Positions 1 to 64,000 of a stretch of DNA of 64,000 bases are shown piece by piece; position 1 is the first letter of the stretch; every line of letters starts with the position of its first letter. Below the pieces are notes generated by a model. That model was not told the origin of the DNA and did no database searches. It was given only the letters and a program-made list of their open reading frames with translations. The position numbers and the translations under genes were made by a program. This DNA comes from an uncultured Bacteroidales bacterium (lineage in GTDB: Bacteria; Bacteroidota; Bacteroidia; Bacteroidales; Paludibacteraceae): assembly GCA_900316005.1 (NCBI GenBank), contig ONBH01000001.1, forward strand, positions 1 through 64,000. The letters are read 5' to 3'.

Positions 1-49
1 AAGAAAGTGTATTCTCTATAACCCCATTATTCACTCTTATTTTATTTCA

Positions 50-85
50 CCGCTGACCGTCACTGGCCAGCGGTTTTTCTTTTTA
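50..85 (+). terminator. Rho-independent terminator of an upstream gene
   Basis: CCGCTG (50-55) pairs with CAGCGG (68-73), and the inner CC/GG extends the stem. A T-rich tract interrupted by one C follows. It points rightward, so it probably ends a gene lying before the window. Nothing coding is visible in bases 1-49. Confidence 0.75.
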
Positions 86-271
86 TATACATACGGTCGC
101 ACAACTACGCACCAAAGCACTCTATTTCTGCACTTCCCCTCCATTGTTTCCTGTTCTGAGGCGCGGCACATGTAGTTGTGTTTCGTATGCTGGCTGACCA
201 GCACTCAACCGGTCGCTCATATATGAATTTTGTTTGGGAAATAATCGTGCGCAAGCTAAGAACTTGGCGAC

Positions 272-299
272 AAAAAAAGAGAGCCTTACGACTCTCTTC
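272..299 (-). terminator. Terminator of the tRNA-His transcript
   Basis: On the minus strand a seven-base-pair AAGAGAG/CTCTCTT stem with an eight-base loop is followed by a run of T. It starts only a few bases after the 3' end of the tRNA. Confidence 0.85.
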
Positions 300-300
300 G

Positions 301-374
301 GGTGGAATGTGGGGCTCGAACCCACGACACTCGGAACCACAATCCGATGCTCTACCAACTGAGCTAAGACCACC
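301..374 (-). tRNA. tRNA-His (anticodon GTG)
   Basis: A complete cloverleaf on the minus strand: D arm starting GCTC, anticodon loop with GTG, and T arm GTGGG-TTCGAGC-CCCAC. The extra 5' G (position -1) faces C73, the identity mark of histidine tRNA. The terminal CCA is not fully encoded. The acceptor stem is imperfect: U5 faces U68 and C6 faces U67, while the other five pairs and the -1 pair are canonical. It has its own promoter (534-565) and terminator (272-299), so it is a single-gene transcript. Confidence 0.93.
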
Positions 375-527
375 ATACGCGATCGGCAACAGATTCGCAA
401 TGGTCGATACCGCTTTGCTAAATCGACGGGCGACCTGTGCCTCCGCTTTTCCCCACCGAAACAAGTTTCGTCGGGGGCCCCGAAAAATGTACTAAATACG
501 GATGTACCAAGTACGATTTTTCAAAAG
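375..527 (-). other. Long untranslated leader of tRNA-His
   Basis: About 150 nt separate the inferred transcription start (near 527) from the tRNA 5' end. No ORF or second tRNA is visible. A GC-rich imperfect inverted repeat lies at about 455-485 (a GAAAC/GTTTC core flanked by GGGGCC). It is presumably removed by RNase P. Confidence 0.4.
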
Positions 528-533
528 CGGGTG

Positions 534-565
534 CAAAGGTACTGCTTTTTTTTGACATGACCAAA
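534..565 (-). promoter_or_regulatory. Promoter of tRNA-His
   Basis: On the minus strand TTTG (562-565), 20 nt and TACCTTTG (534-541) match the Bacteroidetes housekeeping promoter. The spacer carries the TCAAAA core seen in other promoters of this window. Confidence 0.8.
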
Positions 566-603
566 TTTTTTTGGTATTTTTTTCAAAAAAAATGCAAAAA
601 TCG

Positions 604-2040
604 TTAAATTATGACTTTTTCCCCCTTTTCCGGTATCTCTATATTGCGAAAACCTGCCTCATAGAGGTGGTCTTTGTACTCGTCTTGTGCCTCCTCCTCA
701 CCATGCACAATGAAGGTGCGCCGAATAGCCTCCACATTCTGCGAGCGTGTGAGCCAGTCTATCATCTCGCGGTAGTCGCCATGACCGGAGAATCCCTCAA
801 TCTTAGAAATCTGCGCCTTGATCTTGTGATCAAAGCCGAAGATAGAAATCCATTTGCGTGACGGGTCTTGAATACGTGCGCCGAGCGAAGTAGGCGTACA
901 ATAACCCACAATAAGGATGGTACAACGCGGGTCGGCAATATGATTGGCAACGTGGTGCTTGACTCGCCCTGCCTCTAACATGCCGCTGGCGGAGATGATG
1001 ATGCAGGGGTCGGGATTGGTATTGAGGCGTTTGGACTCGTTGATATCCGTGATATAATGCAGGGTATTGAATCCAAACGGATCGGGGTCGAACTGCATGG
1101 TCTCGCGGACTTCTTCGTTGAGCTCGTCGGTGTACATGCGGAAGACTTGTGTAGCATTAAAGCTCAGCGGCGAGTCAACATAGACCGGAATTTGCGGAAG
1201 CGAGCCATTGTTATAGAGTTGGTTGAGGACATAGACTATTTCCTGGGTACGTCCAACTGAGAAACTGGGGATGATGAGTTTGCCTTTTTTATAGACGCAG
1301 GTATCTTCGACCACGCCGAGTAATTCCTGCTCAGAAACCAGCGAATCCTCATGCAAACGATTACCATAAGTAGATTCGCATATCAAATAATCGCATTGTG
1401 GAAAAGTATCGGGAGAAGGAAGGATGTGACTATGCAGGCGTCCGATGTCGCCGGTGTAAGCGATACGCTTCCATATTTTGGCGTCGGTTTTGGCATTGGC
1501 GGGTAATTCTTCTTCGAACACTTCCAAATTAACGACAGCCGAACCGAGCATATGGCCTGAGTTGGTGAAGGTGAGGAACACATCATCGAAGATGCGGAAA
1601 CGACGGTTGTAGTCCACCGAGACGAAGAGCTTCATGGCCCTCTGTACGTGGTTGGTGTCGTAGAGCGGCGTAATCTTAGGCTGATGGAGGCGGTCCATCT
1701 TCTTATTGTACCAACGCACATCTTGCGCCTGGATAAAAGCCGTGTCCTGCAGCATGAGTGCACACAAGTCGCGTGTTGCAGGCGTGCAATAGACATCACC
1801 ACGGAAGCCCTGCCGCCAAAGATAAGGGATGAGGCCACTATGGTCAATATGGGCATGGGAGAGGATGATGCAGTCTATCTTCTCCGGATCAAAACCGAGG
1901 TCACGATTGTCGCGCTCGGTTTCCATACCTTTACCTTGATACATACCGCAATCCAGCAGTATCTGTTTGCCTGAATTGGTGGTTATTAAATGCTTACTGC
2001 CGGTCACTTCACGTGCGGCCCCGAGGAATTGAATCGTCAT
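604..2040 (-). CDS. MBL-fold beta-CASP RNA nuclease (Ysh1-like)
   Basis: A 478-residue metallo-beta-lactamase fold protein of the beta-CASP/RMMBL group, whose characterised members cleave RNA. The zinc motif HxHxDH is at residues 62-67 (SHAHIDHSG). Further conserved histidines occur in the middle (TNSGHMLGSA) and near the end (FSGHGDY, FIVHGE), as expected of the beta-CASP and RMMBL parts. The start is placed at the ATG at 2038-2040 (MTIQFLGAAR) because the sequence aligns with the family from there. The 20 residues upstream look non-coding and overlap the divergent promoter of the next gene. It lacks a signal peptide and should be cytoplasmic. The exact RNA substrate cannot be read from sequence. 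Confidence 0.88.
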   Translation of the reverse strand: MTIQFLGAAREVTGSKHLITTNSGKQILLDCGMYQGKGMETERDNRDLGFDPEKIDCIILSHAHIDHSGLIPYLWRQGFRGDVYCTPATRDLCALMLQDTAFIQAQDVRWYNKKMDRLHQPKITPLYDTNHVQRAMKLFVSVDYNRRFRIFDDVFLTFTNSGHMLGSAVVNLEVFEEELPANAKTDAKIWKRIAYTGDIGRLHSHILPSPDTFPQCDYLICESTYGNRLHEDSLVSEQELLGVVEDTCVYKKGKLIIPSFSVGRTQEIVYVLNQLYNNGSLPQIPVYVDSPLSFNATQVFRMYTDELNEEVRETMQFDPDPFGFNTLHYITDINESKRLNTNPDPCIIISASGMLEAGRVKHHVANHIADPRCTILIVGYCTPTSLGARIQDPSRKWISIFGFDHKIKAQISKIEGFSGHGDYREMIDWLTRSQNVEAIRRTFIVHGEEEAQDEYKDHLYEAGFRNIEIPEKGEKVII

Positions 2041-2085
2041 AAGTGTGTGTTTTATAGCATTAGCGGGCACAAAATTACAAAAAAA

Positions 2086-2117
2086 TTTGGAATTGTGCAA
2101 ATAATTTTGTAATTTTG
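2086..2117 (+). promoter_or_regulatory. Promoter of the S9 peptidase gene
   Basis: TTTG (2086-2089), 20 nt, TAATTTTG (2110-2117), then C. Transcription should start near 2124, which rules out the ATG at 2115 and supports the ATG at 2145 as translation start. Confidence 0.8.
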
Positions 2118-2144
2118 CACGTTTTTTTTAGAATAATACTAATT

Positions 2145-4217
2145 ATGCAACTCAGAAACACGATTATGATTGCTCTTGCAATGATGAGCGCAGGCTGCGC
2201 AAAACAAGCGTGCGAAAGTACGGAAAAGCAGCCCATTCAGAAACCTCAGATTGAACTGACGAGTGACAAATTCACGCCGGAAGCCCTATGGGCGATGGGC
2301 CGCATAGGCAGCGTTCAGGTGGACGTTGAGACCGGATGGATAGCCTATACTGTAAGCTATTACAGCGTGGCCGAGAACCGTTCGACAACTTGGATTCGCA
2401 TTGGAGCAGAAAGTGAAAAGGGCCTGGAGGTATTCGACGAGTTCGTCGGAAGCGAACCCGCCTGGTTCGGCAATAGCGGCTGCCTGGCATATCTGAAAGG
2501 CGGTAAACTACATCTGCGTCGCGACAAAGAAGATGTGGTTGTAGAGGGAACGGAAGATGTAGAAGGCTTCCTACTCTCCCCTATGCGCGACCAGGTCGTC
2601 CTCATCAAGCAGGTGAAGACCGTGCCCGCTACCGTCGATAAATATCCGGATCTGCCATTGGCCAGCGGCCGCGTGGTGGACGACCTAATGTACAAACATT
2701 GGGACGAATGGACCGAGACAGCTCCGCAACCTTTCGTTTGTCCGCTTAGCGTGACCTACTACGGCGAAGGAGAGCGTATCAAGTCAGCCAAGGTGGGTGA
2801 AGGTGTCAACATCCTGGATGGCACAGCATTTGAAAGCCCAATGAAGCCTTTCGGCGGCGTGGAACAGTTGGCATGGAACCCCAATAACGAAGAGATTGCT
2901 TATACCTGCCGCAAGAAAACCGGTCTGGAGTATGCCATTTCGACCAATAGTGACATATATGTATATAACATACGCACGCGCACGCATACGAATCTGACGG
3001 AAGGTATGATGGGCTATGACATCAATCCATCCTACTCGCCCAACGGCAAATATATCGCATGGCAGTCGATGGAGCGTGACGGCTACGAGAGCGACGAGAA
3101 CCGCTTGTTCATCATGGACTTGGCGAGCGGCGAGAAGACCTATCTGAGCAAAGGCATCGACACGGATGTGGACACCTATTTCTGGGCAGATGATGCAAAC
3201 ATTATATATTCCGCCGTATGGCACGCCACGATGCATATCTACCGCACGAACCTGCAGGGCGAACGCGAGGAACTGACAGACGGGCAGTACGACTATGTGC
3301 CTGTGGCATATGTTGATAACCACCTGTACTACCTGCGTCACTCGATGTGCGAAGCCAATGAGCTGTATTGCAATGGTCAACAAATGACCTTCGAGAATAA
3401 GAATATCTACGACCAAGTAACAATGGGAACGGTCGTTCCGCGCTGGCAGACCACTACAGACGGCAAACAGATGCTGACCTGGATTGTGCTTCCGCCCCAC
3501 TTCGACCCCGCCAAGAAATACCCCACCCTGCTCTATTGCGAAGGCGGTCCGCAGAGTCCCGTCAGCCAGTTCTGGAGCTACCGCTGGAACTTCATGCAGA
3601 TGGCAGCCAACGGCTACGTAGTGGTAGCCCCCAACCGTCGCGGTCTGCCCGGTTTTGGCAAAGCATGGAACGAGGAAATCAGCGGCGACTACGGCGGCCA
3701 ATGTATGCGCGATTATTTCACAGCTATCGATGAGGCTGTACAGAACCTGCCCTACGTAGATAAGGATCGCTTGGGTTGCGTTGGCGCCTCGTTCGGCGGT
3801 TTCAGCGTCTATTGGATTGCCGGTCATCACGACAAACGCTTTAAGGCCTTTATCGCCCACGATGGTATCTTCAATATGGAGATGCAGTACCTGGAGACCG
3901 AGGAGAAATGGTTCGCCAACTGGGATATGGGCGGCGCTTACTGGGAAAAAGACAACAAAATTGCCCAACGTACATTTGCCAACAGTCCCCACAAGTTTGT
4001 GGATAAATGGGATACTCCTATTCTGTGCATTCACGGCGAGAAGGACTACCGCATTCTTGCCAACCAGGCATTCGCAGCCTTTGACGCCGCAAAGATGCGA
4101 GGCATTGATGCTGAGTTGCTCGTCTTCCCCGACGAGAACCACTGGGTTCTGCAACCGCAAAACGGCATCCTTTGGCAACGGACATTCATCGGGTGGCTGG
4201 ACAAATACCTAAAATAA
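2145..4217 (+). CDS. Prolyl oligopeptidase family S9 lipoprotein
   Basis: A 690-residue serine peptidase of the S9 (DPP-IV/acylaminoacyl-peptidase) type, probably trimming peptides in the periplasm or at the outer membrane. A short signal sequence ends in a lipobox (MMSAGC), so it should be a lipoprotein. The N-terminal two thirds contain beta-propeller-like repeats (AYTCRKKTG, PSYSPNGKYIAWQS). The C-terminal alpha/beta hydrolase has Ser549 in GASFGG, Asp634 in HGEKDY and His666 in DENHW, a complete triad in canonical order. The promoter position selects this start over one ten codons upstream. A GC-rich hairpin element follows the stop directly. Confidence 0.92.
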   Translation: MQLRNTIMIALAMMSAGCAKQACESTEKQPIQKPQIELTSDKFTPEALWAMGRIGSVQVDVETGWIAYTVSYYSVAENRSTTWIRIGAESEKGLEVFDEFVGSEPAWFGNSGCLAYLKGGKLHLRRDKEDVVVEGTEDVEGFLLSPMRDQVVLIKQVKTVPATVDKYPDLPLASGRVVDDLMYKHWDEWTETAPQPFVCPLSVTYYGEGERIKSAKVGEGVNILDGTAFESPMKPFGGVEQLAWNPNNEEIAYTCRKKTGLEYAISTNSDIYVYNIRTRTHTNLTEGMMGYDINPSYSPNGKYIAWQSMERDGYESDENRLFIMDLASGEKTYLSKGIDTDVDTYFWADDANIIYSAVWHATMHIYRTNLQGEREELTDGQYDYVPVAYVDNHLYYLRHSMCEANELYCNGQQMTFENKNIYDQVTMGTVVPRWQTTTDGKQMLTWIVLPPHFDPAKKYPTLLYCEGGPQSPVSQFWSYRWNFMQMAANGYVVVAPNRRGLPGFGKAWNEEISGDYGGQCMRDYFTAIDEAVQNLPYVDKDRLGCVGASFGGFSVYWIAGHHDKRFKAFIAHDGIFNMEMQYLETEEKWFANWDMGGAYWEKDNKIAQRTFANSPHKFVDKWDTPILCIHGEKDYRILANQAFAAFDAAKMRGIDAELLVFPDENHWVLQPQNGILWQRTFIGWLDKYLK

Positions 4218-4218
4218 G

Positions 4219-4260
4219 AACCTCTCCCCGACCCTCCCCACAAGGGAGGGAGATAAGAGC
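4219..4260 (+). repeat. Post-stop GC hairpin element, copy 1
   Basis: A perfect seven-base-pair stem, CCCTCCC/GGGAGGG with loop CACAA, is preceded by CCTCTCCCCGA and followed by AGATAAGAG. It starts within two bases of the TAA of the S9 peptidase gene. Related copies lie at 32037-32063 and 47403-47443, each right after a TAA in the same orientation to its gene. Confidence 0.8.
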
Positions 4261-4262
4261 CT

Positions 4263-4988
4263 ATGAAATATAATTACGAATACGAGATTAAGTACCAAGA
4301 GGTGGATGGGCAAAAAAAACTCCGCCTGTTCAACTTAGAGAACTACCTATTAGAGGTGGCCGGAACGGTAGCCGATGACTTAGGATTTGGTATCGCCGCC
4401 CTTCATCCGATGGGACTAACATGGATTCTGACACACTTGTCGGTCATTATGTACGAGCTGCCGACCCATTGCGAGAAAGTGCGTTTTGAGACATGGATTG
4501 AAAGCAACGTACACATGCTTTCTACCCGTAACTTCCGCATCTATTCGGGCGAGCGACTCATCGGTATCTGCAAAAGCGTTTGGGCGGTTCTGGACCTAAA
4601 GAAACGCGAGATAGTCAACTGCTTTGACCTATCCATATTCCAAGACTCGGTGGATGGAGAGTTTCTGAAAATTGAACGCGTGCGGATGACGCCCGTCAGC
4701 GCCCCGACGGGTATCACGCCGCACAAGGTGGTCTATTCCGATATTGACTACAACGGCCATTGCAACAGCTGCCGTTACCTGCAAGCCATGACCGATGCCT
4801 ACCTGCCGGATTACTACGGCAAGACGCTCCGTTTGGACATCAATTACCAGAAGGAAGCTATGTTCGGAGAACTACTGGAAACGCATTTCCAAGTCCTTCC
4901 GGACGGCGGAGTACAGTATCAGCAAAAGAACGAAGGGGGGCAGACCTGCTGTACAGCCCGCATTTCCTTCCCTGACAAGGCAGAATAA
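4263..4988 (+). CDS. Acyl-ACP thioesterase
   Basis: A 241-residue protein of the FatA/FatB-like acyl-ACP thioesterase family, which releases fatty acids from acyl carrier protein. It shows the tandem hot-dog layout: first half with YEIKYQEVDGQKKLRL and the central helix region (LLEVAGTVADDLGFG), second half beginning near residue 150 (HKVVYSDIDYNGHCNSCRY). The D-x-N-x-H segment of the second half (DIDYNGHCN) matches the family's catalytic region. No signal peptide, so cytoplasmic. It starts 45 nt after the S9 gene and is probably co-transcribed with it. A strong terminator follows. Confidence 0.9.
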   Translation: MKYNYEYEIKYQEVDGQKKLRLFNLENYLLEVAGTVADDLGFGIAALHPMGLTWILTHLSVIMYELPTHCEKVRFETWIESNVHMLSTRNFRIYSGERLIGICKSVWAVLDLKKREIVNCFDLSIFQDSVDGEFLKIERVRMTPVSAPTGITPHKVVYSDIDYNGHCNSCRYLQAMTDAYLPDYYGKTLRLDINYQKEAMFGELLETHFQVLPDGGVQYQQKNEGGQTCCTARISFPDKAE

Positions 4989-5029
4989 GTGTCGGTTTCC
5001 GAAAACGGAAAACTTTTACAGGTAAGATA

Positions 5030-5067
5030 AAAACGTAAGCACTTTATAAATAAGGTGCTTACGTTTT
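5030..5067. terminator. Strong symmetrical terminator hairpin
   Basis: AAAACGTAAGCAC (5030-5042) pairs perfectly with GTGCTTACGTTTT (5055-5067), with a 12-nt loop and T-rich flank. It ends the S9/thioesterase transcript and isolates the nrdJ promoter. Confidence 0.85.
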
Positions 5068-5116
5068 ATTTATGGATAACTTTATAAAAAATATTTTAAT
5101 TTTTTTATCCAAAAAA

Positions 5117-5148
5117 TTTGCACAATTCAAAAAATAATTGTACCTTTG
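5117..5148 (+). promoter_or_regulatory. Promoter of nrdJ
   Basis: TTTG (5117-5120), 20 nt, TACCTTTG (5141-5148), then C. A leader of about 70 nt precedes the nrdJ ATG. I see no cobalamin riboswitch in it. Confidence 0.85.
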
Positions 5149-5223
5149 CACCCGATTTTCGTCTACAGAAGGGGCGTCAAAAAGTTCTAAAAATTGTAAG
5201 TTATTGAAAAACATACCATTAAA

Positions 5224-7791
5224 ATGGAAAACAAGACCTATACGCAGAAAGAAACCGAAGAAGCGTCAGTAGCGTATTTCCACGGCGATGAATTAGCAGC
5301 TCGTGTGTGGAGTACGAAATATGCCTTGAAGGACAGTTTCGGTAATCTGTATGAGCGCACGCCGGACGATATGCACCGGCGAATGGCGCGTGAGATTGCG
5401 CGCATCGAAGCCAAGTATCAAAATCCTCTACCCGAAGAGAAACTATTTGAGCTGATGCGCAATTTCCGCTACATTGTGCCACAAGGAAGTCCGATGACAG
5501 GAATCGGTAATGACTTCCAAGTGGCGAGTTTGAGTAACTGTTTTGTTATCGGTCAGGACAGCTCTGCTGATTCGTACGGCGGCATCATCCAGTTAGACGA
5601 GGAACAGGTTCAGCTGATGAAACGTCGCGGCGGTGTGGGTCACGACTTGAGCCATCTGCGTCCGAAAGGAAGTCCGGTAAAGAACTCGGCGCTAACCAGC
5701 ACGGGTATTGTCCCCTTTATGGAGCGCTACAGCAATTCCACGCGCGAGGTAGCGCAGGATGGTCGTCGCGGCGCACTTATGCTGACCGTTTCCATCAAGC
5801 ATCCCGACAGCGAAGCATTCATCGACGCCAAGATGGAACAAGGCAAAGTAACCGGCGCAAACGTGAGCGTCAAGATACACGACGACTTCATGGATGCAGT
5901 CTTCTCCGACGGCAAGTACCAACAGGAGTACCCCATCTTCTCCAAGAACCCACAGTTCTCTAAAGAGATAGATGCCAAGGCGTTGTGGAAGAAGATTATC
6001 CATAATGCGTGGAAGAGTGCCGAACCGGGCGTGCTGTTTTGGGACACGATCATCCGCGAGAGCGTACCCGACTGCTATGCCGACCTCGGCTACCGAACCG
6101 TCAGCACCAACCCCTGCGGCGAAATACCCCTCTGCCCGTATGACAGTTGCCGATTATTGGCCATCAACCTGTATTCGTATGTCAAGAATCCCTTCACGAA
6201 AGAGGCTACCTTTGACTGGGATCTCTTCCGCGAGCATGTCGGTTATGCCCAGCGTATGATGGATGATATCATCGATCTGGAGATGGAGAAGATAGACAAG
6301 ATTCTGCTAAAGATTGCCAATGACCCCGAAGACGATGTTATCAAGCGTGTAGAGCGCGAGTTATGGGAAAAGATCATGAAGAAGACCGCCCAAGGTCGGC
6401 GTACCGGCGTTGGCACGACTGCCGAAGGCGATATGTTGGCTGCAATGGGACTGACCTATGGCACGGATGAGGCAACCGCCTTTAGTGTAGAGGTACACCG
6501 GACGCTCGCTCTTGCGGCTTACCGCAGCAGCGTGCAAATGGCCAAGGAACGCGGCGCATTCAAGGTGTATGATCCTAAACGCGAGGAGCAGAACCCGTAT
6601 ATCCAACGCTTGAGCGAAGCCGACCCCGAGTTGTACCAAGAGATGGTGAAATACGGCCGTCGTAATATAGCCTGCCTCACCATCGCTCCAACCGGTACCA
6701 CCAGTATCATGACACAGACCACCAGCGGTATCGAGCCGGTATTCCAGCCCGTCTATCGCCGTCGCCGCAAGGTGAACCCCAACGATAAGAACGTACACGT
6801 GGACTACGTGGACGAGGTGGGTGACAGCTTTGAGGAGTTTATCGTCTTCCACCATAAGTTCATCACCTGGATGAATGCCAATGGTCACACCTATGACCCT
6901 GCACATCGTTATACAGCGGATGAAGTAGATGCGCTCGTGAAGAAGTCGCCCTATTACCATGCCACCGCCAACGATGTGGACTGGCTGGCCAAAGTGCGCA
7001 TGCAAGGTGCTATCCAAAAATGGGTGGATCACTCCATCTCCGTCACCATCAATCTGCCTAACGATGTCAGCGAGGAGCTTGTTGGCAAACTATACGAGGA
7101 GGCATGGCGTTGCGGTTGCAAAGGCTGCACCGTCTATCGCGATGGCAGCCGCGGCAACGTGTTGGAAGGTATAGATTCCAAAAAGAAGAAAAAAGAGGAG
7201 GACGAGAAGAAGGAGGAGAAAAACTGCGTCTGCTTTGACAACAAGGTTCGCATCCGTCCAACGGAGTTGGAGTGCGATGTCGTTCGTTTCCAGAATAACA
7301 AGGACAAATGGATAGCCTTTGTAGGCCTCAAAGACGGCATGCCGTACGAGATATTCACGGGTCTGGCTGACGATGAGGAAGGTATTCTGCTGCCCAAATC
7401 GGTTACCAAAGGAAAGATTATCCGCGTGGTACAAGAGGACGGCACCAAACGCTACGACTTCCAGTTCGTCAACGCGCGCGGCTTCAAGACCACGATGGAA
7501 GGCCTGAGTTACAAGTTCGATAAGGAGTATTGGAACTACGCCAAACTCATCTCCGGCGTGTTGCGCTACGGTATGCCCATCGACCAGGTCATCAAGATGA
7601 TCAGCGGTCTGCAGATGGATTCCGAGAGTATCAACAGCTGGAAGGTGGGTGTAGAACGTGCCCTGAAGAAATATATTCAGGACGGAACCGTCGTGCAAGG
7701 TCAGGTATGCCCCAACTGCGGTCAGCCGCTCGTGTTTGAGGAAGGCTGCATGCATTGCCGCGAATGCGGCTATTCCAAATGCGGCGGATAA
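5224..7791 (+). CDS. nrdJ: Adenosylcobalamin-dependent (class II) ribonucleotide reductase
   Basis: An 855-residue class II ribonucleotide reductase. It makes deoxyribonucleotides with a radical generated from adenosylcobalamin, so it needs neither oxygen nor a second subunit. Family features are the SNCFVIG segment, NPCGEIPL (active-site Asn/Cys/Glu loop) and APTGTTS. A lysine/glutamate-rich linker sits near residue 650. The C-terminus ends in cysteine pairs (CPNCGQ, CMHCRECGYSKCGG), which resemble a zinc ribbon and carry the cysteines used for re-reduction. It has its own promoter and terminator. Dependence on B12 fits the MeaB gene at 47.5 kb. Confidence 0.95.
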   Translation: MENKTYTQKETEEASVAYFHGDELAARVWSTKYALKDSFGNLYERTPDDMHRRMAREIARIEAKYQNPLPEEKLFELMRNFRYIVPQGSPMTGIGNDFQVASLSNCFVIGQDSSADSYGGIIQLDEEQVQLMKRRGGVGHDLSHLRPKGSPVKNSALTSTGIVPFMERYSNSTREVAQDGRRGALMLTVSIKHPDSEAFIDAKMEQGKVTGANVSVKIHDDFMDAVFSDGKYQQEYPIFSKNPQFSKEIDAKALWKKIIHNAWKSAEPGVLFWDTIIRESVPDCYADLGYRTVSTNPCGEIPLCPYDSCRLLAINLYSYVKNPFTKEATFDWDLFREHVGYAQRMMDDIIDLEMEKIDKILLKIANDPEDDVIKRVERELWEKIMKKTAQGRRTGVGTTAEGDMLAAMGLTYGTDEATAFSVEVHRTLALAAYRSSVQMAKERGAFKVYDPKREEQNPYIQRLSEADPELYQEMVKYGRRNIACLTIAPTGTTSIMTQTTSGIEPVFQPVYRRRRKVNPNDKNVHVDYVDEVGDSFEEFIVFHHKFITWMNANGHTYDPAHRYTADEVDALVKKSPYYHATANDVDWLAKVRMQGAIQKWVDHSISVTINLPNDVSEELVGKLYEEAWRCGCKGCTVYRDGSRGNVLEGIDSKKKKKEEDEKKEEKNCVCFDNKVRIRPTELECDVVRFQNNKDKWIAFVGLKDGMPYEIFTGLADDEEGILLPKSVTKGKIIRVVQEDGTKRYDFQFVNARGFKTTMEGLSYKFDKEYWNYAKLISGVLRYGMPIDQVIKMISGLQMDSESINSWKVGVERALKKYIQDGTVVQGQVCPNCGQPLVFEEGCMHCRECGYSKCGG

Positions 7792-7814
7792 ACCGGGTCC
7801 GTCATGTCCTTAAT

Positions 7815-7880
7815 GGTCGCGATGTGGTCGCGGTTTGGTCGCGCTATGGTGGCGGTATTGACTCGTAATTGACTCGTAAC
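7815..7880. repeat. Tandem 11-mer word array
   Basis: Six consecutive 11-nt units in phase: four of the form GGTCGCGNNNT (the last variant GGTGGCGGTAT), then TGACTCGTAAT and TGACTCGTAAC. It lies between the end of nrdJ and the terminator at 7892 and has no coding potential. Confidence 0.8.
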
Positions 7881-7891
7881 TAAAATGTAAT

Positions 7892-7937
7892 ACACTAAAA
7901 AAAGGGCAGCAAATGATGCTGTCCTTTTTTAGTGTTT
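7892..7937. terminator. Bidirectional terminator between nrdJ and rng
   Basis: ACACTAAAAAAAGGGCAGC pairs with GCTGTCCTTTTTTAGTGT around a short loop, with A/T tracts on both sides. It serves the convergent nrdJ and rng transcripts. Confidence 0.88.
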
Positions 7938-9590
7938 TTAAGCTTCTACACTATCCTTAGCTTTGTCGTCATGATTTTCGTCATGTTTCTCTTCATGCTT
8001 CTCTTCATGCGGGCTAAGGGTCTGACCCTTTGCGTCGGTAAACCGCATTTCCAGGAGTCCCAGGCTCTGGTTCTCCATCACGCGCACCCCAAAACGCTTT
8101 TTCCATTTGCGGGCGAGGCTGCTAAATAAGCCTCTGGTAACATATGCGTACACATAGGGGTGCAAGCTGACAAACAGCGTCCCGCTAAAATGCTCGCGCA
8201 TATGCTCAATCTGTTCCTCCACTTGGTCGGTAAACAGGATTGAAGGCTGTACTTTACCTTTGCCCAAGCACATCGGACACACTTCCATTACGTTCATCTC
8301 CACCGCGGGGCGCACGCGTTGGCGCGTAATCTGCATCAGTCCGAATTTGGAGAGCGGCAGTACGTTGTGGCGGGCACGGTCGCGACTCATCAGTTCACGC
8401 ATGCGTTGATAGAGTTGCTCCTGGTGCTCCTTGGAGTCCAAATCGATGAAATCGATAATGATAATACCTCCAATATCTCGGAGCCGGAGTTGGTGCACTA
8501 TCTCTTCTGCCGCCATCAGGTTGTACTGGAACGCATTTTCCTCCTGATCTTCGTACAGTTTCTTGGAACCGGAGTTGACATCAATCGAGAACAGCGCCTC
8601 GGTTTTGTCTATCACCAGATATCCGCCATTTTTGAACCCGACGGTACGACCGAGTCCGGTCTTGAGTTGGCGTGTGATGTCGTAGTGGTCAAAGATAGGC
8701 TGCTTGCCTGTATAGAGTCCAACCACCTTCACAGCCTCGGGTGCGATGAGTTCGACATACTGTCTGACCTCAGCCACGACGGTCTCGTCGTTGACGCGGA
8801 TGGCTTCAAAATCGGGTGAGAAGACATCACGGATGATACCAATGGTGCGCCCCAACTCCTGCGTCACAAGCCTAACCTCTGCATCCTTGGATTTAGATGG
8901 CAGTTTCTGCGGTTGTGGTTTGGGGTTTTGGAGCATGCGCACGGTGTCTTCCCATCGCTTGACCAGTAGCCGCAGTTCGTTATCCAATTCTGCTACACGT
9001 TTATCTTCCGCCAGCGTGCGTACGATAACTCCATAGCCCTGGGGCTTGATGGATTGCAGCAGTTGTTTAAGCCGGCTTCGTTCGCTCTCGCGTTTGATTT
9101 TGCCCGACACCATGACTTTTTCCGCAAACGGAATTAGCACCATATTTCGTCCGGCGATACTTATCTCCGCCGTCAGACGCGGTCCTTTGGTGTTGATGGG
9201 TTCTTTGGAGACTTGCACCAGCAGCATGTCGCCCACCTTGAGCACATCGGCTATCTGTCCATCTTTGCCAACATCCTTTTGATGCTGTTCTTTGGCCATA
9301 GATGGAATCTTACGGCGGTCAGAGACAGCTTTCGTGACATACGAACGCGTGGTCAGGAACTCGCTTCCAAGATCCAAATAGTGTAGAAAAGCTTCTTTTT
9401 CGTAACCGACATCCACGAAGGCAGCATTCAGCGCGGGCATGATTTTCTTGACGCGACCGTAGTAGATATTTCCCACCGCGAAGTTATCAACATCTCTCTT
9501 CTCGCGGTTAATCTCCTGCAGACGGCCGTCCTCCGTCAGCGCGATAGCTATCTCATCGGGCTGTACATCGACAATGAGTTCGCTTTTCAT
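7938..9590 (-). CDS. rng: Ribonuclease E/G family endoribonuclease
   Basis: A 550-residue Rne/Rng family protein for mRNA decay and rRNA maturation. The N-terminal S1 domain (VGNIYYGRVKKIMPALNAAFVDVGYEKEA) contains a long insert at about residues 75-105. The catalytic magnesium aspartates are in FSIDVNSG and IIDFIDLDSKEHQ. A CPMCLGKG motif near residue 440 matches the zinc-link cysteines of RNase E. The C-terminus ends in low-complexity HEEKHEEKHDENHDDK, a tandem His/Glu/Lys tail not needed for catalysis. Length fits RNase G-type proteins without the long scaffold of E. coli RNase E. The tiny ribosomal-type protein and HU lie upstream on the same strand. Confidence 0.95.
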   Translation of the reverse strand: MKSELIVDVQPDEIAIALTEDGRLQEINREKRDVDNFAVGNIYYGRVKKIMPALNAAFVDVGYEKEAFLHYLDLGSEFLTTRSYVTKAVSDRRKIPSMAKEQHQKDVGKDGQIADVLKVGDMLLVQVSKEPINTKGPRLTAEISIAGRNMVLIPFAEKVMVSGKIKRESERSRLKQLLQSIKPQGYGVIVRTLAEDKRVAELDNELRLLVKRWEDTVRMLQNPKPQPQKLPSKSKDAEVRLVTQELGRTIGIIRDVFSPDFEAIRVNDETVVAEVRQYVELIAPEAVKVVGLYTGKQPIFDHYDITRQLKTGLGRTVGFKNGGYLVIDKTEALFSIDVNSGSKKLYEDQEENAFQYNLMAAEEIVHQLRLRDIGGIIIIDFIDLDSKEHQEQLYQRMRELMSRDRARHNVLPLSKFGLMQITRQRVRPAVEMNVMEVCPMCLGKGKVQPSILFTDQVEEQIEHMREHFSGTLFVSLHPYVYAYVTRGLFSSLARKWKKRFGVRVMENQSLGLLEMRFTDAKGQTLSPHEEKHEEKHDENHDDKAKDSVEA

Positions 9591-9677
9591 ACTTTCAATA
9601 ATTCAAAAAAAAGGCTCTGCGGCAGACCGTCTTGCGCCCAAGACAGCCATTGCCACACAGCCGAAGATTAGTTCGCC

Positions 9678-9767
9678 TTACTTATGTTTATGGCGATTCT
9701 TACGCAGGCGTTTTTTACGCTTATGCGTCGACATCTTATGTCTCTTATGCTTCTTTCCGTTAGGCAT
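9678..9767 (-). CDS. Tiny basic protein, bS22/mS38 (AURKAIP1/COX24) type
   Basis: A 29-residue ORF (MPNGKKHKRHKMSTHKRKKR... ending NRHKHK), too short for most gene callers. About two thirds of the residues are Lys, Arg or His. The KMSTHKRKKRLRKNR core resembles the AURKAIP1/COX24 family, which includes mitochondrial mS38 and mycobacterial bS22, both small-subunit ribosomal proteins. I infer a ribosomal or RNA-binding role. It sits between HU (31 nt away) and rng on the same strand. The start is an ATG, with no Shine-Dalgarno, as usual here. Confidence 0.8.
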   Translation of the reverse strand: MPNGKKHKRHKMSTHKRKKRLRKNRHKHK

Positions 9768-9798
9768 AATCGTTAATGATTTATAGTTAGTTAATTAA

Positions 9799-10074
9799 TT
9801 ATTTATTCAATTGATTCATAAAATCACGCGAAGGTTTGAAGGCAACTACATTGCGTTCGGGCACCTGTACGGTAACATTGTTGGTAATGTCGCGTCCCTT
9901 GTGAGCAGCACGTCTCTTGACCGACAAGGTTCCAAAACCGCGTACATACATAGCATCGCCCATCAGCAGGGTTTTCTTCAGATTATGGATTGCAGCTTCT
10001 ACAATATTCTGAATCGAGTTACGGTCATACCCGGTCTGCAAAGCAATACTTTTTACCAGTTCTAACTTCGTCAT
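9799..10074 (-). CDS. HU/IHF family DNA-binding protein
   Basis: A 91-residue nucleoid protein of the HU/IHF family that bends DNA as a dimer. Family features are the N-terminal MTKLELVKSIALQTG helix pair, the GFGTLSVKRRAAHKGRDI strand and loop, and the C-terminal VVAFKPSRDFMNQL. The arm tip has NNVTVQVPERN in place of the usual NPxTG, where the proline intercalates, so the arm is a variant. It has its own promoter, divergent from mutY, and probably leads a short transcript into the 29-residue ORF and rng. Confidence 0.93.
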   Translation of the reverse strand: MTKLELVKSIALQTGYDRNSIQNIVEAAIHNLKKTLLMGDAMYVRGFGTLSVKRRAAHKGRDITNNVTVQVPERNVVAFKPSRDFMNQLNK

Positions 10075-10123
10075 AATTTCATCATTTTTTGTGTTCTGTT
10101 TCTTCTTTAAGCCATTTGGACTG

Positions 10124-10155
10124 CAAAATTACACTTTTTTTCTGAAATATGAAAG
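10124..10155 (-). promoter_or_regulatory. Promoter of the HU gene
   Basis: On the minus strand TAATTTTG (10124-10131) lies 20 nt from a degenerate -33 box CTTT (10152-10155). The spacer CATATTTCAGAAAA matches the extended consensus of this window. Confidence 0.65.
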
Positions 10156-10194
10156 TTTTTTTGAAAAAAAATTCGTTTTACAAGATTTTTTTTG

Positions 10195-10202
10195 TATTTT
10201 TG
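10195..10202 (+). promoter_or_regulatory. Possible promoter of mutY (-7 box only)
   Basis: TATTTTTG followed by C lies 8 nt before the mutY ATG. The -33 box is weak (TTCG at 19 nt). If used, the mRNA would be leaderless or nearly so. Confidence 0.45.
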
Positions 10203-10210
10203 CACCCAAA

Positions 10211-11248
10211 ATGAAGAAAAACGAGCAATTTTACCGCTATTTATACGCATGGTACGCCGAAAATCGTCGCGTACTACCCTGGCGTGAGACAACCGACCCG
10301 TATTGCATTTGGGTCTCCGAAATCATCCTGCAGCAGACTCGCGTGCAGCAAGGCATCGATTACTACCTCCGGTTCATTGACCGTTTCCCGACGGTGGATG
10401 ATTTGGCTCGCGCGACGGAGGATGAGGTGCTGCGCATGTGGCAAGGACTGGGTTATTACTCGCGCGCGCGTAATTTACATAAAGGTGCCCGCTATATCAC
10501 GGAGGAACGCAAGCATCTGCAGTCGCCGGAATGGTTTCCCGCCGGCTATGACGAATTGCGCCGCATTCCCGGCGTGGGCGACTACACAGCCGGAGCGATT
10601 GCTTCGTTTGCCTACAACCTCCCCTATCCTGCCCCCGATGGCAACGTCTATCGCGTACTCGCGCGGCTGAATGACGACGAGACCCCGTTTGACACCACCG
10701 AGGGTAAGAAACGTTTTCGGAAACAAGACTGCGACCTGCTTGACCAGACGCAACCCAGACTCTTCAACTCAGCGCTGATGGAACTCGGCGCACTCGTCTG
10801 CACCCATCCGACGCCCGACTGCGAGGTTTGTCCCGTCAGCGACTACTGCCTGGGGTTGAAGCACAATACCGCCGCCTTGCTGCCCGTTCGAAAATCACGT
10901 CCGGTAGTGCGCGACCGCTATTTCTGCTACACCATCTATCTCAACGGCGATAAGACACTCATCCGGCAGCGAACCGAAAAAGACATCTGGCATCACCTGT
11001 GGGAGTTTCCGCTTGAGGAAGTAGAGGCATTTCCGGAAAGAGAGACTCCGCTATTAGGCGAGTTTACGCATCAACTGAGCCACCAACGTATTCATGCACG
11101 CTTCTACATAGAAAAAGTACCGGAGTTGCCCCCGGTACCGCTGACCTACGCCGTAAAGTTATCGGAATTGGACGATTACGCCCTATCACGATTAACGCTA
11201 AAAGCGTTAGATTTAATCAGTGAATCCGTAAGCCGGGTTCTGTTTTAG
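10211..11248 (+). CDS. mutY: A/G-specific adenine DNA glycosylase MutY
   Basis: A 345-residue base-excision repair glycosylase that removes adenine mispaired with 8-oxoguanine. It shows the WxSEIILQQTRV helix, the helix-hairpin-helix with catalytic Asp (IPGVGDYTAGAIASFAY...PDGNV) and the iron-sulfur cluster C-x6-C-x2-C-x5-C (CTHPTPDCEVCPVSDYC). The C-terminal NUDIX-like domain that recognises 8-oxoG is present (residues 235-335). The start at 10211 removes a 40-residue AT-rich extension that overlaps promoters. The last ten or so codons (SESVSRVLF and the TAG) are the complement of the 3' end of RNase P RNA, so the extreme C-terminus is dictated by that gene. Confidence 0.95.
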   Translation: MKKNEQFYRYLYAWYAENRRVLPWRETTDPYCIWVSEIILQQTRVQQGIDYYLRFIDRFPTVDDLARATEDEVLRMWQGLGYYSRARNLHKGARYITEERKHLQSPEWFPAGYDELRRIPGVGDYTAGAIASFAYNLPYPAPDGNVYRVLARLNDDETPFDTTEGKKRFRKQDCDLLDQTQPRLFNSALMELGALVCTHPTPDCEVCPVSDYCLGLKHNTAALLPVRKSRPVVRDRYFCYTIYLNGDKTLIRQRTEKDIWHHLWEFPLEEVEAFPERETPLLGEFTHQLSHQRIHARFYIEKVPELPPVPLTYAVKLSELDDYALSRLTLKALDLISESVSRVLF

Positions 11249-11557
11249 CCTGCCATTAATCTCGAACGAACCGTTACCGGCCGCTTCTCTCGCTTCCTAC
11301 CCTCCAACTCGGGCGAGCAACCCTCTCGCATCCCGAAGGACGCAGCGTCGGTTTACATGGAATTGCAACCCACAGTATGCTCGTTCCACCCTGCACTTGC
11401 GTGCAGACTCGTCTCTATACCAGTGACCAAACATTTCTGCCTGACGGCCGTTAACCGCTGTGGTGCTCTGTGTTGCCCGGACTTTCCTCCCCGATAGAGA
11501 TTAAGTAGCAGCAAGCTGATACTTTCTTTCTCATCGTGGCGACAGACCGATTCACTT
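11217..11557 (-). ncRNA. rnpB: RNase P RNA (bacterial class A)
   Basis: On the minus strand the RNA begins near AAGTGAATCGGTC and contains the universally conserved GAGGAAAGTCCGGGC. It ends with AACCCGGCTTACGGATTCACT, which re-pairs with the 5' end (GTGAATC/GATTCAC, stem P1). It is the catalytic RNA that matures tRNA 5' ends. Length is about 340 nt. Its 3' end overlaps the mutY coding sequence by about 32 nt on the opposite strand. A classical terminator is not evident; an inverted TAACGCT/AGCGTTA lies just beyond inside mutY but lacks a T tract. Confidence 0.95.
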
Positions 11558-11569
11558 ACAAATCCACTG

Positions 11570-11601
11570 CAAAAGTACTACTTTTTTCTGACATACGCAA
11601 A
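11570..11601 (-). promoter_or_regulatory. Promoter of rnpB
   Basis: On the minus strand TTTG (11598-11601), 20 nt, TACTTTTG (11570-11577), then C. The predicted start lies within about ten bases of the mature RNA 5' end. Confidence 0.85.
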
Positions 11602-11616
11602 TGTTTTGTCAGAAAA

Positions 11617-11648
11617 TTTGCATATATCAACTTTTTTTTGTACTTTTG
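11617..11648 (+). promoter_or_regulatory. Promoter of the menG-fprA operon
   Basis: TTTG (11617-11620), 20 nt, TACTTTTG (11641-11648), then C. The ATG of menG follows at 11658, so the leader is extremely short. It is back to back with the rnpB promoter. Confidence 0.85.
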
Positions 11649-11657
11649 CAACTTGAA

Positions 11658-12356
11658 ATGAAAGAAAAAGAGAACATAGGGGCCCTATTCGACCGTATAG
11701 CTCGTCGCTACGACCGCTTCAACCATCTGCTCTCGATGGGTATCGACAAGTGTTGGCGCCGCCGCGTCGTACGCGGTATGAAGAGTTACGAATCGGTTTT
11801 GGATGTGGCCGTTGGTACCGGTGACCTGGCGATTGAAATGCTCCGCCGCGGCAAGGCGCAGCAGGTAACAGGAATTGACCTGAGCGACGAGATGATGCGT
11901 ATCGCGCAGCATAAAGCCCTGCGTGCCAATGTCAATAAACGCCTTACCCTGCAGCATGCTAATGCACAGGCGATGCCGTTTGCGAATGACACTTTTGACG
12001 CTGTCACTTGCTCCTTCGGCGTGCGAAATTTCGCCAATCTAACCGAAGGCCTAAATGAGATGCGACGCGTATTGAGACCTGGTGGAAAGCTGATAATCTT
12101 AGAGTTTTCCTATCCCGTTTCAGGTCCGCTGCGGATGGGTTACGACCTGTACTTTGGGCATCTGATGCCGCTAATCGGGCAGATGCTCATCGGCGACAGA
12201 AAGCCATTTTTGTATTTCCGTGAGTCGGTACGCAACTTCATATGGGGCGAAGAACTATGCTGCAAACTGCGCGAAGCGGGTTTTGAGAACGTAACGTTTG
12301 AGCCGCTCAGTTTCTCTATTGCCATGAATTATCAAGCAAACAAACCAATAGCATGA
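11658..12356 (+). CDS. menG: Demethylmenaquinone methyltransferase
   Basis: A 232-residue SAM-dependent methyltransferase of the UbiE/COQ5 family, which makes the last methylation in menaquinone synthesis. Motifs: the N-terminal FDRIARRYDRFNHLLSMG signature, SAM motif I LDVAVGTGDLA, FDAVTCSFGVRNF and RVLRPGGKLIILEFS. Bacteroidales lack ubiquinone, so menaquinone is the expected substrate. The start at 11658 follows from the promoter, whose -7 box overlaps any upstream start. It overlaps the flavodiiron gene by four bases (ATGA), so the two are translationally coupled. Confidence 0.95.
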   Translation: MKEKENIGALFDRIARRYDRFNHLLSMGIDKCWRRRVVRGMKSYESVLDVAVGTGDLAIEMLRRGKAQQVTGIDLSDEMMRIAQHKALRANVNKRLTLQHANAQAMPFANDTFDAVTCSFGVRNFANLTEGLNEMRRVLRPGGKLIILEFSYPVSGPLRMGYDLYFGHLMPLIGQMLIGDRKPFLYFRESVRNFIWGEELCCKLREAGFENVTFEPLSFSIAMNYQANKPIA

Positions 12357-13510
12357 ACCAAAAAGTACAGTACATCGGTTGTGATGACCGAGATTTGACT
12401 CTTTTTGAGAGTCAGTATGACCTGCCGGAAGGTATGTGTTACAACAGCTACCTGCTCTCCGGGCAAAAGATTGCCGTGATGGACTCCGTTGATAGCCGCA
12501 AGACAGACGAGTGGCTGCATAACGTAGCCGAAGCACTCCACGGCGCCCAACCTGATTATATCATCATTCACCACATGGAGCCGGACCATAGCGGTTCGCT
12601 TTGCGCATTTTTGACAGCCTATCCCACAGCTCAGGTGGTATGTAGCGACCGCGCCGTCAAGATGATCGGACAATTCCAATGTCTGCCCGAAGGCGCAAAA
12701 GCCCCTCTTGTCATCAAGGAAGGCGACGCCCTGGACTTAGGCGGCATAACGCTTCGTTTCCTGGCGGCGCCCATGATACATTGGCCCGAGGTGATGGTTA
12801 GCTATGCCGAGGAAATCCGTACACTCTTCTCTGCCGACGCATTCGGCAAGTTTGGCGTATATGACGCCGATGCTGACGACTGGGCGTGCGAAGCCAGACG
12901 ATACTATTTCAATATCTGCGGTAAATACGGCATGCCGGTCAGCCGCCTGATGGCGAAGATACAAGCGCTGCAGATTGACACCATTTGTCCGCTACACGGC
13001 CCTGTACTGGAAGGCGAGCAGAAAGATGAAGCCGTCCGCCTTTACTCCATATGGTCCGCCTATGGCATCGAGACAAAAGGTGTGCTCATAGCCTGCGCCA
13101 GCATACACGGCAACACCATGGCTGCCGCCGAGCGACTCGCTGAGATGCTGCGTGAGCGTGAGGCCGGACGCGTGGAACTGACCGACCTCTGCCGCGATGA
13201 CATGGCAGAAGCTATCGAAGATGCCTTCCGTATGGATCGACTTATCGTCTGCGCCTCCAGTTACGACAATAATGTCTTCCCGCCCATGCACCAGTTCCTA
13301 TGGAAACTGCAGCAGAAAGGCTTCCAGAACCGCCGCGTCGGAATCGTTGAGAACGGAAGTTGGGCTCCGTCAGCCGGCCGCGAGATGAAAGCCCTGCTCA
13401 CGGGCATGACGGGTATCAAGATTGAAGAACCGATGGTGACTATCATCAGCCGCCTCAATCCCGATTCTGAAGCACAGCTCACAGCTCTTGCCGACGTCAT
13501 GGCGAAATAG
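12353..13510 (+). CDS. FprA-type flavodiiron protein
   Basis: A 385-residue A-type flavoprotein that reduces oxygen or nitric oxide to protect anaerobes. The N-terminal metallo-beta-lactamase-like domain binds the di-iron site: HHMEPDHSGS gives H-x-E-x-D-H, and further ligands include the histidine in PLHGP. The C-terminal flavodoxin domain (from about residue 250) starts GVLIACASIHGNTMAAAERLAEML with the FMN phosphate loop. There is no rubredoxin extension, so electrons must come from a separate partner. It is the second gene of the menG operon and is followed by a symmetrical terminator. Confidence 0.93.
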   Translation: MNQKVQYIGCDDRDLTLFESQYDLPEGMCYNSYLLSGQKIAVMDSVDSRKTDEWLHNVAEALHGAQPDYIIIHHMEPDHSGSLCAFLTAYPTAQVVCSDRAVKMIGQFQCLPEGAKAPLVIKEGDALDLGGITLRFLAAPMIHWPEVMVSYAEEIRTLFSADAFGKFGVYDADADDWACEARRYYFNICGKYGMPVSRLMAKIQALQIDTICPLHGPVLEGEQKDEAVRLYSIWSAYGIETKGVLIACASIHGNTMAAAERLAEMLREREAGRVELTDLCRDDMAEAIEDAFRMDRLIVCASSYDNNVFPPMHQFLWKLQQKGFQNRRVGIVENGSWAPSAGREMKALLTGMTGIKIEEPMVTIISRLNPDSEAQLTALADVMAK

Positions 13511-13527
13511 CCATCCGCGCCAAGGCA

Positions 13528-13571
13528 CAAAAAAACATCGCAACTCTAATACAGGGCTGCGATGTTTTTTT
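13528..13571. terminator. Bidirectional terminator
   Basis: A-rich AAAAAAACATCGCA pairs with TGCGATGTTTTTTT across a 15-nt loop. It separates the convergent flavodiiron and amylase genes. Confidence 0.88.
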
Positions 13572-13586
13572 GAGGGCTGCGGTAAT

Positions 13587-15425
13587 TTACTTCTTAAGCT
13601 TAACCACCAGATAACTGAGCGGTTCCATCTTCAGGTCATCGCGTTTGAGGTCCACCTCTTCATCGGTCATCACGTCAATACCCAGCGTGTTGTAGGCGGA
13701 GAGTATTTCGCTATAGTGTTGGGTAGGAATGACGCGATCTTCCTCTGAAGCATTAATGAATACGAATACCGCCTCATCTTCCAGATAACGGAAATAAGCA
13801 TAGGTATTGTCACGACTCATGAAGTGCATCGTGCGGCCTTTCCAGATAGCGGGTTCCTTCTGACGCCATTGCAGCAGATGGGAGATTTGCTTATAGATTT
13901 GCATCTGATCATCAGTCAGTTCGGCCTTGGTAGGCAGCGGCTGACGCAAGCCGGAGTGCCCCATCTTGATATCTGCGCTACGCTGACCGTACTCATCGCC
14001 GGCATAGAGTTGCGGAATACCACGCATGGTGGCCATCAGCACGTGGCCGATAACGACACGACGCGGGTCATTATCCTTCACGACATCAGCAAAGCGGTCC
14101 ATATCATGGTTGCCGACAAAGAGCAGCAGGTTGTTGGTATTAGCATAGAGACCATCCATGGCAAGTGCGTCATACACGCGCGTCATACCATTACCCCAGC
14201 CGGCTCCGTCGTTCTCAAGGGCTTGGCGAATAGCTTCCTCCACGGGGAAGTCCATGACGGTAGGCAGATTGGAGTTGAAACCGTCAAAGTTCTTGGCGTC
14301 AGCCTGCCAATAAGCAACGGCGCTGGCGGGACGCGTCCAGCACTCACCTACAATATTGATCCACGGATAGTCGGCACGCACGGCTTGGCACCAACGTGAC
14401 ATCGGATTTTTCTCGTTGTAAGGATAGGTATCCACACGCAAACCATCCAGGTTGGCGTACTCAACCCACCAGATAGCCCATTGCTGGAAATAATGGAGCA
14501 GGTCGGGGTTATCGAGGTTCATATCCGCCATGTGATGGTCAAACCAGCCTTCGGCGTTCACCTTGCAGTCGTAAGCCGAAGCATTGGGGTCGTACCAGGT
14601 CGTGAAGGCATTATTGGTAGCCGTGTATTCGTCGAACTGGTGCCACCAATCTTTGTAAGGCAGGTCAGCCGACCACCAATGCGTTGTGCCGCAATGGTTC
14701 GTCACAATATCCATGATGAACTTCAGGCCTTTCTTGTGTGCCTGTTCCACCATTTGGCAGTATAGTTCGTTGCTGCCAAAACGCGGGTCTATATGGTAAT
14801 AGTCCGAGCAGGCATAGCCGTGGTAGGAGAAGGTGCGATCGTTATCAACGGTCAACGGAGTCGGCCAGATGGCCGTTGCGCCGGTCTCAACAATATGATC
14901 CAGTTCGTTGATAATACCTTGTATATCACCACCTTGACGACCGTGGATATTCGTTTTGTCGGTCGGTTCGAGCATGCCGGGCATTACGTTGTTGGACGCA
15001 TCACCATCACGGAAACGGTCAGGGGTGATGAGATAAACCACATCGCGCGAGGTAAAGGATTCACGCCCCTTGTTGTCGCGACGCTGGGCGATGACGTAGT
15101 TGAATGACGTGGTCTTCTTGCCTTTCTTTACGGTAATCTTGTAGGTACCCTCCTGACGTACATCCATGTCCAAGAATAGGTAGTTGCGACTCTCGGCATT
15201 ATGTTGCCCGCGCACAGTAAGACCCGTTTGGTCAGTTATAGTTTTCTTTCCTTCAACACGGGCGACAGATACCTGTGCATCTGCCAGATCTTCGCCATAC
15301 ACCATTAGGGTGAGGGGCATCTTCATGTTGGTCCACCAACTAAGCGGTTCAACACGTTTTACTTCAATAGCATTCGCTACTATAGCAAAGGCTGTGAGCA
15401 GTACGAACAGAATTGTTTTTCTCAT
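13587..15425 (-). CDS. GH13 alpha-amylase/neopullulanase, SusA-like
   Basis: A 612-residue secreted or periplasmic glycoside hydrolase of family 13, acting on starch-type alpha-glucans or cyclodextrins. A signal peptide (MRKTILFVLLTAFAIVANA) is followed by an N-terminal beta-sandwich (residues 20-115) as in neopullulanases. The (beta/alpha)8 barrel carries MDIVTNHCG, DGLRVDTYPY (nucleophile Asp), NIVGECW (acid/base Glu) and FVGNHDMDRF (third acid). A small C-terminal beta domain ends the protein. I chose ATG 15425 over one three codons upstream because it gives a standard signal peptide. It is monocistronic and no SusCD pair lies nearby. Confidence 0.93.
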   Translation of the reverse strand: MRKTILFVLLTAFAIVANAIEVKRVEPLSWWTNMKMPLTLMVYGEDLADAQVSVARVEGKKTITDQTGLTVRGQHNAESRNYLFLDMDVRQEGTYKITVKKGKKTTSFNYVIAQRRDNKGRESFTSRDVVYLITPDRFRDGDASNNVMPGMLEPTDKTNIHGRQGGDIQGIINELDHIVETGATAIWPTPLTVDNDRTFSYHGYACSDYYHIDPRFGSNELYCQMVEQAHKKGLKFIMDIVTNHCGTTHWWSADLPYKDWWHQFDEYTATNNAFTTWYDPNASAYDCKVNAEGWFDHHMADMNLDNPDLLHYFQQWAIWWVEYANLDGLRVDTYPYNEKNPMSRWCQAVRADYPWINIVGECWTRPASAVAYWQADAKNFDGFNSNLPTVMDFPVEEAIRQALENDGAGWGNGMTRVYDALAMDGLYANTNNLLLFVGNHDMDRFADVVKDNDPRRVVIGHVLMATMRGIPQLYAGDEYGQRSADIKMGHSGLRQPLPTKAELTDDQMQIYKQISHLLQWRQKEPAIWKGRTMHFMSRDNTYAYFRYLEDEAVFVFINASEEDRVIPTQHYSEILSAYNTLGIDVMTDEEVDLKRDDLKMEPLSYLVVKLKK

Positions 15426-15465
15426 ATATAACAACGATTTTAGTGATTTTCTCGATTAGCGAGTG

Positions 15466-15497
15466 CAAAATTATAAAAAATTCGGCATATACGCAAC
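15466..15497 (-). promoter_or_regulatory. Promoter of the GH13 gene
   Basis: On the minus strand TAATTTTG (15466-15473) lies 20 nt from GTTG (15494-15497), a one-base variant of TTTG. It is back to back with the promoter at 15523. Confidence 0.65.
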
Positions 15498-15522
15498 TTT
15501 TTCGCATTTTTTTTTCAAAATA

Positions 15523-15554
15523 TTTGTGTATATCAAAAAAAAAGGGTAACTTTG
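15523..15554 (+). promoter_or_regulatory. Promoter of the small secreted protein gene
   Basis: TTTG (15523-15526), 20 nt, TAACTTTG (15547-15554), then C. It fixes the translation start at 15576 rather than 15552. Confidence 0.82.
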
Positions 15555-15575
15555 CACCCGATTTGGGTACAAACC

Positions 15576-15938
15576 ATGAAAAGAATACTGATACTAACAT
15601 ATTTAATAGCGTTAACGACTGCCGTAACGGTCGCTCAGACTTATGGTACGCATCATAAGCCCGGGTACGATCCTACTTATCAGGAAGGATTCTCTACCAA
15701 CGGAAACAATAGCAGCAACCTTGCACCGATTGGCGCAACGTCTGTCCCGAATATGGCAACCACAACCTATGACGAGATTACGATATCTCCTACCGGTCCG
15801 TTGCGTGCTTTTGATACTCCGGATGATCCAAATCGGGGAAAAGAGTACCCGATTGGTGAACCGACGGTATTGCTGATTTTTGCCGCGGCTTTTGCCGGCG
15901 GAATAACTTACCGCAAACTAACAGTTACTGGGAAGTAA
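15576..15938 (+). CDS. Small exported protein with C-terminal hydrophobic anchor
   Basis: A 120-residue protein I cannot assign to a named family. It has a signal peptide (MKRILILTYLIALTTAVTVAQ), then about 70 residues rich in Gly, Pro, Ser, Thr and Asn. The C-terminus has a PIGEP motif, a hydrophobic stretch VLLIFAAAFAGGITY and a basic tail RKLTVTGK. Motif, hydrophobic segment and basic end in that order resemble the layout of C-terminal sorting signals (LPXTG, PEP-CTERM), though no known motif matches exactly. It is monocistronic with a clear promoter and terminator, which argues that it is a real gene. Confidence 0.8.
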   Translation: MKRILILTYLIALTTAVTVAQTYGTHHKPGYDPTYQEGFSTNGNNSSNLAPIGATSVPNMATTTYDEITISPTGPLRAFDTPDDPNRGKEYPIGEPTVLLIFAAAFAGGITYRKLTVTGK

Positions 15939-15986
15939 CTTTTTTTTCATAATTTAAAAAAATTTTGAGTTAATAATTAAAAGAGG

Positions 15987-16011
15987 AAAATCCGGCGAAG
16001 AGCCGGATTTT
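15987..16011. terminator. Bidirectional terminator
   Basis: AAAATCCGGC pairs with GCCGGATTTT around a five-base loop. It closes both the small secreted gene and the leftward fabG operon. Confidence 0.88.
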
Positions 16012-16040
16012 CTGTTTCATTTCTATAAGAGTTCATACCC

Positions 16041-16778
16041 TCAAGCCATAGCTCCGTTGACTTGAATCACTTCGCCGGATACATAAGACGACAGGTCGGA
16101 TGCGAGGAAGAGTGCCACATTGGCGACCTCTTCGGGCGTACCGCCACGGTGCATAGGAATCATACGAACGAATTCCTCGCGAACCGATTCGGGTAACGCC
16201 GCAGTCATATCTGTAAGGATATATCCCGGTGCGATGGCATTGGCGCGCACGCCACGCGACCCAAGCTCCTTGGCAGCCGATTTGGTCAGCGCAATGATAC
16301 CCGCCTTCGATGCCGCATAGTTTGCCTGACCGGCGTTGCCATTAAGCCCTACTACAGAAGACATCGAGATAATCGAGCCTGAACGCTGACGTAGCATCAG
16401 CGGCGAGACTGCCTGTATGAAATTGAAAGCCGACTTGAGGTTTATACGGAGTACATCGTCCCACTGCTGTTCGCTCATACGCAGCAAGAGCGTATCGCGC
16501 GTGATGCCGGCGTTATTGACCAGTATATCAATACGGCCAAAGTCTTTCTGAACCTGTGCGACCACCTCGTGCGCAGCATGAAAGTCAGAGGCATCGGAGG
16601 CATACGCACGGCAGGTCACACCGCGTGCCAAGATTTCGTCGCGGGTAGCCAATGCGACCTCGTCAATCGCAAGGTCCGTAAAAGCTATATGGCAACCTTC
16701 GGCGGCAAACCGCAGAGCTATCTGCTTGCCTATTCCGCGGGCAGCACCGGTAATGAGAGCAACCTTATTTGTAAGCAT
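16041..16778 (-). CDS. fabG: 3-oxoacyl-ACP reductase FabG
   Basis: A 245-residue short-chain dehydrogenase/reductase that reduces 3-oxoacyl-ACP with NADPH in fatty acid elongation. It shows the cofactor motif TGAARGIG, the NNAG motif (LVNNAGITRD), catalytic Ser in MSSVVG and YxxxK in YAASK, plus the C-terminal SYVSGEVIQVNGAMA. The protein is full length. It is the last gene of the leftward operon that starts at 22966, 42 nt after lptC. Other SDR substrates cannot be excluded, but similarity to FabG is strong throughout. Confidence 0.92.
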   Translation of the reverse strand: MLTNKVALITGAARGIGKQIALRFAAEGCHIAFTDLAIDEVALATRDEILARGVTCRAYASDASDFHAAHEVVAQVQKDFGRIDILVNNAGITRDTLLLRMSEQQWDDVLRINLKSAFNFIQAVSPLMLRQRSGSIISMSSVVGLNGNAGQANYAASKAGIIALTKSAAKELGSRGVRANAIAPGYILTDMTAALPESVREEFVRMIPMHRGGTPEEVANVALFLASDLSSYVSGEVIQVNGAMA

Positions 16779-16820
16779 GTTGATAATTTACATTAGATAA
16801 TTAATAAATGAAATTTTATC

Positions 16821-17375
16821 CTATTCATCATCTTCGTCTTCGATGGGGAAATAGCCGGTGGGATGAAGAATGGTATATTTTGACATCGATTGGTCGGACA
16901 CAAAACCGATACCCACGATGACGGATGAGGTCTTGGTGACGGTTATGAGTGAGTCGGTATATATCTTCTCTGCCTTCTGGTCCCAGAATAGTTCTTCGGT
17001 AACGAACTCCTCACCCTCAAGGTTGAGTGCATGTACATTGCCCTCCAGCCGCCATAATTGGTCGGGCTGGTTGTAGATGGCATAATCGGCACAAAGTGAG
17101 GCATCAACTTTCAGGTCTTCATTGAATCGCTCGAGAAAGATACCGGCAGGAAATTCCCAATAAGATGGTTCGGCTTTGTCGTAAATCTGCCAGACGGCTG
17201 TGTTGATACGATACCGTATGATTCCGGAGTCGGAAATTAGGGTCGTTACCCCCCTCGTATCAAGCACAGGAGTGCCGGAACGGTCCTCCACCGCACCGAC
17301 ACTCAGTCTTGTTTCCTTACGGCATGAAGCCAAAAGGAGAATACTACTTAGCAGGACGACAAGCAGTCTGTTCAT
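16821..17375 (-). CDS. lptC: LPS export periplasmic protein LptC
   Basis: A 184-residue lipoprotein (lipobox LLLASC) of the LptC family, which hands lipopolysaccharide from the inner-membrane LptBFG transporter to the periplasmic bridge. The predicted beta-jellyroll shows the pattern RGVTTLISDSGIIRYRI, WEFPAGIFLERF, LWRLEGNVHALNLEGEEFVTEELFWDQ and KIYTDS. The end is acidic (EDEDDE). It overlaps the upstream TPR gene by 32 nt, which indicates tight coupling. Confidence 0.88.
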   Translation of the reverse strand: MNRLLVVLLSSILLLASCRKETRLSVGAVEDRSGTPVLDTRGVTTLISDSGIIRYRINTAVWQIYDKAEPSYWEFPAGIFLERFNEDLKVDASLCADYAIYNQPDQLWRLEGNVHALNLEGEEFVTEELFWDQKAEKIYTDSLITVTKTSSVIVGIGFVSDQSMSKYTILHPTGYFPIEDEDDE

Positions 17376-18786
17376 TAATCCATCCGCCTACGGTGAATGT
17401 TCCCGAACTGAACTCATTGGGCAGGTCAAACATCTCCTCCTTGGTGGGGAAATACTTCACATACGTACTAATGAGTTTGTTCACCTCGTCTGTGCATGAG
17501 GGGTCAACTTGCTTAGCCTTATTGAACTTGTCCACGGCAGCCCAGAATACGGTCTTGTTCAGGATGGCAGCCTTGGCAGCTGGATAGTCATTCTCGGAAT
17601 AGGGTTTTGAGGATGCATAGCACAGGCCTATCAGGATATAGCAACGGCCCTGATTGGGATCTTGGTCCAGACTCTGACGCGCATAGGTTCTGGCGTCCAC
17701 ATAGCGTTTGAGTTTATCGAAATAAACGATAGCTATTCTATAATAGTAGTCGGGCAAGTCCTCATCATTGGCATCCTCTACGAGGTTGATAGCTTCTTTG
17801 TAATACTCAATAGCGCCATTCCAGTCCTCCTTCTTAAGGCACATGAACGCGCAACCGGCAGCAGATTCCTCTGAGGGTTTCAACTTATGTGCAGCCAAGG
17901 CTGCATCGAAATATACATTCGACTCGGTGCAACCCACACGGCGATAGAGTCGGATCACCTTAATGAGGTCTTCCATCTTCTCGGAATTGGCAGCTACATA
18001 TGGGCCATAGAGAGCATCCAACTTGTCGCAACTGGCAGCACCCGAAACGGCAAAGAGGTTATCAACATACTCCTTGCGTTGTGCAGCAGCCGAAGCATTC
18101 TTCTGCTTGGGGTCATCAGCGATAGCCTGCAGATAGCCCGACACGATGCCGTAGTCATTGACATACTGATCAGCGTATTGGTCGGGGTTCGAGCGGTAGA
18201 GACCATGCGACACCTCAAAGAACTTCACCAGCACATTGATTTGCGATTGCGGACCAATCTTCTCAATCGACTCCTTAAACCATCCGTATGCAGGCAGTTT
18301 CAGCGTATCGTTTTCGAAATACTCGCAGTAATCCAGTGCTTTCAGGCCTAACACATAGGCTCTGGGGTAGCGCGGATCATCGCCGAAATACTTGATACGT
18401 TTGTCGTGCAACTCCATGATGAGTGCGCGCAGACGTTCTTTCTCCGCCTCATCTTTGGCATTAGAATACATCCATTCTACAATCTTCGCACCCTGTGTAT
18501 AGATTACCTTATTGGCATTCGGGCAGGTGTTATAGACTTGCCACCAGGGTTCGTAAGCTTGTGCAAACTGTTTGTTCTTGCAACTCTCGTTGAAGAGCGA
18601 CATATTCATAACGCACTCCTCGGTGATGACAGGCGCTTCTTCCTCTTGCGGAACAGATTTTGCCTCAAGGGGAGCGACTTCGTTAGCTGTTGCAGCCCCT
18701 TTCTTGGGGTCTTTGGGCTTAGCTGTTAGCGCAGCAAACGGGATAAGCAGCGCCATAGCAGCAATCGCAAATGATTTCGTGTTCAT
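17344..18786 (-). CDS. Periplasmic tetratricopeptide-repeat protein
   Basis: A 480-residue exported protein (signal peptide MNTKSFAIAAMALLIPFAALTA) built largely of helical repeats. TPR-like units are clearest at about residues 300-420 (AALAAHKLKPSEESAAGCAFMCLKK, WNGAIEYYKEAINL, ARTYARQSLDQDPNQGRCYILIGLCYA). TPR domains scaffold protein complexes, so a role in envelope assembly is inferred. It lies between a predicted OM barrel and lptC, an arrangement I recall from other Bacteroidales. No enzymatic motif is visible. Function unknown. Confidence 0.85.
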   Translation of the reverse strand: MNTKSFAIAAMALLIPFAALTAKPKDPKKGAATANEVAPLEAKSVPQEEEAPVITEECVMNMSLFNESCKNKQFAQAYEPWWQVYNTCPNANKVIYTQGAKIVEWMYSNAKDEAEKERLRALIMELHDKRIKYFGDDPRYPRAYVLGLKALDYCEYFENDTLKLPAYGWFKESIEKIGPQSQINVLVKFFEVSHGLYRSNPDQYADQYVNDYGIVSGYLQAIADDPKQKNASAAAQRKEYVDNLFAVSGAASCDKLDALYGPYVAANSEKMEDLIKVIRLYRRVGCTESNVYFDAALAAHKLKPSEESAAGCAFMCLKKEDWNGAIEYYKEAINLVEDANDEDLPDYYYRIAIVYFDKLKRYVDARTYARQSLDQDPNQGRCYILIGLCYASSKPYSENDYPAAKAAILNKTVFWAAVDKFNKAKQVDPSCTDEVNKLISTYVKYFPTKEEMFDLPNEFSSGTFTVGGWINEQTACRPAK

Positions 18787-18813
18787 ATTGATAGGATTTA
18801 TAGTTTACGTATT

Positions 18814-20043
18814 TTATAGTTTTCGTTTCATAAACCAGGTCTCATTGATAGCGGCATTGACGGTGAGTTTCAGCACATTCTCCTTCAGGTCGAGGAAGGT
18901 ATTGCGACGGGTAAACTCAATGGTCGCATTGAACATCGTAGCCGATGTGCGGAACGGAAAACCAATACCCATCGATACCGTAAAGTCCTTACCTTTCGTG
19001 TCAACCGAATAGGGGTCAACCATCGATGCGCCTACGCGCCAACGCATACGTTCGGCATAGTTACGCGCTATGGGATTATGGCGGTATTCAACACCCAGAG
19101 CGAACTTATTTCTATTGCGAAGAGCCTCTGTGCCGCCAAAGTAATTCACTTCGCTCCAGCGCGTCTGCGTATAATCAAAGGCTATAACAAGGCGTCTATC
19201 ATAGGTATAACTAACACCAACGCTCCATACCATCGGCAACTCAAAGCCTCGGTCGGTAACCAATACCGAGTCCAACGTATTGAGTTCGTACTGTACATAG
19301 GTATTCTTAAACGGCAGCTTGCTCTCGAATATGGCACCCAGCACGATATTATGCTTCTGCTTGAAGGTATGGAAAACCTGCAAACCGTAGCGGCCTCGCC
19401 AGGATGATACAGACATCGAGCGGTACATAAGACTCGACAGAAGTGAAGCATCCGTAAAGGTCAGTGCTGTGATGTTCTCCAGCGAACCGAACATATAGTA
19501 GAAGTTACCACCCACGGCTACCCAGTCGAATAGATTGAAACTCAATCCGCCATAGGCTTGTGCCACGTTACCTTCGCCATAGTACGATACGGTATAACTA
19601 TGTCCGCCCGCCGACCCATCCAAGGCAAAGTCATAACCCATGCACGAATAGGGCATTACGCCGGCTGAGAATGCAATATAGCGTTTCCATATGGGGAACT
19701 GCAGCATGAGGTATTCCAGGTTACCATTGGCCTTGTTCTTGCGTCCGTTCTTGTCACTATAGTTGGTCCACATCACACTGCCTGCCACATCCATCATAAA
19801 CGCCAGCGAATCACATCCCGTATAGGAAGCCGGCTGCGAAGGATTGATGGCAAGACGGCTGCGCATACCCGTACTGACGCCTCCCATTGCCCGGAAGGTG
19901 CCGGGGATATTGTCATTGAGTTCGCCGTATCCGAATCGAGAACTGGGCGATGAGGTGGCATTCTGTGCCGCCCCATACCCTACTCCGCTGAATACCAGCA
20001 GCAGACATACTATGATACGATATGTAGCGTGTCGGCTTGTCAT
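18814..20043 (-). CDS. Outer-membrane beta-barrel protein, FadL-like
   Basis: A 409-residue protein with a signal peptide ending at AAQ. Alternating hydrophobic/polar strands and many aromatic residues suggest a 12-14-stranded barrel. SSRFGYGELNDNIPGTFRAMGGVSTGMR near the N-terminus resembles the hatch start of FadL/OmpP1-like porins (NP...A...GG.S.A). The C-terminal strand ends NETWFMKRKL. It overlaps coaX by four bases (20040-20043). A transport or envelope-assembly role is inferred from context only. Confidence 0.8.
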   Translation of the reverse strand: MTSRHATYRIIVCLLLVFSGVGYGAAQNATSSPSSRFGYGELNDNIPGTFRAMGGVSTGMRSRLAINPSQPASYTGCDSLAFMMDVAGSVMWTNYSDKNGRKNKANGNLEYLMLQFPIWKRYIAFSAGVMPYSCMGYDFALDGSAGGHSYTVSYYGEGNVAQAYGGLSFNLFDWVAVGGNFYYMFGSLENITALTFTDASLLSSLMYRSMSVSSWRGRYGLQVFHTFKQKHNIVLGAIFESKLPFKNTYVQYELNTLDSVLVTDRGFELPMVWSVGVSYTYDRRLVIAFDYTQTRWSEVNYFGGTEALRNRNKFALGVEYRHNPIARNYAERMRWRVGASMVDPYSVDTKGKDFTVSMGIGFPFRTSATMFNATIEFTRRNTFLDLKENVLKLTVNAAINETWFMKRKL

Positions 20044-20774
20044 TTTTTGTTATATTCCAATATGCGGTTCAGACCGATGAGTACCAAGTTTCGCTCCATC
20101 CGCACAGGTGTTTGTACATTATTTATTATATAAGGTGCATTACCTCCGGTCAGTATTGTCTCAAAATGCGGGACTTTCTCGCTGACGGTACGCATGTACC
20201 CCTTCACTTCAAAAACTATGCCACGAATAACACCGGCGGCTATCGCATCACGCGTATTTTTGCCAAAGAGCGGTATCAATTCGTTCTCTTCCGTCTCCAC
20301 TTGTGGCAGTTTTTTGGTCATCTGACGTAGCACACTCAATCGCATCTTGATTCCCGGCGCAATGTTGCCGCCTACGAAATGACCGTCCGCGGTGAGGAAG
20401 TCATAGGTTATGGCCGAACCGGCATCGATAATGAGCAGGTTCTCGTCGGGCAGCAGGTAGTTAGCGCCCACAGCAGCTGCCAGACGGTCGTGACCGAGCG
20501 TAGCCGGAGAGTCATAGTCGTTCTGAATCGGAACGGGTGTCTCGTGGTCAAAGAGCACAAAACGCCGACTCAAGCGATTCAGCGTATTAACCATGCTGGA
20601 CTCCAGATTGACAACCGACGAGATGATGCTATCGCTGATAGGATATAGTCTGAAGAGCCTCTCCGCATCAGCCGATGAAAAGGACTTATAGACAAAGCTC
20701 TTCACCACCTTTCCCTCGGCATCAAACAGCGCCACCTTGGTTCTGGAATTCCCCTGATCAATACAGATATTCAC
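20040..20774 (-). CDS. coaX: Type III pantothenate kinase
   Basis: A 244-residue ASKHA-fold kinase for the first step of coenzyme A synthesis. N-terminal phosphate motif DQGNSRTK, LGHDRLAAAVGA, the DAGSAITYD motif with catalytic Asp, and PGIKMRLSVL are all present. CoaX-type enzymes are not feedback-inhibited by CoA. The start codon is GTG (20772-20774). A tandem heptamer array fills the 58-nt gap to the upstream ligase gene, so the array should be transcribed just before this start. Confidence 0.93.
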   Translation of the reverse strand: MNICIDQGNSRTKVALFDAEGKVVKSFVYKSFSSADAERLFRLYPISDSIISSVVNLESSMVNTLNRLSRRFVLFDHETPVPIQNDYDSPATLGHDRLAAAVGANYLLPDENLLIIDAGSAITYDFLTADGHFVGGNIAPGIKMRLSVLRQMTKKLPQVETEENELIPLFGKNTRDAIAAGVIRGIVFEVKGYMRTVSEKVPHFETILTGGNAPYIINNVQTPVRMERNLVLIGLNRILEYNKK

Positions 20775-20780
20775 GATCGC

Positions 20781-20831
20781 GGTTCTGGGTTATCGGTTCT
20801 GGGTTCTCGGTTCTCGGTTCTGGGTTATCGG
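20781..20831. repeat. Tandem heptamer array GGTTNNN
   Basis: Seven consecutive 7-nt units: GGTTCTG, GGTTATC, GGTTCTG, GGTTCTC, GGTTCTC, GGTTCTG, GGTTATC, then GG. Each unit keeps GGTT and varies in the last three bases. It starts one base from the stop codon of the acyl-CoA ligase gene (on the minus strand). The same word family occurs inside the 5'-nucleotidase gene at 61422-61449. Confidence 0.9.
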
Positions 20832-20832
20832 C

Positions 20833-22524
20833 TTATCCTTGCGTATAGAGGAAACGCTTGATACTCTTCTTAGGCGTCTTCTCAAACTCATGGGGATAAA
20901 GTTTTATTTTGCTTACCTGTTCGTATGATGCGATTTGCTGGTTCAGCACCTTGCGGTTCTCCTCCATGAACGCCTCCAACTGCTCGTGCGAGAGATGGTT
21001 GGCATCTGCTGACTCAAAGTCGGGATAGACAAGTGCCACCAGTTGCTCATCCTGCTGGATAACGAGACTCTCCATGACATAAGGCATGTTATTGAGTTTT
21101 GCCTCAATCTCTTCGGGATAGATATTCTGTCCGGAAGCCCCTAAGAGCATGGTCTTGTTACGTCCTTTAATGAAGATATAACCGTCCTCATCTATCACGC
21201 CCAGGTCGCCCGTACGCAGCCAACCGTCTTTGGTGAAAGCCTGCTCGGTAGCCTCTTCGTTCTTGTAGTAGCCGTACATCGTGTTCTCGCCGCGTACAAG
21301 TATCTCACCTACTCCTTCATGGTTCGGATTATCGATCTTAGCTTCCATCAGCCCCTTCAGAGCCTGACCGCAGGAATACGAGCGATAGGCCATACCATTG
21401 GTGCCATACCGACTGTCATATGGTGTAAAGGAGATCAGCGGAGCGCACTCGGTCATACCGTAACCAACAGCTACCGGGAATTTAATCTTCGTCAGGAACG
21501 CTTCTACTTCAGCATTCAGCGGAGCACCACCGATGATGACCATCGAGAACTCGCCACCCAGGGCATCAATGAGCGATTGGCGTATCTTGTTCAGCACAAT
21601 CTTATCCAGATAGGGTACCTTTAGAACCCAACTAACGGGTGCTTTGGCTATCTGCGGAACGATTTGCTTGCGGTAAATCTTCTCCAAAACCAATGGTACG
21701 GAGAGAATCAGCGTCGGCTTGACTTCGGCGAATGCCTTCAGCAGAATCTTGGGTGCAGGTGTGCGGCCAATGAGGTACGTGTGGCCACCTACAGAGAGGG
21801 AGCCCAAGAAATCAATGGCGCAACCATATGCATGTGCCAATGGCAGGAATGCCACCTGACGGCAACCGCGGAAGATGAGTTTAGACTCGCGGGCATATTG
21901 TATATTACCGGCCAAGGCATTAGCGGGCGTTACAACACCCTTCGAGAAACCGGTCGTACCGCTGGTATAGTTAATGCTGGCTACAGCCGCGTTGTCGCGT
22001 TCGTCGTAGCGAACATCAGCTGCGGTAAAGCCATTCGGATATTTTGCCTTCATCGCTTCTCCGGCGGCTTCCCATGACATCAGGTCTTCGTCCAAACGTC
22101 CGGCTATCGTCTTGAAGTTCTGCAGCGACCATACGGCAGATATCTGCTCCATCTGTTCCAACTCCATGCCATCCCAAATAGCATCTGTTATAAAGAACAA
22201 TTTGGACTCAGAGTGATTGATGATATGAATAGCATCTTCAGCTTTGAAGTCTTGCAGAATGGGCACGATGATAGCGCCATATGTTACGGTAGCCAAATAG
22301 ACGGAACACCAATTAGCGGTATTCTTGCCCATCAGGCTAACTTTGTCTTCTTTTTGTAATCCCACGCGCTCGAACAGTACGTGCAGACGTGCTATCTGCT
22401 CCGCCAGCTGACCATAGGTAAAGGTTGTGGTGGTACCCCAGTCTGTCAAGGCCGGAAGTTCCCAGTTGTTACGGAACGAATTCTCGTATATCTTGACGAG
22501 ATTATCTTTTTCTTCTTTTAGCAT
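20833..22524 (-). CDS. AMP-dependent acyl-CoA/acyl-ACP ligase
   Basis: A 563-residue adenylate-forming ligase that activates a carboxylic acid, probably a long-chain fatty acid, via an acyl-AMP. Motifs: YTSGTTGFSKGV (P-loop A3), YGMTECAPL (A5), GWLRTGDLG (A7) and IKGRNKTMLLGASGQNIYPEEIE (A8). The C-terminal domain is complete. There is no signal peptide. Whether the acceptor is CoA or ACP cannot be decided from sequence; it sits in one operon with coaX (CoA synthesis) and fabG. It follows the 143-residue membrane protein gene by 10 nt. Confidence 0.92.
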   Translation of the reverse strand: MLKEEKDNLVKIYENSFRNNWELPALTDWGTTTTFTYGQLAEQIARLHVLFERVGLQKEDKVSLMGKNTANWCSVYLATVTYGAIIVPILQDFKAEDAIHIINHSESKLFFITDAIWDGMELEQMEQISAVWSLQNFKTIAGRLDEDLMSWEAAGEAMKAKYPNGFTAADVRYDERDNAAVASINYTSGTTGFSKGVVTPANALAGNIQYARESKLIFRGCRQVAFLPLAHAYGCAIDFLGSLSVGGHTYLIGRTPAPKILLKAFAEVKPTLILSVPLVLEKIYRKQIVPQIAKAPVSWVLKVPYLDKIVLNKIRQSLIDALGGEFSMVIIGGAPLNAEVEAFLTKIKFPVAVGYGMTECAPLISFTPYDSRYGTNGMAYRSYSCGQALKGLMEAKIDNPNHEGVGEILVRGENTMYGYYKNEEATEQAFTKDGWLRTGDLGVIDEDGYIFIKGRNKTMLLGASGQNIYPEEIEAKLNNMPYVMESLVIQQDEQLVALVYPDFESADANHLSHEQLEAFMEENRKVLNQQIASYEQVSKIKLYPHEFEKTPKKSIKRFLYTQG

Positions 22525-22534
22525 AGAAAATCAA

Positions 22535-22966
22535 TTAATTTATATTTGTTGGTACGTCAGGAAACGGGTCATTCTCTACCGGTTTGGCGTTCTTTGTATC
22601 GATGATGTCATCAACGATATACTGACTCCTGCCTCGCCAAGGCAGCGTACCGAGATAGCGTTTCCAATGCAACTTAACCTGACGGCTGGATGACTCGTTT
22701 AGACGCTTGGCTATAGCCTCGTCTTCCACGGAGAACCGGAATTCATTGGATTGAATGGTCGTGTTGGCATTCTTGCTATTGTACCCCGACTGTATCATCT
22801 TACCTTCGTAAGTCTTGAAGATAAACCCTTCCTTCTGGAAATAGTTAATATCTCCTTCGTTGACACCTTCGCTATACACAAAGCAGAATTTATAATACAC
22901 AAAACCTGCCAAAAATAGCACAACGAGCACGACCAGCCCTGTTAAAATTTTACTACTTGTTCTCAT
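22535..22966 (-). CDS. Small membrane-anchored protein, conserved in Bacteroidales
   Basis: A 143-residue protein with one N-terminal membrane helix (ILTGLVVLVVLFLAGFVYY) and a soluble domain of about 110 residues, probably periplasmic. Phrases such as SEGVNEGDINYFQKEGFIFKTYEG and LHWKRYLGTLPWRGRSQYIV look structured and conserved. I recall relatives in Bacteroidales sometimes mislabelled 6-phosphogluconate dehydrogenase, but no dehydrogenase motif is present. It is the first gene of the seven-gene leftward operon. Function unknown. Confidence 0.8.
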   Translation of the reverse strand: MRTSSKILTGLVVLVVLFLAGFVYYKFCFVYSEGVNEGDINYFQKEGFIFKTYEGKMIQSGYNSKNANTTIQSNEFRFSVEDEAIAKRLNESSSRQVKLHWKRYLGTLPWRGRSQYIVDDIIDTKNAKPVENDPFPDVPTNIN

Positions 22967-22995
22967 AGTACTTCATTATTATTCAAATTAGCGTG

Positions 22996-23027
22996 CAAAG
23001 ATACAACAATTTTTGCACATATGCAAA
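22996..23027 (-). promoter_or_regulatory. Promoter of the seven-gene operon ending in fabG
   Basis: On the minus strand TTTG (23024-23027), 20 nt, TATCTTTG (22996-23003), then C. I see no other promoter between here and 16041, so the genes from 22966 down to fabG are probably one transcript. Confidence 0.85.
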
Positions 23028-23051
23028 TTATTTGTTAAAAAAATCTGTTTT

Positions 23052-24497
23052 TCAATCTATACGTGCACCTGTCAGGGTGTACATCTTACCGTCACGAACG
23101 ATTACAATCTGACCATCATACATCATCTTCGCAGCACCATAATCTTCTTTTTTACCCATTACAGCTTGCACATTGACCACACCAAAGGGATTACTGCACC
23201 AATGAATTACTGATGCTCCGTAAGGCAGTTCGCTTACATCAAAGTAGATAAGTGCCTCGTATTCGGGCTTTACATAAACCGGGCGGGATGTAAAGAAATC
23301 CAGGTATTCATCCAGATACTCATCGTACATACCGTCGCGCCAAAGCGTACGCGCACTACCGTTTGCCTGCATATCATGGTAGAAATAGTAGGAATGGCGC
23401 TTGCCTTCCATTACTTGCCAGAGGCGATTGTTAGAGGATAGTTTGGTACTGCTCCAACCGATATAACTCTTCGACGCCGGATGATAAATCCGTACACTAT
23501 CACCCGCCTCGCTCCATAGGAACTGATACCGGTATTCATAGGGGATATAATCGGCATGCAGCCAAGCGGTACCATCCGCCGTGGTATCGACTTCTAACTC
23601 GTAGGCCAACACCTCATCCGTCTGAACGGCACCAACCATGACATAATCGGGCATACGTATCTCGGGGTGATCCGGCAAACTGTCCGTACGCTCTACGATG
23701 ATAACCTCGTGGTCGGTACGCGTGGTACATTGGGGTGTACGCTGATGAACATTGCCGTCGCTAAAGACAGCCCAGAGGCGGTCATCATGACGCGGATAAT
23801 AGATAGTTCCGGCAGCCATAAGAGCGGGCTCAGAGGTGGTATTCATCACTTCGGAACTACTCCACCCCTTGAATGACCAGTTCTCCTGCCCATCGGTCAG
23901 CATATCGCATGCGGGCAAGACGATGCCCGAGCCTATACCATCTTCGCACAACTCACGGGCTTCTAATTTTGTATCAGTAGGATATATCAGCCGAACGCAA
24001 TAAGGCTCCGGGGCGGCAAGTCTGTATCGTATGGTAACAGCCTCGATGTAGAGCGAGTTCTCCGTACCCTTTAGGCTCAGTTTTAGGGTCTGATTATATA
24101 GAATCGGCCAACTGCCTTCTTGCGTGTAAGCAACCGTCTCGGTAGAATACTGCCCCACCCAATCGGCCAGGGTACCGCTTTGTGTCACGCAGACGATGTT
24201 ATCTACGCTTACTGTCAAGGTGCCTGCTCCCCCGTTTTTATTAGAGTGCAGATAGACGGTTACTCCCGTAATAGTACAATTGGGCCACGCACCTATAGTC
24301 AGCACAGCCGTTTTGCCTTCCGTCACCTGCCCTTTGCTATGATTCTCGTTCAGAAACGTAGTCCAAAGGTCCTGAGGCACGTCACCGCTCATCTCAACGG
24401 CGTTATATGCCGTTATGGTAGCCGTCATTTCCTCTGCACAAAGGGTTGGCAACCACAACAAGACTAAACCCAGCAGAATAGCAACAACCTTCCTCAT
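23052..24497 (-). CDS. Secreted protein with RDGK-type C-terminal motif
   Basis: A 481-residue exported protein (signal peptide MRKVVAILLGLVLLWLPTLCA). The body is beta-rich, with a jelly-roll-like first part (TITAYNAVEMSGDVPQDLWTTF, GGAGTLTVSVDNIVC). The C-terminus reads MMYDGQIVIVRDGKMYTLTGARID. A similar ending (FVGGRLYIIRDGKVYDAAGQRVE) closes the 2191-residue surface protein at 35242, so this is a shared terminal domain, possibly a secretion or sorting signal. It overlaps fcl by four bases and so belongs to the gmd-fcl transcript. Function unknown. Confidence 0.82.
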   Translation of the reverse strand: MRKVVAILLGLVLLWLPTLCAEEMTATITAYNAVEMSGDVPQDLWTTFLNENHSKGQVTEGKTAVLTIGAWPNCTITGVTVYLHSNKNGGAGTLTVSVDNIVCVTQSGTLADWVGQYSTETVAYTQEGSWPILYNQTLKLSLKGTENSLYIEAVTIRYRLAAPEPYCVRLIYPTDTKLEARELCEDGIGSGIVLPACDMLTDGQENWSFKGWSSSEVMNTTSEPALMAAGTIYYPRHDDRLWAVFSDGNVHQRTPQCTTRTDHEVIIVERTDSLPDHPEIRMPDYVMVGAVQTDEVLAYELEVDTTADGTAWLHADYIPYEYRYQFLWSEAGDSVRIYHPASKSYIGWSSTKLSSNNRLWQVMEGKRHSYYFYHDMQANGSARTLWRDGMYDEYLDEYLDFFTSRPVYVKPEYEALIYFDVSELPYGASVIHWCSNPFGVVNVQAVMGKKEDYGAAKMMYDGQIVIVRDGKMYTLTGARID

Positions 24498-25435
24498 CGT
24501 TCTGCTCGCATGGGATTGGTTAGGAAGTCTTGGTATGCCAATCGGATGCCGTCTTCCAGTTCTGTCTTATAGGTCCAACCGAGCGCGGTAGCCTTAGACA
24601 CATCCAGCAACTTGCGCGGCGTACCGTTCGGGCGCGTTGTATCCCATAGGATGCTTCCTTCGTATCCTACCACACGCGCCACCAGTTCGGTCAACTGCTT
24701 GATAGTCAGCTCCTTGCCCGTACCGGCATTGACGGTCTCGTTGCCCGAGTAATTATTCATGAGGAATACGCACAGGTTCGCCAGGTCGTCCACATACAGG
24801 AACTCGCGCAGCGGGCTACCGTCTCCCCAACAGGTGACCGACGCTGCGCCCGACACCTTGGCTTCGTGGAAACGGCGGATGAGTGCCGGCAGCACGTGGC
24901 TATGCTCGGGGTGGTAGTTATCGTTTGGACCATACAGATTGGTCGGCATGACAGAGATATAATCCGTGCCATACTGGCGATTAAGGAACTCGCAGTATTT
25001 CAGGCCGCTTATCTTGGCAAGCGCGTAAGCCTCGTTGGTCTTCTCCAACTCACCGGTCAGTAGGCAACTCTCCGTCATCGGTTGGGGGGCCAAACGCGGG
25101 TAGATACACGAACTGCCTAAGAACTCCAACTTCTTACAGCCATTCTTCCAAGCAGCGTGTATTACATTCATCTCCAGAATCATATTGTCGTACATGAAGT
25201 CCGCCAAGGCATTCTGGTTGGCTACAATACCGCCTACTTTGGCAGCAGCCAGAAAAACATACTCGGGTTTCTCTGCGGCAAAGAAAGCCTCCACGGCATC
25301 CTGACGCGTGAGGTCTAACTCAGCGTGCGTGCGGGTGATGATATGTGTATAGCCCTGCCGCTCCAGTTCGCGCACAATAGCGCTACCGACCATTCCGCGG
25401 TGCCCCGCTACATATATTTTAGAATCCAGTTTCAT
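24494..25435 (-). CDS. fcl: GDP-L-fucose synthase
   Basis: A 313-residue epimerase/reductase that converts GDP-4-keto-6-deoxymannose to GDP-L-fucose. NADP motif GHRGMVGSAI, SSCIYP and catalytic Tyr/Lys in NEAYALAKISG are intact. The start is at ATG 25435 (MKLDSKIYVAGHRG). A 32-residue upstream extension is possible in frame but is encoded entirely by a tandem word array and is surely not protein. It pairs with gmd upstream. GDP-fucose feeds capsule and surface glycoprotein fucosylation. Confidence 0.95.
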   Translation of the reverse strand: MKLDSKIYVAGHRGMVGSAIVRELERQGYTHIITRTHAELDLTRQDAVEAFFAAEKPEYVFLAAAKVGGIVANQNALADFMYDNMILEMNVIHAAWKNGCKKLEFLGSSCIYPRLAPQPMTESCLLTGELEKTNEAYALAKISGLKYCEFLNRQYGTDYISVMPTNLYGPNDNYHPEHSHVLPALIRRFHEAKVSGAASVTCWGDGSPLREFLYVDDLANLCVFLMNNYSGNETVNAGTGKELTIKQLTELVARVVGYEGSILWDTTRPNGTPRKLLDVSKATALGWTYKTELEDGIRLAYQDFLTNPMRAER

Positions 25436-25529
25436 ATAATCGTCAAATCGTAAATCTTCATTAAATCGTAAATAAATCGTCAAATCGTCAATCGTAAATC
25501 GTAAATCGTAAATCGTCAAATCGTAAATC
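25436..25529. repeat. Tandem 7/8-mer array GATTTAC/GATTTGAC
   Basis: Read in the direction of transcription, about twelve units such as GATTTAC, GATTTGAC and GATTGAC follow one another between gmd and fcl. The TGA stop of gmd supplies the first GA of the array, and the array ends at the fcl start codon, so it is the entire intercistronic spacer. Confidence 0.9.
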
Positions 25530-26616
25530 ATTTAACGATTCCCTTCTCGAGATACTCAGCCAGGTTGACACGGCTGTGCGATACGATCACTTCTTCGCGC
25601 ACCTTGCGCATATCCGATTCTACCATCAGTTGCACAAGTTGCTCAAAGGTCGTCTTGGCGGGGTTCCAACCCAACTCGCGTTTGGCCTTTGACGGGTCAC
25701 CCCACAGATTCACTACATCGGTCGGGCGGTAGAAGTCCGGACTAACGGCCACAACGACCTTACCGGTATTCGTATCTATACCTTTCTCGTTGACGCCCTC
25801 GCCCTCCCAGCGCAGGGTAATACCCGCGTGTTGGAACGCCAGGGTTGCAAACTCGCGTACGGAGTGTTGCACACCGGTAGCGATGACAAAGTCCTCGGGT
25901 GTATCGTGCTGTAGAATAAGCCACATACACTCTACATAGTCTTTGGCATACCCCCAATCGCGCAGCGAATCAAGGTTTCCTAAGTACAGGCAGTCCTGCT
26001 TGCCTTGTGCGATACGGGCAGCGGCTAAGGTTATCTTGCGGGTCACAAAGGTCTCGCCACGCCGTTCGCTCTCGTGATTGAACAATATGCCCGAGCAGCA
26101 GAACATGTTGTATGCCTCGCGGTATTCCTTCACAATCCAGTAGCCGTACAGCTTGGCAACCGCATACGGGCTATAGGGGTGGAAGGGTGTTGTCTCGCTC
26201 TGCGGAACTTCCTCCACCTTGCCGTACAGCTCCGATGTAGAAGCCTGGTAGATACGGCAGGTCTTCTCCAAATGGTTGGTACGAACGGCTTCCAGTACGC
26301 GCAGAACACCTACGGCATCAACGTCAGCCGTAAACTCCGGCGAGTCGAAACTGACCTGCACATGACTTTGTGCCGCCAGGTTGTATATCTCATCGGGCTG
26401 TACAGCGCCCACCAGCTTGACCAGCGACATCGAGTCGCTCATATCTGCATAATGCAAATGGAAATGCGGCGTGCCTTCCAGATGGGCGATACGCTCGCGA
26501 AAATCTACAGAACTGCGACGGATGATACCATGTACTTCGTATCCTTTTTCCAATAGAAACTCAGCTAAGTAACTGCCATCTTGGCCCGTAATACCGGTGA
26601 TAAGTGCTTTCTTCAT
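25528..26616 (-). CDS. gmd: GDP-mannose 4,6-dehydratase
   Basis: A 362-residue SDR enzyme that makes GDP-4-keto-6-deoxymannose, the first committed step to GDP-fucose. Motifs: [14 protein letters not shown], catalytic Thr region STSELYG and YxxxK in [13 protein letters not shown], plus [15 protein letters not shown]. It is full length and leads the operon gmd-fcl-secreted protein. Confidence 0.96.
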
Positions 26617-26639
26617 ATCTTTCTAATCCAAAAAGTCTG

Positions 26640-26671
26640 CAAAGATACTACTTTTTTTTGATATATGCAAA
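26640..26671 (-). promoter_or_regulatory. Promoter of the gmd operon
   Basis: On the minus strand TTTG (26668-26671), 20 nt, TATCTTTG (26640-26647), then C. The spacer begins CATATATCAAAA, the fullest match to the extended consensus. Confidence 0.87.
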
Positions 26672-26739
26672 TAAAAATGCAAAATGTTACGTTCGGTACG
26701 GTTTTTGTAGGGGAAAAAGGTATAATAATTGAATACAAA

Positions 26740-27522
26740 ATGAAAGAAGTAGCATTAGTATGTTCCAGCGGTAGTAGCCGCGGATTGACGCAGATTGGAG
26801 CGATAGATGCCCTCATTGAGCGGGGCTACCATATTCACTCGGTAGCCGGCTGTTCTATTGGAGCAATCATCGGCGGTTTGTATGCAGCCGGCAAGTTAGA
26901 GGAGCTGAAGTCCTTTTTCCGTGAGATGAATATGAGACAGATGTTTCGTCTCTCTGATTTCTCGGTCGGACGCGAGTACCTCATTAAGGGATCCAAGCTC
27001 TTAGACACATTCGGTTCTATGATTCCGGATTACCGGATTGAAGATCTGCCTACACCTCTGGCGCTGATAGCCACAGATATACGTACAGGGCGCGAGCAGG
27101 TGTTCCGCGAGGGTAACCTGGCTACGCTCATTCGGGCATCGTTCTCGCTGCCGGTTATATTACGACCGGTGGAATACCAAGATATGCTACTGGTGGACGG
27201 CGGCGTCACCAATCCCCTACCCCTGAATCGTGTAGATAGAAAGGATGGCGATATACTGGTGGCACTCAATGTGAGCGCGCCTATTGATACCGGCAAAGAC
27301 GCACCCAGTCAGCTTCCCTTCAGCCTCTTGGATCGGGTGTCAGATATTATGCTGGTGCAGAACTCGGAGCTAATGAAGCAACTTTGTCCACCGGATATGG
27401 AAATGCAGATTGCCATCAACGACCTCGGTACCTATGACTACGACAAAGCCGATGAGTTAATTGCCCTGGGGCACGAACTGATGACACGCGAAATAGACCG
27501 TTACGAAAAAACACATTCCTAA
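26740..27522 (+). CDS. Patatin-like phospholipase
   Basis: A 260-residue lipid acyl hydrolase of the patatin/RssA type. The oxyanion region SSGSSRG, the nucleophile motif GCSIGA (GxSxG) and the catalytic DGG in LLVDGGVTNPLPLN form the Ser-Asp dyad. There is no signal peptide, so it acts inside the cell or at the inner membrane. I chose ATG 26740; longer versions start in the promoter region of gmd. The TAA stop lies in the left arm of a hairpin. No clear promoter was found upstream. Confidence 0.9.
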   Translation: MKEVALVCSSGSSRGLTQIGAIDALIERGYHIHSVAGCSIGAIIGGLYAAGKLEELKSFFREMNMRQMFRLSDFSVGREYLIKGSKLLDTFGSMIPDYRIEDLPTPLALIATDIRTGREQVFREGNLATLIRASFSLPVILRPVEYQDMLLVDGGVTNPLPLNRVDRKDGDILVALNVSAPIDTGKDAPSQLPFSLLDRVSDIMLVQNSELMKQLCPPDMEMQIAINDLGTYDYDKADELIALGHELMTREIDRYEKTHS

Positions 27523-27562
27523 TCAGTCGCTTTTACGCTTGTAGAAACGACTGATTAGGAAT
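27516..27562. terminator. Inverted repeat, probable terminator
   Basis: ATTCCTAATCAGTCG pairs with CGACTGATTAGGAAT across an 18-nt loop. The rightward arm has no T tract; leftward, a T-rich stretch follows after three bases, so it may mainly end the DUF389 transcript. The patatin stop codon is inside the left arm. Confidence 0.6.
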
Positions 27563-27615
27563 AATATGATAATGCTTATCAGCATCTCGGTTATCTGTCA
27601 AAGTCTCATTTGCAC

Positions 27616-28950
27616 TCAGAGAATAATCAGCCTTACATTCTCATTCTGCAGGCGTACCTTTAACCAGTTTTCGATACGGGTAACGTCGTCCTTATGGAAG
27701 CGCCGTTCCGGTCTCAGGATGACCAATATCTGTTGGCCTTCTGCGCGGGCGAGGGTCACCTCGCTGATAGTAGGCCATTGCGAGCGCAGTTCAGCTGCGA
27801 GTTGCTCGGTAGGCAATTTCAGCGACTCCATCTCCGCTTGTAGCGAACGGAGTTGTCCGCGCAATACACGTATGGAGTCATCACGCTGGCGTATCTCACG
27901 CTCGGTAGATGCTATCCAGTCGTTCATGATATCCTTCTCATTCAGTCGCTCTACCTTGATGGTAGCATCGTCGCGGAAGATAATCTGCGAGCGCAGCAAT
28001 CCGTATTTTTCGGCGGCTGTATAGAGCTGTTCACGAGCATCGTCTGAGAGGCTTTCACCCGCCAAACGAAGTTCAATCGTATAGGGTTTAGACTTCATAT
28101 CCAACGTATAATCGTAGATATACGTACTGCCTACCGACTGGTTATCCTTGACAAAATGACGGGTATCTTTTACAAACTGGTTCTCGCGGATGATCGTATA
28201 GCCGGTAAAGACGCTGGGCACAATCACGATAAGTATCAGCAGTACGTACGACCAGATACGCTTTGTCTGCCCACCGTGTTTTTCATTCACCAAGGGATAA
28301 TTGAGGTACTTGGTCACGATATACGCTGCCAGCGCGATAAAGACGCTATTGATAAAGAACAGGTACATCGCTCCGCCGGCAAACTGCCAGTTCAGGTTCG
28401 CTATTCCGTAACCCACGGTACACAAGGGCGGCATCAGGGCGGTAGCGATAGCCACGCCTGAGAGCACAGTGCCCTTGTCTTTGCGCGAAATCTCTAACAT
28501 ACCTGCCAACCCGCCGAAGAAGGCAATCAGTACATCGTATATCGACGGTTTCGTACGCGCCAACAACTCGGTCGGGTTATCCGAATCCAGAGGCGTCAGC
28601 ACAAAATACAAGGTCGATGCTATCAGCGAGATAAGCACCATGACGCCCAAGTTGCGCAGCGAAGCCACCAGCAACTTCGTATCATTCGTGCCAAGCCCGT
28701 ATCCGAAACCGATGATTGGCCCCATCAGCGGCGAAATCAACATCGCGCCGATGATAACGGGTATCGAGTTGACATTCAGTCCGACAGATGCAATCACAAT
28801 AGCTACAAACAAGATGTAGATATTGTTGCCCTTAAAGAGGATATTAGAACGGATATTCTGATCCGCAGCCTTGGTATCAACATAGTCGTTGAGGCTGGTA
28901 TATTCGCGCCATTGTTGGCGCATGTATTCACGAAACGGCGTATTCTCCAT
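27616..28950 (-). CDS. DUF389 / TIGR00341 membrane protein
   Basis: A 444-residue inner-membrane protein. About six hydrophobic helices lie in residues 40-260 (IYILFVAIVIASVGLNVNSIPVIIGAMLISPLMGPIIG is the family hallmark). A soluble C-terminal half follows, with a coiled-coil-like region near residues 360-410. The family has no proven function; a transporter or channel is often suspected. It is the last gene of the leftward cluster and follows the GNAT gene by 26 nt. Confidence 0.88.
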   Translation of the reverse strand: MENTPFREYMRQQWREYTSLNDYVDTKAADQNIRSNILFKGNNIYILFVAIVIASVGLNVNSIPVIIGAMLISPLMGPIIGFGYGLGTNDTKLLVASLRNLGVMVLISLIASTLYFVLTPLDSDNPTELLARTKPSIYDVLIAFFGGLAGMLEISRKDKGTVLSGVAIATALMPPLCTVGYGIANLNWQFAGGAMYLFFINSVFIALAAYIVTKYLNYPLVNEKHGGQTKRIWSYVLLILIVIVPSVFTGYTIIRENQFVKDTRHFVKDNQSVGSTYIYDYTLDMKSKPYTIELRLAGESLSDDAREQLYTAAEKYGLLRSQIIFRDDATIKVERLNEKDIMNDWIASTEREIRQRDDSIRVLRGQLRSLQAEMESLKLPTEQLAAELRSQWPTISEVTLARAEGQQILVILRPERRFHKDDVTRIENWLKVRLQNENVRLIIL

Positions 28951-28976
28951 ACTTCTGATAGTTTCTTTTTTAAACC

Positions 28977-30113
28977 TTACGCTTCTACTATCGACTTGAT
29001 GTAAGCTCTGCGCCGCTTGTGTTGCTTGCGGTTGAAGTACTCAAAGTTAGCCTGGTTCTTTATGTTGGTCTCCAGGATGGATGTGGTCTCTACCTCCTTG
29101 ATTCCGTACTGCTGGAAATAGGGAATCATATCGGTAAAGAGTAGCGTATTGACTCCCTTGTTCTGGTAGTCAGGTCTTACGCCGATGAGCAGCAGATCAA
29201 AATGGTCCATCTTCTTGGCCCTGAGTGCCTTCAGCAGGTGATACCAGCCGAACGGGAATAGTTTGCCGCCGCATTTGCGTAGCGCTACAGATATATCGGG
29301 CATACCGACACCTACAGCCACACATTCGTCTTTCTCGTTGGCGACGATGGTGACGAAGTCGAAGTTGAGCAGCGGGAAGTAGATGTCGCGGTAATACTCT
29401 TTCTGACGTTGCGTCATGGGCTGGAAGTTATAGAGTTTCTGGTATGCTTCATCCAGTACATCCATAAACTGCAGGCCGTACTTGGCACTCAGTTCCTTGG
29501 CACTATGCACCTTGTCCACATGCACATGGCTGCGCTCGGCGGCTATCTTGGCCAGGCGTGCCATGCGTTCCGGTATCTCAAACGGAGCCAATATCTGAAA
29601 CTCAATCCAGTCCACTTCTTTCTCCAGCCCGTAGGCTACCATATGATCTACATAGTACGGATAGTTATAGAGCGAAGCGACAGGTGCCAGGTACTCGTAG
29701 CCCTCGATCAGCAAACCCTCATGGTCAAAATCGGTAAAGCCAACCGGGCCATTCATCTTAGTCAGTCCGCGTGCTCTACCCCACTCGGCCACGGCATCCA
29801 GCAATGCCCGCGACACTTCTTTATCGTCAATAAAATCCATCCAGCCAAAGCGCACATTCTTCACCCCCCAACGCTCGTTGGCCTTGTCGTTAACCAACGC
29901 AGCGATGCGGCCAACAGGTTTTCCATCGCGTTTCGCGATGAACAGCTCATAGTCGCAGAACTCCAACGCAGGGTTTTTCTCGCGGTCAAATATCGCCAAC
30001 TCGTCGTTGTACAGAGGCGGACAGTAGTTCTCACAACCTTTATATAGATCATTGGCAAAATCGATAAAGCGATGCAAATCGCGACGGCTCTTAACGGTAG
30101 TAATTTCAATCAT
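28977..30113 (-). CDS. GNAT-fold acetyltransferase-like protein
   Basis: A 378-residue protein with an N-terminal acyl-transferase-like domain (FIAKRDGKPVGRIAALVND) and a second GNAT-like half near the C-terminus (LLLIGVRPDYQNKGVNTLLFTDMIPYFQQ, with the acetyl-CoA loop Q-x-x-G). Proteins of this size and pattern are widespread in Bacteroidota as uncharacterised GNAT proteins. The substrate is unknown. It is cytoplasmic and separated from the Wzi gene by a tandem word array. Confidence 0.82.
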   Translation of the reverse strand: MIEITTVKSRRDLHRFIDFANDLYKGCENYCPPLYNDELAIFDREKNPALEFCDYELFIAKRDGKPVGRIAALVNDKANERWGVKNVRFGWMDFIDDKEVSRALLDAVAEWGRARGLTKMNGPVGFTDFDHEGLLIEGYEYLAPVASLYNYPYYVDHMVAYGLEKEVDWIEFQILAPFEIPERMARLAKIAAERSHVHVDKVHSAKELSAKYGLQFMDVLDEAYQKLYNFQPMTQRQKEYYRDIYFPLLNFDFVTIVANEKDECVAVGVGMPDISVALRKCGGKLFPFGWYHLLKALRAKKMDHFDLLLIGVRPDYQNKGVNTLLFTDMIPYFQQYGIKEVETTSILETNIKNQANFEYFNRKQHKRRRAYIKSIVEA

Positions 30114-30138
30114 AAGTGTTATTTTATGTCGTTATGTC

Positions 30139-30188
30139 TAAATCTTAAATTTTAAATCTTAAATCTTAAATCTAAAATTTCAATTTTA
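30139..30188. repeat. Tandem heptamer array GATTTAA
   Basis: In the transcribed (minus) direction, units GATTTAA, GATTTAA, GATTTAA, AATTTAA and GATTTAG follow the TAA stop of the Wzi gene, which overlaps the array edge. It lies in the spacer before the GNAT gene. Confidence 0.88.
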
Positions 30189-32000
30189 GAATCCGAAGCT
30201 AAACCCCACCGTAGCTATCAGGTTCTTACCCTGATAGTAGAGGGGTTGATACAGATTCAGTATCTCCTGCGCCGTTCCGGTCATCTCACCTTCCGTGCTT
30301 GCCGTCGGGTGGTCATATGCGCGCGCATTATTATAGGTTACGTTCGCGCGCAGGTACATGTGCGGGTGTACCTCATAAAATAGGTCTAAGGCAAACTCCT
30401 CGTTGCGATAAATAACCTGGTCAAATGGCTTCTGCGAGATAATCTGTTTGATATTCCCGCGCACATAATCGTAGGCGTTATACTTCATGTCGTTATTGTA
30501 CGTAAAAGCCAATTTCATGCCGCGAATGGGTCTGTATGACAATTCGGCATGAATATTCTGCGCATTATCGCCCAGATAATGACCCATTCTGTACGAATTG
30601 GACGTATAGGCTAAAGCCGGAATACTATGGGTGTAGCAGGCTATATAGCTGCGCATAAACTCACCCTTGAGGCTCAGCCCCTTGATTGGCCAACCCGTCC
30701 AGTCAAATCCCACCAAATACGAAATGGGATTATGCTGCGGGTTCGATGACTTGAAGCGCTCCCATTTGATTTCATCGATATAGAAACTGCCGTACAACTT
30801 CAGGTGGTCTACCGGTCGAAGCGTCAGCGTGAAGAATGCCTGCGAGTTCTGGTTCTCCTGACCCAAGCCTTTGGTCAGCAGGTGATCCAGCGACTTGTAG
30901 AAGGCAATCGGGATAAAATATGCTGCTTGCGGATTGCGCTCGGCATAGACTATCGAGTTTCCCAGCGAGAACGAGATATACTTGATAGGCATGAAGGTGA
31001 ACATATTGGCAGCCATATACTTGGGGCGCTGCCGGTATTCCTTATCCTTGCCGTTCTCGATGTAGTAATCCGTCGAGTCCACCACATTCGACACCAGCCA
31101 AGCATGGAAATAATCGAACTGGAACCACCACACCGGCGTCAGCTGAATGCTGAACTGCGGAACGGCGGGATTATGTCCGGATAGTATATTCGAACTGTGA
31201 AAGGCATCGCCCCACTGGATGGTCTCGCGGCTCAGGCTCACACTACCCCACCAGGCATAGACGCTGATGCCGCCTTTCGAGTCTGAGAAGTCGCCGCCAT
31301 AGTTAGCCTCCTTATACTGCACACCGGGCAGATTATTCAGGAACTGACCTTTGGTCAGCTTCGCGCCGTCTATCTTGGCATACGTGTCAGGATAGTATTT
31401 GTTGCGCAGACCCACCTGGCCGTTCCATGATATATCACGCAGGCTACCCCATATGGATACGTGACGCGCTATATCCATCTTCAGTTCGGCGCCCCACCAG
31501 CGTTTGATAATCAGTCCTTTTTGGCTTCCGATTAGATCCATGCCCAAGATCGGACGAATCTGCATCTTGAACATCGACTTCTTTTCGCCGGTATCTTTCT
31601 TACCTCTGACGGCTGTCTTGCGGCTGATATAACTGAACTGCGGGTCGCAGAGCGATAGGTTGAAGGTCTCATGGTCGGTGTATTGCACAAACTGCGTGGG
31701 CACGGTGTCCAACTCCAGCGAGAACTCATTCAGATAGAACTGCACATCTTTCCGCTGGCGGCGGCTCAGTAGCGAATCTTTCTCCTGTGCTCGGAGCATC
31801 ATCTGCGCTACCTGCTGACGTGAGTAGGGCCGGACGGCGGTATTCAACTGAATGATACCATCCGTTGCCAATTCATCGAGGAAGTCATACAGATACTTCT
31901 CCGTCAGCGGTACAGGGATATTCTGTGCCCGGGAAGATGAAAAATGAAACACGAAGACCGTTAGGAACAGTATTCCTAACAGCCTCTGACCATATTTCAT
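30186..32000 (-). CDS. Capsule assembly Wzi family outer-membrane protein
   Basis: A 604-residue outer-membrane barrel of the Bacteroidetes Wzi-like capsule assembly family. Signal peptide MKYGQRLLGILFLTVFVFHF to about SRAQ. The N-terminal helical part has VPLTEKYLYDFLDELATDGIIQLNTAVRPYSRQQVAQML-like sequence, and about 450 residues of amphipathic strands follow, ending GFSFGF with the terminal aromatic of OM barrels. I start it at ATG 32000, since a 12-residue in-frame extension is encoded by repeat words. It likely holds capsule at the cell surface, which fits the nearby GDP-fucose genes. Confidence 0.87.
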   Translation of the reverse strand: MKYGQRLLGILFLTVFVFHFSSSRAQNIPVPLTEKYLYDFLDELATDGIIQLNTAVRPYSRQQVAQMMLRAQEKDSLLSRRQRKDVQFYLNEFSLELDTVPTQFVQYTDHETFNLSLCDPQFSYISRKTAVRGKKDTGEKKSMFKMQIRPILGMDLIGSQKGLIIKRWWGAELKMDIARHVSIWGSLRDISWNGQVGLRNKYYPDTYAKIDGAKLTKGQFLNNLPGVQYKEANYGGDFSDSKGGISVYAWWGSVSLSRETIQWGDAFHSSNILSGHNPAVPQFSIQLTPVWWFQFDYFHAWLVSNVVDSTDYYIENGKDKEYRQRPKYMAANMFTFMPIKYISFSLGNSIVYAERNPQAAYFIPIAFYKSLDHLLTKGLGQENQNSQAFFTLTLRPVDHLKLYGSFYIDEIKWERFKSSNPQHNPISYLVGFDWTGWPIKGLSLKGEFMRSYIACYTHSIPALAYTSNSYRMGHYLGDNAQNIHAELSYRPIRGMKLAFTYNNDMKYNAYDYVRGNIKQIISQKPFDQVIYRNEEFALDLFYEVHPHMYLRANVTYNNARAYDHPTASTEGEMTGTAQEILNLYQPLYYQGKNLIATVGFSFGF

Positions 32001-32036
32001 CCAATCACCCATAACCGATAACCTTTCAACTTTCAC

Positions 32037-32063
32037 CTCCCTTGTGGGGAGGTCGGGAGGGGT
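32037..32063 (-). repeat. Post-stop GC hairpin element, copy 3 (opposite orientation)
   Basis: On the minus strand, after the TAA of the OmpH gene and one more base, CCCCTCCCGACCTCCCCACAAGGGAGG occurs. The stem is ACCTCCC/GGGAGGT with loop CACAA, where copy 1 has CCCTCCC/GGGAGGG. The closing pair changed from C-G to A-T on both sides, so pairing is preserved. Confidence 0.8.
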
Positions 32064-32678
32064 TTATTTCGCCCGTTTATTAAGTCCTTCTACCACCTCA
32101 TCGGTAATATCATATCCGCCCACTTTATTGAGCACAACGGCATCGTTGATGATAGCATGGTAGCGACCATCGGCATTGTACTCCTTCAGGAACTGCTGCA
32201 CAGAGTCAATCAGTTGCAGGTTGAGCTTCTGCTGCTCGTTGAGGAAATCCTCACGCAGTTGAGCCTGCAGATTCTCCAGATCCTGTTGCTGACGGACAAG
32301 TCTGTCTTGTTTCTGTTGCAGGCGTGCCTGTTCGCTCTCGGCGCGTTCGCGGCTGAGGAAAGCATTACTCTCCAGTTTCTTCTGGAAATCCATCGCCTCG
32401 CGTTGGAAGGTCTCGTAGTCACGTTGGAAGGCTTTGAACTTCTCGTCCAGACGGACGGTCGCTTCTTCTTGCTTCGACATCAGGCGTTCGTTCGCCTCGA
32501 TGGCAAAGGTGTAGTGCAGCAGGATGCTGTCGCTATTGACGAAGGCGATAGGCAGATGTTCGCCCGAGATTTGCACTTCCTCGCTCTTGGTCTTACGAGG
32601 TGAACTAAAAAACACATAGAACAGGGCAGCCACAGCGACTGCCAATACGCAATTAATTACTAATTGTCCTTTACTCAT
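32064..32678 (-). CDS. OmpH/Skp-family coiled-coil protein
   Basis: A 204-residue protein with an N-terminal hydrophobic segment (VINCVLAVAVAALFYVFF) serving as anchor or signal, the Skp-like strand LPIAFVNSDSILLHY and a long coiled coil at residues 60-150 (rich in Glu, Gln, Arg and Lys). The C-terminal VLNKVGGYDITDEVVEGLNKRAK matches the OmpH end. Skp chaperones hold unfolded outer-membrane proteins in the periplasm. It lies next to a Wzi barrel, a plausible client. Confidence 0.88.
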   Translation of the reverse strand: MSKGQLVINCVLAVAVAALFYVFFSSPRKTKSEEVQISGEHLPIAFVNSDSILLHYTFAIEANERLMSKQEEATVRLDEKFKAFQRDYETFQREAMDFQKKLESNAFLSRERAESEQARLQQKQDRLVRQQQDLENLQAQLREDFLNEQQKLNLQLIDSVQQFLKEYNADGRYHAIINDAVVLNKVGGYDITDEVVEGLNKRAK

Positions 32679-32696
32679 TTTCTTATAATATCTAAA

Positions 32697-32891
32697 TTAA
32701 TTTTTATTCTTCATTTTCCTTCTTGCTTCGCGGTCTTGCGAGGTAGCACAATGTATTCCCCGCTCGCGCATCAGCTTATTTTCGCTGATATGTTCGCTAC
32801 GGAACGTATGGTCTTTGCGCAGCAACACTCCCACGCTCAGTAGCACCATGCTCCCCGCCACCAATAGCAATATGATAAAAAAGGTTTTCAA
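32697..32891 (-). CDS. Small single-pass membrane protein with TTG start
   Basis: A 64-residue protein: one membrane helix (FFIILLLVAGSMVLLSVGVLL) and a short polar tail with HISENKLMRERGIHCATSQDREARRK. I recall similar short proteins with a conserved RG-I-C-TQDREAR tail in Bacteroidales. The only start that keeps the whole helix is TTG at 32889-32891, just after a tandem nonamer array. No function known. It sits between the NagK-like and OmpH genes on the same strand. Confidence 0.75.
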   Translation of the reverse strand: MKTFFIILLLVAGSMVLLSVGVLLRKDHTFRSEHISENKLMRERGIHCATSQDREARRKMKNKN

Positions 32892-32893
32892 CC

Positions 32894-33007
32894 TGTTGTT
32901 TTTGTTGTTTTTGTTGTTTTTGTTGTTTTCGTTATTGTCGTAATGTCTTCATGACCTTCGTCATATCGTCATACCGTCCTAACGTCAATTTTAAATTTTA
33001 AATCTTA
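32894..33007. repeat. Composite word array: nonamer, octamer and heptamer
   Basis: Three arrays abut. At 32894-32929 TGTTGTTTT is repeated four times (9-mer). At about 32930-32978 come octamer-like words around CGTCATAT and CGTCATAC. At 32980-33007 the transcribed strand reads GATTTAA, GATTTAA, AATTTAA, AATTGAC. The last block contains the TAA stop of the NagK-like gene. Confidence 0.85.
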
Positions 33008-33898
33008 AATCTTCTCTGTAAGTCCGTCCATCGGCTCCTGCATAATTTTCCCCACCTTGAAGCCGCCTTCAGTCATCACCTCTTCCAGCACGTCGCGGTA
33101 GTACCATGCTATTGACCCCACGAACGATACCGTTAGTTCCTCTGTTCCCGTACGATACTGCGCCACTACGCGGTCGCGGAAGGCGGCAAAATGCCGCTTC
33201 AGCAGGGCTTCGATTGCCTCATCGCCTCGGTGTGCGGCGCAGAACTTACTCATCTCCGCCAGAAAGCGGTTCGCCATCGGCTGCCGATAGACTCGTTCGA
33301 TGACATGCGCTTGCGCACGCATCAATCCATCATTCGGGCCGTCAGGGCGGCTCAATCCATCATTATCTAAGGTCCACTCTGCAAATTGCTTTTTCAGTTC
33401 CTCACCCAGCAGCCCTTTCAGCACATCGCCCACCAAGGTGCGACCCAATACAGCTCCGCTACCTTCATCGCCCAAGATATATCCGAGCGAGGGAACATTG
33501 CGTACGATCTTCTCGCCATCCCATAGGCAGCTGTTGCTACCCGTTCCGAGTATGCAAGCCACGCCTCTCTCGCGGCCCAACACGCCTATCGCGGCGCCTA
33601 CCATATCCGAGTGTACTTCGGCCTCAGCCTTGCGGAACACTTCCTCTAACAAAGCCTTCATCACCACGCATTTCTCGGGCGTACAGCCGGCGCCGTAGAA
33701 ATAGATATGTTCGATTGGTCCGACCCACAGGTATTTCGCCAATTGCGGCAGCAGTCCATCCGTCAGGATATGACGAATGGCATCTTCGCTTTGATGGAAG
33801 GGGTTAATGCCTTCGGTCATGAAATCACTTTTCTGTCCGCTTCTGGTCTTTAGGCACCAATGGGTCTTCGTGGACCCCGAATCAGCTATCAGTATCAT
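33005..33898 (-). CDS. N-acetylglucosamine kinase-like ATPase (BadF/BadG family)
   Basis: A 297-residue ASKHA-fold sugar kinase. Phosphate 1 motif DSGSTKTHW, ACILGTGSNSCLW (phosphate 2), and SLGYILGDEGSGAVLGR, which is typical of the BadF/BadG/BcrA/BcrD N-acetylglucosamine kinase group. It probably phosphorylates free amino sugars from peptidoglycan or host glycans; specificity cannot be read directly. Its final residues EKI and the TAA come from a tandem heptamer array. It starts 46 nt after the toxin gene with no clear promoter of its own. Confidence 0.87.
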   Translation of the reverse strand: MILIADSGSTKTHWCLKTRSGQKSDFMTEGINPFHQSEDAIRHILTDGLLPQLAKYLWVGPIEHIYFYGAGCTPEKCVVMKALLEEVFRKAEAEVHSDMVGAAIGVLGRERGVACILGTGSNSCLWDGEKIVRNVPSLGYILGDEGSGAVLGRTLVGDVLKGLLGEELKKQFAEWTLDNDGLSRPDGPNDGLMRAQAHVIERVYRQPMANRFLAEMSKFCAAHRGDEAIEALLKRHFAAFRDRVVAQYRTGTEELTVSFVGSIAWYYRDVLEEVMTEGGFKVGKIMQEPMDGLTEKI

Positions 33899-33944
33899 CG
33901 TTTCTTGCGTAGTTTTCGTAGTTTGTGTCTCAAATAAATTTGTA

Positions 33945-34292
33945 TTAAGTATATTCTTGAATTAACCAATCGATATAAGAGTCTGAAAGCGATTCAATAT
34001 CACCTTTATCATAAATTGTCAGCAGTATTAAAAAAATCTCATTAACCGAGTTTTGCTGCAATTCGTAGGTAATAACGCGTGCTCCGCCACTTTTTCCTTT
34101 CCCTTTGGATGTGATTGCCATGCGCACCTTACGCTTTCCATTTCCTAAATCATCACCTTGAAAAGGGTTCATTTTGAGAGACTGAACCAATTGGTTATAA
34201 TCTGATAAGGCAGATGCATACTTCTTAACCAATTTCTTCATCTGACGTTTGAACTCATCCGTAACAGTTACCTCAACATGCTTCTCACTCAT
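33945..34292 (-). CDS. RelE/ParE-type toxin
   Basis: A 115-residue protein that looks like a RelE/ParE/HigB-fold toxin: N-terminal helix pair (TVTDEFKRQMKKLVKKYASALSDYNQLVQSL), NPFQGDDLGNGKRKVRMAITSKGKGKSGGARVITYEL and a C-terminal strand EIFLILLTIYDKGDIESLSD. Toxins of this fold cut ribosome-bound mRNA or poison gyrase; which one is unknown. The upstream antitoxin overlaps by four bases. The central Lys/Arg cluster could supply the active site. Confidence 0.83.
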   Translation of the reverse strand: MSEKHVEVTVTDEFKRQMKKLVKKYASALSDYNQLVQSLKMNPFQGDDLGNGKRKVRMAITSKGKGKSGGARVITYELQQNSVNEIFLILLTIYDKGDIESLSDSYIDWLIQEYT

Positions 34293-34540
34293 CTTGCCTC
34301 TTGATTTAGTTCTGCGAAAAAGTCATCTGCACTTTGCAACTTCTTATGTCCCTGCTGAACCTCTTTCACTTCCAACATTGCCCGTTGCATACTCTCGCGT
34401 ACGAACGTAGCTTCTTGTTTCCGTTTATCTTCTTTGCTTGAGTCGATTAACTTATTCGCTAACCATTCCTTATTAGAAGAAGACAACGATAGAGCTTGAA
34501 GCATTTGCCACACATTATCAATTGGGATTGCAGTTCTCAT
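34289..34540 (-). CDS. Antitoxin of the RelE-type pair
   Basis: An 83-residue protein, largely helical and charged (SSKEDKRKQEATFVRESMQRAMLEVKEVQQGHKK). The N-terminal MRTAIPIDNVWQMLQALSLSSSNKEWLANKLID matches the general pattern of small antitoxins found before RelE-like genes in Bacteroidales. It ends in the ATGA overlap with the toxin. A clear promoter lies directly upstream. Assignment rests on size, overlap and toxin partner. Confidence 0.78.
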   Translation of the reverse strand: MRTAIPIDNVWQMLQALSLSSSNKEWLANKLIDSSKEDKRKQEATFVRESMQRAMLEVKEVQQGHKKLQSADDFFAELNQEAR

Positions 34541-34566
34541 AATATCCTTTTTTTTATTTCAGCCTG

Positions 34567-34598
34567 CAAAATTACAACAATTTTTTGATATATGCAAG
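34567..34598 (-). promoter_or_regulatory. Promoter of the toxin-antitoxin operon
   Basis: On the minus strand CTTG (34595-34598), 20 nt, TAATTTTG (34567-34574), then C. The spacer CATATATCAAAAAA matches the extended consensus. It may also drive the NagK-like gene downstream. Confidence 0.78.
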
Positions 34599-34696
34599 AT
34601 TTCGGGATATTTTTTGATAATTTTCATTCATCTTCAGCAAAAGATGGACAAAAATAGAGGTTCGATCTAAAAATCTGTATTTTTTTTGAGAAAACA

Positions 34697-34728
34697 TTTG
34701 CATGGTTCAATTATTTTTTGTAACTTTG
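34697..34728 (+). promoter_or_regulatory. Promoter of the frameshifted gene
   Basis: TTTG (34697-34700), 20 nt, TAACTTTG (34721-34728), then C. It is intact although the gene after it is broken. Confidence 0.78.
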
Positions 34729-34755
34729 CGGGTTGAAAAGAAAAAACACACCACT

Positions 34756-35090
34756 ATGGGAACGAATAATCAAAACAGAAGCACCTCCAGACAATCGTCT
34801 GCGAATATGATTTATCATTTTCGTCCTGTAACCAATGTCGAACATGAGGCTTGGCGTGTCCCTTCTTATGGATATATCCAGCTTTAAACAACGAGCATAC
34901 CCTTATCGTTTTGTGATGAATCAGAAAGAAGCTGATTTATTTTCCTCAAAGCAATGAGTATTTCGAACATTATATTGATAATCAAAAGAGTTCCTATCTC
35001 ATTATCAATAGGCATCAATTAGAAACAGATTCCGATTTAATCAATAAAATCAATTCTTACTTTACTGAGCATTACAACGATTTCGATTAG
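34756..35090 (+). pseudogene. Decayed gene with two frameshifts
   Basis: The first frame gives 43 residues from ATG 34756 (MGTNNQNRST... to YGYIQL) and stops at 34887. The +1 frame continues KQRAYPYRFVMNQKEADLFSS and stops at 34957. A third frame then gives KLIYFPQSNEYFEHYIDNQ... SYFTEHYNDFD and stops with TAG at 35088-35090. The pieces join end to end and keep protein-like composition, so I read them as one gene of about 110 codons broken by two indels. I do not recognise the family. A real promoter precedes it. Confidence 0.6.
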
Positions 35091-35152
35091 TAAGCCACCA
35101 AACAAGTACTTTTGCGATTTTGTTTAGAAAAATACATATAAAAACAATTCTA

Positions 35153-35188
35153 TAGGGTCGTTGGTCATTCGTCGTTGGTCATCAAATG
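35153..35188. repeat. Short direct repeat CGTTGGTCAT
   Basis: CGTTGGTCATT and CGTTGGTCATC occur 15 nt apart (35159-35185), embedded in GTCGTTGGTC words. It is a minor member of the intergenic word-repeat pattern. Apart from this and the terminator, bases 35091-35241 hold nothing recognisable. Confidence 0.6.
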
Positions 35189-35189
35189 C

Positions 35190-35220
35190 AAGAAAACGAG
35201 TCGCGAGGACTCGTTTTCTT
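35190..35220. terminator. Terminator of the giant surface protein gene
   Basis: AAGAAAACGAGTC pairs with GACTCGTTTTCTT around a five-base loop, a 13-bp perfect stem with A/T ends, 21 nt after the stop of the leftward gene. Confidence 0.88.
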
Positions 35221-35241
35221 GTAGGTATCTGGGAGAGAGGA

Positions 35242-38200
35242 TTACTCTACTCGCTGTCCAGCAGCATCATATACCTTGCCATCACGGATGATATAGAGCC
35301 GTCCACCGACGAATACCTTGCGGACTTCTTCAGTTGACAATTGATAGTTGACAGTTGACATTTGTTCGATGCCGGTCGGTGCATCTTGAATCGGTCCGAA
35401 TTCAAGAGCAAAGCGACCTTCGTACGTGCCGGCCGTCAGGGTGACGGTATAGGGCATCAGGCCGAGGTTCGTGCGCGTACCGTACGCGTTATCAATAAGG
35501 TACACATCCTCGCCGTTCGTGCCCTCGGGCATCGACAGGGTATATTCGCCACCAGTTACCACCTTCACGCCCACGGGCACAAGAGTTGTCTGCACGGGCT
35601 TCGGCATGCTGTTACCGGCCACCTCTACCGTATCGGCAGTCACCGTCCAGATATTCCCGCGACCGGCGTTGTATTCCTTCGACAAGTCGTAGTTGAACTC
35701 GAATCGGTTCGAGACAGCCGTCTCATCCGTCAGACGAACAAAGGTCTGGTCTTCCGTCCGTTCCTCGCCCTGCAGCACAAGCTTATACTCTCTATCCGGC
35801 GTCTCAGCCAGACGGGCAGCTACGGAAGAAGGAGCTTTGTTGACATTTGCCCACGTCAACGTAGTGCTACTATATTGCACCAGATACGAATGCATGGCTT
35901 TAAATGATTGCGGAGAAGTTTTTCGAACATCTAAACTATTATCTGCCGTATTCCATTCGTAAAAATACATCAATCCTTCCGGGTTCCATAATTCTTGTCC
36001 GCCAAGAGTCGGATCTTCGGTTTCTACGTCATGATTTACATTTGCATAACTCGGTGCTCCGATACAATGCCAGTAGCTATCTTTAATTCGGCGGTCACCA
36101 TCCGGCGTTGCACGATTGATGGTACATTGGTAGCCGACTTGGTCAATAGGAACCTCTTTGCTGTCAGCCGGTTCAATATTGTTTACATCAGATTTTGACG
36201 GGAAGTATAGATAAGCTTCGGTCATACCGTTATCCCATACCAGTGACTCTCCGCCTAATTCATCCAAATCCAGAGCAAGGATATAACCCTCATTAGCATT
36301 CATGATGAATCCTTGTCCGTCTGTACCACCATGTTCACGCATAGCAGGCGTTACGAATTTCCAGTTTGGTTCACTATCAGCCCAGAAGCCATTCGTAGCT
36401 CGCCCCTTACCATCGTAGTATTCGATAATCCAATGCGTGCCATAAGTGCCCAGGCCAAATGCGTCACTCAGTCTGACATCAAACGGGAACGAAATCCAAT
36501 AGAGGTCACGTGCATAACGCGATACGCCATTATTCAATATGAACGATTTGGTAAACTTCATCACGCCATAGACTTTTTTAACGGCAGACAAATTATGCTC
36601 ATTACTTGCAAACGTAATCTGACGTGCATCCCCCTGTTCTTGACGAATAATCATCACATCGGCATTAATGGCCTTATCAGGAGAATCACCAGATGCCGGA
36701 GCCATCCAAGCAGACAATAACTGATTCGTCTTGAAGTCATACGAAACATGCAAAGTATTATAACCGGTATTTTTAATGTCACCACCCATTATCTCAACGG
36801 TATTTGCATCAGTAAGGTCTGAGCCATAGGATGTAACATGACCAACTAAATCTTGAATCGTTCCATTATATTTAGCAGACAGACGCACGCGGGCTTTCTC
36901 ACGAGCTTTGATATCCAACCCGAAGGTAAAGTTACTTTGATTCTCCAATGTAGCTTTATTATTTGTAAACGCAGCCCCATCACCATCAGTATTATCGTGA
37001 ATCATATAGATAGGTCCCGATAAGGTATTACCTTCCATTACCAGATGGTCATCACCCGATACAGCCAGATACGTACGTTTGAGTTCGTTGGTCGTACTAT
37101 TGTAGCTAAAGCGAACATGAGCCGGCGAAGGCAAGGTTTGGAATTTACTTTCTCCACCACCAATAATAGCATCATGCTCCAAAGTATCACTTATAGCAAT
37201 ATTATACTCGTTCGCAATAACACACTTCACATTGGTAGCGCTTCCAGGATAATTGCTACGAGCCTTTTCCACCCAATGACAGAATGCATAATCGTAGGTC
37301 TTGGGATCACCACTATCAAAGGTAATTGAATTCTTTTCCATGATGTTGGCTTTGTAGGCAGTCCATCCTCCGGAAGCGATATCAGTTTTGATATAGAATT
37401 CGCCGTCATACAACTTGATATTACTTAGCGTATTATCCGTTCCGGGAGATGCAATATTGAATTGATATACACCATTGCCATCATCAAAATAATTGGTTCC
37501 GGTATTTATAGTTAATCCCGCGGATTGATCTGTCCAAGTCAATGGATCAATAGCAGTACATTTTTCCAATGCCAATGTTGGCGTACTCGTTGTATTGATA
37601 TACATGGACACAATTGCATTGGTCGAACCATTCTTAATAACGTCGGAATAGGTGATATAAGTAGAATCTTCCGTATTTGCTTTATTGCGTCCATTATAGG
37701 TATGTTTTAAACGATAGTCATTAAGAGCAACTGGATAGTTCACACGAATCTTCATAGCATCTCCGCTTTGGTCAATTGTGATAACATAGATACCATGAAT
37801 AGTCTCATCAATATTGAATCTCGGCTTACCTGAATTGAATTCAGACAAAACAAGATTATCATCACAGTTTGACGTTGTGATTGTCGTGCCGGATTCTCCA
37901 CCATTCGCTGTAATATATTGTGTTCCGTAAGCACTCGTAATTCTAAATCTATTGTGATCTACATCCTTGTTATTATCAATACGAAGCGAATACTGGATTG
38001 TATTTTCATCAATTATTACAAACTGATTCGAACCAGTACCATTATCTGCCGGATTCTCGTAGCCACTACCATTAAAACGCATAATATAATATCCTGCAGG
38101 TGAACCGGCTTCACCATAGTTCATCCAGTAACCATTACTAAAATATGTTGTACGGACTGTCGTTCCGCTGGATAAGTGATGAGGTACAAACATATTGAGA

Positions 38201-41200
38201 GCTGGGTTATAGTCTGAACGATAAACGCCATTATGTCCATCAAAAGAATAGTATCCATAAAAGTCAGCATCAGCAAAAGCGATCTTATCCCAATCCTTAT
38301 ACGCGTGTGGAATATATGCCCAATAAGTATATGAACCTGCTGCAACAGGTTGCATTTGCGCATATTCAGTCAAATTACCCGCTTTATGCACTCCTTGGGT
38401 TGAATGCCAATCTACGCCAAAATACACATAAACTTGACTCCAATGTGTAGCCGGATTTGTATCATCATCAAATACATTACGGAAATATATCTTCGAATTT
38501 TCTTCAAACACGGCGGTTAGCGTACCGGCAGTTCCATTACCTCCACCGGTAAGGGTTGTCGATTTGGAACCGTTATCACTTGCGCCCGATACATCACCTA
38601 CGGTAAAGTCTGCGCTCCCCGGAACGGTCCAACCTGCGAAATAGTAGCCGGCATCGGGCACAGCGGTTATTGTGCGAGTGGTGGTCACACCAACAGTCGT
38701 GCTCGTAACCGTCGCGCCGCCGATAGTCACATGTCCATGTGTGTTGTGCGAAAAGGTTACTGCGGTCGAGGTCTCCACGAACTTGGCGTAAATAGCAAAA
38801 TCGTCATCAATATCGCTTACGGTCAATGTATTACCATCGATAGAATAATCACCTCCGTCTGAAATTTTATGCTCAACAGCATAATCGCTGTTGTTGTACC
38901 AACCCTCCAAGGTATAACCGGTTGCTGGAGCGGCTGTAAAGATAATATTGCTGCCATTTGCCACATATTGTCCATTAGTGATAGCAAAACCGCTACCTTC
39001 ATTGGTCTGTGCGGTAACTGAACCGCCTGTATTACCAGAGTTAACGGTATTCAATGCATCAATCTGAGCATATCCCCAGCCTAAAGTAAGGATACTAGAC
39101 TCCGGGAAATCAATAGATAAAACTTTATCTGTACTATTCCAATTGAACCTATAGTTTCCATAACCTGCCGTAGCAATTCTGCTATTATTATTTCCAGTAT
39201 ACAATGTCCAATCCTGATTGTCTGTATATGTCATTACCTTGGATGAACCGTTGTAACTATAATATTTTTCAGCAGGAGTACCAGAAAGACTATTATTATA
39301 CATTTTGAAATAATATGTCGTGTTCGGTAATAATGTAATATCAACATATCCGTTGGTTGTCGAGGAAACTACTGTAATGTGCTCTATTTCGTTGGCAGTA
39401 GTACTCCAGTTACCCATATCATCTGCTCCGTTTTCAGCATTTTCACTATCACCTCCGACTACTGCCCAAATAGGTGCGAAGTTAGCACGAACGGTACAAT
39501 CAGCAGTCATGCCATTGATTGTGGCTCCTGTTGCTGACGTGCTATTGGTGATTGTAGCTGTACCAGTTGTTACTTCCCAATTAACAAAATAATAACCCGT
39601 ATTCGGCGTTGCTGTCGGCAATGTGACAGAAGTGCTCACATGGCCTGTTACGCTACTTGAAGAAACAGTACCTGCATTCGTTGCATCAGATGATACCACG
39701 GATACGGTATAGTCATTTTCTGTATAACAAGCATAAATGCTATAGTCTGCCGCACGACTACTGCTAGTATAATCTGCATTGATAGTGGATATTTCTCCAG
39801 TTCCATTCGCATTGCTATACCATCCTTTCCAAGTGTAGCCCCCTAAAGTAGAACTCTTCTCGAATGTAATTGAAGTTGCATCCAATTGCAATGCTCCACT
39901 TGAGAAACTTGGTGTCGGAGTAACCAACGCACATCCTGCGACAGTACCCACGCCATAAGTAACCGTATGCGCAGATGGATATGTCACGGTCATTGTATTC
40001 TCAACGACATCTAACGTAAAAGTATAATCACCGGCAAAGTCTGTTGTGATAGACATGTTTGGCTCTTCTCCAGTTTTAGTCAACCCAGTTAAAGAGTTAG
40101 ATGCACGAGTAAGCGCTGAAGCGGTCGGAGTCTTTGAGTAAAATTCCGAATCATACACTCCTTTGAAAGTATAAGTAGTAGATGCTGCAAGATCAACAGT
40201 TACAGATAATTCGTCATTAGCATCAGGCACAATATTGTCCCATGTAAAGTTACCCTTATGACCATCATTAGGTTCATATATCTGCAATTCATTAAGGATA
40301 GGTACTGTAAGTGTCAGATCCATACTCGGAGAAGTAGAGGTAAGCGTAAACACATAATCTCCACTATAGTTAACTTTCAGTTTGATATTAGATTCATTAC
40401 CTAAACCTGATACTGAAGTATTCGTTTTGCTAAGTGTCGTACTATTCTTTCCATACCAGCCATCACTACCGGGAGTTGCCTGAACGTAACGAATCTTAAA
40501 CTCAGTCGTATAGTCATCTTTTGAATAAATAGTATGATTTGGAACATTAATCGAACAAGTTGGCTGCACTCCCGTCATTAACGGACTTGCTTTCCAATTA
40601 GTAATATCACCGACCACATAATAGCCAATTGTCAACCAACGAGCATACAGAGTTGTGCCGCTGGTACCAATCCAATTGCCACTTTCATCTGTCAAACCAT
40701 CTACATCAGTCTGCCAAACACCCTTTTCACTAATGACCTGCGTGCCATAGTTACCATCCGAACTACCATCTCGCGTCCAGTAACCATCGAAACCATAACC
40801 GGACTTCATAGGCAAGTTGGCATAAGCAATATTGCTCGTAGCCACATTATAAGTTACGGTCTGACTTGTCGTTGCACCATCTCTACTACCTCCTAAAAAG
40901 TCAAAACTTATGGTATATTGATTAGCCTTATAGTAAGCGTAATAGGTAGTTGCTGCTCTTGCACGATAGGTTGCGACACCATTAGACGTAGAAAGTGGAC
41001 TATCCCCTGCGTACCACCCCATAAATGTATAACCTGTTACAGATGTTGCAGCAGTTAATGTAATTTGTGCCGTATAGCCAGAATTGAAGTTCGACGAACT
41101 AGAACCAGCACTCAAAGAAGCATTGGTTGTAGTGTTACAAGTAGTCCAATCACTAAACGTCTTTGTAGCAGCACTCAATGCTCCCGGTGTGTTGGCTTCT

Positions 41201-41817
41201 CCATAAGAACTGCCGTTGTTCGTTGAGATCTTCGCTTTTAATGTCTGCTGCTTGTTTAATGCCGCACTATAGGAATCACCTAAATAAGAAGGGGTAATAG
41301 TGGCTTGATCGGTTCTACTTCCCGTCTTGTTAATTGCAACAATGTAACCTTTATTGGCTGAAAATTCATAATAGTTATCACTAACATGATGCAATGCATT
41401 AGTTATATTGTAACATTTTTCTTCATTGTACATATTGCCATATCCGCCCATTGCTGTGTTTGATGCCCCCCAATCACTCTTAGGAGCAAACAACCTGGCA
41501 TAACTATTGTTATATTCTGTTGTTTGACAATGCCTCAACAATGTATTGGCAATAGCATCCATTCGCCAACCGTAAGCATCACCCATCGTAAAATAGATGT
41601 AAGAATAGGATGACCAATCATAGCTTTCACCATTGGGCTCAAAATAAATGTGCGATGGATTCTTTGTGTGAACGTGATTCCATGTGTCCGCCCACATCTG
41701 TCCGAAACCGAGGGTGAGGATCATGATTAGCATTGCCGCATAGCGGACGAAGCGCTGCGGTGATTGTTTCTCATGGTTATACGTACATAACCATTTAATA
41801 AATTTTAAGTTTTTCAT
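35242..41817 (-). CDS. Giant secreted surface protein with InlB B-repeats
   Basis: A 2191-residue exported protein. A positively charged leader (KQSPQRFVRY) precedes the hydrophobic core AAMLIMILTLGFGQMWA. The body is Ser/Thr/Asn-rich and beta-stranded. InlB B-type (Listeria-Bacteroides) repeats are clear: TGYTFMGWYAGDSPL, MKSGYGFDGYWTRDGSSDGNYG, TLYARW, LGGYTWKGWYSNANGTGEIS, and several PNTGYYFVNWEVTTG / PDAGYYFAGWTVPGS units, at about residues 240-400 and 640-1100. The C-terminal 600 residues are unlike the repeats. The end FVGGRLYIIRDGKVYDAAGQRVE resembles that of the 23052 protein. Four in-frame heptamer units encode STVNYQLST just before this end. Role inferred: adhesin or surface scaffold. 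Confidence 0.88.
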   Translation of the reverse strand: MKNLKFIKWLCTYNHEKQSPQRFVRYAAMLIMILTLGFGQMWADTWNHVHTKNPSHIYFEPNGESYDWSSYSYIYFTMGDAYGWRMDAIANTLLRHCQTTEYNNSYARLFAPKSDWGASNTAMGGYGNMYNEEKCYNITNALHHVSDNYYEFSANKGYIVAINKTGSRTDQATITPSYLGDSYSAALNKQQTLKAKISTNNGSSYGEANTPGALSAATKTFSDWTTCNTTTNASLSAGSSSSNFNSGYTAQITLTAATSVTGYTFMGWYAGDSPLSTSNGVATYRARAATTYYAYYKANQYTISFDFLGGSRDGATTSQTVTYNVATSNIAYANLPMKSGYGFDGYWTRDGSSDGNYGTQVISEKGVWQTDVDGLTDESGNWIGTSGTTLYARWLTIGYYVVGDITNWKASPLMTGVQPTCSINVPNHTIYSKDDYTTEFKIRYVQATPGSDGWYGKNSTTLSKTNTSVSGLGNESNIKLKVNYSGDYVFTLTSTSPSMDLTLTVPILNELQIYEPNDGHKGNFTWDNIVPDANDELSVTVDLAASTTYTFKGVYDSEFYSKTPTASALTRASNSLTGLTKTGEEPNMSITTDFAGDYTFTLDVVENTMTVTYPSAHTVTYGVGTVAGCALVTPTPSFSSGALQLDATSITFEKSSTLGGYTWKGWYSNANGTGEISTINADYTSSSRAADYSIYACYTENDYTVSVVSSDATNAGTVSSSSVTGHVSTSVTLPTATPNTGYYFVNWEVTTGTATITNSTSATGATINGMTADCTVRANFAPIWAVVGGDSENAENGADDMGNWSTTANEIEHITVVSSTTNGYVDITLLPNTTYYFKMYNNSLSGTPAEKYYSYNGSSKVMTYTDNQDWTLYTGNNNSRIATAGYGNYRFNWNSTDKVLSIDFPESSILTLGWGYAQIDALNTVNSGNTGGSVTAQTNEGSGFAITNGQYVANGSNIIFTAAPATGYTLEGWYNNSDYAVEHKISDGGDYSIDGNTLTVSDIDDDFAIYAKFVETSTAVTFSHNTHGHVTIGGATVTSTTVGVTTTRTITAVPDAGYYFAGWTVPGSADFTVGDVSGASDNGSKSTTLTGGGNGTAGTLTAVFEENSKIYFRNVFDDDTNPATHWSQVYVYFGVDWHSTQGVHKAGNLTEYAQMQPVAAGSYTYWAYIPHAYKDWDKIAFADADFYGYYSFDGHNGVYRSDYNPALNMFVPHHLSSGTTVRTTYFSNGYWMNYGEAGSPAGYYIMRFNGSGYENPADNGTGSNQFVIIDENTIQYSLRIDNNKDVDHNRFRITSAYGTQYITANGGESGTTITTSNCDDNLVLSEFNSGKPRFNIDETIHGIYVITIDQSGDAMKIRVNYPVALNDYRLKHTYNGRNKANTEDSTYITYSDVIKNGSTNAIVSMYINTTSTPTLALEKCTAIDPLTWTDQSAGLTINTGTNYFDDGNGVYQFNIASPGTDNTLSNIKLYDGEFYIKTDIASGGWTAYKANIMEKNSITFDSGDPKTYDYAFCHWVEKARSNYPGSATNVKCVIANEYNIAISDTLEHDAIIGGGESKFQTLPSPAHVRFSYNSTTNELKRTYLAVSGDDHLVMEGNTLSGPIYMIHDNTDGDGAAFTNNKATLENQSNFTFGLDIKAREKARVRLSAKYNGTIQDLVGHVTSYGSDLTDANTVEIMGGDIKNTGYNTLHVSYDFKTNQLLSAWMAPASGDSPDKAINADVMIIRQEQGDARQITFASNEHNLSAVKKVYGVMKFTKSFILNNGVSRYARDLYWISFPFDVRLSDAFGLGTYGTHWIIEYYDGKGRATNGFWADSEPNWKFVTPAMREHGGTDGQGFIMNANEGYILALDLDELGGESLVWDNGMTEAYLYFPSKSDVNNIEPADSKEVPIDQVGYQCTINRATPDGDRRIKDSYWHCIGAPSYANVNHDVETEDPTLGGQELWNPEGLMYFYEWNTADNSLDVRKTSPQSFKAMHSYLVQYSSTTLTWANVNKAPSSVAARLAETPDREYKLVLQGEERTEDQTFVRLTDETAVSNRFEFNYDLSKEYNAGRGNIWTVTADTVEVAGNSMPKPVQTTLVPVGVKVVTGGEYTLSMPEGTNGEDVYLIDNAYGTRTNLGLMPYTVTLTAGTYEGRFALEFGPIQDAPTGIEQMSTVNYQLSTEEVRKVFVGGRLYIIRDGKVYDAAGQRVE
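35331..35358. repeat. Heptamer array inside coding sequence
   Basis: Four 7-nt units CAGTTGA, CAATTGA, TAGTTGA, CAGTTGA (plus strand) lie within the giant surface protein gene. On the coding strand they encode STVNYQLST in frame. The word TAGTTGA is the same as in the array after dnaB. Confidence 0.85.
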
Positions 41818-41838
41818 AAAGTTTTTATGTATTTGTGT
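41815..41838 (-). repeat. Conserved 5' leader repeat, copy 1
   Basis: On the minus strand CACAAATACATAAAAACTT plus one base precedes the ATG of the giant surface protein. Identical or near-identical copies precede ATGs at 42566-42588 and 43699-43719, where only short broken reading frames follow. Confidence 0.8.
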
Positions 41839-41849
41839 TTATATTCTTC

Positions 41850-42332
41850 TTATGCCATATATTTTATTATGGCTTCAACCGTAGGCTGCTTGACCGTCAG
41901 CGCGTCTTTTTCATCTTCCGCATGTTCAACCCCAAAGAATACCCGTCGGTATCGCGTATTCGGAAATGCGCTATTAAAGGTATTCCAGATGTCGCGGTTG
42001 ATGGAACGCATTTGGATGGCGCAAACGATATAGGCCGGTTCAAACTGTAATGCCCAATTGACATCCTCCACTAACCTATCCGGATAATCACCTCGACTAA
42101 AAAGGATAATGAATTGCTTTCCCAATCTTAACTCGGCATATATGTCGTACATATCATCGTCTGCAGGAATAGTATCGGGCAGTTTTTCAATATCTTTTTC
42201 TTCATTTTGATTGTACAAGCGCACGATTTCTGCATGGTAATCATTAACCAGAGTAAAGAGCAGCAACCAAATTGTGGTTGACTTACCTTGATTCTGAAAG
42301 TCCTTAATTGCAATCAGTTTAGTTTTTTCCAT
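41850..42332 (-). CDS. Small P-loop protein of unknown function
   Basis: A 160-residue protein that begins with a strand and a Walker A-like loop (LIAIKDFQNQGKSTTIWLL; GKST preceded by NQ). A hydrophobic strand FIILFSRGD may be Walker B-like, and another strand AYIVCAIQM follows. The layout fits a single-domain P-loop NTPase. I do not recognise a named family. An ATG four codons upstream (42344) is also possible. It ends 32 nt before the start of the giant surface protein on the same strand, so the two may be co-transcribed. Base composition is AT-rich compared with neighbours, in an accessory region. Confidence 0.72.
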   Translation of the reverse strand: MEKTKLIAIKDFQNQGKSTTIWLLLFTLVNDYHAEIVRLYNQNEEKDIEKLPDTIPADDDMYDIYAELRLGKQFIILFSRGDYPDRLVEDVNWALQFEPAYIVCAIQMRSINRDIWNTFNSAFPNTRYRRVFFGVEHAEDEKDALTVKQPTVEAIIKYMA

Positions 42333-42355
42333 ATAGCGTATCATTTTGTTTTATT

Positions 42356-42691
42356 CGGTTCATCGGATGAACCGTTTGGGGAGATTGTTCTCCTTTTCAC
42401 TTTTTAGGGCGTTTCTCGGGACATGGTCCCGTGATGGTACTGTTCTTATCCTCACTTTCGTTCGGAACGATTATTACTAAACTTCACATTCGTTCGTACA
42501 CAACGAGGGGGAGTTCGTCAAACTAAATAGGTAAAATAATGAATGGTATTACGTTTCTCATTTCTCATAAAGTTTTTATGTATTTGTGATATTTCTGTTT
42601 TTTGAGCGCTTACACGCTACTTAGATGGGTTGTCGGATGTCATCCGACGCAATGAAAGATGTTTCTCTATATTGTTGAATCAAATTCAACA
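42356..42691. other. Cluster of short perfect hairpins
   Basis: Six compact inverted repeats in 336 nt: CGGTTCATC/GATGAACCG (42356-42374), GGAGA/TCTCC then TTTT (42380-42397), GGGAC/GTCCC with loop ATG (42418-42430), TCGTTC/GAACGA (42458-42470), GTCGGATG/CATCCGAC (42632-42648) and TGTTGAAT/ATTCAACA (42673-42691). Stems are 5-9 bp with loops of 1-4 bases. No ORF covers them. Between them lies copy 2 of the leader repeat. Confidence 0.7.
42566..42588 (-). repeat. Leader repeat copy 2, before a remnant start
   Basis: On the minus strand CACAAATACATAAAAACTTT is followed by ATG and 15 further sense codons (MRNEKRNTIHYFTYLV) before TGA. Upstream, a weak promoter-like TTTG...CATCTTTC can be seen. 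It looks like the 5' end of a lost gene related in its leader to the giant surface protein. Confidence 0.65.
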
Positions 42692-42921
42692 ACAATAAAC
42701 AAAGTGTTTTCTTTCTTTCTCCATCATCAGCCTCATCTTAGCCTTGACTGTCGTTCGACCGTCGTTTGACCGTCGGGTTTAGCTGTCTCGGTCGGCTGGG
42801 CGGCGGGTCAGTTGGTCGCGGTCGATCGATTTGTCTCATTCATTTTTGCATGAGATTCTTGAGACTCTTGAGACACTCCATCGTAATAGGCTTATTTTTA
42901 ATGGACATCGAAGTCTCATCA

Positions 42922-43008
42922 TCGTCTCAACTGTCTCAACAGTCTCAACTGTCTCATGTTATTTTTTGCTTTGCACTTTCTGCACTTTCTGCACTTTCTG
43001 CACTTTTA
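42922..43008. repeat. Two tandem nonamer arrays
   Basis: At 42922-42957 TCGTCTCAA, CTGTCTCAA, CAGTCTCAA, CTGTCTCAT; at 42973-43008 GCACTTTCT three times then GCACTTTTA. Both have period 9. The flanks contain further GAGACTCTTGAGAC and GTCGTTCGACC words (42740-42875). The apparent 105-codon ORF over them is low-complexity and not a gene. Confidence 0.85.
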
Positions 43009-43189
43009 CACTCCAAAGTGCAAATAGTGCCAATAGTGCAATGCGTTTTTTTCATTCTTTTAGATCATTTTGGCTGTCTCTAAGCCCTAAAACCTTAGTT
43101 GTTACTTATATATTGCTTAGATATTCCTTAGTTATTACCGATCCGATCTGCCTTCTGCGTCATAGTTTTCTGCAGGGCGACTGTTATTC

Positions 43190-43438
43190 CGATTGACGGG
43201 GCTGTAGCTTGGCCCCTCCTGGTCCCTTCACAATATATTGTACATCATGAAGAAACAAATTCTCAATCTTCGTGATTAAGAATTTGTAGAGTAATCAAGG
43301 ATGTTTATGCGTCATATTACATCAAATCCGCTAATGTTACCTCGTTTTGAACAATGCTGCTATGCGTGTTGCGTTTGACGCCATAACTGGTGACCAGCGT
43401 TAAGCGAATTATCAAGATCCATACCTTTGTTAAAAATC
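43190..43438 (-). ncRNA. Possible structured non-coding transcript
   Basis: Downstream of the leftward promoter at 43443-43474 there is no ORF longer than 20 codons, but several hairpins: CTGGT/ACCAG (43387-43397), a nine-base ACAAATTCT/AGAATTTGT stem (43255-43287), palindrome ACAATATATTGT (43231-43242) and GGGGC/GCCCC (43198-43216). A transcribed structured RNA is possible. A decayed gene is the alternative. Confidence 0.35.
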
Positions 43439-43442
43439 GCTG

Positions 43443-43474
43443 GAAAGATACAACAAATATTTGATTTGAGCAAA
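43443..43474 (-). promoter_or_regulatory. Orphan promoter
   Basis: On the minus strand TTTG, 20 nt with the TCAAA core, then TATCTTTC (one mismatch to TAnnTTTG). No protein gene follows within 1 kb. Confidence 0.6.
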
Positions 43475-43615
43475 TAATTTGAATATAAATTGCTGAAATG
43501 GGTGTTTTTTTTCTCGTTTCAGCACTTTATAACGCAAATTATTGGTTTATTTCAGAATGTATTACTCTACAAATATCTCAATCTGTCAAAGGTCGTTTTT
43601 TTCCTTGGCTCTCTA

Positions 43616-43644
43616 AGAGACGGCAAGGAATGCCGTCTCTACAG
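43616..43644. repeat. Dispersed palindrome AGAGACGGCA, copy 1
   Basis: AGAGACGGCA, AGGAA, TGCCGTCTCT, then ACAGG: a ten-base perfect stem. A second copy with the same flank (ACAGG) lies at 62089-62118. It resembles the GTAGAGACG-type REP palindromes seen in many Bacteroidota genomes. Confidence 0.8.
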
Positions 43645-43698
43645 GCGGGCAAACAAAACTAAATGGGAAAAATAATGAATAGAATTAGTTTTCGCATC

Positions 43699-43719
43699 AA
43701 GTTTTTATGTATTTGTGTC
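43699..43719 (-). repeat. Leader repeat copy 3, before a remnant start
   Basis: On the minus strand ACACAAATACATAAAAACTTG is followed directly by ATG and MRKLILFIIFPI then TAG. The peptide looks like a truncated signal sequence. An intact promoter lies 70 nt further upstream (43786-43817). Confidence 0.7.
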
Positions 43720-43785
43720 AATCATATCATTTGTTTCGCGCGTACATAGCGCACACGACGCGCAAGGTACACACCAATCAAGCGG

Positions 43786-43817
43786 CAAAATTACAAAAAA
43801 AAATTGATACTGACAAA
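43786..43817 (-). promoter_or_regulatory. Promoter of the remnant start at 43698
   Basis: On the minus strand TTTG (43814-43817), 20 nt, TAATTTTG (43786-43793), then C. The leader between it and the remnant ATG contains GCGCGT/ACGCGC-type inverted words. Confidence 0.75.
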
Positions 43818-43891
43818 TTTATTTGGAATAATTTTTGTTTTTCATGCAAAGAGGAACTTTTTTTTCCTTAAATTAAAAAGATAAGATGTCA

Positions 43892-44137
43892 CGACGAGAC
43901 CTCGAGATATCGAGACTTCGAGATAACGAGGCTTCGAGGCTTCGAGGCATCGAGACATCGAGACTTCGAGACATCGAGGCATCAAGATATCGAGGCATCA
44001 AGATATCGAGGCTTCGAGATGACGAGGCTTCGAGATGACGAGGCTTCGAGATGACGAGGCTTCGAGATATCGAGGCTTCGAGATATCGAGGCTTCGAGAT
44101 GACGAGGCTTCGAGACATCGAGATGACAGACTGACGA
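43892..44137. repeat. Large tandem octamer array CGAGRNNN
   Basis: About 30 consecutive 8-nt units such as CTTCGAGA, TGACGAGG, TATCGAGG, CATCGAGA. CGAG stays fixed and the other positions vary among few choices. It is the largest array in the window and lies before the rel promoter. On the minus strand all three frames stay open through it (peptides rich in SRSLDISKPR), a consequence of the words, not evidence of coding. Confidence 0.92.
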
Positions 44138-44199
44138 CAAAGTCGTAAATACGAAAATTCGGGGCAATAGATGAAAATTTTATTTTTTTGGTCAAAATA

Positions 44200-44231
44200 T
44201 TTGTATATGTCAGATATTTGTAGTAAATTTG
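44200..44231 (+). promoter_or_regulatory. Promoter of rel
   Basis: TTTG (44200-44203), 20 nt, TAAATTTG (44224-44231), then C. A leader of about 100 nt follows before ATG 44341. Confidence 0.82.
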
Positions 44232-44340
44232 CAGGCTAATTGCGGAGAAGCGACATTTTTATTGATAGAATGATGCGCTACGCTTAATGATGGAATGATG
44301 AATAGATAATTGATATAAGAACGGCAGAAAATATACGGGT

Positions 44341-46182
44341 ATGAGTAAAAGTGATTTTACATACGAAGAGGAACAAGCCATTGAACAGGAGTTTCAGAAC
44401 CTGCTCTACGACTATGCTCACACCGTACATAGACAGAAGGTGGAGATTATAACCAAGGCTTATCTATTTGCCAAACAAGCCCACAAAGGCGTGCGTAGGC
44501 GAAGTGGCGAACCGTATATCATGCACCCGTTAGCCGTGGCCCGCATCGTGGTACGAGACATCGGACTGGGTAGCACCAGCATCTGCGCTGCCCTACTCCA
44601 CGACGTAGTGGAAGATACCGAATACACGGTAGAAGATATCGCACACCAGTTCAACGAGAAGATCGCCCACATCGTGGACGGCCTGACAAAGATATCCGGC
44701 GGCGTGTTCGGCGGGCAAGCCGAGAAACAGGCGGAGAACTTCCGCAAGCTGCTGCTGACTATGTCATCAGACATTCGCGTGGTGCTCATCAAGTTAGCCG
44801 ACCGTCTGCATAACATGCGCACGCTGAGCGCGCAACCTATAGAGAAGCAACATAAGATAGCCGGCGAGACGCAGTATATCTATGCTCCGTTAGCACACCG
44901 CTTGGGTCTGTTCTCCGTAAAGAGCGAGTTAGAGGACCTGAGCTTCAAATACGCTCACCCCGATGAATACCAAGAGATAGCCCAGCGCTTGGCGACCATG
45001 AAAGAAAAGCAAATGGAAGACTATCAGACGTTCATGAGCCCGATTAGCGAGAAGCTGCACAGCTTGGGGTACGTCTTCTCTTCGAGCGCGCGTATCAAAT
45101 CGGTCTATTCCATCTGGCGGAAGATGAACGAGAAGCATGTGTCGTTCGACGACATCTACGACCTGATGGCCGTTCGTATCGTCTTCAAGCCCGATGACCA
45201 GTCGTCGGAGAAAGACCAGTGTTGGGGCATCTATACCGCCGTGACAGATGTGTATCGTCCGCACCCCGAACGTATCCGTGACTGGATCTCTACGCCCAAA
45301 GCCAACGGCTATGAGGCGCTGCACGTGACTGTCATGGGACACAAAGGCCAGTGGGTAGAGGTGCAGATTCGAAGCGAACGGATGGACGAGATAGCCGAAC
45401 ACGGTCTGGCAGCACACTGGAAATACAAGTCGGGCGAACAGGAAGAGGCTTCGGAGCTGGATAAGTGGCTGCAAGATATCAAGGAGATATTGGAGCACCC
45501 CGATACCGATGCCATGGCATTCCTGGATAACTTCAAGCTGAATCTGTTTGCACACGAGGTGTTTGTCTTTACGCCCAAAGGCGAAGTAAAGACGCTTCCG
45601 CAGAATGCGACCATATTGGATTTTGCCTACATGGTGCACTCCGACCTGGGCGAGCATTGTATCGGGGCGAAGGTGAACCACAAGATGATGCCTATCTCGT
45701 ACGTGCTGCAGAGCGGCGACCAGGTGGAGATTGTGACCGCCGAGAGTCAGCGTCCGCAACGCGAGTGGCTCGGCATCGTGACCACCGCCAAAGCGCAGAC
45801 TGCCGTCAAACGCTACCTGCGCGACCAAGAGGCGCCGGAAGGCAAGCAGGAGAATATCGTAGCCTACCCCGCGACCTTCGAGTTGCACGGTATAGACAAG
45901 GTGGGTATCATCGTGAAGATACTGAATGTCATATCCGACAAGTTGAATCTGAACATCCGCGATATGCACGTAACTGCCTCCGGTGACGACCAGTTTGACT
46001 GTAAGATACAGGTGCTGGTGTACGACGAGTTGCAATGCGAGAAGATCTGCGGCACCCTGCGTAAGATACCGGAGGTAACCGATATAACCTGCCTGATTGC
46101 CAAGCGCGCGATAGAAGAACTGCCAAAGTCAGAAGTCAAAGAGCAGAAAAAGAGCGGCTGGCGAAGGGTGCTAAGAATTTAA
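44341..46182 (+). CDS. Bifunctional (p)ppGpp synthetase/hydrolase, compact form
   Basis: A 613-residue RelA/SpoT homologue controlling the stringent response. The hydrolase HD domain is intact (HPLAVARIV; ALLHDVVEDT at residues 85-93; KLADRLHNMRT). The synthetase domain has YDLMAVRIVF and the STPKANGYEALHVTV loop, so both activities look possible. TGS domain at about 403-465 (VFTPKGEVKTLPQNATILDFAY). A C-terminal ACT domain follows at about 515-590. Family members usually have some 730-750 residues; here only about 50 residues separate TGS from ACT, so the helical and zinc-finger (CRIS) segments appear missing or much reduced. The stop TAA lies in a heptamer array. Confidence 0.93.
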   Translation: MSKSDFTYEEEQAIEQEFQNLLYDYAHTVHRQKVEIITKAYLFAKQAHKGVRRRSGEPYIMHPLAVARIVVRDIGLGSTSICAALLHDVVEDTEYTVEDIAHQFNEKIAHIVDGLTKISGGVFGGQAEKQAENFRKLLLTMSSDIRVVLIKLADRLHNMRTLSAQPIEKQHKIAGETQYIYAPLAHRLGLFSVKSELEDLSFKYAHPDEYQEIAQRLATMKEKQMEDYQTFMSPISEKLHSLGYVFSSSARIKSVYSIWRKMNEKHVSFDDIYDLMAVRIVFKPDDQSSEKDQCWGIYTAVTDVYRPHPERIRDWISTPKANGYEALHVTVMGHKGQWVEVQIRSERMDEIAEHGLAAHWKYKSGEQEEASELDKWLQDIKEILEHPDTDAMAFLDNFKLNLFAHEVFVFTPKGEVKTLPQNATILDFAYMVHSDLGEHCIGAKVNHKMMPISYVLQSGDQVEIVTAESQRPQREWLGIVTTAKAQTAVKRYLRDQEAPEGKQENIVAYPATFELHGIDKVGIIVKILNVISDKLNLNIRDMHVTASGDDQFDCKIQVLVYDELQCEKICGTLRKIPEVTDITCLIAKRAIEELPKSEVKEQKKSGWRRVLRI

Positions 46183-46212
46183 AATTTAAAATTTAAAATT
46201 AAAAATTAATCA
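46176..46212. repeat. Tandem heptamer array AATTTAA after rel
   Basis: Three AATTTAA units (46176-46196) then AATTAAAAATTAA. The rel stop TAA is the last three bases of the first unit. A short octamer run (CGAGATAA twice, CGTCATGA) follows at about 46232-46256. Confidence 0.88.
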
Positions 46213-46316
46213 AGCGACCGAAATCTTTTGTCGAGATAACGAGATAACGTCATGACGACAGGGAACGGGTCGCCAACAAAATAACGATAACAACAACAAA
46301 CAAAAATAAACGAATC

Positions 46317-47402
46317 ATGAAGAAATTGTTTTCAATGGCAGCCATGCTGATGATAGCAGTAGCTGCGATGGCTCAAGAGCCGGTGATTACATTTGAGAAA
46401 ACCGAACACGACTTCGGTAAGATTAACGAGGCAGACGGTCGCGTAACGACGGTCTTTAGCTTCAAGAACGAGGGCATGCAGCCTCTGGTACTGAGCAACG
46501 TACGTGCCAGCTGCGGTTGCACCACTCCGAAATGGACTCGCGAACCCATTGAACCCGGTCAAACGGGCGAAATAACCGTAACGTATAACCCCAGTGGTCG
46601 CCCCGGCCGTTTCCAAAAGACCATTACCGTGACCTCGAACGCTACGGAAGGCACCAAGAAACTGACCATCAAGGGTGAGGTAATCCCCAAGACCGCTACA
46701 CCCGTGGATATGTATCCCGTGAAGATGGGTAACCTGAGCATGAAGCTGAACGTAGCCGATTTCGGTACCGTAAAGAAAGGTGTGAACAAGACCGTCAGCA
46801 TTGAGTATGCCAACAAGACCAATGCCGCTGTGACCGTTAGTATGTACGCCGGACAAGGTTCGGATATGTACATCTTCAATCTCAGCATGGAGAAACTGGA
46901 GCCGAACCAGACCGGTCAACTGCAAATCTTGCTGGATGAGAAATCCACGCAGAACGTCTTTGGTCCGTTTGAGACGAAGATTTGGATGGTAGTGGACGGC
47001 AATAAGGAACTGACCGACACCTATGCCGTTACCATCAAGGGTGACCTGCAGGAGGATTTCTCGGCCCTGACCGAAGAACAACTGAAGAAGGCTCCTATCG
47101 CCGAACTTCCCACCAGCCTCGTTGACTTAGGAACTATCGCAGCCGGCAAGACCGTAAAAGGCGAGATCATCGTGCAAAACATCGGCACTAACCCCCTGAT
47201 TGTTCGCCGTGCTATCAGCAACTTCGATCGTATTCAGCTGACCGCCCCCAAGGCCATCAAGTCGGGCAAGAAAGGCGTTGTAAAGATGGTTGTGAACACC
47301 ACCGGTCTGAAACCCGCGCAGTACAAACGCGAGATGACCATCATCACCAACGACCCCAAGAATCCCATCCGCAAGGTGACGGTGCTGTTTACGGTAGAAT
47401 AA
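46317..47402 (+). CDS. DUF1573 domain exported protein
   Basis: A 361-residue protein with signal peptide MKKLFSMAAMLMIAVAAMAQ and Ig-like/ASPM-SPD-2-hydin type beta domains. DUF1573 signature: HDFGKINE...VTTVFSFKNEGMQPLVLSNVRASCGCTTPKWTREPIEPGQTGEITVTYNP. A second unit starts near residue 145 (NVADFGTVKKGVNKTVSIEYANKT) and a third near 265 (VDLGTIAAGKTVKGEIIVQNIGTNPL). Such domains are structural and common on Bacteroidota surfaces. The precise role is unknown. The GC hairpin element starts at its stop codon. Confidence 0.9.
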   Translation: MKKLFSMAAMLMIAVAAMAQEPVITFEKTEHDFGKINEADGRVTTVFSFKNEGMQPLVLSNVRASCGCTTPKWTREPIEPGQTGEITVTYNPSGRPGRFQKTITVTSNATEGTKKLTIKGEVIPKTATPVDMYPVKMGNLSMKLNVADFGTVKKGVNKTVSIEYANKTNAAVTVSMYAGQGSDMYIFNLSMEKLEPNQTGQLQILLDEKSTQNVFGPFETKIWMVVDGNKELTDTYAVTIKGDLQEDFSALTEEQLKKAPIAELPTSLVDLGTIAAGKTVKGEIIVQNIGTNPLIVRRAISNFDRIQLTAPKAIKSGKKGVVKMVVNTTGLKPAQYKREMTIITNDPKNPIRKVTVLFTVE

Positions 47403-47443
47403 CCCCACCCCGGCCCTCCCCACAAGGGGAGGGAGATAGGGGA
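47403..47443 (+). repeat. Post-stop GC hairpin element, copy 2
   Basis: Directly after the TAA of the DUF1573 gene: CCCCACCCCGG then CCCTCCCC/GGGGAGGG with loop ACAA (8-bp stem) and AGATAGGGG. Same order and orientation to the gene as copies 1 and 3. Confidence 0.82.
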
Positions 47444-47530
47444 TGACGTCATGACGTAATGACGGGATAACGAAATAAATCGTCCAATTATAAATCGTAA
47501 AATCGTAAATTGTCCAATTGTAAATAACTA
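47444..47530. repeat. Word array between DUF1573 and meaB
   Basis: Octamers ATGACGTC, ATGACGTA, ATGACGGG, ATAACGAA are followed by AAATCGT, CCAATTATAAATCGT, AAAATCGT, AAATTGT, CCAATTGTAAAT words up to the meaB start. Confidence 0.78.
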
Positions 47531-47532
47531 TA

Positions 47533-48627
47533 ATGGAACATCCTGAGAATGCTGCTGAATACAAAGGTCTGACGGTAAATGAAGGCGTAGTAAACCTGCC
47601 GCAGGTGAACCCCTATGCCACGTTCCGTCGCAAGAAACGCGTACTGACCGCCGAAGACTATGTGGAAGGAATCCGCAAAGGCGACCGCACGATGTTAGGT
47701 CAAGCTGTGACGCTGGTGGAGAGTAACCTGCCCTCCGACCAACTGATAGCCCAACGGGTTATTGAGTTGTGCTTACCCTACGCCGGTAACTCTACCCGCG
47801 TGGGAATCACAGGCGTGCCCGGTGCCGGTAAGTCCACCTTTATCGAGGCCCTCGGAACGGAGCTTTGCCACCAGGGCAAACAGTTAGCGGTACTGGCTAT
47901 CGACCCCTCGTCCGAACGCAGCAAAGGCAGTATCTTAGGTGACAAGACCCGCATGAACGAACTGTCGGTGGAGAATAACGCATTTATACGTCCTTCTCCA
48001 TCGGCAGGCTCGTTGGGCGGTGTAGCCCGCAAGACGCGGGAGACCATCGTACTATGCGAAGCCGCCGGTTTCGACACCATACTTATTGAGACGGTAGGTG
48101 TGGGTCAGAGTGAAACGGCAGCTCACTCGATGGTAGATTTCTTCCTGTTGCTGCAAGTGACAGGTACAGGCGATGAGCTACAAGGCATCAAGCGCGGCAT
48201 TATGGAGATGGCTGACGGAATAGCTATCAACAAATGCGACGGCACGAATATAGAGCGCGCGCAAGCTGCCCGTGTGAGCTTCAAGAACGCCTTAGCATTG
48301 TTTCCGCCCACCGAATCGGGCTGGAAACCGTATGCCGAGACCTGCTCGTCGGTCGAGAAGACGGGCATCAAAGAAGTCTGGAACATGATAGAAGATTATA
48401 TAAGGTTCACGCGCGCGAATGGCTATTTTGACTACAAACGCACACAGCAGGCCAAATACTGGATGTATGAGACCATCAATGCCAGCCTGCTGAACAGCTT
48501 CTACCAGAGTCCGGACCTCGAACCGCTGATTGAACAATACGAACAGCGGGTATTAAATAACGAAATAAGCAGTTTTATCGCCGCAGGCGATTTACTTAAA
48601 CGATATGCCGAATACAAGAACAAATAG
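47533..48627 (+). CDS. meaB: Methylmalonyl-CoA mutase GTPase chaperone MeaB
   Basis: A 364-residue G3E-family P-loop GTPase (ArgK/MeaB) that protects and reloads the B12 enzyme methylmalonyl-CoA mutase. Walker A GVPGAGKST, DPSSERSKGSILGDKTRM, ETVGVGQSE (switch) and NKCDG (base recognition) are present. The mutase is not in the window. MeaB implies a propionate/succinate pathway and B12 use, in line with nrdJ. It overlaps dnaB by 23 nt. Confidence 0.95.
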   Translation: MEHPENAAEYKGLTVNEGVVNLPQVNPYATFRRKKRVLTAEDYVEGIRKGDRTMLGQAVTLVESNLPSDQLIAQRVIELCLPYAGNSTRVGITGVPGAGKSTFIEALGTELCHQGKQLAVLAIDPSSERSKGSILGDKTRMNELSVENNAFIRPSPSAGSLGGVARKTRETIVLCEAAGFDTILIETVGVGQSETAAHSMVDFFLLLQVTGTGDELQGIKRGIMEMADGIAINKCDGTNIERAQAARVSFKNALALFPPTESGWKPYAETCSSVEKTGIKEVWNMIEDYIRFTRANGYFDYKRTQQAKYWMYETINASLLNSFYQSPDLEPLIEQYEQRVLNNEISSFIAAGDLLKRYAEYKNK

Positions 48628-50137
48628 CAAGACCCGCCGTACGGCCGAAGTAATCAAAGTAGGACCGAACGAATTGGGGAAACTGCCGCCACAGGTTCCG
48701 GAACTGGAGGAATCGGTTCTGGGTGCCCTGATGATTGAGCAGAACGCCTATGCCGTCGTAGCAGACTTGCTGCGACCGTCGTCGTTTTACAAAGATCAGC
48801 ACCGCTATATCTACGAAGCCATCCAATCGTTAGCTTCACAAGAGAAGCCCATCGATATCCTGACGGTAGCCGAAAGCCTGAAACGTCTGGGCAAGTTGGA
48901 AACAGTGGGCGGCGTGACATTCTTGAGTGACCTGACACGCAAGGTGGCCTCGACGGCTCACCTGTATTTCCACGCGCAGATTATTGCACAGAAAGCTACG
49001 GCGCGCGACTTGATTGCCATGGCAGCCCATATTGAGGGACAAGCCTATGACGAGACGCAGGATGTGGAAGACCTGATGCAGGAAGCCGAATCGACCATCT
49101 TCCAAATCAGCCAGCAGAACCAGAAACGTGACGTCACACAGATAGACCCCGTGATCTCGGAGGCATTTGAACGCATGAGAAAAGCCGCCAAGAACGAGGG
49201 TAATATATCGGGTATCCCCAGCGGATTCCATGAGTTGGACAAGATAACCAGCGGCTGGCAGAAGTCAGACCTGATCATCATAGCAGCCCGCCCGGCGATG
49301 GGTAAGACGGCTTTCGTGCTGTCGATGGCCAAGAATATAGCGGTCAACTACAAGCGACCGGTGGCCATGTTCTCGCTGGAAATGTCAAACGTGCAGTTGG
49401 TGAACCGTCTGATTATGAACGTCTGCGAGATAGAAGGCGACAAGATCAAGACCGGTAAGTTCAACAGCGACGAGCGTCAGCGCCTGGAAAATAAGGTCAA
49501 TGACCTATACGGCGCACCGATATATGTAGATGATACCCCTGCCCTATCGGTATTTGAGTTGCGCAGCAAAGCCCGCAAACTGGTACGCGAGAAGAAAGTA
49601 GAACTCATCATCATCGACTACCTGCAGCTGATGAATGCCAGCGGAATGACATTTGGAAGCCGTGAGCAGGAAGTAAGTATCATATCACGCAACCTGAAGG
49701 CACTGGCCAAGGAGTTGGATATACCTATCATTGCCCTCTCGCAGCTGAACCGCTCGGTAGAACAACGCGGCGGAACAGGCATAGACGGCAAGAAACCTCA
49801 ACTGAGCGACCTGCGTGAGTCGGGCGCCATTGAGCAGGATGCGGATATGGTGTGCTTCATCCACCGCCCGGAATACTACCGCATTACCACCGAAGAAAAG
49901 ACCAGTAAAGACCTGCGCGGACTGGGTCAGATTATCGTGGCAAAGCATCGTAATGGTGCGACAGATGAGATTTGGCTGCGCTTCCGCTCCAAGTATGCCA
50001 AGTTCCAAAACGAGGATGAGGCCTATGATGAGGTGTACGAACCCCTACCTACCAGGGATGAGGTAACCATTACCAGCAGGATTGGCAATCCGGACGGAGC
50101 ACGACTGGATGACCCGAACGAAGGCAGGCCGTTTTAG
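48605..50137 (+). CDS. dnaB: Replicative DNA helicase DnaB
   Basis: A 510-residue hexameric helicase that unwinds DNA at the replication fork. The N-terminal DnaG-binding domain (PPQVPELEESVLGALMIEQNAY) is followed by the RecA-like domain with Walker A ARPAMGKTAF, Walker B VELIIIDYLQLM, and QLNRSVEQR / SDLRESGAIEQDADMVCFIHR. No intein is present. It is coupled to meaB by a 23-nt overlap. The TAG stop is the first three bases of a tandem heptamer array. Confidence 0.96.
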   Translation: MPNTRTNSKTRRTAEVIKVGPNELGKLPPQVPELEESVLGALMIEQNAYAVVADLLRPSSFYKDQHRYIYEAIQSLASQEKPIDILTVAESLKRLGKLETVGGVTFLSDLTRKVASTAHLYFHAQIIAQKATARDLIAMAAHIEGQAYDETQDVEDLMQEAESTIFQISQQNQKRDVTQIDPVISEAFERMRKAAKNEGNISGIPSGFHELDKITSGWQKSDLIIIAARPAMGKTAFVLSMAKNIAVNYKRPVAMFSLEMSNVQLVNRLIMNVCEIEGDKIKTGKFNSDERQRLENKVNDLYGAPIYVDDTPALSVFELRSKARKLVREKKVELIIIDYLQLMNASGMTFGSREQEVSIISRNLKALAKELDIPIIALSQLNRSVEQRGGTGIDGKKPQLSDLRESGAIEQDADMVCFIHRPEYYRITTEEKTSKDLRGLGQIIVAKHRNGATDEIWLRFRSKYAKFQNEDEAYDEVYEPLPTRDEVTITSRIGNPDGARLDDPNEGRPF

Positions 50138-50190
50138 TTGATAGTTGATAGTTGATAGTTGATATTTTTTGATAATTGAAAATTGAAAAT
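50135..50190. repeat. Tandem heptamer array TAGTTGA after dnaB
   Basis: TAGTTGA four times (50135-50162), where the first TAG is the dnaB stop, then TATTTTTTGA, TAATTGA, AAATTGA and AAATTAT. It fills the spacer to asnS. Confidence 0.92.
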
Positions 50191-50195
50191 TATAG

Positions 50196-51593
50196 ATGGA
50201 AAGAACAGTAATTATCGACGCGCTGAAGAGTACGCGTCTAAATGAGCCAATCAATGTGCGCGGCTGGGTCCGCAGCCGTCGTGGAAACAAGCAAATCAAT
50301 TTTATTGCCCTCAACGACGGTTCTACCATTAAGAATATCCAGATCGTAGTGGATATGTCTAAGTTCAGCGAAGAACAACTCAAACCCGTTACCACCGGTT
50401 CGTGCATCTCCGCCACAGGTATTCTGGTAGCCTCGCAAGGCTCGGGCCAAGCAGTAGAAGTACAACTGACCGAGTTGGAGGTATATGGAACCGCTGATCC
50501 GGAGCAATATCCGCTGCAGAAGAAGGGCTTGAGCATGGAGTACCTGCGTACCATCGCTCACCTGCGTCCGCGCACCAACACATTCGGCGCAGTCCTTCGT
50601 ATTCGCCACAACATGGCGATGGCCATCCATACCTATTTCCACCAGCATGGCTACTTCTACTTCCATACGCCCCTCATCACGGCTTCGGACTGCGAAGGTG
50701 CCGGTCAGATGTTCCAGGTTACGACCAAGAACCTCTACAACCTCAAGAAGGACGAAAACGGTCAGATAGACTATTCAGATGACTTCTTCGGCAAGATGGC
50801 AGCGCTGACGGTCAGCGGACAATTAGAGGGTGAATTAGGCGCCATGGCGTTGGGTAAGATATACACCTTTGGTCCTACATTCCGTGCCGAGAACTCAAAT
50901 ACCCCGCGCCACTTGGCAGAGTTCTGGATGATCGAGCCCGAGGTGGCATTTATCCAGAAGGAAGAACTAATGGCATTGGAGGAGGACTTCATCAAGTTCT
51001 GCGTGAAATGGGCATTGGACAACTGCATGGACGACCTGGAGTTCCTGAACCAATACGTAGATAAAGGCCTGATTGAGCGTCTGAAAGGCGTCATCAATAC
51101 CGAGTTTGTTCACCTTACCTATACCGAGGGTGTTGAGATTCTGCAGGAAGCTATCAAGAGCGGTCATAAGTTTGAGTTCCCCTGCCAATGGGGTGATGAC
51201 TTGGCATCGGAGCACGAGCGTTTCCTGGTAGAGGAACACTTTGGTCGCCCCGTTATCATGACCGACTATCCCAAGGATATTAAGGCCTTCTATATGAAGC
51301 TGAATGAGGACGACAAGACTGTACAAGGCACCGATGTATTATTCCCGCAGATTGGTGAGATTATCGGCGGAAGCGTGCGCGAGGAGAACCTCGACAAACT
51401 CAACGCCGAGATCGAACGTCGTCATATCCCGATGAAAGATATGTGGTGGTATCTGGATACCCGTCGCTTCGGTTCCGCTCCCCATGCCGGTTTCGGTTTG
51501 GGCTTTGAGCGCCTGATGCTCTTTGTAACAGGAATGCAGAACATCCGTGACGTGATTCCGTTCCCGCGTACACCGAAGTCGGCAGAATTTTAG
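50196..51593 (+). CDS. asnS: Asparaginyl-tRNA synthetase
   Basis: A 465-residue class IIb aminoacyl-tRNA synthetase. The N-terminal OB-fold anticodon-binding domain ([25 protein letters not shown]) is followed by the catalytic core: motif 2 region [21 protein letters not shown] and motif 3 [27 protein letters not shown]. It attaches Asn to tRNA-Asn, so no transamidation route is needed for Asn. It is preceded and followed by tandem word arrays. Confidence 0.96.
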
Positions 51594-51646
51594 CTTAAAT
51601 CAAGGATTTAAGATTAAAGATTTAAAATTTAAGATTTAAGATTAAA
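51591..51646. repeat. Tandem heptamer array GATTTAA after asnS
   Basis: Starting at the TAG stop of asnS: CTTAAATCAAG, then GATTTAA, GATTA, AAGATTTAA, AATTTAA, GATTTAA, GATTA words. The same GATTTAA word follows the Wzi and NagK-like genes. Confidence 0.85.
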
Positions 51647-51658
51647 ACAATAACCATA

Positions 51659-54600
51659 ATGAAAAAGTTACTGACAACCCTTTTCGTTCTGTGCATCGCC
51701 GTTTCTGCGATGGCTCAGGCCGGTTTGAAAGGTAAGGTTCTTAATGAATCGACCGGAGAACCCATCGTGGGTGCCACAGTCACGCTGGCCAACCAGAACA
51801 TCTCCACCACCACCAATGAGGCGGGTGAGTTCCAACTGGTGTACCTCGATGCCATTGAGGAAGAAATCATCATCGATGCCGACGGATTCGTGTCGGGCAT
51901 TGAGATTGTATCGCTCAAAGACAAGGAGACAATCACCATCGAAGCCCTACGTATCCAACCTGATTTGGCCACTTCGCAATTAGAGGAGGTCTATATCAAT
52001 ATATCAGAGCAGGAGATGAATGATGACGAAGGACGCACGCAGGAACAAGCTTCCGCCGCATCGTCATCGGTTGACGTATTCAATAATGTAACGTCGTTTG
52101 CATGGTCCACAGCCCGATACAGAAATCGCGGTTACGAACAGTACTTCGAGACCAACTACATCGAGGGTCTGAACTTCAGTTCGGCAGAACGCGGACAGTT
52201 CAACTTCTCGGCGATGGGCGGTCTGAACGATGCAAGCCGCTACAAGGAGACGGTCAATCCGCTGGAGGCAACCAACTTCACATTCGGTAATATCGGTCGT
52301 TCGACCAACTACCTGATGTCAGCCTCAAACTACGCAGCCGGCTGGAAAATAGGTGTTGCCGGTACAAACCGTAACTACAAGGCAGCTTTGCGTGCTACCT
52401 ATGCCAGCGGTCCGCTGAAGAACGACTGGTTTGTAGCCGCCCAGATTGCCTTCCGATTCTCGCCCTATATTGATGACAAGGGTAACATCGGCGAAGGTAA
52501 CGACTACTACTCATTAGGTTACTTCGTAACCGCCGAGAAACGCTGGAAGGATGGACGTCATCGCCTGAGTTTCCTGACCTTTGGTGCGCCCACGACACGC
52601 GGTTCGTCGACAGCCGTGACGCAGGAGGTCTATACCCTGACCAACCAATATAACCCGACGCAATGGGGCTGGAACAATTACAACCCCAACTGGGGCTACC
52701 AGAACGGCAAGGTGCGTAACTCGCGTACCATTCGCTCGTACGACCCGACTTTCCTGGCAGCCTATGACTTCAAGTTAAGCGACGACCAGAAGATTCACGC
52801 TGCAGTAGGTGCACACTACTCCTTCTACTCAAACTCGGCGCTCACGTTCTACAACGCACCAGATCCGCGTCCGGACTACTACCGCAACCTGCCGTCGTTC
52901 CTGATTGACGGCCAGCTGAATGCCAATGGTGCATTCATCCGTTCGGACTATGCCGGTCGCGCATTGGGCGAGGTGGACGAGAACGGAATCCTGCTTCATC
53001 CGGAAGAGTACAACGGAATGGCTTTAGGTCACTCGATCGACTACAGCGGTGCCAAGACCTTAATCGACCTCTGGACATCACGCGACAGCAAGACCACGCA
53101 GATAGATTGGGATGCACTCTATGCCTCAAACTACGCCAATAATATTGTCAACCCCGAGGGATCAGCACGCTATATGTTAGAGCGTCGTCACAACGATATA
53201 GCAGAGGTTATCGGTGCATTTAACTATCAGGATACGCGTTTCAAACACCTCAAGATAACGACCGGTCTTGATATCAAGCAAGCCTATGGCCTGCATTACA
53301 AGACCGTGGATGACCTACTGGGCGGTAACCAATGGATAGACCAAGACCCCTTTGCCGAACGCGATATCCGCGAGTTGGCTACCAACATCGGTATGACGCA
53401 GGAAATGATTGAATACGTCAAGCAGAACGATGTGGTCTATTGGGGCACCCATGGTTATGCCAAGAATGTGAAGAAAGGTGATCGCTTCGGCTACGACTAC
53501 CGCATCGCCATGACGAATGTTCGCGCATGGGCACAGAACGAATGGAACTGGCAGGATGTGGACCTCTACTACGCACTGGCGGTAACATATTCCTCCATGC
53601 AACGTACTACGAACATGATTAACGGTCGCGCAATCTACCTGGCAACCGTCAATTCGGAAGAAGAGAACCTGTACTTAGGTCCCAACTACGCAGCCATTCT
53701 CTATGGTACAACCACACCATCCTCTACTCAGACGGGTTATGCACACCACTTTGTGGACCCCGCCTTCAAAGCCGGCCTGACCTATAAAATCAATGGCCGT
53801 AACCGCATCCACATCAACGGCATGGCACAGACGATGGCTCCCCTGGCACGCGATGCCTATATCTCGCCGCGTATCCACGACCGCGCCTTTGCCAGCATCT
53901 ATACCCACGACCATGCCAAATCGCTGGCAGATTACTATTCCGCATCCCAGAAAGTCGTGAGTGCCGATCTGACTTACGAATGGAATTACCCCATCGTTCG
54001 CGGTCGCGTGACCGGTTTCTACACCCAATTCTGGGGCGGCTCGGAGCTGAACGGCTACTATGATGATGAGGCTCGCACGTTCGTTAACCAAGCCATCACG
54101 GGTATCAACCGTCGTCACGTAGGTGCCGAGGCTGCCATCAGCGTGAAGATGGGAACCTATTTCACCCTGACCGGTGCAGCAGCCTTTGGTGACTATCGCT
54201 ACACATCCAATGCCTACTCTATTACCTCGGCTGAGAACGGTATGTCGCTGGACGAATCTATCAACAGCGAGACCGGCGAAGTAAAACAACTATACGAACT
54301 GAAAGATTCGATTCTCATCAACGGTCTGCACGTAGCTAACGGTCCGCAACTGAATGCTTCGCTGAAGCTTAGTTTCTTCCACCCCAAGATGTGGTTTGCA
54401 GATATTACCATTTCGTACTACGACCGCAACTGGTTGGATTTTGCCCCCTCACGCCGTATGAAGGGTCTGTTTACCGGTACCCGCGCAGACGGATCCAGCG
54501 TCAACGGTTCGTATGCACAGATTTATGTTGACCACGACACCTATATCGATGCCCGTCAGAAAGATGCAGACGGCAACGTTTGCTTAGACAAGTACGGCAC

Positions 54601-54937
54601 ACCACTATTGGAAGGCCCGTACAAATACCTGGCAGATCAGGAGTCGCTGGTAAATAAGAACCCCTGGCATCGTATCGTTATTGATGCCAGCGTAGGTAAA
54701 CTTATCTACCTGAAGAATCGTCAGTCACTCAGCATCAACCTCTCACTCACGAACATAACCAACAACGTATGGCTCAAGACCGGCGGCTACCAGCAGGCTC
54801 GTCTGCCGCGTTCCACCCGCCAGGGAGAGGATGAGGGCGAGAACTCGACTATCAACTCCAATATATGGAAGTTCCCCTCGAAGTACTACTATGCATGGGG
54901 TATGAATTTCTATTTGTCCGTAACTTATAAATTCTAA
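51659..54937 (+). CDS. TonB-dependent receptor with carboxypeptidase-like N-domain
   Basis: A 1092-residue outer-membrane receptor. Signal peptide MKKLLTTLFVLCIAVSAMAQ, a CarboxypepD_reg-like beta domain (residues 22-100: GLKGKVLNESTGEPIVGATVTL), then a plug-like region (SSVDVFNNVTSFAWSTARYRNRGYE) and a large barrel with aromatic strands ending YLSVTYKF, a terminal aromatic as in OM barrels. It is smaller in the plug than SusC and has no SusD partner. The DUF5689 lipoprotein follows after 12 nt. The substrate is unknown; the context of nuclease and nucleotidase suggests nucleic-acid-derived molecules. Confidence 0.87.
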   Translation: MKKLLTTLFVLCIAVSAMAQAGLKGKVLNESTGEPIVGATVTLANQNISTTTNEAGEFQLVYLDAIEEEIIIDADGFVSGIEIVSLKDKETITIEALRIQPDLATSQLEEVYINISEQEMNDDEGRTQEQASAASSSVDVFNNVTSFAWSTARYRNRGYEQYFETNYIEGLNFSSAERGQFNFSAMGGLNDASRYKETVNPLEATNFTFGNIGRSTNYLMSASNYAAGWKIGVAGTNRNYKAALRATYASGPLKNDWFVAAQIAFRFSPYIDDKGNIGEGNDYYSLGYFVTAEKRWKDGRHRLSFLTFGAPTTRGSSTAVTQEVYTLTNQYNPTQWGWNNYNPNWGYQNGKVRNSRTIRSYDPTFLAAYDFKLSDDQKIHAAVGAHYSFYSNSALTFYNAPDPRPDYYRNLPSFLIDGQLNANGAFIRSDYAGRALGEVDENGILLHPEEYNGMALGHSIDYSGAKTLIDLWTSRDSKTTQIDWDALYASNYANNIVNPEGSARYMLERRHNDIAEVIGAFNYQDTRFKHLKITTGLDIKQAYGLHYKTVDDLLGGNQWIDQDPFAERDIRELATNIGMTQEMIEYVKQNDVVYWGTHGYAKNVKKGDRFGYDYRIAMTNVRAWAQNEWNWQDVDLYYALAVTYSSMQRTTNMINGRAIYLATVNSEEENLYLGPNYAAILYGTTTPSSTQTGYAHHFVDPAFKAGLTYKINGRNRIHINGMAQTMAPLARDAYISPRIHDRAFASIYTHDHAKSLADYYSASQKVVSADLTYEWNYPIVRGRVTGFYTQFWGGSELNGYYDDEARTFVNQAITGINRRHVGAEAAISVKMGTYFTLTGAAAFGDYRYTSNAYSITSAENGMSLDESINSETGEVKQLYELKDSILINGLHVANGPQLNASLKLSFFHPKMWFADITISYYDRNWLDFAPSRRMKGLFTGTRADGSSVNGSYAQIYVDHDTYIDARQKDADGNVCLDKYGTPLLEGPYKYLADQESLVNKNPWHRIVIDASVGKLIYLKNRQSLSINLSLTNITNNVWLKTGGYQQARLPRSTRQGEDEGENSTINSNIWKFPSKYYYAWGMNFYLSVTYKF

Positions 54938-54942
54938 GGAGG
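54936..54942 (+). promoter_or_regulatory. Strong Shine-Dalgarno sequence (unusual here)
   Basis: AAGGAGG lies 7 nt before the ATG of the DUF5689 gene and overlaps the TAA stop of the TonB receptor gene. Other genes in the window show no such motif, and Bacteroidota ribosomes generally hide the anti-SD, so this is exceptional. Confidence 0.6.
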
Positions 54943-54949
54943 CCGCAAT

Positions 54950-56326
54950 ATGAAAAAGACAATGAAATTGGGCTATTTCTTCGTAGCCGCCATCACAGCT
55001 ATATTTAGCGCCTGTCAGTCCGATCCTATTTTAGAGGAATCGCTGTTTATCGATGAGGCCCAAGTGGCAGAAATCATCAAGGACGGCAAATTGTATGACC
55101 TGGATTCGCTGGTCAGTACGTTTATGACCGAAGTTGGCAACTACCATTCCGATACCACCAACTACCGTACGGCAGCCAACAACGAGGCCGTCAATCCCGG
55201 TATCTGGCTTTTCTCTATTGACACGCTGCCTACTAACGGCCCCGGCATCTATATCCGCGGTCGCGTAGCAACCGACGACTACGGAGGCAACTTCTACAAG
55301 GCACTCGTCATCCAGCAAATAGTGGACAACAACGGAACGATTGGCCAGCAGGCTCTGCGTATATCGGTAGATGCCGGTTCAGCCTCGGGCATGTTCCCGC
55401 GGGGTCAAGAGCTGCTGATTCGCTGCAACGGTTTCGCTATAGGTCGGTATGCTAACCAGATTCAGCTCTGCGTTCCATCACACAACAACAATGTATGGGC
55501 TCAGAATGCAGAACGCAAAGTAGGTTGGGCTCCGGGGCGTATACCCTTTGCACGCTTCAAGGCAGCTGTGACACGTATCGGCAAGCCCGACGCATCCAAA
55601 CTGCTGTATGAGGCACGCAGCGTATCAAGCATCACCTCTTCTGTTGACCCCAAGGCTGCACGCAGCCAAGACGGCAAACTGGTGTACATCAATAATATCT
55701 ACTACACCGGTCAATGCCAAAACGACAGCCGTCAGACTGCCTATTGCTCGTGGGGTAATCCTTCGGATGACAAGACTGCAAATGTGTTTGCACCTACTAC
55801 GAAGAACGTTGGTCACCCCCAGTCACGCTTTATTACCGACGGGTCGGGTGATACCATCAGTATCTCGATGTCGGAGTACGCCAAGGAGGCTCACTTCTAC
55901 CTGCCCGGTGCCAATAATCCCTTTGCCTATATGGTAGCACCCTTCGACTCGGTACAAACAGAAGTGGTGCCCACAACGCCTTACTTGAGCTTTACCGTTG
56001 GGACAACAACCTATTATGTAACTGTATCGGCCGAGAAACAGCTTTTGGGTTGGGAGCCGGATGATGTAGTATTCACCAACGAGGCCCTCTCGCAAGGCTA
56101 TGTATTCGATGGCACTAAATGGAGTGAGAAAGTAGGTGTACTGCATTGTACAGACTATGTAGGTGGTGTGTATGGAATATTAAGTTACTACATGGATAAT
56201 GCCAATTACGCACCCGCTGTGACCAACTGGTCTATCTCCATCTGTGACCTGAGTGACCTTCGCCTGATCAATACCCAGACCGGCAGTCCTTGGATTCCGG
56301 AGGAATACAACGGCTATGGTTTATAA
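54950..56326 (+). CDS. DUF5689 surface lipoprotein
   Basis: A 458-residue lipoprotein (signal MKKTMKLGYFFVAAITAIFSAC) with the DUF5689 pattern: GIYIRGRVATDDYGGNFYKALVIQQI...LRISVDAGSASGMFPRGQELLIRCNGFAIGRY. This is an OB-fold-like arrangement that could bind nucleic acid or ligand. The C-terminal half (from about residue 270) is a separate beta domain. It is the partner gene of the TonB receptor. DUF5689 genes are often found next to TonB receptors and EEP nucleases in Bacteroidota, to my knowledge, and here both are close. Confidence 0.87.
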   Translation: MKKTMKLGYFFVAAITAIFSACQSDPILEESLFIDEAQVAEIIKDGKLYDLDSLVSTFMTEVGNYHSDTTNYRTAANNEAVNPGIWLFSIDTLPTNGPGIYIRGRVATDDYGGNFYKALVIQQIVDNNGTIGQQALRISVDAGSASGMFPRGQELLIRCNGFAIGRYANQIQLCVPSHNNNVWAQNAERKVGWAPGRIPFARFKAAVTRIGKPDASKLLYEARSVSSITSSVDPKAARSQDGKLVYINNIYYTGQCQNDSRQTAYCSWGNPSDDKTANVFAPTTKNVGHPQSRFITDGSGDTISISMSEYAKEAHFYLPGANNPFAYMVAPFDSVQTEVVPTTPYLSFTVGTTTYYVTVSAEKQLLGWEPDDVVFTNEALSQGYVFDGTKWSEKVGVLHCTDYVGGVYGILSYYMDNANYAPAVTNWSISICDLSDLRLINTQTGSPWIPEEYNGYGL

Positions 56327-56341
56327 TACCGGTTATAACTC

Positions 56342-56848
56342 ATGCCATTCAACTGGATTGACATACTGATTGCACTACCGCTACTCTATGGCCTGATAGT
56401 CGGCATCCGTCGTGGACTGGTGACCGAATTTCTGGCTATAGCAGCGGTAGTGGCAGCCTTTATCGGCGCGCGGCTTTGGGGACCATCGGCTGTGCCATGG
56501 GTACTCAAAGCAAGTGCGGCGGTACACCTCAACATGCCTCAACAAGTGGCCGTAGTAATAGCCTATGCGGGTCTATTTGCCATCATCGCCCTCGTGCTGA
56601 ATCTCATCGGCAGATGGCTGACCAAGTTTTTCGAGACGATCCACATTGGCTGGGTCAACCATCTATTGGGCGCCGTCTTCGGCGTGTTGAAATGGGGCAT
56701 CATCGTGATGGTACTGGTCTTCATCGTAGGGCAGATTGACAGTTATTTTGCCATCCTGCCTGACTCTGTCACGGCCGAATCACGCTTATGGGGCCCCGCT
56801 CTCAAGTCTGCCAACTACTGCTGGCAGTACATACAGAACGCTATTTAA
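56342..56848 (+). CDS. CvpA family membrane protein
   Basis: A 168-residue inner-membrane protein with four helices. Family features are the N-terminal NWIDILIALPLLYGLIVGIRRGLVTEFLAIAAV and the later LNLIGRWLTKFFETIHIGWVNHLLGAVFGVLKWGIIV. CvpA was named for colicin V production, but its general role is envelope stability. It follows the DUF5689 gene after 15 nt and is probably co-transcribed. Confidence 0.9.
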   Translation: MPFNWIDILIALPLLYGLIVGIRRGLVTEFLAIAAVVAAFIGARLWGPSAVPWVLKASAAVHLNMPQQVAVVIAYAGLFAIIALVLNLIGRWLTKFFETIHIGWVNHLLGAVFGVLKWGIIVMVLVFIVGQIDSYFAILPDSVTAESRLWGPALKSANYCWQYIQNAI

Positions 56849-56874
56849 GAACACCTAATACACCCTATTTTCAC

Positions 56875-58935
56875 ATGAGAAACACTCATTTACGTCTGGC
56901 AGCCGTCGCTGTCCTGTTTGCAAGTATCCTTACCGCTTGTACCATGAAAACTACCTCAACATCCCCTAAGAGCGTCAGCGATGCTGTTGTTCTTCAAACC
57001 CTCGAAGCCGTACGTGCAGAAGCACCTGAGTTAGACCAAGAACGCCTGGAACGCGGCATCCGTCAGGCCGCCAATTTATGGCGCGAAGAGGACGGAACAG
57101 AAGCCGAGTTTAAGGCATTTGCTATAGAGCATACCGCCAAGACAACCGCGGAACGCGATGCCCTATTCTTCAGCCTGAGCCGTATTATGGAGCGACTCAG
57201 CGAGAGTGCCGATATGCTAACCGTGGAATTACTGAAGCCCACGCAACTTACCAACGCAGGTGAACCGACCGTAGCGGACTGGATTATGTCGGGTTACAGC
57301 TCGAACGCTCACCTCCGCGATGACCTCTTTGCCAACAAATTAGCCTTTCTTACCATTCTCAACTTCCCCTTCTACACCCTGGATGAGAAGAACACCATTG
57401 GCCGCGAGTGGACACGTCAACAATGGGCAGAAGCCCGTCTGGGTGACGTCTTCACGGAGCGTATTCCCGCCAAGGAGGTAGCTGCCCTGGCTCAGGCTTA
57501 TGCTGATGCCGAGAACTATATAGCCGACTACAATATCTATATGGGTCGTCTGCGCACGGAAGACGGACGCCAGCTATTTCCCGACGGCATGAAACTACTC
57601 AGCCATTGGAACCTGCGCGACGAACTCAAAGCCGACTATAGCGAGCCGCTAACCGAAGATGCCGAAGGACGCCTGGTCAACGAAAAGCAGGAGATGATTT
57701 ACCAGGTCATGCAACGTATCATCCGTCAGGAGATTCCCGCTTGCGTCATCAATAACGAAGGCCCCATCTGGTATCCCTATAGTAATCGCGTAGAGGAAGC
57801 CAACGGGCAAACAGCTACACGCGAGGCGGATGTACGATACCAGAAGATTCTGGACACCTTCCACGCTATGCTGGAAGTAGATAAGTACTGCCCCACGCGT
57901 CCGACCGGTATTATCCGTAACTTTGAGGGCGATATAGAGATTCCTGCCGATGAGGTAGAACGCCTCTTTATCCAACTAATCGGTTCGGAACAGGTCAAGA
58001 CGGTAGCTGCTATTATCAAAGAACGTCTCGGGCGCGAGTTACGCCCCTACGATATATGGTACGACGGTTTCAAATCACGTAGTACCATGAATGAGGACGA
58101 CCTTACCGCACAGACACGCTCGCTCTACCCCACCCCCGAGGCTTACCAGAGGCAGATACATATCATGCTGCAGAAACTCGGTTTTGACAAGGAGAGTTCG
58201 GAATATATCGCCCGTCGTATCGTGGTGGAACCCGCCCGCGGTTCCGGTCACGCGTGGCCGTGTGTTGGTCACAACGAGCCGACCCGCCTACGTACGCGTA
58301 TCGGTAGCCAAGGTATGGACTACAAGGGTTACAACATCGCCGTGCATGAAATGGGACATAATGTAGAAGAGGTGGTCAGCCTCTACATGATGGACTACTA
58401 TATGCTGCATGGTATCCCGAATACGGGCTTCACGGAGACGAGTGCCTTCATCTTCCAACAACGCGACCTGCAATTACTGGGCTACGGCAAGCAAGAGATG
58501 AACCGCGAAGCGACGTTGGATGTATTCTGGGGTATGTATGAGATTATGGGTGTGAGCCTGGTTGATATGCGCATGTGGCGTTGGCTCTATGCACACCCGG
58601 AAGCTACGGCAGCAGAGCTACGCGAGGCAACTACACAAATTGCAGCCGAGCTATGGAACGAATACTACCGTCCGGTATTAGGTGAGGACAACTGCGTACT
58701 CCAAGCCATCTATTCGCATATGGTCAACAGCCCGATGTACCTGCCTAACTACCCCATTGGACATATTGTACAATATCAGTTGGAAGAACAACTGACGGGT
58801 ACGAGCGGCAGAGAATGGGCTGATAAATACCTGCGCTGGTACCGCTTAGGCCGTCTGACGCCCCAAGAATGGATGCGTCAGGCTGTGAATGGCGAACTGT
58901 CGGTAGAGCCAGTCTTGAGAGCAATTGATAATTGA
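56875..58935 (+). CDS. Zinc metallopeptidase lipoprotein (gluzincin, HEMGH)
   Basis: A 686-residue lipoprotein (lipobox LTAC) with zinc site His491-Glu-x-x-His495 (VHEMGHNVEEV) and a likely third ligand Glu521 in GFTETSAF. The HExxH...E pattern and mostly helical composition suggest a gluzincin related to M3/M32/M49-type oligopeptidases; I cannot fix the family. It should act in the periplasm or at the surface. The start is at ATG 56875; a longer frame reads back into cvpA. The last codons Ile-Asp-Asn and the TGA are part of a heptamer array, so the natural C-terminus may have been replaced. Confidence 0.82.
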   Translation: MRNTHLRLAAVAVLFASILTACTMKTTSTSPKSVSDAVVLQTLEAVRAEAPELDQERLERGIRQAANLWREEDGTEAEFKAFAIEHTAKTTAERDALFFSLSRIMERLSESADMLTVELLKPTQLTNAGEPTVADWIMSGYSSNAHLRDDLFANKLAFLTILNFPFYTLDEKNTIGREWTRQQWAEARLGDVFTERIPAKEVAALAQAYADAENYIADYNIYMGRLRTEDGRQLFPDGMKLLSHWNLRDELKADYSEPLTEDAEGRLVNEKQEMIYQVMQRIIRQEIPACVINNEGPIWYPYSNRVEEANGQTATREADVRYQKILDTFHAMLEVDKYCPTRPTGIIRNFEGDIEIPADEVERLFIQLIGSEQVKTVAAIIKERLGRELRPYDIWYDGFKSRSTMNEDDLTAQTRSLYPTPEAYQRQIHIMLQKLGFDKESSEYIARRIVVEPARGSGHAWPCVGHNEPTRLRTRIGSQGMDYKGYNIAVHEMGHNVEEVVSLYMMDYYMLHGIPNTGFTETSAFIFQQRDLQLLGYGKQEMNREATLDVFWGMYEIMGVSLVDMRMWRWLYAHPEATAAELREATTQIAAELWNEYYRPVLGEDNCVLQAIYSHMVNSPMYLPNYPIGHIVQYQLEEQLTGTSGREWADKYLRWYRLGRLTPQEWMRQAVNGELSVEPVLRAIDN

Positions 58936-58947
58936 TAATTGATATTT
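58924..58947. repeat. Tandem heptamer array ATTGATA over a stop codon
   Basis: ATTGATA, ATTGATA, ATTGATA, then TTT. It encodes the last residues and the stop (TGA 58933-58935) of the metallopeptidase and runs up to just before the next gene. Confidence 0.88.
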
Positions 58948-58950
58948 TAG

Positions 58951-60255
58951 ATTACGAGAAGAACGAAAGCCATACTGCTGACCTGGTTTGTCCTGCTATC
59001 GATGACGATGGCAGGACAAACGAGTGTCACGTTTGAGGAACTGATACAGAACGGAGAAGCCTATGTAGGTCAACGGGTGAAAGTGACGACTCCGCTCGTA
59101 GTATGCGGCGTGTATTACGACAGCCTCATTCTATCCGACCAACGTCTGTACGTACCCGAGGAACGTGCTGTTGGATTGGATCAAGGCGACTCGACTACCT
59201 ATTGGCAACAGGTTGCCTTCAATCGCACACACAGACTGCGGCTGGAAACCAATCATAAGCCCTACCAAGTCTATACCGGTAGTATCGTTCGCTCGCTACG
59301 TGCGCTCGTTACCAAGCCCGGCGTTCTCGTAGCAGGCAAGGCACCCAAATTCACATGCAACAAGCCCAACGACCGCTTGCCAAAGATGAAGGACGCCAAC
59401 CTCGTTATCTGCTCGTCAAACGTTCAAAACCTGTTCGCAGACCTCGGAGGATATGCGTCAGCCAAGACGCCCAAACAATTGGATTTGCAGGTTGAGAAAG
59501 TTGCGAAAGGGTTATTATATTCGCAGGCGGACTTATTCGCACTATGCGAAGTAGAGAAAGGAAACAAGACTCCTGCCCTATTGGTAGAGCGCATGAACGC
59601 CAAGACAAAGGCAGGAAGATATAGTTGGGTTGAGAGCCGCACAAGCGATGGCGACACCATAGGCGTGTGCTATGTGTATCGTACTGACCGCATCCAGCCC
59701 TATGGGGAAACAGGCTATGGCTATCCGGAAGGGAATATCTATGGTGAACGCTTCAAGATACAGGGATTTGTACACACGGCTACGGGTGAACGTTTCGTAG
59801 TAAGCCTTAACCATCTGCGCTCTAAACGTGGTTCTGCCCAACGGGCGGATAGTCTGCGCATGCTCAATATCCATGCCATCAAGGAGTTGCTTGATAATGC
59901 ACCCCTACTCTATGGTGATAGCGATATACTGGTCGTAGGCGATTTCAATTGCTACAGCTATGAACGGCCTATCCAATATCTGGTACAGCAAGGCTATGCA
60001 GACCAGCAAATGCGCTTTGATAGTACAGATTATTCCTATGTATATAAAGCCGAGTCCGGTAGCCTGGACCGCGTGTTAGCCTCACCCACGATGGCGGAGA
60101 AGATAATCGGCATCAAGGCCATTCACCTCAATGCCGATTGTTTCTATTCGTTAGGTTATCGAAGCCGTTACGCGAAAAGCGACCGTTTTCGCTATTCGGA
60201 CCACGACCCTGTGGTTATTTACTTGCGTCTATCACAAAACGCGGCCTCCCGCTAA
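58951..60255 (+). CDS. Secreted endonuclease/exonuclease/phosphatase (EEP) protein
   Basis: An EEP-fold phosphodiesterase, probably a secreted nuclease. The first ATG (59002) would leave half a signal peptide, whereas reading from ATT at 58951 gives TRRTKAILLTWFVLLSMTMAGQ, a full one. No ATG, GTG or TTG lies between the preceding stop (58948) and the helix. I therefore place the start at ATT 58951, a rare start codon, or a mutated ATG. An N-terminal OB-fold-like domain (GEAYVGQRVKVTTPLVVCGVYYDSLILSDQRLYVP) precedes the EEP domain (VICSSNVQNLF, ALCEVEKG, SLNHLRSKRG, VVGDFNCYS, YSDHDPVV), whose metal and catalytic residues are complete. Its 3' end overlaps the convergent nucleotidase gene by 41 nt. 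Confidence 0.82.
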   Translation: MTRRTKAILLTWFVLLSMTMAGQTSVTFEELIQNGEAYVGQRVKVTTPLVVCGVYYDSLILSDQRLYVPEERAVGLDQGDSTTYWQQVAFNRTHRLRLETNHKPYQVYTGSIVRSLRALVTKPGVLVAGKAPKFTCNKPNDRLPKMKDANLVICSSNVQNLFADLGGYASAKTPKQLDLQVEKVAKGLLYSQADLFALCEVEKGNKTPALLVERMNAKTKAGRYSWVESRTSDGDTIGVCYVYRTDRIQPYGETGYGYPEGNIYGERFKIQGFVHTATGERFVVSLNHLRSKRGSAQRADSLRMLNIHAIKELLDNAPLLYGDSDILVVGDFNCYSYERPIQYLVQQGYADQQMRFDSTDYSYVYKAESGSLDRVLASPTMAEKIIGIKAIHLNADCFYSLGYRSRYAKSDRFRYSDHDPVVIYLRLSQNAASR

Positions 60256-61807
60256 TAGAGCTTTCGCGCACAGTATCGCCTATCTGCTTCAGGTAGCGCG
60301 TCAGGACTTCTGTGTCCTTAATCGGCTCATAGTCAATAGGCTCCGCAAAACGGAAGATACCACTCGCGCCACAATTGACAAGGGTGTAGTTTAGTCCCGA
60401 TAAGGTATAAACAGCCTCATCATCTATCGGCGCCCAAGTGCCATCCGGAAGTTCAATCTCCACTTTCACAACCCTGCGCGTGGCACCAATGGTGGCAAAG
60501 AAGCCATTCTCATCGAAGGAAACGGAGCTACTAATACGAGGGTTGATGGTATAACGCAACCCGCTAAAGATATGAAAGTCGCCATTCTCTACAGGCCAAG
60601 TGGCCACAGAGACCTCGAGGGCGTCACGCAACTGACGGCCGGTCATCTGAACCGAAGCCAAGGAGTTATTAAAGGGCAGAACTGCCATGACTTCCCCTAA
60701 CGTGATGTCCCCCGTGGGAATCGCCGCACGAATACTTCCGCCATGGATGCACCCAAGCTGCGTACCCCCCGCCCAACGCATCGCGTCCGCCAAGAGACAC
60801 GAGATTTCGGTCTCGGAGTTACGCACCAGACGGTTGCCCTTCTCATCGTAGTCGCGCAGATTGATTTCTGTGTAACCAACCTTCACAGCTATTTCTTCCT
60901 CAATTTGGCGTTGGATGGTATTGATAACCTGTTCGACACGGTCAGCACGGGGGATATATTTAGCATCCGAAGATACCGAGGGTACGAGTTCTACGGTTAT
61001 TCCGCCATCTGCAGCAATGGTCAGGCGACCTATATTGACGAATTTCGAGCCTGTTGAGGCCAGTATCAAGGTATCGCCATTGGCATCGGGCAGACGTTCG
61101 TTGAGGATACTATGCGCGTGGCCATCAAGGATAACATCTATGCCGTGCGTACCCTTTACCAAGTCAAGTGAGGACAAGGGATAGGTATTATCGCCCAGAT
61201 GCGAGAGGACAATAACATAGTCCGCACCCTCTTGACGTACTTTATCCACAGCAGCCTGCACCAATGAGATGGTTTCGTCCATATGGAACGAATAGCACAC
61301 CTCGCCCTGTTCGTTGAGGAAATAGGTAGGAGTGGAACTATTGAACGTGGTAGGTGTTGTTACGCCCACATACGCTACCTTTATCGGTCCGTAGCGACGT
61401 ATGTCGTAAGCGGGGTATATCGGTTCGGGGTTATCGGTTATCGGTTCGCGGCTAAAATTGCAGCAGAGGACTTTGGCCTTCAGCTTGCGGTTTAGTTCCA
61501 TCATCCGCGGCACGGAATAGTCAAACTCGTGGTTGCCGAGCGTCACGTAGTCGTATGGCACGGCGTTCATGATATCCACTATATACTGTCCCCGAGAAAT
61601 AGAGCCCACCACATCGCCCTGCAGGAAATCGCCGGCACTCACAACCGTCACATAGGGGGTGCTGAGTTTGGCTAAATCTTTTAGCGAAGCGATATGCGCG
61701 TAGCCCTCAACAGCACAATGCGGGTCGTTATCAAACAGGATCACGATATCCTTGCGGCTACAAGCAGCCAAAAGGAACAAGAAGCACAGGAGTAGCGTTT
61801 TTTTCAT
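60215..61807 (-). CDS. Metallophosphatase/5'-nucleotidase lipoprotein
   Basis: A 530-residue UshA-type enzyme that dephosphorylates nucleotides outside the cytoplasm. Lipobox LLAAC. Calcineurin-like domain: VILFDNDPHCAVEG (D-x-H variant), SAGDFLQGD, TLGNHEFDYS, VLSHLGDN and DGHAHS. The C-terminal 5'-nucleotidase domain starts near residue 330 (NSETEISCLLADAMRWAGG, GGSIRAAIPTGDITLGEVMAVLPFNN). The stretch REPITDNPEPI is encoded by an in-frame heptamer array. ATG 61807 is chosen over a GTG three codons upstream. It overlaps the EEP gene tail to tail with no terminator between. Confidence 0.9.
   Translation of the reverse strand: MKKTLLLCFLFLLAACSRKDIVILFDNDPHCAVEGYAHIASLKDLAKLSTPYVTVVSAGDFLQGDVVGSISRGQYIVDIMNAVPYDYVTLGNHEFDYSVPRMMELNRKLKAKVLCCNFSREPITDNPEPIYPAYDIRRYGPIKVAYVGVTTPTTFNSSTPTYFLNEQGEVCYSFHMDETISLVQAAVDKVRQEGADYVIVLSHLGDNTYPLSSLDLVKGTHGIDVILDGHAHSILNERLPDANGDTLILASTGSKFVNIGRLTIAADGGITVELVPSVSSDAKYIPRADRVEQVINTIQRQIEEEIAVKVGYTEINLRDYDEKGNRLVRNSETEISCLLADAMRWAGGTQLGCIHGGSIRAAIPTGDITLGEVMAVLPFNNSLASVQMTGRQLRDALEVSVATWPVENGDFHIFSGLRYTINPRISSSVSFDENGFFATIGATRRVVKVEIELPDGTWAPIDDEAVYTLSGLNYTLVNCGASGIFRFAEPIDYEPIKDTEVLTRYLKQIGDTVRESSISGRPRFVIDASK
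61422..61449. repeat. Heptamer array GGTTNNN inside coding sequence
   Basis: GGTTCGG, GGTTATC, GGTTATC, GGTTCGC (plus strand), then GG. It lies within the nucleotidase gene and encodes REPITDNPEP in frame on the minus strand. Same word family as the intergenic array at 20781-20831. Confidence 0.87.
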
Positions 61808-61836
61808 TTCCAACACAATTTTTATGATTTAACCTG

Positions 61837-61868
61837 CAAAGGTACAACTTTTTTTGCAAATCTGCAAA
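61837..61868 (-). promoter_or_regulatory. Promoter of the nucleotidase gene
   Basis: On the minus strand TTTG (61865-61868), 20 nt, TACCTTTG (61837-61844), then C. Confidence 0.83.
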
Positions 61869-61914
61869 TTTATTTTTCAAAATGGTTCTAAAATGCTCAT
61901 TTTTTTATATAGAG

Positions 61915-62118
61915 AAAGATAGGAATGCTCCAGGATTGCCTCGAGAATGGTTCGAGAACGGCTCGAGTAAGGTCTAGGATTGGTTTTAGAAAACCTCGAT
62001 AAAAGGTCGATAAAACCTCGACAAAAGGTCGGGCAAAAGGGCAACGTGGGGCATGAGAGACGGCAAAGCATGAGAGACGGCGGGCATGAGAGACGGCAAG
62101 GGAATGCCGTCTCTACAG
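61915..62118. repeat. Word repeats and palindrome AGAGACGGCA, copy 2
   Basis: Degenerate words around GGATTGCCTCGAGAATGG and AAACCTCGATAAAAGGTCG repeat at 61925-62035. GCATGAGAGACGGC then occurs three times (62051, 62068, 62084), the last completing the palindrome AGAGACGGCA...TGCCGTCTCT with flank ACAGG (62089-62118). The palindrome and flank match the copy at 43616. Confidence 0.78.
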
Positions 62119-62208
62119 GTGCAACAGTAGTCGAGTGTTTTCTGTTCTCGTCTCTTTTTGCAAAAAATGACTACTTTTGTATACAAAAAGGATATTTTTT
62201 CGAAAAAA

Positions 62209-62240
62209 TTTGCATAATTCAAAAAAAAGCAGTAACTTTG
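62209..62240 (+). promoter_or_regulatory. Promoter of the WbsX-CotH gene
   Basis: TTTG (62209-62212), 20 nt, TAACTTTG (62233-62240), then C. The leader to ATG 62449 is about 200 nt and consists of tandem repeats. Confidence 0.83.
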
Positions 62241-62280
62241 CAGGTTAATTCTACCATCGGTAGAAATCCACATCAAGATG

Positions 62281-62435
62281 GCAAAGAAGAAAAGCTAAGA
62301 TAGCTAAGAAGAATCATCAAGATTGTAAAGAAGAAAAGCTAAGAATAAAAGCTAAGATAGCAAAGAAGAATCATTAAGATTGTTAAGAAGAAAAGCTAAG
62401 AATAAAAGCTAAGATAGCAAAGAAAAAAAATCATA
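62281..62435. repeat. Purine-rich long-period tandem repeat in a leader
   Basis: Three copies of a unit of about 58 nt built from AAGAAGAAAAGCTAAG, AATAAAAGCTAAGATAGC and AAAGAAGAATCATTAAGATTG; the first copy lacks about 14 nt. It is almost free of C and T-runs, lies between promoter and start codon, and has no ORF. Confidence 0.8.
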
Positions 62436-62448
62436 AGAGAAGAAAAAG

Positions 62449-64000
62449 ATGGCTCGCTTAATAGCATTATATTTACCGCAGTTTCACCAAATACCGGAGA
62501 ATGACCGTTGGTGGGGCAAGGGTTTTACCGAGTGGACAAACGTACGCAAAGCCAAGCCTCTATTCCGCGGACATGAACAACCTCGTATTCCCGGGGATAT
62601 GGGTTACTATGACCTATTGGATCCGGATGTCCGTTCATTTCAAGCCGAACTGGCAAGCGAAGCAGGCATAGAGGGATTCTGCTACTATCATTACTGGTTT
62701 GGCCGCGGCAAAGAGCTGCTGGAAAAACCACTTCAACAAGTAGTTGAAAGCGGTAAGCCTGATTTTCCGTTCTGCCTGTGCTGGGCGAACCATAGTTGGA
62801 GCAACAAGACCTGGGAAAAATCATCTGCGATGGTAAAGGAAAAGGTGCTGATGAGACAACGCTACGGAGGCGATGAAGACTATCGCGAGCATTTCTACCG
62901 CCTGCTGCCTACGTTCCGCGACAAGCGGTATATATGGGTGGACGGTCGCCTGCTATTCTTTCTGTATGATTGCTACCATTTTAAGGACGTAAGACGGTGG
63001 ATGGAAGTATGGCGTGAGTTGGCAGTAAAGGAAGGTCTGCCCGGTTTCTACTTTGTAGGCATGACTCCGGCGACGCTAACATTCCGCATCAACAAGAAGG
63101 GGAAAGAAGAGAAATGTATGCCTAATTTGGAGAGTAGTAGTGAAATATATAAATACATCCTATCGTTAGGATTTGATGCCGTCAACTCACTCGGGCAACG
63201 CCGTGGTGAGATGTTAGCCGTAGGCAAGCTAAAAAGCCTTGTGAACCGCGTGCTGGTACGACTGCATTTGGCACCCTCTCTTAACTTTGACTACGAGAAG
63301 GTAACCAAAGGTTTCTTTGCTCCGGAGGATCGTTGGGAGAATGTGTTCCCGACCGTGATGCCTGACTGGGACCGCAGTCCGCGTGTGGGCAAAGCCGAAG
63401 GTATCTATCTAAAAAGCACCCCAAAGAAATGGGAAGCTCACCTTCGTGATGCCCTTGCGCTTGTGCGCCATAAAAAACAAGAACACCAAATCATCGTTAT
63501 CAAATCATGGAACGAATGGGCAGAAGGTAACTATTTGGAGCCTGATAAGCGATACGGTTGCGGTTATCTGAATGCCATCAGACGCGCCTTAACAACCATA
63601 CTGCTATTCCTGATGCCCTTGGCCACTATGGCGAAACGCGACAATGCAACCCTCCTCGCTCGTGCTCAAGAGTTAGGGATGCCGATTGTATGGATCAACA
63701 CCACGACAGGCGAGAACCCGACCTGCGAGGCCATCTATCCGCCTGAGGGCTGTGACGGAGTCGGCATTACCAATAACGAGAAGTTGACCGGCAGTATGTA
63801 TATTACCATAGGTAACGACACACTCTATCGGAGCGGTCCGTACGTAGAAGACCAGTCGGGTATCACCATCCGCGTCAGAGGCAACACCACCGCCGCTAAT
63901 CAGAATAAGTTTCCCTACAAAGTAAAGCTGCAAAAGAAAGCGGACTTGCTGATGAGAGGCAACGATGACATCTACAAGGACAAAGATTGGGTATTGCTGA
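62449..64000 (+). CDS. WbsX/GH99-like domain fused to CotH-kinase-like domain (partial)
   Basis: The frame is open from ATG 62449 to the window end (517 codons, 3' end missing). Residues 1-380 are a Glyco_tran_WbsX / GH99-like protein (ALYLPQFHQIPENDRWWGKGFTEWTNV, FCYYHYWFGRGKELLEKP, IVIKSWNEWAEGNYLEPD), a family found in polysaccharide loci. Residues 380-395 (ALTTILLFLMPLATMA) form a hydrophobic helix after Arg-Arg, then an exported-looking region. From about 455 a CotH-like segment starts (GITIRVRGNTTAANQNKFPYKVKLQKKADLL, DKDWVLL). No stop lies between. It is either a true fusion anchored in the inner membrane, or two genes of which the second starts at a non-ATG codon (ATC 63577). Confidence 0.82.
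   Translation, partial: MARLIALYLPQFHQIPENDRWWGKGFTEWTNVRKAKPLFRGHEQPRIPGDMGYYDLLDPDVRSFQAELASEAGIEGFCYYHYWFGRGKELLEKPLQQVVESGKPDFPFCLCWANHSWSNKTWEKSSAMVKEKVLMRQRYGGDEDYREHFYRLLPTFRDKRYIWVDGRLLFFLYDCYHFKDVRRWMEVWRELAVKEGLPGFYFVGMTPATLTFRINKKGKEEKCMPNLESSSEIYKYILSLGFDAVNSLGQRRGEMLAVGKLKSLVNRVLVRLHLAPSLNFDYEKVTKGFFAPEDRWENVFPTVMPDWDRSPRVGKAEGIYLKSTPKKWEAHLRDALALVRHKKQEHQIIVIKSWNEWAEGNYLEPDKRYGCGYLNAIRRALTTILLFLMPLATMAKRDNATLLARAQELGMPIVWINTTTGENPTCEAIYPPEGCDGVGITNNEKLTGSMYITIGNDTLYRSGPYVEDQSGITIRVRGNTTAANQNKFPYKVKLQKKADLLMRGNDDIYKDKDWVLL

Follow-up and report, generated by a model that had tools for sequence, protein, structure and literature searches.

Gene spacers in the genome of an uncultured Paludibacteraceae bacterium carry many short tandem arrays with a dominant period of 7 nt, which tend to read in the direction of the genes, often begin exactly at the stop that ends the preceding gene, and differ between related species in both word and number of units. 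We tentatively propose, at slightly less than an even chance, that these arrays arise by tandem duplication seeded at stop codons and are then rewritten in concert and copied, while selection clears them from coding sequence and promoters. The window (the whole 64,000-nt stretch analysed) belongs to a genome of 2.27 Mb and 98% completeness, in which it is part of contig C16. The nearest named relatives by asnS were Paludibacteraceae/Bacteroidales metagenome-assembled genomes from red deer, goat and cattle, and the host is an uncultured gut or rumen bacterium. Counts within this genome were made on a 464 kb sample (the window plus 400 kb) with ~205 gene spacers, the genes being called with a custom script and not with a standard caller. 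For counts between genomes, a single script was applied to all samples, this genome (G000) being represented by 196 spacers; all comparisons were between species, with one genome per species.

A period-7 array was present in 59 of the ~205 spacers of the 464 kb sample, relative to a mean of 0.1 in shuffled spacers. The first-pass annotation of the window had set such a genome-wide excess beforehand as support for its proposal of 7-nt word arrays between genes. All eight sites that it cited were present, and when the spacer of each was shuffled 1000 times with dinucleotides preserved, the best period-7 score of the site exceeded those of the shuffles (p ≤ 0.001 in every case). Its claim of a fixed 7-nt period stood as regards dominance but not exclusiveness, as periods 8 and 11 occurred in 11 spacers each (0.3 and 0.1 in shuffles). 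Spacer autocorrelation was maximal at lag 7 (0.323, relative to ~0.27-0.28 at most other lags), followed by lags 14, 21 and 28, and the coding sequence of this sample, which contained 18 period-7 arrays in 385 kb, showed no peak at any of these lags. Metagenome assemblies make up most of the genomes used and compared here, so that the arrays might be thought an assembly artefact, or a product of chance in AT-rich spacers. However, the remaining periods from 4 to 13 were found in only 0-4 spacers each, arrays occurred in independent assemblies, and two were identical between sister species. We consider this explanation scarcely credible, and the shuffles and orthologues already refute it.

In the between-genome counts, period-7 arrays were found in 56/196 spacers of G000, in 40/194 of the closest species compared (G191) and in 23/235 of another congener, G102. 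Other congeners had 0-5 such spacers in small samples, with period 11 instead in G065 and G113. Named Prevotella, Bacteroides and Parabacteroides together yielded 7/115 spacers, and a broad set of other Bacteroidales 1/227. Triplets of the commonest word, TTGAYAR, were present in 34/61 congeners, with matches per genome ranging from none to several hundred, and were patchily distributed over 21/119 genera of the order; the reversed word is a rotation of itself, so backward reading is useless as a control for these triplet counts. Among viral contigs, a few TAGTTGA arrays were seen (12 contigs).

Table 1. Arrays in the window, and examples of the embedded hairpin in sampled contigs.
Feature	Position	Strand	Detection	Context
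GGTTNNN (sense of genes: AACCCAG/AACCGAG)	20780..20831	-	TRF + shuffles	Flanked by AMP-binding enzyme gene (20833-22524, -) and type III pantothenate kinase (20040-20774, -)
AATCGTA/AATCGTC (gene sense GATTTAC/GATTTGAC), mixed 7-/8-nt spacing	25438..25529	-	TRF + shuffles	Junction of genes 24494-25531 and 25528-26616; straddles called gene end
RATTTAA	30139..30188	-	TRF + shuffles	Spacer between genes 30186-32036 and 28977-30113
RATTTAA	32987..33013	-	TRF + shuffles	End of gene 33005-33898; adjoined by 8-nt array (32958-32986) and 9-nt array (32894-32933)
CAGTTGA	35331..35364	+	TRF	Within 2191-aa ORF 35242-41817 (-), near ORF end
AATTTAA	46176..46209	+	TRF + shuffles	Crosses stop codon of RelA/SpoT-like gene 44341-46182
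(TAGTTGA)4	50135..50164	+	TRF + shuffles	First TAG is stop codon of dnaB (48605-50137)
TTGATAA/TTGAAAA, second array	50169..50191	+		Reaches up to asnS start at 50196; junction compared in 34 congeneric loci
RATTTAA	51605..51646	+	TRF + shuffles	Between asnS (50196-51593) and gene 51659-54937
(AATTGAT)3	58923..58944	+	TRF + shuffles	End of gene 56788-58935
TATCGGT, weak	61418..61446	no strand	TRF	Within called gene 60215-61816
TTCTTATCTCGGC/CGGCTAAAGCCGTACGATAG hairpin	C31 54656, 63965, 64639; C16 127736; C19a 6128 (sample coordinates)			Examples in sampled contigs L006-L025

Within the window, TRF independently detected the cited arrays and added those at 35331 and 61418 (Table 1). The array at 20781 is among the weaker ones (80% matches), and its word, GGTTNNN, is a minor one genome-wide. 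Arrays of 8-, 9- and 11-nt units were present as well; a spacer of ~2 kb that holds such arrays also contains a 16-nt tandem repeat (TCGAGATATCGAGGCT, 13.8 copies) at 43902-44122. At 62275-62424, 57-nt repeats built of AAGAAGAAAAGCT-like words lie near the end of a small ORF (61980-62303).

The words had been described as unrelated, which we found not to be so: most belong to a few families, mainly TTGAYAR (equivalent to TARTTGA), RATTTAA and GTTGAGW, with TARTTGA and RATTTAA dominant. Among TTGANAN units (146 in G000 and 63 in G191), T1, T2, G3, A4 and A6 were constant at 97-100%, and the free positions were the same two in both species, position 5 (T, C or A) and position 7 (R, less often T), which in G000 varied by 19% and 45%, respectively; as these arrays were chosen by the core itself, the contrast between core and free positions is inflated. 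Runs of at least three TTGANAN units had a mode of four in both species, with some reaching 16, and in G191 exactly four units made up 17 of the 33 runs of two or more. The last unit of most arrays ended in T, adjacent units were hardly more similar than distant units of the same array, and, since none of 7, 8 and 11 is divisible by three, most words put a stop codon into every frame.

The position and direction of the arrays were tied to the ends of genes. TTGAYAR arrays have the stop codon of the preceding gene as their starting point and run the same way as that gene; in the window, the first base of the arrays at 46176, 50135 and 58923 lay in or before the upstream stop codon. Several genes had the form coding sequence, TAR, TTGATAR, with the repeat absent upstream of the stop. 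In stop-adjacent arrays, the match of each base to that one period downstream was 0.93 right after the stop, 0.74 within it, 0.48 one codon before it and ~0.3 further upstream. Arrays lay within 3 nt of a stop codon in 25/77 and 23/31 cases, and within 3 nt of a start codon in 9/77 and 8/31. In co-directional spacers, the ratio of sense to antisense TTGAYAR was 23:1 and 13:1, and this direction follows the gene rather than the contig, as a single contig has arrays on each of its strands. Of the arrays within 6 nt of a stop, 62/73 had stops in every frame when read in sense (17 in antisense), compared with 47/89 of those more than 15 nt away (34 in antisense); gene calling increases this bias, because an array that abuts a gene end and lacks in-frame stops is absorbed into the called gene. 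The excess of three-frame stops is thus concentrated near the stop codon, and direction bias and anchoring go together, a pattern that would follow if the seed included the stop codon. Selection for stop codons as the sole cause was rejected, given that the sense excess largely disappeared away from the stop, which fits seeding. The first-pass annotation had noted neither the anchoring on stop codons, nor the bias toward gene direction, nor the constant core and its two free positions.

The direction bias at both ratios, together with the fixed core and its two shared free positions, the peak at four units and the recurrent last unit, would also be expected of a selected element acting at the RNA level, in the stretch of a polycistronic mRNA that separates one stop from the following start, with the core as the contact for a protein or ribosome and about four units as the working length. 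In agreement with this, promoters were found in 2/30 array spacers of G191 relative to 31/121 of its other spacers, suggesting that the arrays lie inside operons, and the state of the array was clustered on the asnS tree (5 changes, relative to 11.5 in shuffles). However, few arrays end close to a start codon, arrays also occur in convergent spacers that have no downstream start on that strand (6/15 and 7/16), and at orthologous junctions of conserved genes the word was replaced by another. RNA structure was no scarcer than in other spacers: an explanation of the arrays as low-structure spacers was discarded after minimum free energy z-scores (relative to mononucleotide shuffles) showed no difference from those of other spacers (p = 0.73 and 0.17). 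Likewise, an RRM RNA-binding protein as the common factor was discarded when the genome gave no PF00076 match while positive controls were detected. We therefore regard an RNA-level element of this kind as possible, if somewhat unlikely.

The intergenic position of the arrays, and the resemblance of TTGAYA to a -35 box, might suggest promoter or terminator elements. However, the promoter of the organism, TTTG-N18-21-TAnnTTTG, is a motif separate from the arrays, and the promoter reading of TTGAYA was rejected: this look-alike falls on the strand opposite the true -33 region, and promoters were no more frequent in array spacers than in others. A role of this type is most improbable. The spacers of G000 and G191 also contain a strong promoter motif, TTTGCATATGTCAAAAAAAAGCAGTACCTTTG, an extended form of the Bacteroidetes TTTG/TAnnTTTG consensus.

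Variation of the arrays at orthologous spacers, which the first-pass annotation had named, for strains, as further support, was observed between species. At junctions of conserved genes in G000 and G191, RATTTAA was paired with an 8-nt CCGTTATA-like array (as in the spacer at 30139..30188), GTTGAGW with TTGAYAR, and TTGAYAR with GTGAAAG. The dnaB-asnS junction contained a period-7 array in 18 of 34 congeneric loci, nearly all starting from the stop and in many words; two of these census rows (L035 and L056) are identical and probably represent one species. One clade included a lone TAATTGA in L055, degenerate units in L030 and a complete array in L035. Sister species differed in word in two cases (L031 and L043; L044 and L051), and in a third (L040 and L042) the difference was one 11-nt unit. 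Downstream of asnS, many congeners (L027-L058) have a conserved ATTAACCATAAAAACACTAACAAACAATCGTATG stretch before the next gene; it is missing in the window, where an array occupies this spacer (Table 1).

A closer pair, G102 and G103 (95.5% identity over 90 kb and 62 junctions), are species and not strains and gave small numbers: two of six arrays were identical and four differed or were absent from one species. In the NNGCTGA units of this pair the GCTGA core was kept and both NN bases were altered together, and one 9-nt repeat had gained one unit. Separately, a spacer of G102 (C15:18409-18524, sample coordinates) has a 95-nt insertion relative to G103 that is bracketed by copies of a short direct repeat, ATTTTTAAG, and has a GGCTC/GAGCC inverted repeat and GGGGTTA words ~11 nt apart. 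Among related species, then, the place of an array was kept while its word was rewritten, and a fast, largely word-independent process therefore shapes gene joints. This combination might alternatively reflect a word-tolerant intercistronic element, in which selection would maintain, between the genes of an operon, a period-7 run that is anchored on the stop and about four units long (~31 nt, stop included) while the word drifts in concert, so that form and not sequence is conserved. We think this unlikely; if true, such a run might, for example, keep a ribosome that is terminating apart from one that is initiating, in bacteria where Shine-Dalgarno sequences are hardly used.

Arrays also appear to have been dispersed. 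A hairpin of ~40 nt, TTCTTATCTCGGC..AAGCC..CGGCTAAAGCCGTACGATAG, was found inside TTGAYAR or GTTGAG arrays at ~10 places in the 464 kb sample (examples in Table 1), always in a single orientation relative to the array, and many pairs of spacers shared non-periodic matches of 90-235 nt, suggesting that arrays are also copied together with their surroundings. These observations, along with the four-unit block and its recurrent end, are what would be expected of a mobile element of the REP/BIME or MITE type, dispersed over the genome with heptamer arrays as its cargo and gene ends as its insertion sites. A precedent is BrickBuilt of Porphyromonas gingivalis, a MITE with a tandem-repeat body of 23-nt units, a leader and a tail with inverted-repeat ends, present in 19 copies (PMC4596501). 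However, most arrays lacked common flanks, and TTGANAN arrays, unlike BrickBuilt, had no common terminal inverted repeats or shared ends. Many words and three periods were in use, and intermediates in unit number were seen at one junction. The genome does contain one gene of the Y1-transposase family (L278:946-1995, -, 349 aa), and a REP-type transposase was rejected as the source because no link between this single gene and the arrays was seen. Such a mobile element is, in our estimation, distinctly unlikely.

The explanation that we favor, stop-seeded tandem duplication, would make the arrays short heptamer microsatellites at gene junctions, born by duplication of mostly 7 nt, and sometimes 8 or 11, in a stretch beginning at the stop codon of the upstream gene. 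A duplication there may be tolerated, as the original stop would be unmoved and most words would carry stops in three frames. Arrays would then grow or shrink by whole units, undergo concerted rewriting of their word and be copied between sites, sometimes with an embedded hairpin, and selection would clear them from coding sequence and promoters. Replication slippage probably supplies the duplications and recombination between arrays may spread the words, in which case no dedicated binding factor would be needed. In support of this explanation are the period-7 excess in spacers, the edge of the arrays at the stop codon, the three-frame stops near it, the whole-unit relations and differing words at the single dnaB-asnS junction, the differences between G102 and G103, and the hairpin copied along with arrays. 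Slippage alone, however, would not give independent sites one shared vocabulary across spacers and species, and it does not explain the fixed TTGANAN core, the four-unit peak or the recurrent last unit. Recent slippage should also leave neighboring units alike, which they hardly are, and the two arrays identical in species at 95.5% identity also count against this explanation. It is these features of core, run length, last unit and neighboring units that make the best case for an RNA-level or a dispersed element.

The STRR sequences of filamentous cyanobacteria consist of tandem heptamer units at many intergenic places. The likeness to these that had been drawn for our arrays is a fair one, since tandem heptamers here also occupy many intergenic loci; it is a likeness of form, and the words here are mostly AT-rich. 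The closest known case is the TAACTGA direct repeats described from marine Beggiatoaceae, cyanobacteria and five Bacteroidetes, including Paludibacter propionicigenes (MacGregor 2015, PMC4679880), and the earlier statement that no description existed in Bacteroidales was therefore too strong. Those repeats are patchily distributed, mostly of 2-6 units, intergenic, in gene direction and with three-frame stops; they show 7-nt indels between related Cyanothece strains, and a role at the RNA level, bound by a protein or the ribosome, was proposed for them (PMC4679880). Our arrays resemble them in being intergenic, sense to genes and few in coding sequence, and in the four-unit mode of TTGANAN, though some runs here are far longer. 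TARTTGA is one or two bases from TAACTGA, the exact triplet of which was absent from our genome and present in 1/61 congeners. In contrast, most TAACTGA sets end within a few nucleotides of a start codon (PMC4679880), whereas the arrays here are anchored on the upstream stop, comprise several words that change in concert at orthologous junctions, and have companion 8- and 11-nt arrays.

Among long simple sequence repeats of 5-11 nt, heptanucleotides are dominant, with slippage as the proposed cause (Mrazek 2007, via PMC4679880), and they are cited there as outnumbering other long simple repeats in most genomes. Our arrays likewise have units of 5-11 nt and run beyond chance; stop anchoring and a vocabulary shared across species set them apart from such repeats as PMC4679880 cites them. 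BrickBuilt, another intergenic tandem-repeat body in a Bacteroidales genome, is a more distant parallel than TAACTGA. Searches of the open-access literature yielded no description of such arrays from this genus, nor of anchoring on stops or of orthologous junctions at which the word had changed in concert. New here are the stop codon anchoring of TTGAYAR arrays and the differences in word at one orthologous junction between sister species.

Scattered bacteria have long been known to carry heptamer repeats. The stop codon anchor offers a simple, testable account of the direction and position of the arrays that requires no regulator. With ~180 congeneric species, dense arrays and changes of word between sisters, the birth, growth, rewriting and loss of such arrays can be traced on a tree.
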